41,454 bases of DNA from an uncultured Hyphomicrobiales bacterium (GTDB lineage: Bacteria; Pseudomonadota; Alphaproteobacteria; Rhizobiales; Xanthobacteraceae), in NCBI GenBank assembly GCA_903878085.1, contig CAIRGJ010000010.1, forward strand, positions 1 to 41,454, read 5' to 3'. This document shows positions 1 through 41,454 of the stretch, one piece after another. The number at the start of each line of letters is the position of its first letter. Position 1 is the first letter of the stretch. The position numbers and the translations under genes are program-made. The notes under the pieces were generated by a model. That model saw only the letters and a program-made list of their open reading frames with translations, made no database searches and was not told where the DNA came from.

Positions 1-488
1 AGCTTGGCGCGGATCGCCTGCGCGAACACCGGCGCCGCGCCGTCGGTCGAAATGCCGATCACCAAAGGCGAGCGGTTCACAATCGCCCCGAACGAAAAAT
101 CGCAGAACGCCGGCTTATCGATGACGTTGACCGGAACGCCCCAGGAGCGCGCCGCTTCGGCAAATAGTGCGGCGTCCCCATCACTCTCGCACGCGCCAAC
201 TGCTATCGAAGCGCCAGCCAAATCTTCCGTCATCCAAGCGCGCTTATGCACGGCGATCTCGCCGCGCGGCGCATCGGCCGCGACCTGAAGCATCTCGTCG
301 GACACCTCGTCGGCATAAACGTCGACCCGCGCGCCGGCCGCCGACAGCAACTCCGCCTTCCAGGCCGCAGCAGGACTGCCGCCGGCCAGCACGCAACGCT
401 TGCCCTCGAGCGCCAGGAACACCGGCAGCCGCGCCAGCGGCGCCATCCTCGCAGGCTGTGCTTCAAGCGGTTTGCGCGACACGCTCAT
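1..488 (-). CDS. cysG: Sirohaem synthase, N-terminal part (cut by window edge)
   Basis: This is the N-terminal 162 codons of a CysG-type protein. The first domain is a precorrin-2 dehydrogenase/sirohydrochlorin ferrochelatase that supplies sirohaem, the cofactor of the nitrite reductase encoded upstream. The visible protein starts MSVSRKPLEAQ, has a Rossmann-like loop (LAGGSPAAAWKAELL, near residues 30-45), then the DFSFGAIVNRSPL and GISTDGAAPVFAQAIR motifs typical of CysG/Met8. The reading frame is open to base 1, so the methyltransferase domain, if present, lies outside the window. The ATG at 488 overlaps the end of nasA by 26 bases, so it is probably co-translated with the nitrate genes. 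Because the end is missing, it cannot be told from the sequence whether it is full CysG or a single-domain CysG-N/Met8 protein. Confidence 0.88.
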   Translation of the reverse strand, partial: MSVSRKPLEAQPARMAPLARLPVFLALEGKRCVLAGGSPAAAWKAELLSAAGARVDVYADEVSDEMLQVAADAPRGEIAVHKRAWMTEDLAGASIAVGACESDGDAALFAEAARSWGVPVNVIDKPAFCDFSFGAIVNRSPLVIGISTDGAAPVFAQAIRAK

Positions 489-2106
489 TGTTCTCAACCT
501 TCTGGCTCACGATCTTCTTCAACTCCGGCAGACACGACCCGCAATTGGTGCCGGCGCGCAGCGCCTTGCCGATGTCCTCGACATTCGCAGCCTGGCCGCT
601 TGCGATCGCCGCGCGAATGACATTCAGCCCGACGCCGAAACAGGCGCAGATCACGGGACCCGGATCGGCGAGACCGTCGGTCGACTTTCCCGACAGCAAG
701 CCGCGGCGCTGCGCGTCGCCGACGCTTTCCGCCTCGAACAGCGCTTTCACGGCATCCCAATGCGGCGCGGCCTCAGCTGGACCGATGAACAGCGCGCCGG
801 TCAACCGACCGTCGACGAAGGCCGCCATGCGGTAGCTGCCGCGAGGCGCGTCGAAATATTCCGCGACTTCGGTGCCGGCGCCGAACATCGCCTTGGCGTG
901 CTCGCGCCAGACATCCGGCGTGTCGTTACTCGCCAGCAGCCAGCCTGCGCCATTGGCCACCGTCACCCGCGACCACCACGCCGCCGCCGGGATCGCCAGC
1001 GGCGTCCGCGACAGTGCAAAGCCGCGAAACGCGAACGCGACCGGTTCGATGGTCACCGGCGTTGTCTTGGATTCGGGCTGGCCAGAATATGGATCGGTGG
1101 CCGGCGCGACCAGGTCGCCGACGCGGGCGGAGGACGCTGTCTCATCGCTCCAATGGATCGGCGCAAACAGCGAGCCGCGGCGCTGGCTCTCGCTCACCGT
1201 CACCTTGAGCACGCAGGCGCCATGCGGCGAACGCACGCGGGCGAAACCGCCGTCGCGCAGGCCGAGTTTCGCGGCATCCTTCGGGTGGACTTCGACGAAC
1301 GGCTCCGGCAAATGCGCGCCGAGCCGCGGGCTGAGGCCCGAGCGCGTCATGGTGTGCCATTGGTCGCGGACGCGACCGGTATTGAGCCGCAGCGAAAATT
1401 CCGCAGAGACTTTCGCGTGCGGCGCAGGCTTGTCCGGCGCGATCAGCTGCGCCTTGCGGTCGGGCGTGAAGAAGCCGCCATCGGCGAAGAAACGCGTCTC
1501 GCCACGCGGCTCGCCAATCGACGCCCCTTGCCGCGCCGGCCATTGCACCGGATCGAGCGCGTTGAACTCGTCGTCGCTGAGCGTGGCCAGCGCGCCAATG
1601 TCGAAGTCGCGGGTGCCGTTGTTTTCGAAGGCCGACAGCGCCGCGTGCTCGCGAAACACTGCCGCCGCGGAGTCGAAGTTGAACGCATCGGCAAAGCCCA
1701 TGCGGCGCGCGACTTCCGTAACAATCCACCAATCGGGCTTGGCCTCGCCGGGTAGAGGCAGAAACGGCCGCTGGCGCGTGATGCGGCGCTCGGAATTGGT
1801 GACGGTGCCATCCTTCTCGCCCCAGGCGGCGGCCGGCAGCAGGATCTGCGCGCCGGCATTGACGGTGTCGTTGGACAGCACGTTCTCCGACACGACGAAC
1901 AGATCGAGCTTGGCCAGCGCCTCGCGCACCGCGCCGGCCCGCGGCAGCGACACCGCCGGATTGGTCGCCATGACCCAAAGTGCCTTGATTTCGCCGCGTT
2001 CGACCGCCTCGAACATCTGCACCGCCTTGAGGCCCTCGCGCTGCGCCATGGCGCGGGCGTTCCAGAAGCGGCCGACGCGGTCGATGTCTTCATGACCGAA
2101 GTTCAT
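463..2106 (-). CDS. nasA: Assimilatory nitrate reductase, C-terminal part (downstream of frameshift)
   Basis: This frame carries the C-terminal 547 residues of NasA, the cytoplasmic Mo-bisMGD enzyme reducing nitrate to nitrite. It opens in the middle of the catalytic domain (MNFGHEDIDRVGRFW), continues through the molybdopterin-dinucleotide-binding domain (RDQWHTMTRSGLSPRL, HPKDAAKLGLRDG), and ends in a BFD-like [2Fe-2S] domain with the CACFG and CGSCLPEL cysteine pairs (CxC and CxxC). Bacterial NasA enzymes commonly carry this extra C-terminal cluster. The ATG at 2106 is almost certainly not a native start: in a corrected frame the sequence runs straight on from the upstream half (GLANQLAAH-MNFGHEDI). 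An ATGA overlap with the upstream TGA could let ribosomes re-initiate here, but the two halves would then be separate chains. Confidence 0.9.
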   Translation of the reverse strand: MNFGHEDIDRVGRFWNARAMAQREGLKAVQMFEAVERGEIKALWVMATNPAVSLPRAGAVREALAKLDLFVVSENVLSNDTVNAGAQILLPAAAWGEKDGTVTNSERRITRQRPFLPLPGEAKPDWWIVTEVARRMGFADAFNFDSAAAVFREHAALSAFENNGTRDFDIGALATLSDDEFNALDPVQWPARQGASIGEPRGETRFFADGGFFTPDRKAQLIAPDKPAPHAKVSAEFSLRLNTGRVRDQWHTMTRSGLSPRLGAHLPEPFVEVHPKDAAKLGLRDGGFARVRSPHGACVLKVTVSESQRRGSLFAPIHWSDETASSARVGDLVAPATDPYSGQPESKTTPVTIEPVAFAFRGFALSRTPLAIPAAAWWSRVTVANGAGWLLASNDTPDVWREHAKAMFGAGTEVAEYFDAPRGSYRMAAFVDGRLTGALFIGPAEAAPHWDAVKALFEAESVGDAQRRGLLSGKSTDGLADPGPVICACFGVGLNVIRAAIASGQAANVEDIGKALRAGTNCGSCLPELKKIVSQKVENNERVAQTA

Positions 2107-3182
2107 GTGTGCGGCGAGTTGATTGGCCAGCCCCCCACCTCCCGTCCGCCCATCGCGTTGGGCTGGCCGGTCAGCGAGAACGGACCCATGCCGGGCTTGC
2201 CGATGCGGCCGGTCGCCAGATGGCAGTTGATGATGCTGGTGACTTTGTCGGTACCCTGTGCCGACTGGTTCACGCCTTGCGAAAAACAGGTGACCACCTT
2301 CGCTGTCGTGCGGAACAGGTCGAAGAACTGCGCGACATCGGCTTCGGCAAGGCCGGTTGCATTGGCGGTGGCGGCGGCACTCGGCGCGATCTCTCGCGTC
2401 CGCACCAGCGCCTCGGTCAAACCCACCGTATGCGCGTCAATATATTGGTAGTCCAGCGCCAGGGTGTCGGCGAGGTGCACCAGCAGGCCGCTAAACAGCA
2501 CTGTGTCCATGCCGGGCGCGACGCTCAGGAACAGGTTGGCATCCTCGGCGGTTGCCGTGCGGCGCGGATCGATCACCACGATCTTGGCGCCGCGCGTCCG
2601 CTTGTTGGCGACCATGCGTTGATACAAAACCGGATGACACCAGGCGGCGTTGGAACCGACCAGCACGATGAGATCGGCGCAGTCGAGATCGGCGTAGGCG
2701 CCAGGCACAATGTCGGCGCCGAAGGCGCGGCGGTGACCGGCCACCGTCGAGGACATGCACAGCCGCGAGTTGGTGTCGACATTCGAAGAGCCAATGAAGC
2801 CCTTCATCAGCTTGTTGGCGACGTAATAATCCTCAGTTAACAACTGGCCGGAAAGATAAAACGCCACCGAGTCGGGGCCGTGCTTCGCGATGGTATCGGC
2901 AAAGCCGTCCGCTGCCTTGCCGAGCGCGCTGTCCCACGACGTCTGCGTCAGTGTGCCGTTGGACTGGCGCAGCGTCGGGTACAGCAGCCGGGTATCTAGG
3001 CCCAGCGTCTCGCCGAGCGCCGAACCCTTCGAGCATAGGCGTCCAAAATTGGCCGGGTGCGCGGGATCGCCGGCGATGACGGCGCCGCCACGACCATCGG
3101 GCTTGGCCAGCACGCCACAACCGACGCCGCAATAGGGGCATGCCGTGCGGACCGCCGGCGGATGCTGCGCGGGCGCGTTCAT
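2103..3182 (-). CDS. nasA: Assimilatory nitrate reductase, N-terminal part (truncated by frameshift)
   Basis: This frame encodes the N-terminal 359 residues of NasA. It has the [4Fe-4S] motif (Cys15, Cys18, Cys22 and Cys50 in TACPYCGVGC and GRLCSKG), the GSSNVDTNSRLCMSS active-site region with the cysteine expected to ligate Mo, and the NCHLATGRIGKPGMGPFSLTGQ motif. It then leaves the family frame at a six-G run (2131-2136) and stops at 2103. One extra G would restore GGREVGGLANQLAAHMNFG and give a 906-residue protein, the usual NasA length. The ATG at 3182 overlaps the TGA of the flavoprotein gene by one base (TGATG). An in-frame TTG at 3185 is a less likely start. The break is either a true mutation or a homopolymer read error. 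Confidence 0.9.
   Translation of the reverse strand: MNAPAQHPPAVRTACPYCGVGCGVLAKPDGRGGAVIAGDPAHPANFGRLCSKGSALGETLGLDTRLLYPTLRQSNGTLTQTSWDSALGKAADGFADTIAKHGPDSVAFYLSGQLLTEDYYVANKLMKGFIGSSNVDTNSRLCMSSTVAGHRRAFGADIVPGAYADLDCADLIVLVGSNAAWCHPVLYQRMVANKRTRGAKIVVIDPRRTATAEDANLFLSVAPGMDTVLFSGLLVHLADTLALDYQYIDAHTVGLTEALVRTREIAPSAAATANATGLAEADVAQFFDLFRTTAKVVTCFSQGVNQSAQGTDKVTSIINCHLATGRIGKPGMGPFSLTGQPNAMGGREVGGWPINSPHT
2131..2136 (-). other. Frameshift site in nasA (G6 run on coding strand)
   Basis: The coding strand reads GAGGTGGGGGGCTGGCC. In the present frame this gives EVGGWP and soon a TGA. With seven Gs it would read EVGGLAN, the NasA family sequence, and continue in frame into the downstream half. 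No other break is seen in either half, so the lesion is confined to this run. Confidence 0.85.
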
Positions 3183-4813
3183 CAATACACGTCCTGCTGA
3201 TAGCGGCCGCTCTTCTTCAGATCGCCCACAAAAGCCGCTGCGTCGGCGGCGATGCGCACGCCGTGCTGGGCAACAATATCGACCAGCGCCAGTTCGACAT
3301 CCTTGGCCATGCGCTTGGCATCGCCACAGACATAAATGTGCGCGCCGTCAGCGAGCCAAGCCCAGAGATCGCGGCCGACTTCGCGCATGCGATCCTGCAC
3401 ATAGATCTTCTCGCCGCTGTCGCGCGACCAGGCCAGCGTCAGTCGGGTGAGATGGCCGCAGTCTTTCATCGCCTTGAATTCGTCTTCATAGAAGAAGTCG
3501 CAGTTGGAGCGCTGATGGCCGAAGAACAGCCAGTTGCGCCCCGGCGCCTTGACGGCCTGCCGCTCCTGCAGGAAGGCGCGGAACGGCGCCACCCCGGTGC
3601 CGGGGCCCACCATGATGACCGGCACGTTCGGATCGGCCGGCAGCGCGAAGGCATGCGCTTTCTGTACGTAGACCTTGAGCTGAGCGCCGGGTTCGATGCG
3701 TTCGGCGAGCATGGTCGAGCAGACGCCAAACCGGTCGCGGCCAGCGATGCGATAACGCACAGTATCGACGGTGAGCGCCACACAGCCGGGCTTGGTCTTC
3801 GGCGACGACGAGATCGAATAAAGCCGCGGCTGCAACGAATCGAGCGATTCTATGAAGGCTTCAGGATCGGGCCGGATGCCGGGAAATTTCTCGATGGCGC
3901 TCAAGACGTCCATTGTCGCCGCGTCGCCATCGGGGTCCTCGCCGGTCGACAGCGCGCGCGCCTTCTTCCGGCGGTCGCCGCCGGTGATGTAGGAGAACAA
4001 CTGGAACAGCATGTCGGGCGCCGGCGACAGCGATACGCCATCGGTCAGGCATTCGCGCAACGTGCGGCCGCCGATCGGGAAATCGGCCGGCGCACCGAGC
4101 GCCCTGATCACCGCCTCAACCAGCGCCGGATCGTTCGCCGGAAACAGGCCGAAGGCATCGCCCACCGTGTAGTCGAGCCCGCATTCGGCAAGATCGAACT
4201 CGACGTGCCAGGTTTCCTTTTCGGAACCCGGCTTGTTGAGCAATTTACGCGACAGCACTTTGGCCACCGCAGGATTGTCGCGCGAGGTGCCCGGCGCGGC
4301 CTGAATCACCGGTGCCGGCGCCGCGGCCGGCTCAGCCGCCGCCTGCGGCGCGGTAACGGCGGGCGCGCTCTTGAGCTCTTCGTGCAACTTCTTGACCATG
4401 CGGGCGGTTTCCTTGCCGCCCGGCACGCACAGGTTCAGCCGCTCTTCTGTTCCCGACACGATCGCGCCGGAGTAATTCTTGCAGTCATAGCCGCACTGGC
4501 CGCAGTCCTGCTGCGCCATCGCCGCCATCATCTTCCAGCGCAGCGGCTTGTCCGCGGCGAGATTCATGCGCTCGGCGAGCGGTAAGGTCTGATCGTGCCA
4601 CGGAGCGCCACCGTCATCTTCTTCATCAGTCTTGACGCTGGCCGCCCCCGACATCAGGGCCACGCCCTGATCGCTCGACAGCGGCGTGATGCCCGAGCCG
4701 TCGAGTGCAATCAGCCCCGCAAAGAAACCATTGAGCCACGCGCGCTGATCCTCGGAGAACGGCGCAGTCTCAGGCACCAGCGACGGGATCGGCGGCGGCA
4801 TGTTCTGCGTCAT
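3182..4813 (-). CDS. CysJ-like flavoprotein reductase with N-terminal Fe-S motif
   Basis: This 543-residue protein is an NADPH-dependent flavoprotein of the sulfite reductase alpha (CysJ) type, probably passing electrons to NirA. The C-terminal half has the FAD-binding RLYSISSSP motif, the NADPH-binding GPGTGVAPFRAFLQER motif and the terminal RYQQDVY typical of ferredoxin-NADP reductase-like modules. The FMN-binding flavodoxin domain of true CysJ is absent. In its place, residues 104-131 hold CGQCGYDC and LNLCVPGG, the four-cysteine pattern of the small FeS domain seen in Rnf and corrinoid proteins (Cys104, 107, 111, 129). A low-complexity Ala/Pro linker follows. It overlaps nirA (ATGA) and nasA (TGATG). 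Electron delivery to nitrite or nitrate reductase is inferred from position; it is often annotated only as sulfite reductase subunit alpha. Confidence 0.87.
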   Translation of the reverse strand: MTQNMPPPIPSLVPETAPFSEDQRAWLNGFFAGLIALDGSGITPLSSDQGVALMSGAASVKTDEEDDGGAPWHDQTLPLAERMNLAADKPLRWKMMAAMAQQDCGQCGYDCKNYSGAIVSGTEERLNLCVPGGKETARMVKKLHEELKSAPAVTAPQAAAEPAAAPAPVIQAAPGTSRDNPAVAKVLSRKLLNKPGSEKETWHVEFDLAECGLDYTVGDAFGLFPANDPALVEAVIRALGAPADFPIGGRTLRECLTDGVSLSPAPDMLFQLFSYITGGDRRKKARALSTGEDPDGDAATMDVLSAIEKFPGIRPDPEAFIESLDSLQPRLYSISSSPKTKPGCVALTVDTVRYRIAGRDRFGVCSTMLAERIEPGAQLKVYVQKAHAFALPADPNVPVIMVGPGTGVAPFRAFLQERQAVKAPGRNWLFFGHQRSNCDFFYEDEFKAMKDCGHLTRLTLAWSRDSGEKIYVQDRMREVGRDLWAWLADGAHIYVCGDAKRMAKDVELALVDIVAQHGVRIAADAAAFVGDLKKSGRYQQDVY

Positions 4814-6576
4814 GCGGCCCCCGTCTCGAACATCGTCTTGAGCGTCTCGACTTCGTGCCGGCGCGAGAAGGTCAGGAAGGTTTCGTCGCGACCGGCGCGG
4901 TTGGCCATATAGCCTTTCAACATGCGCTCGATCGTCCGCGGCGCGTCGGTCGCCTTCACGTCGCGGTAAATCTCACGGCCAAGGCCCGCTTCCGGCCCGA
5001 AGCCGCCGCCGATCAGAATGTGATAGCCCTCGACCGGATCGGCGTCTTCGCCGATATCGACTTTGCAAGCGATGAGGCCGATGTCGCCGATATAATGCTG
5101 TGCGCAGGAATGATGGCAGCCGGTGAGATGGATGTTAACCGGACCGTCGAGCTCGACGCGCGCCTCGCACCATTGCGCAATCTCCTCGGCCTGCTCCTTG
5201 GTATGTGCGGCGGCAAAGCGGCAGCCGCTCGCACCGGTGCAAGCCACCAGCCCGGCGCGGATCGAGGTCGCCTGTGTCGACAGGCCGAGCGCGTCGACCG
5301 CGGCTGTTGCCAGTGCGATTTTGTCGTCGGCGACGCCGGAGATCAGCAGATTCTGCCAGACCGTGAGGCGGATATCGCCGTCGCCAAGATCGGCCGCGAT
5401 CTTGGCCAGCCCACGCATCTGGACGGCAGTCAGCTTCGCCACCGGCAGCACTACGCCGATCCAGTTGAGGCCCGCCTGCTTCTGCTTGTGCACACCGATA
5501 TGCGCCGAGCGGTCGTAGACCGGGCGCGGCAGCAGCGCCTCGGCCGGCACTTTCAGCAACGGACGGCCGAGCTTTTCCTCGACGTGAGCGATAAACTTCG
5601 GCAGGCCCCATGCGTCCAGCACATATTTGAGCCGCGCCTTGTTGCGATCGGTGCGGTCGCCATGCTCGATATAGACACGCACGATGGCGTCGGCGACCTG
5701 CGTAGCCTCGTCTGGCTTGACGATGACGCCGGTGTCCTTGGCGAAATCCCTGTGTCCGGTGATGCCACCCAATGCGAGGCGAAAATAGATGCCGGCCTCC
5801 GGCCCGAAGCCCTCTTTCAGTTCAACCGCCTGGAAGCCGATATCGTTGGTGTCTTCGAGCACCGGAATACGACCGGCGCCGTCGAAGCCGACATTGAATT
5901 TGCGCGGCAAGCCGTACAGCGCGCGCTCCTCAAGAATATGGTGGTGCCACGACCGAGCATAAGGCCGCGTGTCGAGCAGTTCCTGCGGATCGATGCCCGC
6001 GGTCGGCGTGCCGGTGACATTGCGGATGTTGTCGGCACCGGTGCCGCGCGAGCCAAGACCAAGGTCCATCAGGGACTCGACCATGATCACAGTGTCCTTG
6101 GGCTCGATCTCGCGCATCTGCAAATTGGCGCGTGTGGTGACGTGGCTATAGCCGTGCGCATATTTGTCGGCCAGATCGGCGAGCTCTGCCATCTGCCAGT
6201 GCGTGACGATGCCGTTCGGAATGCGCAGCCGGCACATATACGAGGTCTGCGCCGGGGCGACGTAGAACAGGCCGTAATAGCGCCAGCGGAAATTGTCGGC
6301 CGGTTTCGGCGCCTCGTTGTTCCTGGCCTGCTGCTTGAGGCGGTCATAGGCATCGAACGGATGCTGCTCGCGCTTGATCTTTTCCTGATCCGACAGTTTG
6401 CCGCCTTCAGCAATTGTGCGGTCCTGCGCCTTGATATGATTGGTGTCGGGGCCGCTTGGCTCGCTCGACGCGAGCGCGCCCGCCGGCAACTGGCCGCGAG
6501 CGGCGCGCGCCGCGGTCAGGCCCGAGGCGAAGCCTTCGAGGTAACGTTTCTGGTCCGGGGTGAAGTCGCTGGACAT
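4810..6576 (-). CDS. nirA: Sirohaem nitrite reductase, NirA family
   Basis: This 588-residue protein belongs to the nitrite/sulfite reductase family, reducing nitrite to ammonium with six electrons in the cytoplasm. Two ferrodoxin-like half domains are recognisable. The sirohaem/[4Fe-4S] ligand cysteines are Cys446 and Cys452 (CTGASGCRFA) and Cys487 and Cys491 (TGCHHSCAQH). The ATG at 6576 is preferred over an in-frame codon at 6609: it has GAGG six bases upstream and would not overlap the preceding gene, whose stop is at 6584. A roughly 70-residue N-terminal extension precedes the catalytic core. The gene overlaps the flavoprotein gene by ATGA. Context (nitrate importer, nasA, cysG) favours nitrite over sulfite as substrate. 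Confidence 0.93.
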   Translation of the reverse strand: MSSDFTPDQKRYLEGFASGLTAARAARGQLPAGALASSEPSGPDTNHIKAQDRTIAEGGKLSDQEKIKREQHPFDAYDRLKQQARNNEAPKPADNFRWRYYGLFYVAPAQTSYMCRLRIPNGIVTHWQMAELADLADKYAHGYSHVTTRANLQMREIEPKDTVIMVESLMDLGLGSRGTGADNIRNVTGTPTAGIDPQELLDTRPYARSWHHHILEERALYGLPRKFNVGFDGAGRIPVLEDTNDIGFQAVELKEGFGPEAGIYFRLALGGITGHRDFAKDTGVIVKPDEATQVADAIVRVYIEHGDRTDRNKARLKYVLDAWGLPKFIAHVEEKLGRPLLKVPAEALLPRPVYDRSAHIGVHKQKQAGLNWIGVVLPVAKLTAVQMRGLAKIAADLGDGDIRLTVWQNLLISGVADDKIALATAAVDALGLSTQATSIRAGLVACTGASGCRFAAAHTKEQAEEIAQWCEARVELDGPVNIHLTGCHHSCAQHYIGDIGLIACKVDIGEDADPVEGYHILIGGGFGPEAGLGREIYRDVKATDAPRTIERMLKGYMANRAGRDETFLTFSRRHEVETLKTMFETGAA

Positions 6577-6583
6577 GGCGGCC

Positions 6584-7810
6584 TCAAGCCGCCAATTTTT
6601 TGGGAGCACTGCGCTCGGCCATGGCGCGGCCGAACATCAGGTCGTCGCGGACCGTCTCAATCGAGGCGGCAGAGCGGATCAATTCGAGATACCAAAGCCC
6701 ATCGACTGTATCGCCGAACAACACCGCGCCGACCAGCCGTCCGTCCGCGATCACCAGCTTTTTGTAGGCGCCGAGACCGGCATCGGACAGCTCGATCTGC
6801 TCGGTGCCCGGCACACCCATGAAGTCGCCGGCGGAAAATACGTTGACACCGGACACCTTGAGATTGGTGGCGAGCACGCTGCCGCAATAGCTGCCGCCCT
6901 CTCCCGCCAACTGCATGGCAAGCGTGCGGGCCTGCTCGTAGGCCGGCTCGACCAGGCCATAGCTGATGCCGCGATGCTCGGCGCATTCGCCGATCGCGTG
7001 AATGCCCGCTTTGCTGGTTTGCAGATGATCGTCGACCACAATGCCGCGGCCGATATCGAGATCGGCAGTGCGTGCAAGATCGACATTCGGCTTGATGCCG
7101 GCGGCGACGACGACCAGATCGGCCGCTATCACCCGCCCGTCCTTGAGCTCCACCGCCTGCGCGCGTTTGTCGCCGCAAATGCCGGCGGTCTCGGCGCTGA
7201 GATACACGGTAATGCCGCGCGCTTCGACCGCGTCTTTGAGCAAGGCCGAGGCGCGCGCGTCGAGCTGGCGCTCCATCAGCCGGTCCATCAAGTGAATCAC
7301 GGATACCTGCGCGCCCGCTTTCGCCAGGCCATAGGCTGCTTCCAGGCCGAGCAAGCCGCCGCCGATCACGACGGCTTTGGCGCCGACAGCCGCCGCCTCA
7401 ATGGTGGCGACATCGCCGAGGTCGCGGAACGTCATCACGCCGGGCAGATCCATGCCGGGCACGTTGAGCCGTATCGGCCGCGAACCGGTGGCCAACACCA
7501 ATTGCGTGAAAGGCAGCGTCGCGCCATTGGCGAGGCGCAGGCGGCGAATGGCGGGATCGATCGCAGTCGCGGTGTGCCCATACAGCAACGTGACGCCGCG
7601 GTCGCGCCACCATTGCGCAGGTTTCAGTTCGATCTCGCTGCGTGAGGTTTCTCGCGCCAGCACCGACGACAACAGCACGCGATTATACGCCAGATGCGGT
7701 TCCTCGCCGACGACGGCTACCGAGTAGCGGCCAAGCGCGCGCTTGCTCAGCTCCTCCACAAGCCGCATTGCGGCCATGCCGTTGCCGACAATGACGAGTG
7801 GCTCGCTCAT
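6584..7810 (-). CDS. FAD/NAD(P)-dependent oxidoreductase, NirB N-terminal-like
   Basis: This 408-residue protein is a pyridine nucleotide-disulfide oxidoreductase-type flavoprotein without the redox disulfide, resembling the N-terminal part of NirB/NasB and rubredoxin or ferredoxin reductases. It shows the N-terminal FAD motif VIVGNGMAAMR, a central NAD(P) motif VIGGGLLGLEAA, and a C-terminal FAD-contacting IHAIGECAEH. The sirohaem domain of full-length NirB is missing; that role is filled by the separate nirA next door. The ATG at 7810 overlaps the nrtD stop (ATGA). It probably feeds NAD(P)H electrons to NasA or NirA, either directly or through the BFD-like domain of NasA. That pairing is inference. 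Confidence 0.88.
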   Translation of the reverse strand: MSEPLVIVGNGMAAMRLVEELSKRALGRYSVAVVGEEPHLAYNRVLLSSVLARETSRSEIELKPAQWWRDRGVTLLYGHTATAIDPAIRRLRLANGATLPFTQLVLATGSRPIRLNVPGMDLPGVMTFRDLGDVATIEAAAVGAKAVVIGGGLLGLEAAYGLAKAGAQVSVIHLMDRLMERQLDARASALLKDAVEARGITVYLSAETAGICGDKRAQAVELKDGRVIAADLVVVAAGIKPNVDLARTADLDIGRGIVVDDHLQTSKAGIHAIGECAEHRGISYGLVEPAYEQARTLAMQLAGEGGSYCGSVLATNLKVSGVNVFSAGDFMGVPGTEQIELSDAGLGAYKKLVIADGRLVGAVLFGDTVDGLWYLELIRSAASIETVRDDLMFGRAMAERSAPKKLAA

Positions 7811-8601
7811 GCGGCCTCAACAAACTGATGCCGCTCGTACAGGAACTCCAGCACGCGTTGGCGGCATTTGAGGAACGAGGCATCGGCCACCAGCTCGAGC
7901 CGCTTGCGCGGCCGCGCCAGCGGCACACTCAGAATTTCACCGATCTGCGCTTCGGGACCGTTGGTCATCATCACGATGCGGTCCGACAGCAGCACAGCCT
8001 CGTCGACGTCGTGGGTGATCATCATCACGGTGTTGCCGAGCTTCTGGTGCAGGCCCATCACCGTGTCCTGCAAATGGGCGCGGGTCAGCGCATCGAGCGC
8101 ACCGAACGGTTCGTCGAGCAGCAGGATCTTGGGCTCCATCGCCAGCGCGCGGGCAAGTCCGACGCGCTGCTTCATGCCGCCGGAGATTTCCGACGGGCGC
8201 TTGTCCTTGGCATGCGTCATCTGCACCAGATTGAGATTGTGCAGCGTCCAGGCGTCACGATCGGCGCGCGACTTCTTCGAGCCGAAGACCTTGTCCACCG
8301 CGAGGCGCACATTGTCGTAGACCGTCAGCCACGGCAGCAGGCTGTGGTTCTGGAACACGACCGCACGATCCGGCCCCGGTTCGTTGACCTCATGGCCTTC
8401 AAGGATGACGCCGCCATTGGTCGCCGGCGTCAATCCGGCGACGATATTGAGCAGGGTCGATTTTCCGCAGCCCGAATGGCCGATGATGGAGACGTACTCG
8501 CCCTTCTCCACCTCGAGCGTGATGTCCTTGAGCACCAGCGTCTCTGTGTTGCCGCGCTTGAACGACTTGTCGACGTGATCGATCTTGCAATACGGGATCA
8601 T
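7807..8601 (-). CDS. nrtD: Nitrate ABC transporter ATP-binding protein
   Basis: This 264-residue ATPase energises nitrate import. It has Walker A (GHSGCGKST, residues 41-49), a Q-loop (FQNHSLLPW), the signature SGGMKQR, Walker B with D-loop (LLLDEPFGALD) and the switch THD. It is the short NrtD form; the cyanobacterial NrtC carries an additional C-terminal solute-binding-like domain that is absent here. In some genomes this gene is called nrtC. The ATG at 8601 has AAGGA about nine bases upstream, overlapping the nrtB stop region. The gene lies 12 bases after nrtB and overlaps the next gene by four. Confidence 0.93.
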   Translation of the reverse strand: MIPYCKIDHVDKSFKRGNTETLVLKDITLEVEKGEYVSIIGHSGCGKSTLLNIVAGLTPATNGGVILEGHEVNEPGPDRAVVFQNHSLLPWLTVYDNVRLAVDKVFGSKKSRADRDAWTLHNLNLVQMTHAKDKRPSEISGGMKQRVGLARALAMEPKILLLDEPFGALDALTRAHLQDTVMGLHQKLGNTVMMITHDVDEAVLLSDRIVMMTNGPEAQIGEILSVPLARPRKRLELVADASFLKCRQRVLEFLYERHQFVEAA

Positions 8602-8613
8602 ATTTCTCGTTCC

Positions 8614-9522
8614 TTAGTTGGCCGCGGTGCCACGGGTGACGATGGAAGCGACGCCGGCGACGACGCGATCGAGCAGGAACCCGACGATTCCGATGTAGGC
8701 GAGAGCGACGAAGATGTCGGGCAGGCGGGAGGAATTCCACGCATCCCAAATAAAGAAGCCGATGCCGACGCCGCCGGTCAGCATTTCCGCGGCGACAATG
8801 GCAAGCCATGACAGGCCGATACCGATGCGCAGGCCCGTAAAGATGTAGGGCGCCGCCGACGGGATCATGATCTTGGTGAAGAACTCGAACGGATTGAGGC
8901 GCAGCACCGCGGCGACGTTGCGGTAGTCCTGCGGAATATTGCGGATGCCGACCGCGGTATTGATGATGATCGGCCAGATGGAGGTGATGAAGATGACGAA
9001 GATCGCCGACGGCTGACTATCGCGAAACGCGGCAAGCGAAATCGGCAGCCAGGCCAAGGGCGAGATTGTACGCAGCACCTGGAAGATCGGATCGAGGCCG
9101 CGCATCGCCCAGACCGACTGGCCGATCAGCGTACCGAGCATGATGCCAAACAATGCAGCCAAGCCGTAGCCGATGGCAACGCGCTGCAACGAGATCAGCA
9201 CGCGCAAGCCAAGGCCGATGTCCTGGGGCCCGTTCACGAAGAACGGATTGACTATCAAATCGCGAGCTTCCGACCAGATCTTGGTCGGTGCAGGCAACGT
9301 CGCGCCCGGACGCATGCAGAGCACCTGCCACACAATCATCAACAACGCGATCATCGCCAGCGGCGGGATCACCGCGGCGGCCACCTTGCCGAGCGTCGCG
9401 CGCAGGCGGGTATTCATCGCCTTTTGCCTAAGCGGCAAGGCCAAGACTTTCGCAGCGGCAGGCGCGGCCGGAGCCGAGGGTATGCTGGCCGAGATTTCGG
9501 ATTTCGCCACTGGCATGTTCAT
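8614..9522 (-). CDS. nrtB: Nitrate ABC transporter permease
   Basis: This 302-residue inner-membrane protein is a permease of the NrtB/SsuC/TauC family. A 45-residue cytoplasmic N-terminal arm is followed by a hydrophobic segment (VIPPLAMIALLMIVWQVL) and about five further membrane segments. The EAA-type cytoplasmic loop that docks the ATPase is visible in the stretch RNIPQDYRNVAAVLRLNPFE. The ATG at 9522 has CGGAG about ten bases upstream. It lies 62 bases downstream of nrtA; that gap contains a stable hairpin. Confidence 0.93.
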   Translation of the reverse strand: MNMPVAKSEISASIPSAPAAPAAAKVLALPLRQKAMNTRLRATLGKVAAAVIPPLAMIALLMIVWQVLCMRPGATLPAPTKIWSEARDLIVNPFFVNGPQDIGLGLRVLISLQRVAIGYGLAALFGIMLGTLIGQSVWAMRGLDPIFQVLRTISPLAWLPISLAAFRDSQPSAIFVIFITSIWPIIINTAVGIRNIPQDYRNVAAVLRLNPFEFFTKIMIPSAAPYIFTGLRIGIGLSWLAIVAAEMLTGGVGIGFFIWDAWNSSRLPDIFVALAYIGIVGFLLDRVVAGVASIVTRGTAAN

Positions 9523-9553
9523 CGCGTGAATGCTCCGGTTAAACGAAGAGATC

Positions 9554-9577
9554 GGGCCGCCCGCGAACGGGCAGCCC
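9554..9577 (-). promoter_or_regulatory. Intercistronic hairpin between nrtA and nrtB
   Basis: On the coding strand GGGCTGCCCG, a TTCG loop and CGGGCGGCCC form a 10-pair stem with one G-T pair. No T-run follows, so it is not a full intrinsic terminator. Such stems behind a binding-protein gene often slow 3' decay and keep more of the binding protein than of the permease. That role is inference. Confidence 0.6.
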
Positions 9578-9584
9578 GTAAGCG

Positions 9585-10904
9585 TCAGACCTCGACGCGC
9601 TTGATGGCGAGGCTCTTGAGATAGGCGGAAGGGTTTTCCGGATCGAAGACCTTGCCGTCGAAGAAGGTCTCCTTGCCGCGCGAGGTCGAGGCCGGGATAT
9701 CGGCCGCGGCGACGCCGAGCGTCTTGGCGGCATCACGCCACATGTCCTCGCGGTTCACCTTGTCGACCAGCGCCTTGACGTCGGTTGTGCCTTCGAACTT
9801 GCCCCAGCGGATGTCCTCGGTGACGAACCAGGCGTCGTGGCTCTTGAACGGATACGAGGCGTGATCGCTCCAGAACTTCATATATTCTTTGGTGCCGGTG
9901 GCGACGCGGCCGTTGCCGTAATTGATGTCGCCCTTGGCGCGTCCGACGATGTCGGCGACCGGCACGTTGAACCACTGCCGCTTGCCGACGATCTCCGACA
10001 TCTCTTGCTTATTTTCCATCTTCTCGCACCACTGCTGCGCTTCCATCACGGCCATCAGAATGGCCTTCGCAGCGTTCGGGTTCTTGTCGACCCAGGCGGC
10101 GCGCATGCCGAGCGCCTTTTCGGGGTGCTTCGACCAGATCTCGCCGGTCGTGCAGGCGGTGAAGCCGAAGCCCTGATTGACGAGCTGTTCGTTCCACGGC
10201 CCGCCGACACAGAAGGCGTCCATGTTGCCGACCTTCATGTTCGCCACCATTTGCGGCGGCGGCACAACGATGGTGGCGATGTCCTTGTCGGGGTCGATGC
10301 CGCCGGCGGCGATCCAGTAGCGAATCCAGAGGTCATGCGTGCCGCCCGGGAAGGTCATCGCGATCTTCACTTCCTTGCCGGCGGCTTTCTTGGCGGCGAA
10401 GGCGGCTTTCAGAGCGGAGGCGTCGTTGGTAACCTTGAGGTCCTTGTATTCATTCGAGACCGAGATCGCCTGCGCGTCGAGGTTGAGGCGGGCCAGGATG
10501 TACATCGGCGTCGGGACGTTGTTCTGCGTCACCTTGCCGGTCGAGATCAGGTAGGGCATCGGGGTGAGAATGTGCGCGCCATCGATGCCGTTGTTCTCCG
10601 AGCCGAGCACCATGTTATCGCGCGTCGCGCCCCAGGAGGCCTGTTTGGCGACTTCGACGTCCGGCACACCATGCTTGGCGAACAGGCCCTTCTCCTTGGC
10701 AATCACCAGCGGAGAGGCATCCATCAGGGCGATGTAGCCGAGGGTCGCCTTGGTCGTTTCAGGACCCGCGGCCTGCGCGATATGCGCGCCGAACGGAAAT
10801 TGCGCGCCGACCGTGCCGAGCAGTGCTGCGGTGCTGGCGCCGGATTTCAAAAACGAACGGCGGTTGAGTTTGAACTTGCCATCGTTTGTCTTTTTGATCG
10901 TCAT
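9585..10904 (-). CDS. nrtA: Nitrate-binding protein of ABC transporter, Tat-exported
   Basis: This 439-residue protein captures nitrate in the periplasm for NrtB/NrtD. The N-terminus has a twin-arginine signal (LNRRSFLKSG, then a hydrophobic stretch ending AQAAG). The mature part has the NrtA/CmpA features LGYIALMDASPLVIAKE, MTFPGGTHDLWIRYWIAAGG and FCVGGPWNEQLV. The ATG at 10904 is chosen. An in-frame TTG at 10913 lies too close to the AAGGA at about 10916-10920, which is spaced 11 bases from the ATG. This is the first gene after the NasT-type leader and terminator, so its expression should depend on antitermination. Confidence 0.94.
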   Translation of the reverse strand: MTIKKTNDGKFKLNRRSFLKSGASTAALLGTVGAQFPFGAHIAQAAGPETTKATLGYIALMDASPLVIAKEKGLFAKHGVPDVEVAKQASWGATRDNMVLGSENNGIDGAHILTPMPYLISTGKVTQNNVPTPMYILARLNLDAQAISVSNEYKDLKVTNDASALKAAFAAKKAAGKEVKIAMTFPGGTHDLWIRYWIAAGGIDPDKDIATIVVPPPQMVANMKVGNMDAFCVGGPWNEQLVNQGFGFTACTTGEIWSKHPEKALGMRAAWVDKNPNAAKAILMAVMEAQQWCEKMENKQEMSEIVGKRQWFNVPVADIVGRAKGDINYGNGRVATGTKEYMKFWSDHASYPFKSHDAWFVTEDIRWGKFEGTTDVKALVDKVNREDMWRDAAKTLGVAAADIPASTSRGKETFFDGKVFDPENPSAYLKSLAIKRVEV

Positions 10905-10978
10905 TATTCCCAATGTCCTTCTGGTGTTTCGAGTGACCCGGTCTGCCGCTTGCCTGTCCGCCGTCTCGCGCCCGCCCT

Positions 10979-11035
10979 AAAAACAAAAAAGCCGCAGTCT
11001 GAAGCGCACGAACTCCGTGCTCCCCAGACAGCGGC
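10979..11035 (-). terminator. Intrinsic terminator in the nrtA leader
   Basis: On the minus strand the arms GCCGCTGTCTG (11035-11025) and CAGACTGCGGC (11001-10991) pair except for one T-T mismatch. They enclose an inner GCACG/CGTGC stem, and TTTTTTGTTTTT follows directly. The structure ends about 75 bases before the nrtA start, so it acts as an attenuator rather than a gene end. Its upstream arm shares GCTGTC with the ANTAR-type hairpin P2, so the two structures exclude each other. Confidence 0.88.
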
Positions 11036-11060
11036 ATTGCTGTCAGCCCGACATCGGGCT
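11027..11060 (-). promoter_or_regulatory. Tandem ANTAR-target hairpins (NasT antitermination leader)
   Basis: Reading the minus strand, hairpin P1 (11060-11045) is AGCCCG-ATGT-CGGGCT, or a hexaloop GATGTC if the last pair opens. Immediately after it, P2 (11044-11027) is GACAGC, the hexaloop AATGCC, then GCTGTC. P2 fits the known ANTAR target rule of a six-base loop with A at position 1 and G at position 4; P1 keeps only the G. The 3' arm of P2 overlaps the 5' arm of the terminator, so NasT binding would block terminator folding. A further hairpin, AGCGCC-ATAAA-GGCGCT (11078-11062), sits just upstream near the predicted transcript start. Confidence 0.8.
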
Positions 11061-11093
11061 CAGCGCCTTTATGGCGCTTCCAAGTCCTCTCTA

Positions 11094-11110
11094 TTCAAGT
11101 GTCGTGCCAA
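11094..11110 (-). promoter_or_regulatory. Sigma54-type promoter of the nrtA operon
   Basis: The minus strand reads TTGGCACGACACTTGAA, against the sigma54 consensus YTGGCACGRNNNTTGCW. The -24 element is perfect; the -12 element has GA in place of GC. Transcription would start near 11083, just ahead of the leader hairpins, giving a leader of about 180 bases. This matches nitrogen control (NtrC-type) plus nitrate control by NasST. No clear NtrC site was identified. Confidence 0.68.
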
Positions 11111-11138
11111 GACCTCCGATTATAATATTTACGTATTA

Positions 11139-11151
11139 TATCAATCAGTTA
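11139..11151 (+). promoter_or_regulatory. IHF-like site upstream of the sigma54 promoter
   Basis: TATCAATCAGTTA matches the IHF consensus WATCAANNNNTTR at every fixed base. It lies roughly 55-70 bases upstream of the predicted start, where IHF commonly bends DNA at sigma54 promoters. It overlaps the end of a 20-base dyad, TATAATA-N6-TATTATA (11121-11140), in an AT-rich stretch. Confidence 0.55.
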
Positions 11152-11241
11152 GCCGGATTCGGCACCTGCAAAATCTTGAGGCAAAACCTGGTTTATGCTC
11201 AGCGCCAACGCAGGCTGCAAATAAATTGTGCAGTGCAATAA

Positions 11242-12432
11242 TTAACGCACGATCGATAGGCGGGGCCGTTCCGCGCGCCGCGGACGCCACGCTGCGAGAT
11301 GGCCGGCAATGTCGCCGGGCACAAAATCGGGACCGGCGAAGGCGCCGATGCCGTCGCGCGGCTCACCGCCGTTCGGCGATGGGGCTGCGCCAATCACCGC
11401 GTCGTATAGATCGGCGCGGAACACCGCTTGCGCGAGATTGAGGAGTTCTTCCGACAGCGGTGCCTGCCCCCAACGCACGATCTGCGCATAGATCCAGGCG
11501 GCCTGAACCGGATCGGGACGCATCGCGTTGTTGCGGCCGATCAGGATGTACCTATCGCTGCTCCGCGTCGTGCCGTCGGCCGCAACCTTGAGCACGCCGG
11601 TGAGCGTGCGCGCGATCACTTCCGCTTCGACATCGAGCCGCTTACCGACGATGGCCGAAACCGCGGCGAGATTGTTCTTGTCCTCGACATAGTCGGCAGC
11701 GGCGGCGAGCGCGCGAATGAGCGCCGCCAGCGTGTCGGGATGTTCGTTTGCCCAACGCTCGCGCACGGCGAAGACTTTTTCCGTGACGCGCGACTGGATT
11801 TCGCAGGCGAAATGCAGAATGCGGCCGACGCCGAGATCGACGGCCACCGAATTCCACGGCGCGCCGACGCAGAAGCCGTCGACATGACCGCTGGCAAGGC
11901 TGTCCACCATATACGGTGGCGGCAGCACGACGAGACGGACGTCTTCGTCCGGATCGATGCCAGCCGCGGCCATCCAATAACGCAGCTGGTAATTGTGGTG
12001 CGAGAACGGAAAGGTCATGCCGAAGTTCAGCGGCTCGGCATTGCGGTTTTTGCGCTCGGCGACAACCCGCGCCAGCGCGCGCGCCGAGACCGACGGGTCG
12101 GCAATATCACCATCGGCGGCCGCGGCGAGCTCGACGAAGAGCCGCGGCGACACCGTGATGGAATTGCCATTAATGCCGAGATTAAAGGGCGTAATGATGG
12201 GCACGCGGACGTGGCCGATACCGAGGCTGGACGCGACCGCGACCGGCGCCAGAAGATGGGCGGCGTCGAACAGGCCGAGATTGAGCTTGTCGCGGACATT
12301 CGACCACGACACTTCGCGGACCAGATCGACATCGAGGCCTTGCTGCTTGGCAAATCCACCATCGACGGCGACCAGCAGAGCGGCCGCGTCGACCAGCGGG
12401 ATGAAACCGATACGAAGATTGGTGTCGGTCAT
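11242..12432 (-). CDS. nasS: Nitrate/nitrite sensor protein NasS
   Basis: This 396-residue protein is an NrtA-like binding protein without a signal peptide, so it should stay in the cytoplasm. It shares the fold motifs IGFIPLVDAAALLVAVDGGF, MTFPFSHHNYQLRYWMAAAG and FCVGAPWNSVAVDLGVG. Known NasS proteins hold NasT inactive until nitrate or nitrite binds. The open frame extends upstream into nasT, but the ATG at 12432 overlaps the nasT TGA (ATGA) and gives the family length. The stop lies 337 bases before nrtA, with the operon's control region between them. Confidence 0.92.
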   Translation of the reverse strand: MTDTNLRIGFIPLVDAAALLVAVDGGFAKQQGLDVDLVREVSWSNVRDKLNLGLFDAAHLLAPVAVASSLGIGHVRVPIITPFNLGINGNSITVSPRLFVELAAAADGDIADPSVSARALARVVAERKNRNAEPLNFGMTFPFSHHNYQLRYWMAAAGIDPDEDVRLVVLPPPYMVDSLASGHVDGFCVGAPWNSVAVDLGVGRILHFACEIQSRVTEKVFAVRERWANEHPDTLAALIRALAAAADYVEDKNNLAAVSAIVGKRLDVEAEVIARTLTGVLKVAADGTTRSSDRYILIGRNNAMRPDPVQAAWIYAQIVRWGQAPLSEELLNLAQAVFRADLYDAVIGAAPSPNGGEPRDGIGAFAGPDFVPGDIAGHLAAWRPRRAERPRLSIVR

Positions 12433-13142
12433 TTGAACAGCTCCGCGGCGGTGAGTACCGATTGCGCAATCTCGGCGATTTTCTTGTTCTCGTTCATCGC
12501 AGTCTTGCGCAGAAGCGCGTAGGCGTCCTCTTCGCTCAGTTTCTTGGCTTTCATCAAGACGCCCTTGGCGCGGTCGATAACCTTGCGTTCCTGCAGCGCG
12601 TCCTTGGCTTGATCGAGTTCGCCTTGCAGCCGCGCGAAAGCATTGAAACGCGAGATGCACAGATCGAGGATGGTTTTGATGCGATCTTTCTGGAGGTTGC
12701 CGACGATGTAGGCCGACACGCCGGCGTCAACCGAAGCCTGGATCGAGGCGGTGTCGCTCTGGTCGACGAACATCGCGATCGGCCGCTTCACGGCGCGGCT
12801 CACCTGGAACATCTGCTCCAGTTCGTCACGGCTCGGGCTTTCCAGATCGATCAGGATGACGTCGGGGTCCATGGCGTAGACCCGCGCCAGCAGATTGCGG
12901 GTCTCGGCTATGCGCTCCACCAGCGTGAAACCGGCCTCGCGCAAACCATCCTCAAGGATGGCGGCGCGGATCGGGCTTTCATCGACAATAGCGATCTTGA
13001 GCGTCGAATCGCGCTGCCCCGACGGCGACATGCCGCCCTGACGCGACGGCTCCGACCCCTTACGCATCTCAGCCAACAGCTCTGTCCCTCGTGGCGCCTC
13101 ACCCTCAGAGGACCTGATCGCGGTGCCGGCCTGCCGCTTCAT
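12429..13142 (-). CDS. nasT: ANTAR-domain antiterminator NasT
   Basis: This 237-residue regulator has a receiver-like domain (residues 48-165; acidic Asp54, phospho-acceptor-position Asp99 in DVILIDLESP) and a C-terminal ANTAR RNA-binding domain (about 175-232, VIDRAKGVLMKAKKLSEEDAY). NasT binds paired hairpins in nitrate-operon leaders and prevents termination; such a leader is present upstream of nrtA. The ATG at 13142 is preceded by AAGGG at seven bases. A Met at 13031 would give a more usual length, since the first 45 residues are a polar tail rarely seen in the family, so the start is uncertain. Forms a two-gene unit with nasS. Confidence 0.92.
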   Translation of the reverse strand: MKRQAGTAIRSSEGEAPRGTELLAEMRKGSEPSRQGGMSPSGQRDSTLKIAIVDESPIRAAILEDGLREAGFTLVERIAETRNLLARVYAMDPDVILIDLESPSRDELEQMFQVSRAVKRPIAMFVDQSDTASIQASVDAGVSAYIVGNLQKDRIKTILDLCISRFNAFARLQGELDQAKDALQERKVIDRAKGVLMKAKKLSEEDAYALLRKTAMNENKKIAEIAQSVLTAAELFK

Positions 13143-13321
13143 CCTGTTCCCTTCATCATGCAAGACCTATTCCATTCAAAGACATTAAGAGACCCGGTTA
13201 ACCTGCGACCAATCGGCCTGGGGGGCGGTCCTCCGGTACCCACACTGAAATACTCGCCTATTTTTCGAGCAAAGACCGTGCCAGACCGACTTGCTGCTTT
13301 ACACGACAGATTTCTCCGCCG
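13143..13321. promoter_or_regulatory. Upstream region of nasT
   Basis: This stretch should hold the nasT promoter on the minus strand. No convincing -35/-10 pair, sigma54 site or FNR box was found. The long open frames crossing it on both strands look like shadows. The rest of the 508-base gap, to 13650, is taken up by the decayed phosphorylase fragment and about 80 unassigned bases. Confidence 0.35.
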
Positions 13322-13569
13322 CTGGCCGACATGGGCGTGGATCTCGACCAGATTGCGCTGGTTGAGCCGGACGCCGCGCTCGGCAATGGCGGGCTTGGAC
13401 GCTTGGCGGCGTGTTTCATGGACAGCATGGCCGCGCTGAGAATTCCGGCCTACGGCTACGGCATCCGCCACGAGAACAGACTGTTCGCGCAACGCATTCG
13501 CGACGGCCGGAATTTCCGGAAGACTGGCTAGCCTGCGACAATCCGTGGGAATTTTCCCTCGCATCTTAA
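13322..13569 (+). pseudogene. glgP: Remnant of glycogen/starch phosphorylase
   Basis: Plus-strand translation from 13322 gives [19 protein letters not shown], then [20 protein letters not shown] and [21 protein letters not shown]. This is the conserved N-terminal segment of glycogen phosphorylase, covering the substrate-site glycine loop. After about 63 codons the match shifts to another frame (from 13513: [18 protein letters not shown]), then meets TAA at 13567. Nothing before LAD or after WEF looks like phosphorylase. It is a short, frameshifted relic on the opposite strand to both neighbours. No other glycogen gene is seen nearby. Confidence 0.8.
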
Positions 13570-13650
13570 GGAGGTCGCGCGGCGCGGCGCGGGTCTCGCT
13601 ACCGGTTTCACGTCCATTCCCGTCAAGGTGTGGCGGCGCGTCTAGCGCCT

Positions 13651-14625
13651 TCACTCGCCCTTGATATCGAATTCCTTGACGAACTTAGTGTAGTTGTCGG
13701 TCTGGGTGGCGATGAATTTGCCGAACTCCGCGCCGCACGACACCTTCGGATACAAGCCCACCACGTTCAGCTTGCTCTTGACCACCGGCACCTGGATGGC
13801 GGCGGTGAAATATTTCTCGAACTGCGCCAGCATGTCCTTCGGGGCGCCGATCGGCGCGACAAATCCAAACCAGACGCTGGCTTCGATATTCTTGAAGCCC
13901 TGCTCCTCCAAGGTCGGGATGTCCGGCAGCGGTTCGACGCGCTTTTGCGCCGGCACCGCGATGGCGCGCAATCCCTTGCTGTCGATCTGCGCCTTTAAAT
14001 CCGAATAATTGGCGATCACCGCCGTGACGTGGCCGCCGAGCACGGCGTTGACCACTGGCGGCGTTCCAGGGAACGGCACATAGATCAGATCGAGGCCGGC
14101 GGCGCGCTTGAGCAATTCACCGGCGATATGAACGGTCGAAGCCGGACCGGTGCTGCCATACGACAATGTGCCGGGCTTATCCTTCGCAGCCTTCAGGAAA
14201 TCCGCCAGCGTCTTGAATTCCGAGTTGCCGGCAACCGCGATCACGGACGGCGTATCCGCCAGATAGCAGATCGGATCGAAGCTCTTGACCGGATGATAGT
14301 GGTCGGTGGGATGCAGAACCGAACCGAGGATGAACGGGTTCTCGACCAACAGGATAGTCAAACCATCGGGCGACGCGCGGGCCGCGACGTCGGAGCCGAT
14401 GATCGAACCGGCGCCGGGCCGGTTTTCGACCACGAATGACGGACCGCCGCTTTCGGTGATCTGCTGCGCCAAGACGCGGGTGATCACATCGCCGGCGCCG
14501 CCGGCCGGATAAGGCACGATAATGCGAACCGATTTGCCGACGAGGCTCTGCGCCTGCGTCGAATGCCCGGTAAGCAAGAGCAACGCGCTCATCACAACTG
14601 AAGTCAGCACCCCCGAAACCCGCAT
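13651..14625 (-). CDS. Bug-family (TctC-like) periplasmic substrate-binding protein
   Basis: This 324-residue secreted protein belongs to the Bug family, extracytoplasmic receptors of tripartite tricarboxylate transporters. It has a signal peptide (residues 1-25, ending STQAQS), the VRIIVPYPAGGAGDVITRVLA ligand-loop motif in two parts, VVENRPGAGSIIGSD, and the YVPFPGTPPVVNAVLGGHV region. The ATG at 14625 has GAGGA eight bases upstream. No TctA/TctB membrane genes are in the window, which is common for Bug genes. A carboxylate ligand is likely, but its identity cannot be read from the sequence. A second, divergent paralogue lies at 17127-18110. Confidence 0.9.
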   Translation of the reverse strand: MRVSGVLTSVVMSALLLLTGHSTQAQSLVGKSVRIIVPYPAGGAGDVITRVLAQQITESGGPSFVVENRPGAGSIIGSDVAARASPDGLTILLVENPFILGSVLHPTDHYHPVKSFDPICYLADTPSVIAVAGNSEFKTLADFLKAAKDKPGTLSYGSTGPASTVHIAGELLKRAAGLDLIYVPFPGTPPVVNAVLGGHVTAVIANYSDLKAQIDSKGLRAIAVPAQKRVEPLPDIPTLEEQGFKNIEASVWFGFVAPIGAPKDMLAQFEKYFTAAIQVPVVKSKLNVVGLYPKVSCGAEFGKFIATQTDNYTKFVKEFDIKGE

Positions 14626-14697
14626 CGTCGTTTCCTCGTTTTTGAATTTTATGGAGTGAGCTTGGATCGATTTAGCGGCGGCCGCAAGCGCCCGCTG

Positions 14698-17067
14698 TCA
14701 GCTGGCTTCGGCATGCTGCGCTTTGGCGTCCTGGATCGCCTGCCAAACCTTATAGGGCGTCGCCGGCATGCGGATGTCCTGCACGCCGTAGCGGCTCAGG
14801 GCATCGACGATAGCGCCGATGATGACGGCAGGCGCGGCTGTCGTGCCGCCCTCGCCGCCGGCCTTGATGCCGAGCGGGTTGGTCGGCGACAACACTTCGA
14901 TGATCTCGGTGGTGAAGGACGGCAACAAGTTGGAGCGCGGCATGCCGTAGTCCATCAGCGAACCGCAGAGCGGTTGTCCGGAATCGGGGTCGACGACGCA
15001 TTGCTCCCACAACGCCTGGCCAATGCCCTGGGCGATGGCGCCATGCGTCTGACCGTGGACGATGAGCGGATTGATGCAGCGGCCGACATCGTCAACAGAA
15101 GCGTAGCGCGTCAGCTTCAGGCCGCCGGTATCAGGATCGACTTCAATCTCACAGATCGCGCAGCCGTTCGGAAACACCGGATCGTGCATTTCATTGTCGG
15201 TGACGACGGCAAGGCCCGTTTTCAGATCGTCGGGCAGCTCGTGCTTGCTCAGTTCCTGCGCCAGTTCGATAAAATCGAAAGTACGATTGGTGCCGCGCGT
15301 GGAGAACCGGCCATCGTTGAAATCGATCTGGTCGGGTTGCGCGCCGAGAGCAATGGCCGCCAAGCGCTTGCCTTTGGCGATCATCTCGACCGCGGCCAGG
15401 GAAAACACCGTCGCCGCATGGCGCATGGAGCGGCCGGAATGCGTACCGCCGCCGGCTTTCACCACGTCGGTATCGCCCATGATGATGCGAACACTCTCCG
15501 CCGGCACACACAGCAAGTCGGCGACGACTTGCGCGAAGCTGGTCTGGTGGCCCTGGCCTGCCGGCTGGGTGCCGATGATGACATCGACAATGCCGTCAGG
15601 CCGCACGGTAATGCGGGCTTGTTCCTTGGGCGCACCGATGGAGGATTCGACGTAATTGGCGAGGCCGCGCCCGAGCAACCTGCCGCGTTTTGCAGCCTCG
15701 CGCTTGCGGGCAGCAAAGCTGTCCCAGTCGGCGATCCGCATCGCGAGATCCATCGCATCTTCGTAACGGCCGCTGTCATAGAGCATGCCGACCGCGTTGC
15801 GGTAGGGCATCGCCTTGGGCTTCACCAGATTGCGACGGCGCAGCGAAATGCGATCAATGCCGAGTTTGGTCGCCGCGATGTCGATCAAGCGTTCGACGGC
15901 AAACGTCATCTCCGGACGACCCGAACTGCGATAAGCCTGCGTCGGCACCGTGTTGGTATAGACCGACATCGCGCGCAACGTCGCCACCGGGATCGCGTAG
16001 CTGCCGGTGATCAAACCGGCGCCCTTGCTCAGCGGCGACAGCGACACGCAGCGCGCGCCGGCATTGCTGATGTTGGTCGCGCGCAACGCCAGGAAGCGGC
16101 CTTTGGCGTCCAGCGCCAGTTCGAATTTCGCGACGAGGTCACGGCCCTGGTAATCGCTGAGGAAGCATTCCGAGCGGGTCGAGGTGCATTTGACCGGGCG
16201 CTTGAGCTTGCCCGCCGCCCACAAGATCAGTCCGTATTCGACATAGACACGATTGCGCGTGCCGAAATTGCCGCCGACATCGAGCGACAGCACACGCAAT
16301 GTCTCCGGCTCGATGCCGAGCACGTCGGCGATTTCCCGCTTCTGCCGCACGGCACCGCCGCCGCCGGCATGGAGCGTGTAGCGCCCCGTCGCCGTGTCGT
16401 AATTGGCGACGCAAGCGCGGGGCTCCATCGGCACGCCGGTGACGCGATCGATATGAAAGTCCATCGCAACAGTATGCGCGGCCTCCACGAAAGCTTTATC
16501 TGTGCCGGCTTTGTCACCGAAATGAGTATCGACCAAAATGTTGGTGGGCAGTTCGTCCCAAACCGCTGGCGCGTCAGGCCTCATGGCGTCTTCGGATTGG
16601 CTGACGAAGGGCAGCACGTCATAGACGACTTCGAGCGCTTCGGCGCCATCCATCGCCTGGGCGCGGGTTTCCGCGACCACCATCGCGACCGGCTCGCCGA
16701 CGTGACGCGCTTTGTCGGCGGGCAGCAGCATATGCGGTCCCTGGAAAATGACGCTGCCGCCGGGTCCGGCCAGCTTCATGTCGTCGCGCGTTTTCGGTAG
16801 CGGATCGTGCTGAATGGGCTTGAGGCCGTCGGCTTGGCAATCGGCGCCGGTATAGACGCCAAGCACGCCGGGCATTGCCAACACCGGACCCTTGTCGATG
16901 CTAACGATACGCGCATGCGGGTGCGGCGAGCGCACCATGGCCGCATAGGTCTGCCCCGGATAGCTGAAATCGTCGCTATATTGACCCTTGCCGGTGATCA
17001 GCCGCGCATCTTCGGTGCGCGGCATCGGTTGGCCAATGTAACGAAAAGTGGATTCGGGAAGCGTCAT
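14698..17067 (-). CDS. Xanthine dehydrogenase-family molybdopterin-binding large subunit
   Basis: This 789-residue protein is the Mo-cofactor subunit of the xanthine oxidase/CO dehydrogenase family, which hydroxylates aldehydes, purines or aromatic heterocycles with water. It contains IGQPMPRTEDARLITGKGQY at the start, a GGNFGTRN loop, and the GEGG segment with the probable catalytic Glu739. The active-site loop is AYRSSGRPE, close to the form II AYRGAGRPE pattern, not the AYXCSFR loop of true form I CO dehydrogenase, so CO oxidation is unlikely. No FAD medium subunit or 2Fe-2S small subunit gene is adjacent, so it is an orphan here. It lies between two Bug-type receptors, suggesting their ligand or a breakdown product as substrate. 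Confidence 0.9.
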   Translation of the reverse strand: MTLPESTFRYIGQPMPRTEDARLITGKGQYSDDFSYPGQTYAAMVRSPHPHARIVSIDKGPVLAMPGVLGVYTGADCQADGLKPIQHDPLPKTRDDMKLAGPGGSVIFQGPHMLLPADKARHVGEPVAMVVAETRAQAMDGAEALEVVYDVLPFVSQSEDAMRPDAPAVWDELPTNILVDTHFGDKAGTDKAFVEAAHTVAMDFHIDRVTGVPMEPRACVANYDTATGRYTLHAGGGGAVRQKREIADVLGIEPETLRVLSLDVGGNFGTRNRVYVEYGLILWAAGKLKRPVKCTSTRSECFLSDYQGRDLVAKFELALDAKGRFLALRATNISNAGARCVSLSPLSKGAGLITGSYAIPVATLRAMSVYTNTVPTQAYRSSGRPEMTFAVERLIDIAATKLGIDRISLRRRNLVKPKAMPYRNAVGMLYDSGRYEDAMDLAMRIADWDSFAARKREAAKRGRLLGRGLANYVESSIGAPKEQARITVRPDGIVDVIIGTQPAGQGHQTSFAQVVADLLCVPAESVRIIMGDTDVVKAGGGTHSGRSMRHAATVFSLAAVEMIAKGKRLAAIALGAQPDQIDFNDGRFSTRGTNRTFDFIELAQELSKHELPDDLKTGLAVVTDNEMHDPVFPNGCAICEIEVDPDTGGLKLTRYASVDDVGRCINPLIVHGQTHGAIAQGIGQALWEQCVVDPDSGQPLCGSLMDYGMPRSNLLPSFTTEIIEVLSPTNPLGIKAGGEGGTTAAPAVIIGAIVDALSRYGVQDIRMPATPYKVWQAIQDAKAQHAEAS

Positions 17068-17126
17068 TGTCGACCAAGCTCGTTATGAATGTTTTTGCGG
17101 GGGAGGACTCAGGACGGCACCCGAGA

Positions 17127-18110
17127 TCACTTTATATTCTTCTCGGCGGCCGGCATCGATTTGATGACCTGCTCCCATCGTTCGGTCTCGCTTTTGATGA
17201 AGTCGCGGAAATCTTCTGGGCTGCCGCCACGCGCGTCCAACCCCTGGATATGGAGTTGCTTCAACACGTCCGCATCCTTCAGCGCCTCATTGCTCGCCTT
17301 AGATACTTTATCGATGACAGCGGCCGGCGTCCCGGCCGGCGCGAGCAGGCCGAACCAGACGCCGGTATTGTAGCCCGGTAGTGCTGCTTCCGAAATCGTC
17401 GGTAAATCCGGAGCGATGCTGGCGCGTTTGGCTTCCGTCGAGGCTAAAGGCTTGACGGTGCCCTGACCGATAAGACCAACAACGGTGGACGACGGCGCGA
17501 ACATCACCTGGATGCGGCCGGCGATGAGATCAGTCACCGTCTGCGCGCTGCCGGGATATAGAACGCCCCTCATCTTGATGCCGGCCATCTGCTCGAACAA
17601 TTGCGTCGCCATATGAGGGCCGCTGCCGATGCCGGAGGCGCCATAGAGCAACTCATCGGGCTTCGCCTTGGCCAGCGCGATTAATTCCTGGACGTTCTTG
17701 ACCTCGAGCGAGGGCGTGACGACGAGGATGTTTGGGATCGAGCCGATCAACACGATGGGCGCAAGATCGGTTTGGAAATTCGAGCCCTTGTTAGGCATCA
17801 GCGTCGTGTTGATCGTCGCCGCGATGGTCGCGAGCAGCAGCGTGTAGCCATCTTTCGAGGCGCGTGCGACGTAATCGGTCGCGATCATGCTGCTAGCGCC
17901 GGGCCGGTTCTCGACAATCATCGGCTGGCCGAGGATCTCACTCAGCTTGTGACTGACGATGCGCGCAGCGACGTCGCCGCTGGAACCCGCGGCGAAGCCG
18001 ACGATCAGGCGGATCGGCCGCGTCGGGTAATTATCCTCCGCCCGCGACAAGCCCGGGATCAGCATTACCGACAGGACGATGGCAAGAGTCAGTCGTTTTA
18101 GCAGCGGCAT
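17127..18110 (-). CDS. Bug-family (TctC-like) periplasmic substrate-binding protein
   Basis: This 327-residue secreted receptor has a signal peptide (residues 1-24, MPLLKRLTLAIVL to SRAED), the IRLIVGFAAGSSGDVAARIV ligand-loop motif, VENRPGASSMIATDYVARAS, and LPGYNTGVWFGLLAPAGTP near the C-terminus, all typical of Bug proteins. It is only moderately similar to the paralogue at 13651-14625, so the two probably bind different carboxylates. The gene stops 59 bases before the molybdoenzyme start and is divergent from the UbiD-like gene across a 174-base spacer. A membrane partner is not encoded nearby. Confidence 0.9.
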   Translation of the reverse strand: MPLLKRLTLAIVLSVMLIPGLSRAEDNYPTRPIRLIVGFAAGSSGDVAARIVSHKLSEILGQPMIVENRPGASSMIATDYVARASKDGYTLLLATIAATINTTLMPNKGSNFQTDLAPIVLIGSIPNILVVTPSLEVKNVQELIALAKAKPDELLYGASGIGSGPHMATQLFEQMAGIKMRGVLYPGSAQTVTDLIAGRIQVMFAPSSTVVGLIGQGTVKPLASTEAKRASIAPDLPTISEAALPGYNTGVWFGLLAPAGTPAAVIDKVSKASNEALKDADVLKQLHIQGLDARGGSPEDFRDFIKSETERWEQVIKSMPAAEKNIK

Positions 18111-18284
18111 TTTTCGATATCCCAGGCATTAATTCATGGTCGAAGAACGATAGCGCCAAAAAGCGCCGGTTCTGTCCAGATGTCTATACGGTTGCCATGC
18201 ATGCTGGAATAGAGCGGCCGGCCTTGGTTTGCGAACCGCCGTGGTTTACAGGAAACGACAGCACGCGATCAGGAAAGCCCAGCC
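18111..18284. promoter_or_regulatory. Divergent promoter region, Bug gene / UbiD-like gene
   Basis: The spacer must carry promoters for both directions. It contains a direct repeat AGCGCC-AAAA-AGCGCC (18152-18167) and a short palindrome around GCATGC (18197-18205). The UbiD-like gene has AGGAAAG ahead of its ATG. No sigma54 or FNR site is present. Which regulator acts here is unknown. Confidence 0.45.
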
Positions 18285-19919
18285 ATGACCTCACCCGCTG
18301 CCCAAGATGCGCCTTCCGACTTGCAGGAACACCTGGCCCGGCTGACCGCACGAGGCCTGGTCACGCGGATCGATCGGCCGATCAATAAAGACACCGAATT
18401 GCATCCGCTGGCGCGTTGGCAGTTCCAAGGCGGATTGCGCGACGAAGAGCGTAGAGCGTTCCTGTTCACCAACGTGGTTTGTGCAGGTGGCGAGAGCTAC
18501 GACATTCCCGTTCTGGTGGGCGGCCTCGCCGCCTCTCCCGAAATCTATGCCACGGGCCTGGGCGTTCCGGTGGAAGATATCGGCCGCGTTTGGGTCAAGG
18601 CCATGACCGAGCCGATCGCGCCGGTGCTGGTGGAAACGGCGCCGTGCCAGGAAGTCGTCATGACCGGCGCGGATATCCAGAAATGCGGCCTCGCCAGCCT
18701 GCCGGTGCCGATTTCGACGCCCGGCTTCGATTCAGCGCCTTATCTCACGGCCACACTGTGCGTGACGAAGGATCCGGACAACAACATCCAGAACATGGGC
18801 ACCTATCGCGCGGCACTCAAAGCCAATGACCGCCTCGGCGTGCGCATGGCGTCGCGTCTGAGCGGCGCCGGCGGCTATCTGCATTGGGAAAAATACAAGA
18901 AGCTGAAGCAGCCGATGCCCTGCGCGATCGTCGTCGGTTGTGCGCCGGCGGTTCTGTTCACCGGGCCGCAGAAACTTCCGATTGACGTCGATGAAATGGC
19001 GGTCGCCGGCGGTCTGATGGGCAAACCGGTGCGGACCGTGCGCTGCAAGACCGTCGACCTGATCGTGCCGGCCGACGCGGAGATCGTCATAGAAGGCTTA
19101 ATCGACACCGATCTGCTGGAACCGGAAGGTCCGTTCGGCGAAAGCCACGGCCACGTCGCGCTGGAAGACTTCAACATGTCGATGCGCGTGACGGCGATCA
19201 CGCGCAAGAAGAAGCCGGTGTTCGTGTCGATCATCAGCCAGGTGACGCCAAGCGAGTCGTCGGTAATGAAACGCGTCGCTTATGAGCCGATGTTCCTCGA
19301 ACATCTGCGCCAAGCGCTCGGCATCCGCGGCGTCAAGCGCGTGGTGATGCATGAGCCTTTGTCTAACCTGCGCAAGATCATCTTCGTGCAGTTCGAGCGC
19401 GGCACGCCGCGCACCGAGATATGGCGCGGCATGCAGGGCGCGGCGACATTGCAGGCGCAATGCGGCAAGCTGATTATTGCCGTGTCCGAGGATATCGCGC
19501 CGGAGAATGCCGATGCCGTGTTCTGGTCGTTGGCCTACCGCTCCAATTTCATGGAAGACATCTTGATGGTGCCCTATCGCTCCAGCGGCCACGGGCCGAA
19601 GTCCGGCCGCGCCGCGATGGAAGGCACGCTGATGATCGACGCGACGCTCAAGAGCGATATGCCGCCGCTGGCTCTGCCGGCGGAGGAATACATGACGAAG
19701 GCAAAGGGCATTTGGGAAGAGCTTGGGCTGCCGCGCATCGTGCCGCAGTCGCCGTGGCATGGCTACCAGTTGGGTGACTGGGAAGAAGAATACACGACGT
19801 TTGCCGACGCCGCGGTTGTAGGCGACTGGCGCAAGAGCGGCGAGAACACCTTCGCCCGGCGGCACGGCAATCTGAAGCCGGAAACGCCCGTCCGCAAGGT
19901 CACGCCCAAGAAGCCTTGA
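18285..19919 (+). CDS. UbiD-family prenylated-FMN (de)carboxylase
   Basis: This 544-residue enzyme belongs to the UbiD family, reversible decarboxylases of aromatic and alpha,beta-unsaturated acids that use prenylated FMN. The family catalytic triad can be placed at Arg175 (NMGTYR), Glu281 and Glu286 (in EPEGPFGESHGH), with the expected five-residue spacing between the two glutamates. The GPFGESHGH variant differs from the usual GPFGE(F/H)TGY, which may mark a different substrate pocket. No UbiX flavin prenyltransferase is encoded in the window, so the cofactor must come from elsewhere. It starts the rightward group with an aldo/keto reductase and two CocE-like hydrolases. A hydroxybenzoate-type substrate is possible but not shown. 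Confidence 0.9.
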   Translation: MTSPAAQDAPSDLQEHLARLTARGLVTRIDRPINKDTELHPLARWQFQGGLRDEERRAFLFTNVVCAGGESYDIPVLVGGLAASPEIYATGLGVPVEDIGRVWVKAMTEPIAPVLVETAPCQEVVMTGADIQKCGLASLPVPISTPGFDSAPYLTATLCVTKDPDNNIQNMGTYRAALKANDRLGVRMASRLSGAGGYLHWEKYKKLKQPMPCAIVVGCAPAVLFTGPQKLPIDVDEMAVAGGLMGKPVRTVRCKTVDLIVPADAEIVIEGLIDTDLLEPEGPFGESHGHVALEDFNMSMRVTAITRKKKPVFVSIISQVTPSESSVMKRVAYEPMFLEHLRQALGIRGVKRVVMHEPLSNLRKIIFVQFERGTPRTEIWRGMQGAATLQAQCGKLIIAVSEDIAPENADAVFWSLAYRSNFMEDILMVPYRSSGHGPKSGRAAMEGTLMIDATLKSDMPPLALPAEEYMTKAKGIWEELGLPRIVPQSPWHGYQLGDWEEEYTTFADAAVVGDWRKSGENTFARRHGNLKPETPVRKVTPKKP

Positions 19920-19968
19920 GGCTGGCTGCAGGCTGATGCCGACGAAATAAGAAGCTCTGGAGACGCCG

Positions 19969-20829
19969 ATGCAATCCCCCAAGGCCTTCACCATCACCGC
20001 GCATGGCGCAACACTCCCGGCGATCGGCTACGGCACGATGTTGCTGCCGGAGCGGCCGGTGGAACTGGTCGCCCACGCGATCCGCTCCGGCTACCGCGCC
20101 ATCGACACCGCGCGTAAATACGGCACCGAAGAGCGCGTTGGCGAAGGTATTCGCGCCAGCGGCATCGCGCGTGGTGAGTTGTTCGTGACGACCAAAGTGA
20201 CGGAAGACAATGCACGTGAAGCCGATTTCTTGCGCTCGGTCGAAACCAGCCTGAAGACGCTCAAGCTCGATTATGTCGATCTGCTGCTAGTTCATTGGCC
20301 ACAGCCGAAGGTGCCGTTTTCCGAAACGCTGGGCGCGCTGGCCAAGGCCAAGCGCAGCGGCTTAACCCGTCATATCGGCGTATCGAACTTCACAATCGCC
20401 ATGCTCGATGAGGCAGTGCGCGTCTGCCCAGAGCCGCTGGTCACGAACCAGATTGAGTATCACGCCTATCTGCCGCAGGATAGCATGATCGCGGCGCTCA
20501 AGAAGCACGGCATGATCCTCACCGCCTATTGCCCTGTCGCACGCGGCGAACTGCTCAACGATCCGGTCATTGTTGGAATTGCCAAGACACACGGCAAGAC
20601 GGGCGCACAGATCGCATTGCGCTGGCTGATCCAGCAGCCGATGGTCGCGGCCGTGCCGCGTGCGCTTACCGAAGTGCACATCGAGCAGAACCTCGACATA
20701 TTCGATTTCTCGCTCACCGAGGCGGAAATGCGCGACATTTCCGCCTTGCGCAGCCGCAAGCTGCGTATTGCAAATCCGCCGGAACGCGCGCCGAAGTGGG
20801 ACGACGAACAGGTCGAGACCGCTGCATAG
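19969..20829 (+). CDS. Aldo/keto reductase
   Basis: This 286-residue NADPH-dependent carbonyl reductase has the AKR catalytic tetrad Asp46, Tyr51, Lys76 and His109 (AIDTARKYGTE, TTKVTE, LLVHWPQ), plus HIGVSNF and VTNQIEYHAYL. It is closest in pattern to the 2,5-diketo-D-gluconate reductase/YafB group. The ATG at 19969 has GGAG six bases upstream. It sits 49 bases after the UbiD-like gene and 107 bases before the first CocE-like hydrolase, so it is probably in the same transcript. The physiological carbonyl substrate cannot be deduced. Confidence 0.92.
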   Translation: MQSPKAFTITAHGATLPAIGYGTMLLPERPVELVAHAIRSGYRAIDTARKYGTEERVGEGIRASGIARGELFVTTKVTEDNAREADFLRSVETSLKTLKLDYVDLLLVHWPQPKVPFSETLGALAKAKRSGLTRHIGVSNFTIAMLDEAVRVCPEPLVTNQIEYHAYLPQDSMIAALKKHGMILTAYCPVARGELLNDPVIVGIAKTHGKTGAQIALRWLIQQPMVAAVPRALTEVHIEQNLDIFDFSLTEAEMRDISALRSRKLRIANPPERAPKWDDEQVETAA

Positions 20830-20936
20830 CGGCTAAGGCATGCAAGCATATTGCGGCCCGGTGCGTCTCGCCACTACCATGCGCCTTAAACCTGCGTGCC
20901 AAAGCGCGGGAACGGCTGGAAACGCGAAGGAACCTC

Positions 20937-22691
20937 ATGGACTACCGCGAAAAAAGCGAAATCCGCGATGGCATGCGGATCGACTGGGATATGCCGATCA
21001 AGATGGACGACGGCTTGGTGTTGCGGTGCGATATCTACCGGCCGGTCGCCGAAGGCAAATATCCGGTCATCATAACCTACGGACCCTATGGCAAGTGGCT
21101 GGCCTTCCAGGACCTGTACAAGGACCAATGGGTCCGCATGTGCGCCGACCAGCCTGACGTGCCGGCCAACTCCAGCAACAAATATCAGTGCTGGGAGGTG
21201 GTCGATCCGGAGAAATGGGTGCCGGACGGCTATATCGTCATCCGCGTCGATAGCCGCGGCGCCGGCCGTTCGCCGGGCGTCATCGATATCTGGTCCTTGC
21301 GCGAGGCGCAGGATTTGGCGCTATGCGTGGACTGGGCGGGCGTTCAGCCATGGTCGAACGGCAAGGTCGGGCTCAACGGCATCTCTTACTACGCGGAGAA
21401 CCAATGGCAGGCGGCTGCGCTGCAGCCCAAGCACCTCGCCGCCATCTGCACCTGGGAAGGCGCCGCGGATTTTTACCGCGACATGGCGCACCACGGCGGC
21501 ATCTTCAACCGCGGCTTCGTCGAGGGCTGGTCGAAATCGCAAGTCTATACGTTGCAGAACGGCCGCGGCACGCGCGGCTTCAAGAGCGGTATGACCGGCG
21601 ACTGGGTCTCCGGGCCGGAAACTTTGTCGGAGGAAGAGCTCGGCAAGAACCGCCGCAACTTCTACGAAGACTGCCTCTCGCGCAAACTCGATACCGACGA
21701 GTTCTGGCAGTCGCGCATGCCGGACTGGAACAAGGTCAAAGTACCGTTGCTGTCGTCAGCGAATTGGGGCGGGCAAGGCCTGCATCCTCGCGGCAATTTC
21801 GAGGGCTTCGTGCGTTCGGCGTCAAACAACAAATGGCTCGAAGTGCATGGCATCGAGCACTGGACGCATTTTTACACGAATTACGGCGTCGATCTGCAGA
21901 AGCGGTTCTTTGGCCACTTCCTCAAAGGCGAGGACACCGGCTGGGGCCGGCAGCCATTGGTGCAGTTGCAGGTCCGCCACCCCGGCGAAAAATTCGTCGA
22001 ACGGCACGAGAGCGAATGGCCGCTAGCGCGCACGCAATGGACCAAATTCCACATCCACCCGGCCGACATGACGATGTCGACGGATACACCGAAGTCGGCG
22101 AGCGCGGTGACCTACGGCGGCTTCAGCGACGGCGTCACCTTTCTGACCGAGCCGCTCGACCACGATGTCGAGATCACCGGACCGATCGCGGCCAAGCTGT
22201 GGGTGTCGTCGGCAACGGAAGATGCCGATCTGTTCCTGGTGGTGCGCGCCTTCACGCCCGACCTCAAGGAAGTCACCTTCCAGGGCGCGCTCGATGCGCA
22301 TACGCCGATCGGGCAAGGCTGGCTGCGCTGTTCGCACCGCAAGCTCGATCCGAAGCTGACGTTGCCCTACCGGCCCTATCACAGCCATGACGAAGAGCAA
22401 AAGCTCAAGCCCGGCGAAATCTATGAAGTCGACGTCGAGGTCTGGCCGACCTGCATCGCTTTGCCGAAGGGCTATCGGATCGCGCTGTCGGTGCGCGGCA
22501 CCGATTACGTCTTCCCGGGCGAGCCCGGCGCCGGCGTGGAAACGCTGGGCAAGGTGTGGACCGGTGTCGGCCCCTTTACGCATGACGATCCGCGCGACCG
22601 GCCGCCGGCGGTGTTCGGCGGCGACGTCACGCTGCATGCCGGACCTGATCGACAGGCCTACGTGCTACTGCCTGTCATCCCGACCAAATAG
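20937..22691 (+). CDS. CocE/NonD-family hydrolase (first of tandem pair)
   Basis: This 584-residue alpha/beta-hydrolase of the X-Pro dipeptidyl-peptidase (S15)/CocE group cleaves esters or amides. The probable nucleophile is Ser150 in VGLNGISYYAENQW; the family elbow GxSYxG here ends in Ala rather than Gly. HGIEHWTHF may hold the catalytic His. The C-terminal third is the beta jelly-roll typical of CocE (HRKLDPKLTLPYRPYHSHDE, then PTCIALPKGYRIALSVRGTD). No signal peptide. The frame is open well upstream, but the ATG at 20937 has AAGGA six bases before it and matches the paralogue's start. The paralogue follows 23 bases downstream. Substrate unknown. Confidence 0.9.
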   Translation: MDYREKSEIRDGMRIDWDMPIKMDDGLVLRCDIYRPVAEGKYPVIITYGPYGKWLAFQDLYKDQWVRMCADQPDVPANSSNKYQCWEVVDPEKWVPDGYIVIRVDSRGAGRSPGVIDIWSLREAQDLALCVDWAGVQPWSNGKVGLNGISYYAENQWQAAALQPKHLAAICTWEGAADFYRDMAHHGGIFNRGFVEGWSKSQVYTLQNGRGTRGFKSGMTGDWVSGPETLSEEELGKNRRNFYEDCLSRKLDTDEFWQSRMPDWNKVKVPLLSSANWGGQGLHPRGNFEGFVRSASNNKWLEVHGIEHWTHFYTNYGVDLQKRFFGHFLKGEDTGWGRQPLVQLQVRHPGEKFVERHESEWPLARTQWTKFHIHPADMTMSTDTPKSASAVTYGGFSDGVTFLTEPLDHDVEITGPIAAKLWVSSATEDADLFLVVRAFTPDLKEVTFQGALDAHTPIGQGWLRCSHRKLDPKLTLPYRPYHSHDEEQKLKPGEIYEVDVEVWPTCIALPKGYRIALSVRGTDYVFPGEPGAGVETLGKVWTGVGPFTHDDPRDRPPAVFGGDVTLHAGPDRQAYVLLPVIPTK

Positions 22692-22714
22692 TTTGAAATT
22701 CGAGGAGCGCGATC

Positions 22715-24532
22715 ATGAGTTATCGTGAGGTCAGCGAGGTCCGCGACGGCATGCGGATCGATTGGGACATGCCGATCACGATGGACGACGGGCTGGTGCT
22801 GCGCTGCGACGTGTTCCGGCCGGTCAAAAAAGGCCGCTATCCGGTGCTGCTGAGCCACGGCCCTTACGGCAAGTGGCTGCATTTCGAGGACGGCTACAAG
22901 ACCGCCTGGAAACGCATGGAAGAAAAGCAGCCCGACGTGATGACGGGCTCGACCAACAAATATCAGAGCTGGGAAATCTGCGATCCGGAGAAATGGGTGC
23001 CGGACGGCTATGTTTGCGTGCGCGTCGACTCACGCGGCTGCGGCCGTTCGCCCGGCTATGTCGAGCATTGGTCGCCGCGCGAAACCAAAGACTTCGCCAA
23101 CTGCATCGAATGGGCCGGCGTTCAGCCCTGGTCGAACGGTAAAGTGGGCCTCAGCGGCATTTCCTATTACGCTATCAATCAATGGCAGGTCGCCAGCCTG
23201 CAGCCCAAGCATCTCGCCGCCATGTGCGTGTGGGAAGGCTTCGCCGATTTTTATCGCGAGTTGAGCCACAACGGCGGCATCTACAATACCTTCGCGCAGA
23301 ACTGGTACGACATGCAGGTAAAGTCCGTACAGTACGGTCTCGGCACCAACGGTCATCGTGGCCGCATGAACGGCGACTGGGTGTCCGGCCCGGAAACGCT
23401 ATTGCCTGAGCAGATGGGCGCCAACCGCTACGACATGGGTAAGACCCTGTTCTCGCACCCGCTCGACGACGACTACTACAAGGCGATGGCGCCGGATTGG
23501 TCGAAAGTAAAAGTGCCTCTGCTATCAGCGGCAAACTGGGGCGGGCAGCCGCTGCATCCGCGCGGCAATTTCGAGGGCTTCTTCCGCGCCGCGTCGAAGC
23601 AGAAATGGCTAGAAGTACACGGCATCGAGCACTGGACGCATTATTACACCGACTACGGCGTCAACCTGCAGCGCAGATTCTTCGACTATTTCCTCAAGGG
23701 CAAGAAAAACGGCTGGGACAAACAGCCGAAGGTGCAGCTCAACGTACGCCATCCCGGCGAACAGTTCGTCATCCGCCACGAGGACGCCTGGCCGCTGCCG
23801 AGCACGCAGTGGACAAAGTTCCACCTCGCCGCCGACGCGCAAAAGCTCGTCACCACGACGCTGAAGGGCTCGGCCTCGGTAACGTTCGACGCGAAGGGCG
23901 ATGGCGTCACCTTCCTCACCGAGCCGATGAAGGAGACGACCGAGGTCACCGGACCGGTGGCCGCCAAGCTTCACGTCTCGTCATCGACCGCGGACGCGGA
24001 CATCTTCCTGGTGCTGCGGGTATTCTCGCCCGATATGAAGGAAGTTGTGTTCCAGGGCGCGCTCGATCCGCACACGGCGATCGGACAAGGTTGGCTCCGG
24101 GCCTCGCACCGTAAGCTCGACAATAAGCTGACCTTGCCGTTTCGGCCGTATCACAGCCACGACGAGAAGCAGCCGCTCAAGCCCGGCGATATCTACGAAC
24201 TCGATATCGAGATCATCCCGACCTGTATCGTGGTGCCGAAAGGCTATCGCATCGCCTTGAGTGTGCGCGGCCGCGACTACGTTTATCCCGGCGGATCCGG
24301 CGGCAAGCTCTCCAACATGAAGAACGAGTTCACCGGCAACGGCCCGTTCCTGCACGACGACCCGCGCGACCGGCCGATGGAAATCTATGGCGGTGAAACC
24401 ACCATTCATCTCGGCAGCGAGCGGGAAAACTTCATGCTGCTGCCTATCATTCCCGCGAGGGCAGCGGTCAAGCCGACGAAGGCAAAAGCCGGCAAAACGG
24501 CGAAGACCGCCGCAAGAAAGAAGCGGCGGTGA
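22715..24532 (+). CDS. CocE/NonD-family hydrolase (second of tandem pair, basic tail)
   Basis: This 605-residue protein is a close paralogue of the preceding gene product; the first 30 residues differ at only a few positions, and the nucleophile is again Ser150 (VGLSGISYYAINQW). The jelly-roll C-terminal domain is conserved. It differs in a lysine/alanine-rich tail from about residue 583 (KPTKAKAGKTAK, then ARKKRR) that the first copy lacks. The tail resembles histone H1- or Ku-like extensions and may bind nucleic acid or anionic surfaces, but its role is unknown. The ATG at 22715 has GAGGAG upstream. The pair most likely arose by tandem duplication, with later divergence of substrate preference. 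Confidence 0.9.
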   Translation: MSYREVSEVRDGMRIDWDMPITMDDGLVLRCDVFRPVKKGRYPVLLSHGPYGKWLHFEDGYKTAWKRMEEKQPDVMTGSTNKYQSWEICDPEKWVPDGYVCVRVDSRGCGRSPGYVEHWSPRETKDFANCIEWAGVQPWSNGKVGLSGISYYAINQWQVASLQPKHLAAMCVWEGFADFYRELSHNGGIYNTFAQNWYDMQVKSVQYGLGTNGHRGRMNGDWVSGPETLLPEQMGANRYDMGKTLFSHPLDDDYYKAMAPDWSKVKVPLLSAANWGGQPLHPRGNFEGFFRAASKQKWLEVHGIEHWTHYYTDYGVNLQRRFFDYFLKGKKNGWDKQPKVQLNVRHPGEQFVIRHEDAWPLPSTQWTKFHLAADAQKLVTTTLKGSASVTFDAKGDGVTFLTEPMKETTEVTGPVAAKLHVSSSTADADIFLVLRVFSPDMKEVVFQGALDPHTAIGQGWLRASHRKLDNKLTLPFRPYHSHDEKQPLKPGDIYELDIEIIPTCIVVPKGYRIALSVRGRDYVYPGGSGGKLSNMKNEFTGNGPFLHDDPRDRPMEIYGGETTIHLGSERENFMLLPIIPARAAVKPTKAKAGKTAKTAARKKRR

Positions 24533-24670
24533 GCGGGAAACGGCAAATTAATGGAAATGCCGGTGGCGGGCGCAATCGCAGTTGAGTCCGCCTCCAGTCC
24601 TGCTCATTGCTCTCGACAAACTCAAAGCCAAGGAATTATCGGGTAGCCCGCTATCTCGGTAGTGGCAATT
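24533..24670. other. Convergent intergenic region
   Basis: This stretch separates the ends of the CocE-like gene and the sugar-kinase gene. A loose stem, GGTGGCGG with CCGCCTCC across an 18-base loop, is the only terminator-like structure. No clear T-run follows on either strand. Confidence 0.3.
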
Positions 24671-25609
24671 TCAGACAGCAGCGATCACCACTTGCGCGCA
24701 CAGCCGGTCGACATCCGCCGGCCGACAAAGTTCGGTCCCTTCATTGATCAGAGCAGCCGCACCGGCAGCCGCACCAAGGCGAAATGCATCGACAAGATTG
24801 TCACCCTTGGCCAGACCGAAGATCATGGCGCCGAGAAAGCTGTCGCCGGCCCCGACCGCGCTGACCGGACTGATCGGCAGCGGCTGCGCGCGGAGAGTCT
24901 GATCCCGGGTGACCAGGATCGCGCCGATATGGCCGAGCGACAGCGCGACGACCTCGACCTTTCCGGCCGCAATGTACTGGCGCGCCGCGGCGATCCAGTC
25001 GCCCTGATCTGTGAGTGCCGCGCCGGCAAGTTCGCACATTTCCCGTAGGTTCGGCTTGATCAGGTAAACGCCGTATTCGAGAGCGGCGGCAAGCGGCGCG
25101 CCGGCAGTATCGAGGACGAACTTGGCCCTGAGTTGGCGAGCAATTTCGGCCGCTTGCGCATAGAAATCGTTTGGCACACCCGGCGGCAGACTGCCGCTGC
25201 CCACGACAAATTTCGGCCGTGGCGCTGTCGCCGCCAGCGCATCGAGGCAGGCGCGCCATTCGGATTCGCGAAGCGGCAACCCGGGCAGAACGAAGCGATA
25301 CTGTTGCGCCGTGCTCAATTCGGAGACAGAAAAGTCTTCGCGCGTTTCAGCTTCGATATCGATGATGCGATTCTGGACAAATTCATCATTGAGGAGTCGC
25401 CGGAGCAGCTGTCCGGTGCAGCCGCCAACAGGCAATATCGCCTCGACGTCGCCGCGTAATCTCTGAACGACGCGAGCCACATTCACTCCCCCGCCGCCCG
25501 GATCGCGTTTTTGCGTCGAGCATCGTAGTTTCATGATCGGCGTGACGCGATCGATCGAGGTCGACAGGTCCACCGCTGGGTTCGGTGTCAAAGTGATGAT
25601 ATCCACCAT
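24671..25609 (-). CDS. PfkB-family sugar kinase (1-phosphofructokinase/6-phosphofructokinase-like)
   Basis: This 312-residue ribokinase-fold kinase phosphorylates a sugar phosphate or hexose. It has TLTPNPAVDLS at the start, typical of the FruK/LacC/PfkB hexose kinase branch, PGGGGVNVARVV as the first signature, and the anion-hole VGAGDSFLGAM with the catalytic Asp. The ATG at 25609 is preferred over a TTG two codons upstream; GAGG lies about 11 bases before it. It follows glucokinase by 12 bases, suggesting a route from beta-glucosides through glucose-6-phosphate to fructose-1,6-bisphosphate. No PTS genes are nearby, so 6-phosphofructokinase is more likely than fructose-1-phosphate kinase; this is inference. 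Confidence 0.9.
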   Translation of the reverse strand: MVDIITLTPNPAVDLSTSIDRVTPIMKLRCSTQKRDPGGGGVNVARVVQRLRGDVEAILPVGGCTGQLLRRLLNDEFVQNRIIDIEAETREDFSVSELSTAQQYRFVLPGLPLRESEWRACLDALAATAPRPKFVVGSGSLPPGVPNDFYAQAAEIARQLRAKFVLDTAGAPLAAALEYGVYLIKPNLREMCELAGAALTDQGDWIAAARQYIAAGKVEVVALSLGHIGAILVTRDQTLRAQPLPISPVSAVGAGDSFLGAMIFGLAKGDNLVDAFRLGAAAGAAALINEGTELCRPADVDRLCAQVVIAAV

Positions 25610-25621
25610 CGCCAAACGACC

Positions 25622-26608
25622 TCAGCTTCTCAATGCATGTTGCGCAGCCAGCGCGCGCAGGCCAATGAACGCCGGATCGTCGTGCAGGATCAGGTAAACC
25701 GGGATTGCCTCGACATATTGCCGCATCCGCCCCTTGGCGTTGAATCGAGCACGAAACTGCGAGCGAGGCAGATAGTCGCGAATGTGAGACACGATCCCAC
25801 CGGCAATGAACACCCCGCCCTGTGCCCCGAAGCTGAGCGCGAAATTTCCGGCCACGTCGCCGAGCATCGCGCAAAATACGTCGAGGGCTGCGCGGCTCGT
25901 CGCGCAATTGCCTTCCAGCGCTGCCTGCGTGATCTCGGCCGCGCTCCGTCCAGGTACCGTCAGTGCGTCGATCGACGCGATCGCGCGATAGAGATTTTCC
26001 AGGCCATGCCCTGACAACGCGCGCTCGGCGGACACGTGCCCAAACTGGTCTCGCAATTCCTCAATGATGGCGTCTTCCCGTAACGAACCGCTCGGGATGG
26101 TGGTATGACCGCCTTCGCTATGAAGCACCAACGCGCCGTTCTCACTCGGCACATAGGCCGCAACGCCGAGACCGGTGCCAGGCCCAAGCACGGCCATTGG
26201 TGCATCCGCCGCAGGCTCGCCGCCGCCAATTTTGCCAATGTCGTTGCGCGCGAGGTGCGGTAACGACCAGGCTAGTGCCTCGAAGTCATTGACGATGTAA
26301 ACCCAGGTTAATCCAAAGCGGGGGCAAAGCTCGGCTGCATCAACAATCCAGGGATTATTCGTGAGGGCGCAGCGATCTCCTTCAACGACGCCTGCCACCC
26401 CCAAGATCGCGCGGCGGATCGCGGCCCTGTCCGTTTGGCGCGCCAAGAACGCGGCCAGCGCATCGGCAAAGTGCGCATGGTCGCAAACCGCCATGCGCTC
26501 GATCGGACCCAGCACGTCGCCCGTAAGAACGGCGAAACGCACATTGGTGCCGCCGACATCCGCCAGGACGGTGCGTTCGACGCTGCCGGAAACATGCCCA
26601 TCGGTCAT
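25622..26608 (-). CDS. glk: Glucokinase
   Basis: This 328-residue enzyme phosphorylates glucose with ATP. It has the phosphate-binding LADVGGTNVRFAV (residues 15-27), VNDFEALAWSLP with the catalytic Asp, LGPGTGLGVAAYV, and a GGVFIAGGIV adenosine motif, matching the Glk (bacterial GlcK group A) family. The frame is open further upstream, but the ATG at 26608 overlaps the GH1 stop (ATGA) and gives the family length. It should act on glucose released by the adjacent beta-glucosidase. Translational coupling keeps the two products in proportion. Confidence 0.94.
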   Translation of the reverse strand: MTDGHVSGSVERTVLADVGGTNVRFAVLTGDVLGPIERMAVCDHAHFADALAAFLARQTDRAAIRRAILGVAGVVEGDRCALTNNPWIVDAAELCPRFGLTWVYIVNDFEALAWSLPHLARNDIGKIGGGEPAADAPMAVLGPGTGLGVAAYVPSENGALVLHSEGGHTTIPSGSLREDAIIEELRDQFGHVSAERALSGHGLENLYRAIASIDALTVPGRSAAEITQAALEGNCATSRAALDVFCAMLGDVAGNFALSFGAQGGVFIAGGIVSHIRDYLPRSQFRARFNAKGRMRQYVEAIPVYLILHDDPAFIGLRALAAQHALRS

Positions 26609-27951
26609 GTCCCGGCTGCCTTGATCAGATCGCGATACCAATGAAATGACGCCTTCGGGATGCGTTTTTGCGTCGGATAGTCGACATAGGTCAGCCCAAA
26701 TCGCACGCCGTAGCCGGAGTCCCATTCGAAATTATCGAGCAGCGACCAGACGAAATAGCCGCGAATGTCGGCGCCGGCACCGGCCGCGTCGTTCACCGCC
26801 CCGATGTAGTCGTGCAGATACGCGATGCGCTCATTGTCGATCACCGCGCCGCTCTGGTCGAGTTTATCGTGGCCGCCGAGGCCGTTTTCCAGCACATAGA
26901 CCGGCAGGCCGTAACGCTTGGCGACCGTCAGCAGCGTATCGCGAAAGGCCTCGGGAACGATCGGCCAGCCGATGGGGGTCGCCGGAATATCGGGCCATCT
27001 GTCGCCGGTCGCGAAGCCGAGACGCGAGCCGGGAACGGTCTTCACAAAGGTCGGACCATAATGATTGACGCCGATCCAATCGACCGGACGCTGAATTCGC
27101 GCAAGGTCGCCGGCCTGCATGTGCGGTTCCATCGCCGCTTGTATCAGCGACGGATACGAACCTAGGCATTGCGGATCGGGGAACGCCCGATTCCAGTAGG
27201 CGTCGCAGAGTTCGGCGGCCTGCGCGTCACCAGGCGTTGACGGCCGGCAGAGCTGATAGTTGTGGATGCAGCCAATCGAACTGCCCGGCACCCGCTCGCG
27301 CACCGCATCGACGGCGGCGCCATGGCCGAGGTTCACGTGGTGGATGGCCCGGTGCAACAAATCGAGTCCCGCGGTGTCCCCCGCGTCGCCGCCAAACCCG
27401 TAACCGAACAGAGTGAAGATCGATGGCTCGTTGAACGTGGCGAAGCGCTTGACCCGGTCGCCATAGCGGTCCGCGACCAGAGCGGCGTAATCGGCGAACC
27501 ATCCCGCGCAATCTCTGTTGGTCCAGCCGCCGAGATCGTCGAGCACCTGCGGCAGATCCCAGTGATACAGGCAAAGCCACGGCTCGATGCCGGCGGCAAG
27601 GATCCCGTCGATCAGCCGGTCGTAAAATGCCAGCCCCAACTCATTCGGCAGCCCGCGCCCTTGCGGCAACACGCGTGGCCAGGCGACGGAAAAGCGATAG
27701 GCCTGCAGGCCGAGGCGCTGCATCAGCGCGATGTCTTCCCGATAGCGGTGGTAATGATCGCAGGCGACGTCGCCGGTATCGTGATTGGCGATGAGGCCTT
27801 TCTGGCCGCGCGTGTCCCAGACGCTGGGGCTGCGGCCATCTTCGCGCGTGGCGCCCTCGATCTGGAAGCTCGAGGTCGATACGCCCCAAATGAAATCGCG
27901 CCGCAACGCAGCAATCGGCGGAAGCTGGGTAACGCCATCACGCGGAAGCAT
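26605..27951 (-). CDS. GH1 family beta-glucosidase
   Basis: This 448-residue enzyme hydrolyses beta-glucosides by a retaining mechanism. The acid/base is Glu175 (TFNEPS) and the nucleophile is Glu355 in VLENGLGG, where most family members have TENG. The N-terminal DFIWGVSTSSFQIEG signature and C-terminal GYFVWSLLDNFEW are present. There is no signal peptide, so it works inside the cell on imported cellobiose, aryl glucosides or similar. The ATG at 27951 has AAGGA eight bases upstream and TATAAT on the coding strand at 27975-27970. It is the first gene of a three-gene unit with glk and the PfkB kinase. Confidence 0.94.
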   Translation of the reverse strand: MLPRDGVTQLPPIAALRRDFIWGVSTSSFQIEGATREDGRSPSVWDTRGQKGLIANHDTGDVACDHYHRYREDIALMQRLGLQAYRFSVAWPRVLPQGRGLPNELGLAFYDRLIDGILAAGIEPWLCLYHWDLPQVLDDLGGWTNRDCAGWFADYAALVADRYGDRVKRFATFNEPSIFTLFGYGFGGDAGDTAGLDLLHRAIHHVNLGHGAAVDAVRERVPGSSIGCIHNYQLCRPSTPGDAQAAELCDAYWNRAFPDPQCLGSYPSLIQAAMEPHMQAGDLARIQRPVDWIGVNHYGPTFVKTVPGSRLGFATGDRWPDIPATPIGWPIVPEAFRDTLLTVAKRYGLPVYVLENGLGGHDKLDQSGAVIDNERIAYLHDYIGAVNDAAGAGADIRGYFVWSLLDNFEWDSGYGVRFGLTYVDYPTQKRIPKASFHWYRDLIKAAGT

Positions 27952-28076
27952 CGCTGATTCCTTTGTTGAATTATAACAGACAAACTAGGTCAGAAGCCGG
28001 GCAACTTTTTGAGACAAATCAATGGATTGCGTTGCATTGTGGGCAATCTGTCCCGATCGTCTAAATTGGGCCGCCG
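27952..28076. promoter_or_regulatory. Divergent promoter region of the glycosidase locus
   Basis: This 125-base spacer feeds both arms. Leftward it has a TATAAT close to the GH1 start, though without a good -35. It also holds an inverted repeat GATTGC-N12-GCAATC (28025-28048), placed 29 bases before the agarase-like gene, and a weak dyad TTTGT-N13-ACAAA (27962-27984). Either may be an operator, but no regulator gene is linked. Confidence 0.4.
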
Positions 28077-29450
28077 ATGCCGAATCAAGTACCAAAAACG
28101 CGATGGGGCGGTATCGCCGACGGCCGTTTCCGGCCGGGTAAATTCTTCCGCATCGATCAATACGACAACGTCTTCTGGCTCGTCGATCCGGATGGTGGAC
28201 GCTTCCTGTCAAAAGGCGTCGACACGGTGCGCTTTGATCAGGACCAGATTTACAGCAGCACGCGCATTCCCTACGCGGAAGCCTGTCAGCGGAAATATGG
28301 CAGCAAGAGCGCATGGCAAATCGCGGTGGCCAGCAGGCTCGCGAGTTGGGGATTCAATACACTCGGCTCCTGGTCCGACGAAGCTGTTGCCATGGCGGGG
28401 CCCTCGCCGCTGGCCGTGGCGCCTAATCTCGATCTCGGCATGTCTTTCGCCTGGCAGAAGAACGCTCGGAACGAGAGCGAGCCCAAACAGGATTTTCCCG
28501 ACGTCTTCGATCCCCTATTCGCGATTCACGTCGGCCGCAGGGCGCGCGAACGCTGCGCTGCGCGGTGCGCCGAACAGAACGTCATCGGATGGTTTATCGA
28601 CAATGAACTGCGCTGGGGTCCGGACTGGCACGGTCCCGACGAATTGCTGACGCTGTTTCTGAATTTACCGCCCGCGACTCCCGGCCGCGCCGTAGCCCTT
28701 AATCTGTTGCGCGAGCGTCATCGGATATTCGAGGCGTTCAATTCGTCGTGGCGGACGTCCGCGCGGTCCTGGGACGAATTGGGCGCGTTGACGCACATCG
28801 AGCCGCCCTATCCGCGCAAGCCGCCTTACGAACGAAGCACCCCCGCCGAGGACGAGGCCAATCGTGCCGATCCCCGGCGCGCCGCCTTCACGGCCGACTG
28901 CGATGCATTTCTCGCGCTGCTGGCGGATCGTTATTTCGGATTAACGACCGCCGCCATCAAAGCCGCCGACTCAAATCACCTCGTGCTGGGCTGCCGTTTC
29001 GCCTACCCGCCACCGGCCGCCGTGATCGATGCAGCCGGACGCCATGTCGATGTCGTCTCGTTCAATTGCTATGGGCCCGATGCCAATGGCGCGCTCGCCG
29101 CTTATGCCGTCACGGACAAGCCCTGCCTGATCGGCGAATTTTCGTTTCGTGCGGCCGATTCCGGCCTGCCCAATACCATCGGGGCCGGACCGGTTGTCGC
29201 GACCCAGGCGGAACGGGCAGCGTGCTTCAGTCATTTCGTGACTGAAGCTCTACGAATGCGAAATATCGTCGGATACCACTGGTTCGAGCATGCCGACCAG
29301 CCGGCGGAAGGCCGCTTCGACGGCGAGAACTCCAATTTCGGCACGGTCTCGATCGACGACCGCGTGTACGAAGAACTCACGCGCGCGATGACGTCGGTCA
29401 ATGCCGAGGCCGAGGCTATCCACGACACCGCTCAGGCGGCCGCGACATGA
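28077..29450 (+). CDS. Agarase-like glycoside hydrolase, clan GH-A (GH50-like)
   Basis: This 457-residue protein resembles the catalytic domain of beta-agarase-type enzymes. It opens with [19 protein letters not shown] and FLSKGVDTV, a start seen in GH50-related hydrolases. The acid/base is probably Glu177 ([11 protein letters not shown]) and the nucleophile Glu354 ([12 protein letters not shown]). No signal peptide or carbohydrate-binding module is seen, unlike secreted agarases, so it probably acts on imported oligosaccharides. The ATG at 28077 has no good ribosome-binding site. It precedes a GH4 gene by 16 bases. A galactose-containing plant or algal oligosaccharide is one option; the true substrate is unknown. 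Confidence 0.75.
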
Positions 29451-29466
29451 CGAACGGACGGCCACA

Positions 29467-30744
29467 ATGATCAATCGGACCAAGATCGTCTTCATCGGCG
29501 CGAGCAGCATGTCGTTCGGACTGAACATGTTGCGCGATATCTTCAGCAGCGACGAGCTGCGCGGCAGCACGCTGACCCTGGTCGGCCGCAATGCCGAAAT
29601 GCTCGGCAAAATGACGGAACTCGCCAAACTGTTGAATGCCAAGTCCGGCGCCGGACTGATCATCGAGCAAACGACCGACCGCCGCGCGGCCTTTGACGGC
29701 GCGGGCTTCGTCGTCAATGCCGCAGCCATCGACCGCAACCGCCTCTGGAAGCTCGATTGGGAAGTACCGCGCAAATACGGCATACGTCATACACTTGGCG
29801 AGAACGGCGGCCCAGGCGGGTTGATGTTCACGTTGCGCACCCTGCCGCTGGTATTCGATTTCGTCCGTGAGATGCAGGAGCATTGCCCGCAGGCGCTGTT
29901 CCTCAATTTTTCCAATCCCGAGAATCGCATCATTCTCGCGCTTGGAAAATACAGCCCGATCCGCGCGCTCGGGCTGTGCCACGGCATTTTCATGGGACAA
30001 GGCGACGTCGCACGCATCATGGGACTGCCCTACGAGCAGGTCGAGGTCTGGGGCGCGGGCCTCAATCATTCGCAATGTCTGCTGCAAATCCGCCACCGGG
30101 TGACCGGCGAAGACCTTTATCCGCTGCTGCGCGCCAAGGAGAAGGGCTTCGACCCCCTGTTCGCTCCGCTGACCCGGCGCTTGTTCCGGGCCTTCGGCTA
30201 TTGGATGACCTGCAGCGACGAGCATCTCGGCGAATATTTGGCCTATGGCTGGGAAGCCGGCGAGCACGGCTATGATTTCGCTGCCGACGAGCGCGGGCGC
30301 GTCGAATTCGGCACTACGCTGGATCGCGTGCTGGCCGGCGCAGCCGTGCCACCGGACTGGCTCAGGCCGTCGGGCGAGCGTGGCGCCGCGGCAATCGGCG
30401 GCATCCTGCACAACAAGAAACGCTTGCTGGAATCCGGCATCGTGTTCAACCGAGGCGCCATCCCCAACCTGCCGGCCGACGCCGCGGTCGAGGTGCCAGT
30501 GCTGGCGGACGCCGCCGGGATTCATCCGGTCTCGCTCGGCCCGCTGCCCGATCCGATCGCCAAGCTTCTCCACACCCAAGTGAGCGTCCAGCAGCTCGCG
30601 GTCGAGGCCGCCGTGCACGCGTCCAAGGAAATTGCCTTGCAGGCGCTGCTCATCGATCCGGTGGTCGATTCCGCATCGGCCGCCGTCGCCTTGCTCGATG
30701 AATTGTGGGAAGTGAATCGTCCCTATATTCGCGCTTGCGTCTGA
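29467..30744 (+). CDS. GH4 family NAD-dependent glycosidase
   Basis: This 425-residue enzyme belongs to GH4, which splits alpha- or beta-glycosides by NAD-mediated oxidation at C3 and Mn-dependent elimination. It shows the Rossmann start [13 protein letters not shown] (residues 6-18), the metal ligands Cys171 and His172 (GLCHGIF) and His201 (AGLNHSQ), and the FNFSNPENR substrate loop. The ATG at 29467 is chosen over upstream in-frame codons that overlap the preceding gene. It is closest to the alpha-galactosidase/alpha-glucosidase (MelA/LplD-like) branch; lack of an obvious phospho-sugar pocket cannot be judged by eye. It should act in the cytoplasm with the preceding agarase-like enzyme. Confidence 0.88.
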
Positions 30745-30760
30745 ACGCCGCTTTCGGCGT
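30745..30760. terminator. Small hairpin after GH4 gene, shared by convergent genes
   Basis: ACGCCG-CTTT-CGGCGT lies immediately after the GH4 stop, and its mirror faces the DoxX gene. Neither strand has a good T-run, so termination is uncertain. Confidence 0.4.
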
Positions 30761-30823
30761 CGCTACTTAAATCAACTTACACCTTTGGACTATTAATACT
30801 GCTTATGAGCGAGTCAGAGACGA

Positions 30824-31306
30824 TCAGAATTCGCGATGGAAGATGAGACGGTCAAACGAATATACGCCGCCGCCGTGCAGAAGAAAGTAAAGCGCCGCAA
30901 CCGTCCACATCAGCGTATATTCAAGCCCGAGTTGGTTCCAAAAATATTTTCCGACGCGCCAACGCTCGATATTGGTTACCACCAGGAAAAGAACGACCGG
31001 CACGGCCGCGAGGCGCGTAAACAGCCCGAGTGCAAGCAGCGGCCCGCAGACGAGTTGCGTTAAGGAAATCGCCAGCGCCCAGACTTTGCCCGGGCGATAG
31101 CCTTGCTTGTCCAGGTAATCGGCGAGCATCCGTAAATTTTGCAGAGGCTGTCCGGTGTTGGGGAAAAATCCGAACGTCATGCGCAACCCATGCGGCACCA
31201 GCGCCAGCCCGACGCACAAGCGCAAAAGCACTTCCACCCAAGGGTCCAGGGCTTGGTAGAAGCCGCCGAGTTGCGGAAACATCAGAGGGATCGACGGTTC
31301 GTTCAT
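30824..31306 (-). CDS. DoxX-family membrane protein
   Basis: This 160-residue integral membrane protein has four likely helices. The pattern is that of DoxX/DoxD: LLRLCVGLALVPHGLRMTFG at the first helix, a loop with ADYLDKQGYRPG, then ALAISLTQLVCGPLLALGL and VPVVLFLVVTN. Some DoxX relatives are quinone-linked (thiosulfate:quinone oxidoreductase small subunit) and others are of unknown function. It is the last gene of the leftward molybdoenzyme group, but 136 bases and a repeat element separate it from the Fe-S subunit gene. It could offer a membrane or quinone contact for that enzyme, though this is only inference. Confidence 0.85.
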   Translation of the reverse strand: MNEPSIPLMFPQLGGFYQALDPWVEVLLRLCVGLALVPHGLRMTFGFFPNTGQPLQNLRMLADYLDKQGYRPGKVWALAISLTQLVCGPLLALGLFTRLAAVPVVLFLVVTNIERWRVGKYFWNQLGLEYTLMWTVAALYFLLHGGGVYSFDRLIFHREF

Positions 31307-31332
31307 AGCGACATTCCACGATCAGTTTAGCA

Positions 31333-31404
31333 TCCGCTCGTCCCCGCGGAAGCGGGGACCCAGGGGCAATGAGCTGGATTCCCGCTTACGCGGGAATGAG
31401 CGGA
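31333..31404. repeat. Cloverleaf-like palindromic repeat (REP-type)
   Basis: The outer stem is TCCGCTC (31333-31339) with GAGCGGA (31398-31404). Inside are GTCCCCGC-GGAA-GCGGGGAC (31340-31359), a CCAG/CTGG stem (31360-31377) and ATTCCCGC-TTAC-GCGGGAAT (31378-31397). The parts abut with no spare bases. The CTGGATTCCCGC and GCGGGAATGAGCGG strings resemble dispersed intergenic repeats common in Bradyrhizobium-like genomes. Only one copy lies in this window. Confidence 0.75.
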
Positions 31405-31442
31405 GACTTGGATCGACCTAAACGAATTCCGTTCTAGCCGAT

Positions 31443-32279
31443 CTATAATCGGATTTCGCCGAAATTGATGCTGACGCCAAGCTTGGCTTCGACGGCCTTC
31501 TTGGCGTGCGCGGCGCAGGTGATTTCGACGACATAGTCGCCAGAATTCTCGTCCAGCCGATCGAATTTGAAGTCACCGTAATTGTCGGTCGCGGTTTCCG
31601 CGACGACGGCGCCATCCTTGAGCAGACGGACCACCGCGCCCTCGACGCAATCGACAACGCCATCGGTCGCCGCCGACACCGAGCCGCCGATGAAGCATTT
31701 CGAATAGCGCCACAAATTTTTGTAATAGACGCGTGGTTTGGTGCCGAGATCAGGCTTTAAGACCTCGAGTCCTTGCTCGCGCGCGATCTTCGCCATGTCC
31801 TCGTCTTCGACGCACACCGCGCGCATAGCGGCAGTGGGGCACGACTGCTGCCCGCGGGTCTGTTTCCAACCTTGGTCAATTAAATGGGCGTCAAAGGTCC
31901 AGGCCTGCGGAATTTTCAGTTCTTCGTTCCACCATATGCTGCCGTAGGGACAGGCTTCCACAATATCCTTCCGCCCCTTTGCCTTGACTGGATCAATCAG
32001 CACGATTCCGTCAGCACGTTTTGTCACCGCGCCGCCGCCTTTGGCGACGCAGGGCGCATTGTCGCAATGGTTACACATCGTCGGAACGTAGGCGATGTCG
32101 ACCATCGGCACCTGCCCGCGTTCCTTCTGCAGGATGTTGATCCACTTGTGGCCGTGCTTCGGCATCGGCGCCGAATAGCCCGGCCAGTCGTTGTCGACGT
32201 ACTCATCCATGGCCGCTAGCGTGCACAGATTGCAGTTCGTGCATTCGGCGACGTCGATGACCAAATTCCATTTATTCAT
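31443..32279 (-). CDS. Fe-S subunit of transhydroxylase-like molybdoenzyme, with C-terminal transthyretin-like domain
   Basis: This 278-residue protein matches the small subunit of pyrogallol-phloroglucinol transhydroxylase (TthS/BthS type). It has ferredoxin cysteines at 13, 16, 19 (CTNCNLC), 69, 72, 77 (CNHCDNAPC), 110 (CPYGSIWW) and 147 (SCPTAAM), enough for about three [4Fe-4S] clusters. Residues 198-278 form a beta-rich module (GGSVSAATDGVVDCVEGA, DNYGDFKFDRLD) like the transthyretin/CnaB domain that ends the Pelobacter small subunit. Ordinary DMSO-reductase-type FeS subunits lack this domain. There is no Tat signal, so it is cytoplasmic. The partner large subunit lies two genes upstream, separated by two cupins. 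Resorcinol hydroxylase RehS is a related alternative. Confidence 0.87.
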   Translation of the reverse strand: MNKWNLVIDVAECTNCNLCTLAAMDEYVDNDWPGYSAPMPKHGHKWINILQKERGQVPMVDIAYVPTMCNHCDNAPCVAKGGGAVTKRADGIVLIDPVKAKGRKDIVEACPYGSIWWNEELKIPQAWTFDAHLIDQGWKQTRGQQSCPTAAMRAVCVEDEDMAKIAREQGLEVLKPDLGTKPRVYYKNLWRYSKCFIGGSVSAATDGVVDCVEGAVVRLLKDGAVVAETATDNYGDFKFDRLDENSGDYVVEITCAAHAKKAVEAKLGVSINFGEIRL

Positions 32280-32329
32280 TGTCTATCTCGCATCGTTCCA
32301 GCAATCCGTCAGCCTGAGCCGCAAGCCTC

Positions 32330-32353
32330 GCGGCGCGGCCCGAGCCGCGCCGC
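32330..32353 (-). promoter_or_regulatory. Very stable GC-only hairpin before the Fe-S subunit gene
   Basis: GCGGCGCGGC and GCCGCGCCGC form a perfect 10-base stem around a four-base loop, 51 bases upstream of the Fe-S gene start. It lies in the 93-base gap after the second cupin. No T-run follows. It may mark an mRNA processing or stability site, or reduce read-through into the small-subunit gene. Confidence 0.55.
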
Positions 32354-32372
32354 CGCCATCGCCGCGCAATCG

Positions 32373-32717
32373 TCACTTCGGTATCGACGGCACCACGAGA
32401 TGGAACAGCTTGAGTGACGCCCCGTTCGCCGCCTGGATGGTCGCGGTCTCGGAGGGCCCGAGATAGATACCCGCACCCTTTTCGACGGCGTAATCCTTGT
32501 CGTTAAGCCGGATGCTGCCCTTGCCGTCCATGAGATAGATGAGCTGGTGCTTGGCTATGGCATCCGGCTTGAACGTCTCCGCCGATTTGAGCCAGCGCAG
32601 CGAGCCATGGACGTTCCGCGCCCCGCAAAGCGCCGCGTTCAGCACGTCGGTGGCCTCACCTTGGCCGGCCGAGGCCGATTTAGGAAGTTTGTTGGTATCA
32701 ATGAATGTAAGCGACAT
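32373..32717 (-). CDS. Small cupin-domain protein (degenerate metal site)
   Basis: This 114-residue single-domain cupin has a motif 1 reduced to KHQLIYLMDGKGSI (His57) and a motif 2 with GPSETATIQA. It lacks the HxH...E triad that normally binds metal, so it may be a non-metal, regulatory or binding cupin. The ATG at 32717 has AAGGA nine bases upstream. It lies 30 bases after a metal-competent cupin and 93 bases before the Fe-S subunit gene. A stand-alone role in substrate handling for the molybdoenzyme is plausible but unproved. No close named family is recognised. Confidence 0.78.
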   Translation of the reverse strand: MSLTFIDTNKLPKSASAGQGEATDVLNAALCGARNVHGSLRWLKSAETFKPDAIAKHQLIYLMDGKGSIRLNDKDYAVEKGAGIYLGPSETATIQAANGASLKLFHLVVPSIPK

Positions 32718-32747
32718 GATCGTTTTTCCTTTGCTATCGGGATGATG

Positions 32748-33161
32748 TCAGGTCTGGATCCAGGCGCGGCCGTCCTTGCGCTCCCAGCGCAGGTCGTCAT
32801 CGGTGCCTTCGAGGATCGTCGTCTTGAAGCGATTAGGCGCTTGCCACTCGAAATAGAACAGCGGCTCAGTGGCGCGCAGACGGTGCTTCTCTTCGGCCGG
32901 GATGAAGATCATGTCGCCGGGCCCGACCGGCCGTATGCCCTCGTCCGATTCCACCGTCGCCTTGCCGTCGATGATGAAATAGAAGTGCTCGCAATTCTTG
33001 TGCAGATGCAGCGGCGATGCGGCACCCTGCTTGTAGTGCATGACGCCGGCCAGCATATCGTCGATATTGGCGAGTTCCTGATTGACGAAGAAAATGCGCT
33101 CGCGCGCACCTTTGGCGTCAATCAGCGATGGCAGATCGCCCTCCTTGAAGATGTAAGCCAT
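32748..33161 (-). CDS. Small cupin-domain protein (intact metal site)
   Basis: This 137-residue cupin has a full metal-binding motif: His52, His54 and Glu58 (PLHLHKNCEHFYFIIDG) and His93 in motif 2 (IPAEEKHRL). The ATG at 33161 is preceded by a near-perfect AAGGAGG at seven bases, so it is chosen over an upstream in-frame codon (33203) that would add 14 residues with no clear site. It sits between the large and small subunit genes of the transhydroxylase-like enzyme. It may act as an isomerase, hydrolase or dioxygenase on the same substrate, but cupin functions are too varied to choose. Confidence 0.85.
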   Translation of the reverse strand: MAYIFKEGDLPSLIDAKGARERIFFVNQELANIDDMLAGVMHYKQGAASPLHLHKNCEHFYFIIDGKATVESDEGIRPVGPGDMIFIPAEEKHRLRATEPLFYFEWQAPNRFKTTILEGTDDDLRWERKDGRAWIQT

Positions 33162-33243
33162 TAGGTATCCTCCTTCTGTTGCGGCCGCAGCGCCGTCGAT
33201 CACGGCCGCCGACCGATAGGGTTCACGTCAATCCTCACTTCGC

Positions 33244-36200
33244 CTAAAGCGGCGCTGCCGCAGGTGAGCGCTTCACTTGTGCGTCCTTTTCCGTTTGGGC
33301 GAACGCCTCCGAGATGTAGTCGGTATTGCCGTCCCATGGCTCGATCTCGACTAGCCCCTGCGCACCAGCAAGCGCATGTGTGGACTTGGTCTGCGAGCGG
33401 TGCGGCATCAACAGATTAATGACACCGCCGCGATCGACAGACCGGCCGGGCTCACCCATCGGCTCGTACAGCGCTGAGGACTCGTAACTGCTGGCGACGC
33501 CGGGCGACAGCCGCTCGGTCAGTACCGCCGCGCAGATCACTGCGCCACGGTCGTTGTAGACTTTGACCAGATCGTGCTGCTTGATGCCGCGTGCCGCGGC
33601 ATCCTGTGAATTCATACGCACGACCCAGTAGTACCAATCCTTCACTTTCACCCGGTGGTCCGGGATGTTGAGCAGGAAGCTGTCCTTGCCGTCGCCCTGA
33701 GTGTGGAAGCTGTACTTGCTGTGCGGGGTGAGCAGTTGCAGCGGATATTTCCGGAACAGCTCGCCCGACTGCGGACCCTCCCACGACGGCACGTATTCGA
33801 CCACCGGCGGCCGTTCAGGATCGTTCAAACGCTTGAGACTATTGCACTCGAACTCGAGCTTGCCCGATTGGGTCTGCAGGCCTTTGAGGAACTCCACCGA
33901 ATAGTCGGACGGTAGCGGACTTGGCTCGGGAACGTCCTTCTTGCGACCTTCCCAGAACCAGCGGAAAGACACCGGCGCGCGCAGATGCTCCTTCTCCGAC
34001 GGCACCACGAAGTAGCCGCGGCGAATGAACTTCTTCCACGACATCACCTTGGGCATGTCGGACGCATCGAATAGGCGCTTGACCCAATCGAGCTCGTTCA
34101 CGCCTTCGGAGAAGTAGTTGGCGAGCCCCAGCCGTTTGGAGATCTCATTGAAAATCCAATAGTCGGATTTTGATTCCCCGAGCGGCTCGATAGCCGGCGC
34201 CTGGAAGATGATGACGCGATGGTTGAGCTGCTGCTGGCCGTGATGGCCGTAACCGCCGAGCCCGGCCCATTCGCTGATGTCCACCCGCTCAAAATTGGTG
34301 CAGGCAGGCAGGATGATGTCGGCAAATTTGGTGTCACCCTCGAACCAGATCGCCTGGCTGACGATGAACTCGAGATTCGGCGACTGGAACATCTTCACGT
34401 GGCGGTTCGTGTTGTTCATGGTCGGGATTAGCGAACCGCCGTACTTGAACATCATCCGCACCGGCGCGTGACCGGCCGCCGGGTAACTGAACTTGGCGAA
34501 CTGCGTCTCGATCGATTTGCCGTTCCAGGGGTAGCCGCCGTCGGCTTTTCCTTCAAGAATCGCCTCGGGCAAGGAGAGGCGCGGAATCTTTTGCTGTGGT
34601 GTGTTAATCGTCGGCAGTTGTGGCATGCGCTGATAGAGCTCAACGGCCATCGCGGTCTTCTCGATATCGCCGGACATGCCCCCATCGGCGTAGCCCGGGA
34701 AATAGAAGTTGAGATCGACCGGGGCACCCCATTGTAGATTGCCCATGTTGATGCCGGGCTTGCCCAGTCCCTGCATTGCGATCAGGCACACCATGGTGCG
34801 CGCCCATTGGATGCCGGTCTGATTGCGGCAGGCGCCGCCGTGGCCATTGCCCCAGCCACCGCAGCCGAGATAGGTACGTTTGGCAGCCCATTCGCGCGCC
34901 AGCGCGCGCACGTCCTTGGCTGGCACGCCGGTTTCCTGCTCCTGCCATTCGGGCGTTTTGGGCACGCCGTCGCCCTCGCCCATGACATAGGCCTTCCAGG
35001 CGTCGAAGCCGACCGTGTGCGTGGCCACGTATGCCTTGTCGTAGAGCCCTTCCTTGATCCAAACGTAAGCGATCGCCAGGGCGAGCGCCGGCGAGGTCGT
35101 CGGCTTCGGGCAGAGCCATTTGCCCGGCAAGAATTGGGCAGACGAGTTGTAATGGGGATCGATGTGCACAACCTTGATGCCGAGCTTCTTCAGCCACTGG
35201 CGGCGCACGGTGCCTTCCTGCGCGCCATAAGAGCCGCTGGTGGTTTCGGGATCGGCCGCCCAGAACACAACCATCTCGCAGTTTTGCAGCAGATCCTCGA
35301 CCGTGCCGTATGTTTCACACTGGCCGACGCGCATCGTGTAGCCCCAGTGGTGCGCGGCGCCCCAGTACCAGCCTTCCCAGCTGTCCGGATTATGGTGGAC
35401 GGGCGTGTGACCGACGGCGTTACTGAAGCGATATAATGCACTGAGGTAATAACCAATATGGCCCCAGGTATGATGAGAACCGTGTGAGACGGTCATGGCG
35501 CCCGGCCCGTGATCGTGCCGTACGCGTTTAATCTCGCTCGCGACTATGTCGAGCGCTTCATCCCAACTGATCGGCACATAGCCCGACTTGCCACGGTTCG
35601 CTTCGTTGCGCTCGCCCTTTGGATCAAAGTCGACGCGCTTCATCGGGTGGAGCAAGCGGTCTGGCGAATAAATCATCGACCGGCTGTTCTGTCCGTGCGG
35701 AGCGAGCGTCGTCCTGCGCGGCGGCGTGAAGTCAAGGCCGCGCGCTTTTATCGTCCACGGCTGCGGATCAGTTTCGTCAAAGTCGATCGGCGTCGTGCGG
35801 ATGATCTTGCCGTCTTTGACATAAACGAAAAGCGGGCCGCCGTTCGCCATGTTGCAATAGCGCATGGTGCCGTCGGCCATGCGGATGCCGAATTTCCAGC
35901 CGGCGGTCTGCATCATCATGAGGGTCTGCGCGAACCAGTTGGTGAGGTCCTCAGGGCCGTCGACCCCAAGCGTAAAATCCTTCTGGGCATTGATCTGGTT
36001 GAGCCAGTTGATCGGCGGTGTCAGCAGCGAGGCGCCGATCGTGGCGTTCTTGAACGACAACGTAATGTCCGGCTTCGCATGCACGCCCCGGCCAGAACTG
36101 ACCTTGCCATCGCGAATTGAAATCCAGCGGCCGATCCCCTCGTCGCGAGCCGTGATCTGCGCAACAAGACTGCGCTGCTTGAGTCGGGCGGCAAAGGCCG

Positions 36201-36276
36201 GGTGCCGGCGCGCGACGAACTTAAGCACTAGGGGCAAGCCAAAAAGGATGATTGAGAACTTCAACCGCGAAAACAT
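33244..36276 (-). CDS. Transhydroxylase-like molybdopterin oxidoreductase with N-terminal SCP2-like domain
   Basis: This 1010-residue protein is a DMSO-reductase-family enzyme of the pyrogallol-phloroglucinol transhydroxylase (TthL) and resorcinol hydroxylase type. From about residue 146 ([15 protein letters not shown]) it follows that family, and like TthL it lacks the N-terminal [4Fe-4S] cysteines. The SHH motif (His268), the Asp298-Ser299 pair (HNPDSWEGW; the Ser ligates Mo in the Pelobacter enzyme) and FPGYADGG are kept. Residues 1-130 are additional: a hydrophobic start ([16 protein letters not shown]) and an SCP2-like module ([22 protein letters not shown]). SCP2 domains bind lipids. 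The ATG at 36276 has GGGAGG at eight bases; an upstream TTG is rejected. The Fe-S subunit is two genes on. Substrate unknown. Confidence 0.87.
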
Positions 36277-36331
36277 CGTGACGGCCTCCCGCCGCAATCG
36301 ATATACCGCTCAAGCGGGCGCGCCCCGCTAT

Positions 36332-36421
36332 TCGCAGCATCATTGCGAGTTAACAATTATGGAGCGGGAATGATCAGAAACTAATGCAGATTAGTGGAAG
36401 ATTGATCGATTTTAGCGATCA
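36332..36421. promoter_or_regulatory. Three dyads between the LysR gene and the transhydroxylase-like operon
   Basis: The 160-base spacer holds TCGCA-N7-TGCGA (36332-36348), a perfect ACTAAT-GCAG-ATTAGT (36380-36395), and TGATCG-N7-CGATCA (36403-36421). The first lies 56-72 bases before the large-subunit start. They are candidate operators for the adjacent LysR protein. The third could also end the LysR transcript, though no T-run follows. Confidence 0.55.
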
Positions 36422-36436
36422 CGCTGCAACGGCGCG

Positions 36437-37372
36437 CTATCGCCGCGATCGCCCGGCGCTGCCCTTGGGAGAACCTATCCCGGCCGCCATGCGCTGAATT
36501 TCGGCGAGAAAGGCGAGGCAGACTGCAGACAATTCGTGCTTGGCGCGCGAGATGACGGCGACCTGCCACGGCTGCATCGGCGAATCGAGTTGTAAAAGCG
36601 CAATCGAGGGCGGCGTGCGGCCGCCGAAAAAGATCTGAGAGGGCACAAGCGTGACGTAGTCTCCATTCGCAACGAGTGCGAGTGCGCAGGCGAACGAGGT
36701 GCATTCAATGGTACTTTTCGGCAGAGCGAGGTTGTTGGAGGCAAAGGTCTGCTCGAAAACGTCGAGACCAGTATGACTGCGACGGTAGATGATCCAATCG
36801 AGTTCGAGCAAGTCCGCGAGCTTAAGCCTACGCGCGTTGATCAAGGGGTGATCGGCGCGAACCGCCGGCACCAAATGATCCTTGACCAAGCTCAAATAGC
36901 TCAGCGTGTCGTCGTGCGGCCGGGCGGGCACAAGACTGATCGAGAAATCGACATCGCCCGTGCGGATCGCCGGCAGAATATCGGGGTAGACATCTTCCGA
37001 AATGCGAAAGCTGACCCGTGGACGCGCCCGCTGGAAAGCGACGACCGCGCGGGGTAATAGCCCCATGGCAACCGTCGGTGAGACGCTCACGCGAATTTCG
37101 CCAACCTGAGCGCCATGGACCGTTTGCACGTCGTTGCGTGCGTGGCGCAGCTCCGCTTCAATGACCTTGGCGTGGGTCAGCAGCGCCTTACCCGCCGCGG
37201 TCGGCGTGACCCCCTGAACGCCACGATGCAACATTTCGGCGCCGAGTTCGTCCTCTAATTGCTGCAAACTCTTGCTGACCGAGGATTGCGATAGATTTAG
37301 GTTTCTGGCCGCCTGACGGAAAGTGCCAGCCTCCACGACCGCGATAAAATTCCGAAGTTGAATGAGCTTCAT
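36437..37372 (-). CDS. LysR-family transcriptional regulator
   Basis: This 311-residue protein has an N-terminal winged helix-turn-helix (residues 1-60; FRQAARNLNLSQSSVSKSLQQLEDELG) and a substrate-binding domain (about 90-295; GEIRVSVSPTVAMGLLP, VDFSISLVPARPHDD). The pattern is close to the aromatic-catabolism branch (GbpR/AbgR-like) of the family. It reads in the same direction as, and directly precedes, the transhydroxylase-like operon, which is the obvious target. The spacer after it holds several dyads. Upstream, a perfect FNR box and a TATAGT -10 suggest it is itself induced at low oxygen. The co-inducer may be the enzyme's substrate. Confidence 0.93.
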   Translation of the reverse strand: MKLIQLRNFIAVVEAGTFRQAARNLNLSQSSVSKSLQQLEDELGAEMLHRGVQGVTPTAAGKALLTHAKVIEAELRHARNDVQTVHGAQVGEIRVSVSPTVAMGLLPRAVVAFQRARPRVSFRISEDVYPDILPAIRTGDVDFSISLVPARPHDDTLSYLSLVKDHLVPAVRADHPLINARRLKLADLLELDWIIYRRSHTGLDVFEQTFASNNLALPKSTIECTSFACALALVANGDYVTLVPSQIFFGGRTPPSIALLQLDSPMQPWQVAVISRAKHELSAVCLAFLAEIQRMAAGIGSPKGSAGRSRR

Positions 37373-37429
37373 AGGTTTCTGCGATAGTGGTCTTACAAGA
37401 ACGTCTTCATGGCCTACGCGACTTTTGCC

Positions 37430-37469
37430 ACTATAACGATTATCGCAAGGCAGACTTGATATATATCAA
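37430..37469 (-). promoter_or_regulatory. FNR/FixK box and -10 element upstream of the LysR gene
   Basis: TTGATATATATCAA (37456-37469) is an exact TTGAT-N4-ATCAA FNR-type site. On the minus strand a TATAGT -10 (37435-37430) follows so that the box would be centred near -40 of a start at about 37423. That is about the class II activator position (-41.5). The predicted leader to the LysR ATG is about 50 bases. Confidence 0.72.
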
Positions 37470-37764
37470 GCGCGGCATCGGATCCGATCCACCGCTGCGC
37501 CTCGTCGCCACGATGAGGCCGGAACGCGCACCGCACAACGGCGTGCGCTCGTATTTCCCTTCGAATATTTTTATTCGTTTCATTCGATCAATCTCACCAC
37601 CCTTGCCCTTTGCGAGCAGCGGTAGCGATCGGCAAATGCTTTGGTGGCCTGCGGATTAAGCGCGACAAGGCGGCATTCAACGGTCCGAGCGTGACCGTGA
37701 GCTGTATTCGAACACAAGCTTCAGCATGACGTTGGCAATGCCATCGAATTGCACCGACACACAC
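37470..37764. other. Gap between LysR promoter and end of second molybdoenzyme gene
   Basis: No gene is supported here. A plus-strand frame at 37387-37659 and minus-strand frames near 37677-37764 have no recognisable family features. A stretch at about 37560-37600 is AT-rich. No terminator was found for the upstream molybdoenzyme gene, so read-through into the LysR gene is possible. Confidence 0.4.
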
Positions 37765-39924
37765 TTACTCCGCTTCCACCCGGGCAACCCGACACAACAG
37801 CGCGCGCAACTGATAGGTCCCCATGGCCGGATCGTAGGGCGGCTGATTGTCGGTGAGCAGATTGACGTTGGATTTCCATACGCCGTACTCCGGCGCGGGT
37901 TCCTCGGGAAACCACCAGCCGTGCTGAGCGGCAATCACGCGCGGATCAATGCCCTCGGTGAGCTTGGCGCGCTGTTTGATTCGACCGCGCCGGGTTTCAA
38001 TCCACATCCAGTCACCGTTCTTGATGCCGTGGTGACGGGCGGTGTCGGGATGGATTTCAACCACCGGATACCGGTATGCCTTGCGCAAATTTTCGATTTG
38101 CCGATGTTCGGAATTGAAAAAGTTCGGGATGCGTGCACCCGTGGTCAGCACGAGTGGAAAATCGCGGGCGACATCGGGACGGGCGATCGGACTTTCCGGC
38201 GGTTCTTCGTAATAGGGCAGCGGTGCGTAGCCCATCTCCTCGAAACGCGTCGAGTAGAGTTCGATTTTGCCGGTAGGCGTCTTGAACCCGTGGTCCTCAT
38301 ACTTGCGATAGCGGAATGGAACTTTTATCCATCCTTTCTGCTTTAATTCGTCGAAGCTGACATCGAGACCGCCGGCCTTAAGCTGCGCATTGAGCACATC
38401 CTCCACCGCCTCGGTGCCGACCGGTAGCTTCATGCGGCGCGCGAGTTCGACGAACATCTCTTCGTCCGACTTGCACTCGCCGATGCGCACCGCTTGCTGA
38501 TTTGCTAGTACGACGTTAGCGGCGACAGTGGGCAGCCCGGCCAACTGATTGATCTCGGGCCAGGATGCTGCCGGCAGGACAATGTCTGCGAGCTCCGCCG
38601 TCGGCGTCATAAACAAGTCGGCGCAGACCATGAAGTCGAGCTTCATCAGCGACTCATAGACCAGCGCAGAATTGGCCATCGTCGTCAGCGTGTTGTTTCC
38701 GAAGACAAGAAACGCCTTTACCGGATACGGCTTTCCCTCGCGCATTGCCTGCAGCAGGGTTGGAATGTGAGCAGCCGGCAAATCGGCGCCTTCGCCGGCG
38801 AGCAGTTTGAAACGGTCCGCACCAAGCCGCTTGGCATTCGCTTCGGGGGTGAGGTTCTCGATCAGACTCGGGAAACGGCCGAGGCCATGCATCCCGAACA
38901 CCCAGCCGCCCGGAACATCGATATTGCCGGTGAGTGCCGGTAACATTGAGATGGCGCGCACGGTCTGGATGCATTTTGGTGTGTGTTCGATGGCGCAGCC
39001 CCAATCCAGCATGGCCGGTTTGGTGCGGGCGAACAGGCGTGCGGCAGCGCGAATCTTGTCAGCGGCTACCCAGGTAATCGGCTCGGCCCATTCCGGCGTG
39101 AATTTCTGCACATGTGCGGAGAGTTCGGCGAAGCCGTGCGTCCATTGCGTGACGAATGGCTCGTCATAGAGCTTCTCGCCGATAATGACGTTAAGAAAAC
39201 TCAACGCTAGGGCATCATCCGTTCCAGGACGGAGCTGAAGCCACACGTCTGCGCGGCGCGCGAGTTCGGTCGCGCGTGGATCGACAACAATGATTTTAGG
39301 GTTCGTATCGAGCGCCTCGCGCACGTTGAAGCGGGTTTCGCCGTCGGGGCCGGAATTGAGCGGATTGTGGCCCCAGAACAGCATACATGCGGGCGGCGTT
39401 CCGCCGATGAAATCCGAGACGGGAAAGTCGCCAAAAGTGAGATTGCAGGTGTTGACTCGCGGATGAAAGCATTGAGCAAAGCCCGGCTCGCACCAATTCG
39501 GCGTTCCGAGCGCATGACCGAAACGTGAGACCCAGCGGATGTGGTGGCGTCCGGTGCCGGTACCGAGCGCGATCGCCTCGGGGCCGAATTCCTCGCGGAT
39601 CGCGAGAACGCGTTTAGAAATCTCGTCGAGCGCTTCGTCCCAGGTGATGCGCTCCCATTTTCCGGATCCGCGCGGGCCGATGCGCCGCCGCGGATATTGC
39701 AGGCGATCTGGATGATTGACGATGTGGGCTGTGACCGTCCCAATCGGGCACAGCCGGCCATGGCTGAGCGGTGACTCAGCATCACCTTCGACTTTGATGA
39801 GAACGCCGTCGCGCACATGCAGCAGTGTGCCACATCCACCATGGCAAGAGCGGCAAACACTCTTGAGGATGACTGTGGACTGGCCGGCGCCGCCACCTTT
39901 CGCTAAATTTTCCTGGAGCGTCAT
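37765..39924 (-). CDS. DMSO-reductase-family molybdo/tungsto-enzyme, acetylene-hydratase-like pattern
   Basis: This 719-residue protein has an N-terminal [4Fe-4S] site (Cys24, 27, 31 and 59: SVCRSCHGGC, GRLCPIG), a catalytic region (TPNWCEPGFAQCFHPR, with Cys152 the likeliest Mo/W ligand), and the C-terminal dinucleotide-binding domain (GKIELYSTRFEEMGY, PLPYYEEPPES, RRGRIKQRAKL). Length and motifs such as PYPVKAFLVFGNN and FMTPTAELADIVLPA recall acetylene hydratase and its relatives. Two residues argue for a different reaction: His28 replaces the catalytic Asp after the second cysteine in the hydratase, and Ile61 replaces the Lys usually following the fourth cysteine. No Tat signal or redox partner gene is adjacent. 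Substrate unknown. Confidence 0.83.
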   Translation of the reverse strand: MTLQENLAKGGGAGQSTVILKSVCRSCHGGCGTLLHVRDGVLIKVEGDAESPLSHGRLCPIGTVTAHIVNHPDRLQYPRRRIGPRGSGKWERITWDEALDEISKRVLAIREEFGPEAIALGTGTGRHHIRWVSRFGHALGTPNWCEPGFAQCFHPRVNTCNLTFGDFPVSDFIGGTPPACMLFWGHNPLNSGPDGETRFNVREALDTNPKIIVVDPRATELARRADVWLQLRPGTDDALALSFLNVIIGEKLYDEPFVTQWTHGFAELSAHVQKFTPEWAEPITWVAADKIRAAARLFARTKPAMLDWGCAIEHTPKCIQTVRAISMLPALTGNIDVPGGWVFGMHGLGRFPSLIENLTPEANAKRLGADRFKLLAGEGADLPAAHIPTLLQAMREGKPYPVKAFLVFGNNTLTTMANSALVYESLMKLDFMVCADLFMTPTAELADIVLPAASWPEINQLAGLPTVAANVVLANQQAVRIGECKSDEEMFVELARRMKLPVGTEAVEDVLNAQLKAGGLDVSFDELKQKGWIKVPFRYRKYEDHGFKTPTGKIELYSTRFEEMGYAPLPYYEEPPESPIARPDVARDFPLVLTTGARIPNFFNSEHRQIENLRKAYRYPVVEIHPDTARHHGIKNGDWMWIETRRGRIKQRAKLTEGIDPRVIAAQHGWWFPEEPAPEYGVWKSNVNLLTDNQPPYDPAMGTYQLRALLCRVARVEAE

Positions 39925-40174
39925 AGGTGCGCCTCGCCACCAGGGCGCTGGAACGGCGCCAAGTTCGCAAAAGTCTACCCGGCAGGTGATCTCTTAGTTA
40001 TGCAAAATTCGAATTCCTTGATAGTTTTTTACCATCACCCGTCTACATGGCGGCGGTACAGGACGTAACCGACACGCCGGATCTCGCTCTTCAACAATCC
40101 GGTCTAGGTCGGCACCGTCTTGCCAATTCTGCTGCGCCAATTTGACAACTCTAAGGTTGGAATCATTTCCATCA
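39925..40174. other. Divergent region between second molybdoenzyme and gcdH
   Basis: This part of the 312-base spacer must hold the promoter of the leftward enzyme gene. It has a short palindrome AATTCGAATT (40006-40015) in an AT-rich stretch. A 64-codon minus-strand frame (39994-40188) has no features of a real gene. Confidence 0.4.
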
Positions 40175-40223
40175 TTGACATTGGTCAAGCTTGGCGTGCG
40201 GTGCGGGCGCTACTAATAAGCAA
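40175..40223 (+). promoter_or_regulatory. gcdH: FNR/FixK-type class II promoter of gcdH
   Basis: TTGAC-ATTG-GTCAA (40175-40188) fits the rhizobial anaerobox TTGA(T/C)-N4-(A/G)TCAA. A TACTAA -10 lies at 40211-40216, predicting a start at 40223. The box centre then falls at -41.5, exactly the class II position. The leader would be 14 bases, with GGGAGAG before the ATG. Confidence 0.65.
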
Positions 40224-40236
40224 GGGAGAGTGAGCC

Positions 40237-41454
40237 ATGTCGCAGCCGGCCGAGAAGCATGAGGGCATGCCCAAGATGCTGAAAGATTCCGCCTTCACCT
40301 GGGAGGATCCGCTCGATCTCGAAGGCGAACTGTCCGAAGACGAGCGAATGGTGCGCGACACCGCGCGCGGCTTTGCGCAGGACTACCTGATGCCGCGCGT
40401 GATCGCGGCCTACGCCCAGGAAAAATACGATCCCAGCATGATGGCCGAGATGGGCAAGCTCGGGCTCCTTGGCCCCACCATTCCCGAGACCTATGGCGGC
40501 GCGGGCTTGGGCTACGTCGCCTATGGTCTGATCGCGCGCGAGATCGAGCGCGTCGATTCCGGTTACCGCTCGGTGATGTCGGTGCAGTCGTCGCTGGTGA
40601 TGTATCCGATCTACGCCTACGGCACCGAAGCCCAGCGCCGCAAATATCTGCCCAAGCTCGCCTCCGGTGAGATGATCGGCTGCTTCGGCCTGACCGAACC
40701 CGACCACGGCTCCGATCCGGGTTCCATGGTGACGCGCGCCGAGAAAGTCGCCGAGGGCTACAAGCTCAACGGCGCCAAGACCTGGATCTCCAACGCGCCG
40801 GTCGCGCACATTGCGGTGGTCTGGGCCAAGCTTGACGGCGTCATTCGCGGCTTCATCGTCGAGCGCGGCGCCAAAGGATTCTCGACGCCTAAGATCGAAG
40901 GCAAGCTCAGCCTGCGCACGTCGGTCACCGGCGAGGTCGTGCTGGAAGACTGCATCGTCCCCGAAGAAAATCTATTGCCGAACGCCAAGGGTCTGGCCGG
41001 TCCGTTCGGCTGTCTCAACAATGCGCGCTACGGCATTGCTTGGGGCACGATGGGCGCCGCGGAATTCTGCTGGCACGCCGCGCGCACTTACACCTTAGAG
41101 AGAAAGCAGTTCAACCGGCCGCTCGCCGCCAACCAGCTGGTGCAGAAAAAGCTCGCCGACATGCAGACCGAAATCGCGCTTGGATTGCAGGGCGCGCTGC
41201 GGCTTGGCCGCATGCTCGAGCAAGGCAAGGCCGCGCCGCCGTCGATCTCGCTGATGAAGCGCAACAACTGCGGCAAGGCGCTCGACATCGCGCGGGTCGC
41301 CCGCGACATGCACGGCGGCAACGGCATCAGCCAGGAATATCATGTGATGCGCGTGCTCTCGAACCTCGAGACGGTCAACACCTACGAAGGCACCCACGAC
41401 ATCCACGCCCTGATCCTCGGCCGCGCGCAGACCGGCATTCAGGCGTTTTTCTAA
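40237..41454 (+). CDS. gcdH: Glutaryl-CoA dehydrogenase
   Basis: This 405-residue flavoprotein oxidatively decarboxylates glutaryl-CoA to crotonyl-CoA, the meeting point of lysine, tryptophan and anaerobic aromatic breakdown. Acyl-CoA dehydrogenase motifs are present: [33 protein letters not shown] and the C-terminal [20 protein letters not shown], with the catalytic base at Glu384. TYEGTHDIH and the short linker before it are characteristic of GcdH rather than other family members. The ATG at 40237 has GGGAGAG upstream. The stop is the last codon of the window. An FNR/FixK-type box at class II spacing suggests higher expression at low oxygen. The next gene is outside the window. Confidence 0.93.

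Follow-up and report, generated by a model that had tools for sequence, protein, structure and literature searches.

A predicted SCP2-fold domain ahead of a transhydroxylase-type molybdoenzyme, and the accompanying loss of one iron-sulfur cluster site in its partner subunit

A gene from an uncultured Hyphomicrobiales bacterium encodes a molybdoenzyme large subunit of the pyrogallol transhydroxylase (TthL) type that carries, ahead of its catalytic core, a domain with a predicted SCP2 fold. The gene lies in a stretch of 41,454 nucleotides, the whole of which is called the window here. The same domain architecture can now be defined across many Proteobacteria, where the annotated records examined say just "molybdopterin-dependent oxidoreductase." It goes together with a second, unexpected change: in the partner subunit, one iron-sulfur cluster has been lost. 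Judged from alignments, this correlated loss of the cluster bound by C126 and C129 (TthS numbering) in the fused clade is a new observation. The interest lies not in the fusion alone, but in the pairing of domain gain with cluster loss in a large and little-annotated family. The reading preferred here, which we give about an even chance of being right, is that the protein is part of a molybdenum phenol hydroxylase with two subunits, of the TthLS/RhLS kind, that acts on small polyphenols, docks to the membrane or to a quinone by its SCP2-fold domain, and has a shortened Fe-S relay.

The large subunit is encoded on the minus strand (33244..36276) by an intact open reading frame, running from an ATG at 36276 to a stop at 33244 and giving 1010 amino acids. 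An in-frame TTG also lies upstream of this ATG, at 36297. Residues 138-984 (33325..35865, minus strand) form the catalytic core, and match residues 5-870 of TthL (4v4c_A) from end to end (E=1.6e-289) with 53% identity. A sequence-only reading of this DNA had seen the likeness to TthL begin at about residue 146; the likeness holds, with the alignment moving its start to about residue 138. The active-site motifs named in that reading, including FPGYADGG, are present in the translated frame as SHH (267-269), HNPDSWEGW (295-303), and FPGYADGG (526-533). In a column check, H268, D298, S299, and Y529 of the window protein correspond to TthL H144, D174, S175, and Y404, which we take to be the active-site His, Asp, and Tyr together with the Ser that is the molybdenum ligand. 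Among the 90 fused cores of the tree described below, equivalents of H144, S175, and Y404 occur in every one, and that of D174 in 88. Pfam finds PF21423 (E=9.1e-28), Molybdopterin (PF00384, 2.4e-30), and Molydop_binding (PF01568, 1.1e-15). It detects no N-terminal Fe4S4 domain in the large subunit, in keeping with the earlier remark that this protein, like TthL, lacks the N-terminal Fe-S site; such a domain is found by Pfam in the window's other molybdenum enzyme (37765-39924). The window protein therefore has the domain set of the TthL family and its serine-ligand Mo-site residues.

The N-terminal domain comprises residues 1-137 (35866..36276, minus strand), and its assignment comes from an AlphaFold2 model, Foldseek, and weak PF02036 matches in relatives. 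Residues 1-150, modeled with 30 sequences, gave a mean pLDDT of 82.1 and a pTM of 0.70. The model places, in order, two helices, four strands, two helices, a strand, and a helix. Searched with Foldseek against the PDB, it returned SCP2-domain proteins or alkylsulfatases (YjcS entries included) exclusively at ranks 1-35. The best E-value belonged to UbiJ-SCP2 (8.9e-6), followed by SdsA1 (9.4e-6) and AF1534 (3.2e-5), with yeast and mammalian SCP2 at 2e-4 to 8e-4; the first match to any other fold had E=0.011. TM-scores by query length were 0.42-0.60 for the SCP2 and alkylsulfatase matches. The SCP2 fold is typically lipid-binding. The predicted structure thus bears out the suggestion that an SCP2-like domain precedes the TthL-type core.

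The sequence of the domain says far less. A profile search, one of the checks proposed with the sequence-only reading, came back empty: residues 1-145 have no Pfam match even at E=1, and so lie below the PF02036 gathering score. Of 32 aligned relatives, 6 gave weak PF02036 matches (best E=0.0022), none of them the window protein, and 16 other Pfam families were each matched by one or two of the 32. A profile built from the domain alignment recovered no SCP2 protein from the PDB, and gave three non-SCP2 matches with E-values of 0.32-1.3. Comparison of the domain profile with E. coli UbiT by hhalign gave a probability of 0.4, and hmmsearch with that profile against SCP2-bearing ORFs gave a best E of 0.11, finding neither UbiT nor UbiJ. 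In the bacterium's own genome, PF02036 matched one other gene and not that of the large subunit. As far as a predicted model can show, then, the match to the SCP2 fold is far beyond chance; the sequence signal is weak.

The possibility that residues 1-145 are a mere extension of the core was considered and rejected, as the region is predicted to fold in nearly the same way alone and within the whole protein, matches SCP2, and is absent from TthL and from the unfused relatives. A full-length model (pLDDT 60.3) leaves most of the core poorly determined but keeps the same domain, with secondary structure nearly identical to that seen when the domain is modeled alone. For TthL, the statement that known transhydroxylases have no such domain is correct; only four residues precede its aligned core. 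The domain varies more than the core, with identities to the window protein of 32-89% as against 56-95% in 76 relatives (of 83 loci, those retained for an aligned or readable N-terminus, a set that does not measure frequency). The model begins with a helix at residues 2-24 (36205-36273, minus strand). The "hydrophobic helix" of the earlier reading is thus present in the model. The best 19-residue hydropathy of this helix ranges from 0.24 to 1.79 in 30 family members, with 1.66 in the window protein, and in most members a peripheral or amphipathic helix suits these values better than a clear transmembrane segment.

How common is the fusion? At least 594 relatives appeared in a first genome scan, which was seeded with the window protein. 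Other samples were evenly drawn from an order, class, or family, with the central genome included; for the alphaproteobacterial sample and those from the families of genomes G398 and G404, the query was an unfused protein. A TthL-like gene was found in 8 of 337 alphaproteobacterial genomes, all eight in open frames of 993-1021 aa, in 4 of 297 genomes of the window's order, and in 3 of 300 of the order of G399, with at most two candidates scored per genome in these three samples. The family of G398 gave 12 carriers among 249 genomes (at most three candidates per genome), and that of G404 gave 18 among 98, six of them previously known, with 5 unfused places among the 34 listed (at most nine candidates); unfused paralogs may be missed at such depths.

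From 165 places with near-complete cores, leaving out those within other genes or repeating the window, 124 distinct cores were obtained, the window not counted. Here, 118 have the domain, 5 lack it, and one is cut by a contig end; 79 of the 124 come from the first scan, whose seeding with the window protein favors fused forms. The requested family survey thus finds the fusion to be common. A tree of 96 sequences thinned from this set, with TthL and the window protein included and rooted on TthL, places all 90 fused cores in one clade (support 0.835), with TthL and the unfused cores outside; the five unfused cores form their own clade (0.998). A single fused clade fits a single gain of the SCP2 domain, and on the evidence of this tree that gain probably lies at the base of the clade. 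The idea that the fusion is rare, or born of assembly, is rejected by the 118 of 124 cores, by the single clade, and by its occurrence on complete plasmids. This, in turn, means that the fusion, being the usual architecture of a whole clade, is by itself no pointer to an unusual substrate, as the earlier reading had taken it to be.

Nor does the domain seem to lead a separate life. In 210 Alphaproteobacteria, own genome included, it occurs in five genomes, each time in a frame of 993-1021 aa. The 33 carrier genomes searched have it at 48 places, and at 43 of these the frame is 990 aa or longer. The other five frames are shorter (799, 299, 237, 908, and 939 aa): in four the domain is joined to the core, and one stops at a contig edge inside the domain. 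No other context was seen in either set. PF21423, searched over 398 Pseudomonadota genomes, gave the own gene above the cut-off and one other below it, and is therefore too insensitive to describe distribution.

The partner of the large subunit is a TthS-type Fe-S small subunit of 278 aa (31443..32279, minus strand), recognized by its match to 4v4c_B (E=7.9e-79) and its cysteine patterns. A paired small subunit with three [4Fe-4S] clusters, as in TthS, is expected of the TthL family; the one in the window retains two of the three cysteine sets and is missing the other. All four cysteines of that set are gone, leaving A23, W127, D130, and G143, with the segment W127-T-F-D130 (31890..31901, minus strand) standing in the TthS alignment where C126 and C129 of TthS held the lost cluster.

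The small subunits of relatives were aligned to TthS (114 distinct sequences from 154 places). In TthS numbering, the sets {13,16,19,149} and {68,71,76,109} are intact in 114 of 114. The set {23,126,129,145}, presumably the ligands of one cluster under the cross-ligation rule of ferredoxins, is complete in TthS and in all five partners of unfused cores. C126 and C129 are both absent from 97 of the 101 partners of fused cores and from none of the five partners of unfused ones, with W (once Y) and D in their places. C145 is lost in 75 of those 101 partners and C23 in 66. Eight more small subunits, from stretches in which no core was classed, all miss the pair. These sequences are, of course, related, so that 97 of 101 represents few evolutionary events rather than 97 independent cases.

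The four exceptions that keep the pair (L068, L079, L084, and L191) speak to the order of events. In the large-subunit tree, L068, L079, and L084 form the earliest fused branch (their own grouping has support 0.518), and the remaining 87 fused sequences form a clade with support 0.979. Since the cysteine pair survives on the earliest branch, domain gain probably preceded cluster loss, as far as the trees can tell. In the small-subunit tree, the sequences without the pair form a clade (support 0.87) with L191 as the single exception inside it. L191 is sister to L188, which lacks the pair, implying either several losses or replacement of a small subunit. By NarH numbering, the lost cluster would be the second in the relay outward from molybdenum, and by that analogy its loss would break the electron wire.

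Several further genes, all on the minus strand, lie around the large-subunit gene. Two small cupin genes separate it from the small-subunit gene, one encoding 151 aa (32748..33203; Cupin_2, E=3.5e-13) and the other 114 aa (32373..32717; AraC_binding cupin, E=3.6e-5). Upstream is a LysR-type regulator (36437..37372; LysR_substrate, E=9.1e-35). Directly after the small subunit comes a DoxX-type membrane protein of 160 aa (30824..31306; DoxX, E=1.1e-13; its DoxD match, E=0.0009, is below the cut-off), with a homolog downstream in 7 of 94 loci, window counted. Through DoxD, we presume the DoxX-type family to be akin to the small subunit of a thiosulfate:quinone oxidoreductase, and the protein is a possible quinone-side partner.

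The neighborhoods of relatives were compared by tblastn (E<=1e-15, at least half of the query) at 109 core-bearing loci with flanks of varying length; these counts include the query loci and the window and, like the set of 94, exclude loci repeated under another identifier. Homologs of the small subunit lie near 92 cores, of the window LysR near 17, of the window cupins near 17 (151 aa) and 13 (114 aa), and of a third cupin query near 12. SDR (14), TctC (13), BCAA-type ABC (10), amidohydrolase (10), and aldehyde dehydrogenase (9) homologs follow. The 2-oxoacid-dehydrogenase components appear as E1a (11), E1b (9), and E2 (7), and ring-cleavage and related genes as FAA hydrolase (10 and 6 for two queries), VOC (8), and HgmA (5). 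Acyl-CoA synthetase (5), thiolase (3), ECH (3), OmpW (1), and FadL (1) make up the rest. E1a, E1b, and E2 occur together at six loci (L029, L031, L034, L116, L137, and L138). At L138, the fused large subunit is immediately preceded by genes for E1, E2, and an E3-like dehydrogenase; L137 has a fused E1 in divergent orientation, and L136 a malic enzyme-phosphotransacetylase (PTA) gene. Malic enzyme-PTA and 2-oxoacid-dehydrogenase genes are, of course, common in housekeeping too. From gene content, some of these neighborhoods suggest an oxidation of small polyphenols like that of resorcinol hydroxylase.

In the preferred reading, the enzyme is probably cytoplasmic and would serve the catabolism of small polyphenols, with a bis-MGD molybdenum site bearing a serine ligand that would hydroxylate the ring without O2. 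The SCP2-fold domain and its leading amphipathic helix would dock this soluble enzyme at the membrane, or keep a lipid or quinone alongside it. The domain would have been acquired at the base of the clade, and the Fe-S subunit would afterwards have lost one of its three clusters. With that cluster gone, the usual relay through the small subunit would be shortened or broken, so that electrons would have to leave by another exit or the reaction would have to be redox-neutral. Location, substrate class, docking, and electron route are what we infer from several lines: for membrane or quinone docking, the predicted fold, the biochemistry of resorcinol hydroxylase, and the adjacent DoxX-type gene point the same way, and it is the modeled fold alone that suggests that the domain may bind a lipid or a quinone. 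Core homology, the conserved Mo-site residues, the predicted SCP2 fold, the constant association of domain with core in the sample, the single fused clade of the tree, and the lost cluster cysteines all speak for this reading, as does the aromatic-oxidation context at relatives (E1/E2/E3-like, HgmA, FAA hydrolase, and VOC genes). Against it, the tblastn neighbor search found no E1 or E2 homolog in the window itself. Domain gain and cluster loss together bring within reach of direct tests the question of how the oxidative enzymes of this family pass on their electrons and act at the membrane.

The same domain might instead bind the substrate. Here, the SCP2 domain would take up a lipophilic phenol, its ring alkylated or prenylated, and hand it over to the molybdenum site, a proposal close to the lipophilic substrate of the sequence-only reading and one that we consider possible but rather unlikely. 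The best Foldseek matches, UbiJ-SCP2 and the alkylsulfatases, act on amphipathic or prenylated compounds, and PMC6747719 offers a precedent in UbiJ and UbiT, which are thought to serve ubiquinone hydroxylases. In three annotated plasmid neighborhoods (within 12 kb of the gene), an outer-membrane protein gene is present each time, as OmpW in Burkholderia (L088) and as an "outer membrane protein transport protein" in Salipiger (L089) and Ensifer (L090); acyl-CoA synthetase genes occur in two of the three, and VOC and FAA-hydrolase genes in all. These outer-membrane protein genes fit a lipophilic phenol better than they fit docking. Over the 109 loci, however, the OmpW and FadL-type queries each matched at one and acyl-CoA synthetase at five (divergent porins are easily missed by tblastn), and the other recurrent neighbors are binding-protein transporters, ring-cleavage and small-aromatic catabolic genes, and 2-oxoacid-dehydrogenase genes. 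The domain is also more variable than the core, although good conservation might be expected of a site that selects the substrate. The lipophilic substrate has the fold relatives and the plasmids on its side, and the transporters and small-aromatic neighbors against it.

Two further readings concern the fate of the electrons. The cluster loss argues against simple export of electrons through the small subunit. The unfused sister enzymes, which keep all clusters, are to our knowledge not known to export electrons either. One reading is that the SCP2 domain replaces the Fe-S wire, binding a quinone or other redox lipid and bringing it to the molybdenum subunit, where it would take up the electrons of ring hydroxylation with no need of the missing cluster. 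We hold this to be unlikely; were it true, the enzyme would be a molybdenum hydroxylase with its own lipid-carrier outlet for electrons, and the apparent gain of the domain ahead of cluster loss would have a reason. Less likely again, the enzyme might resemble TthL as a redox-neutral transhydroxylase or isomerase, with the SCP2-fold domain as a structural or oligomerization module and an Fe-S subunit that is decaying since no electrons leave. The cysteines lost in 97 of 101 fused partners, with the other two sets intact in all, are what such decay might look like, and no NrfD/DmsC-type membrane anchor subunit was seen among the 29 neighbor representatives scanned. The two remaining clusters are nevertheless kept in 101 of 101, an invariance suggesting that they still have a role; among the neighbors, 2-oxoacid-dehydrogenase and ring-cleavage genes fit oxidation products; and the typical lipid binding of the SCP2 fold sits poorly with a merely structural module.

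Among known systems, TthLS of Pelobacter acidigallici (4v4c) is the closest guide to the enzyme, sharing the core at the identity given above, the Mo-site residues, a large subunit free of Fe-S, and a homologous small subunit. Its reaction is redox-neutral. It differs in two ways: TthL has no SCP2 domain, whereas the window protein has one, and TthS has all 12 cysteines of the three sets, whereas the window small subunit has lost the four of one set. Other TthL homologs, RhLS of Azoarcus anaerobius and DbhLS of Thauera aromatica AR-1, belong to the oxidative hydroxyhydroquinone pathway. In A. anaerobius, resorcinol hydroxylase is membrane-associated and oxidative; membrane-associated enzymes of the pathway oxidize resorcinol, whose ring is finally converted to acetate and malate. 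A possible likeness to RhLS and DbhLS lies in the E1-E2-E3-like genes beside some fused relatives, genes of the kind that accompany this pathway. PMC10100899 groups RhL with PgtL as cytoplasmic serine-ligand enzymes and relates RhL to transhydroxylase, and PMC10470551 describes a possible route of resorcinol degradation, with hydroxylation to hydroxyhydroquinone and then oxidative dearomatization.

For the domain itself, no paper tying SCP2 to a transhydroxylase, a resorcinol hydroxylase, or a molybdopterin enzyme was found in the open-licence literature searched, and the guides are more distant. The alkylsulfatases SdsA1, Pisa1, and YjcS, matched by Foldseek over about 80-100 columns in what we take to be their C-terminal SCP2-like domain, offer an earlier case of an SCP2 domain joined to an enzyme that acts on amphipathic substrates; they differ in having another catalytic core and in carrying the SCP2-like domain at the opposite end. 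UbiJ and UbiT share with the window domain the SCP2 fold (UbiJ by Foldseek) and a link to ring hydroxylation, but are separate proteins, with no molybdoenzyme fusion and no detectable sequence similarity to it. According to PMC6747719, the SCP2 domain of UbiJ binds hydrophobic ubiquinone intermediates, and UbiT acts in an O2-independent pathway.

In the Fe-S small subunit encoded at 31443-32279, the partner of the SCP2-fused large subunit, one of the three sets of [4Fe-4S] cysteines has been lost. Within the SCP2-fused clade, 97 of 101 small subunits have lost the pair C126/C129 (TthS numbering); none of the five that partner cores having no SCP2 domain has done so.

Between the genes for the large and small subunits (32373-33203) lie two small cupins, homologues of which are found near 13 (for the 114-amino acid cupin) and 17 (for the 151-amino acid one) of the 109 loci that carry a TthL-like core. 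The 151-amino acid cupin displays, by eye, an HxH motif of the classical type; ring cleavage as a dioxygenase, or a role as a cupin sensor, are possible functions of the pair. Immediately after the small subunit comes a DoxX/DoxD-type membrane protein (30824-31306), whose homologues are downstream at seven of 94 loci, the window among them.

Near the SCP2-fused gene is a second molybdoenzyme (37765-39924) with an N-terminal Fe4S4 domain, for which the closest NCBIfam models are formate dehydrogenase alpha and thiosulfate reductase, each scoring below its own cut-off. The window also holds a UbiD-type decarboxylase (18285-19919) and a xanthine-dehydrogenase-family molybdenum subunit (14698-17067); genes of aromatic and molybdenum metabolism are concentrated in this stretch.

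At 463-3185, a molybdenum oxidoreductase is distributed over two overlapping open reading frames (463-2106 and 2103-3185). Its BFD domain and its nitrite-reductase neighbour point to an assimilatory nitrate reductase as its probable identity. The break interrupts the Molybdopterin domain (profile positions 1-231 versus 234-352). It could stem from a frameshift or a sequencing error, or the gene could be genuinely split.

Two genomes (G399 and G404) hold fused TthL-like genes together with SCP2-less TthL paralogues, the latter at 7058-9607 of locus L111 and 6096-8603 of locus L112. Fused and SCP2-less paralogues within one genome are natural pairs for comparison.
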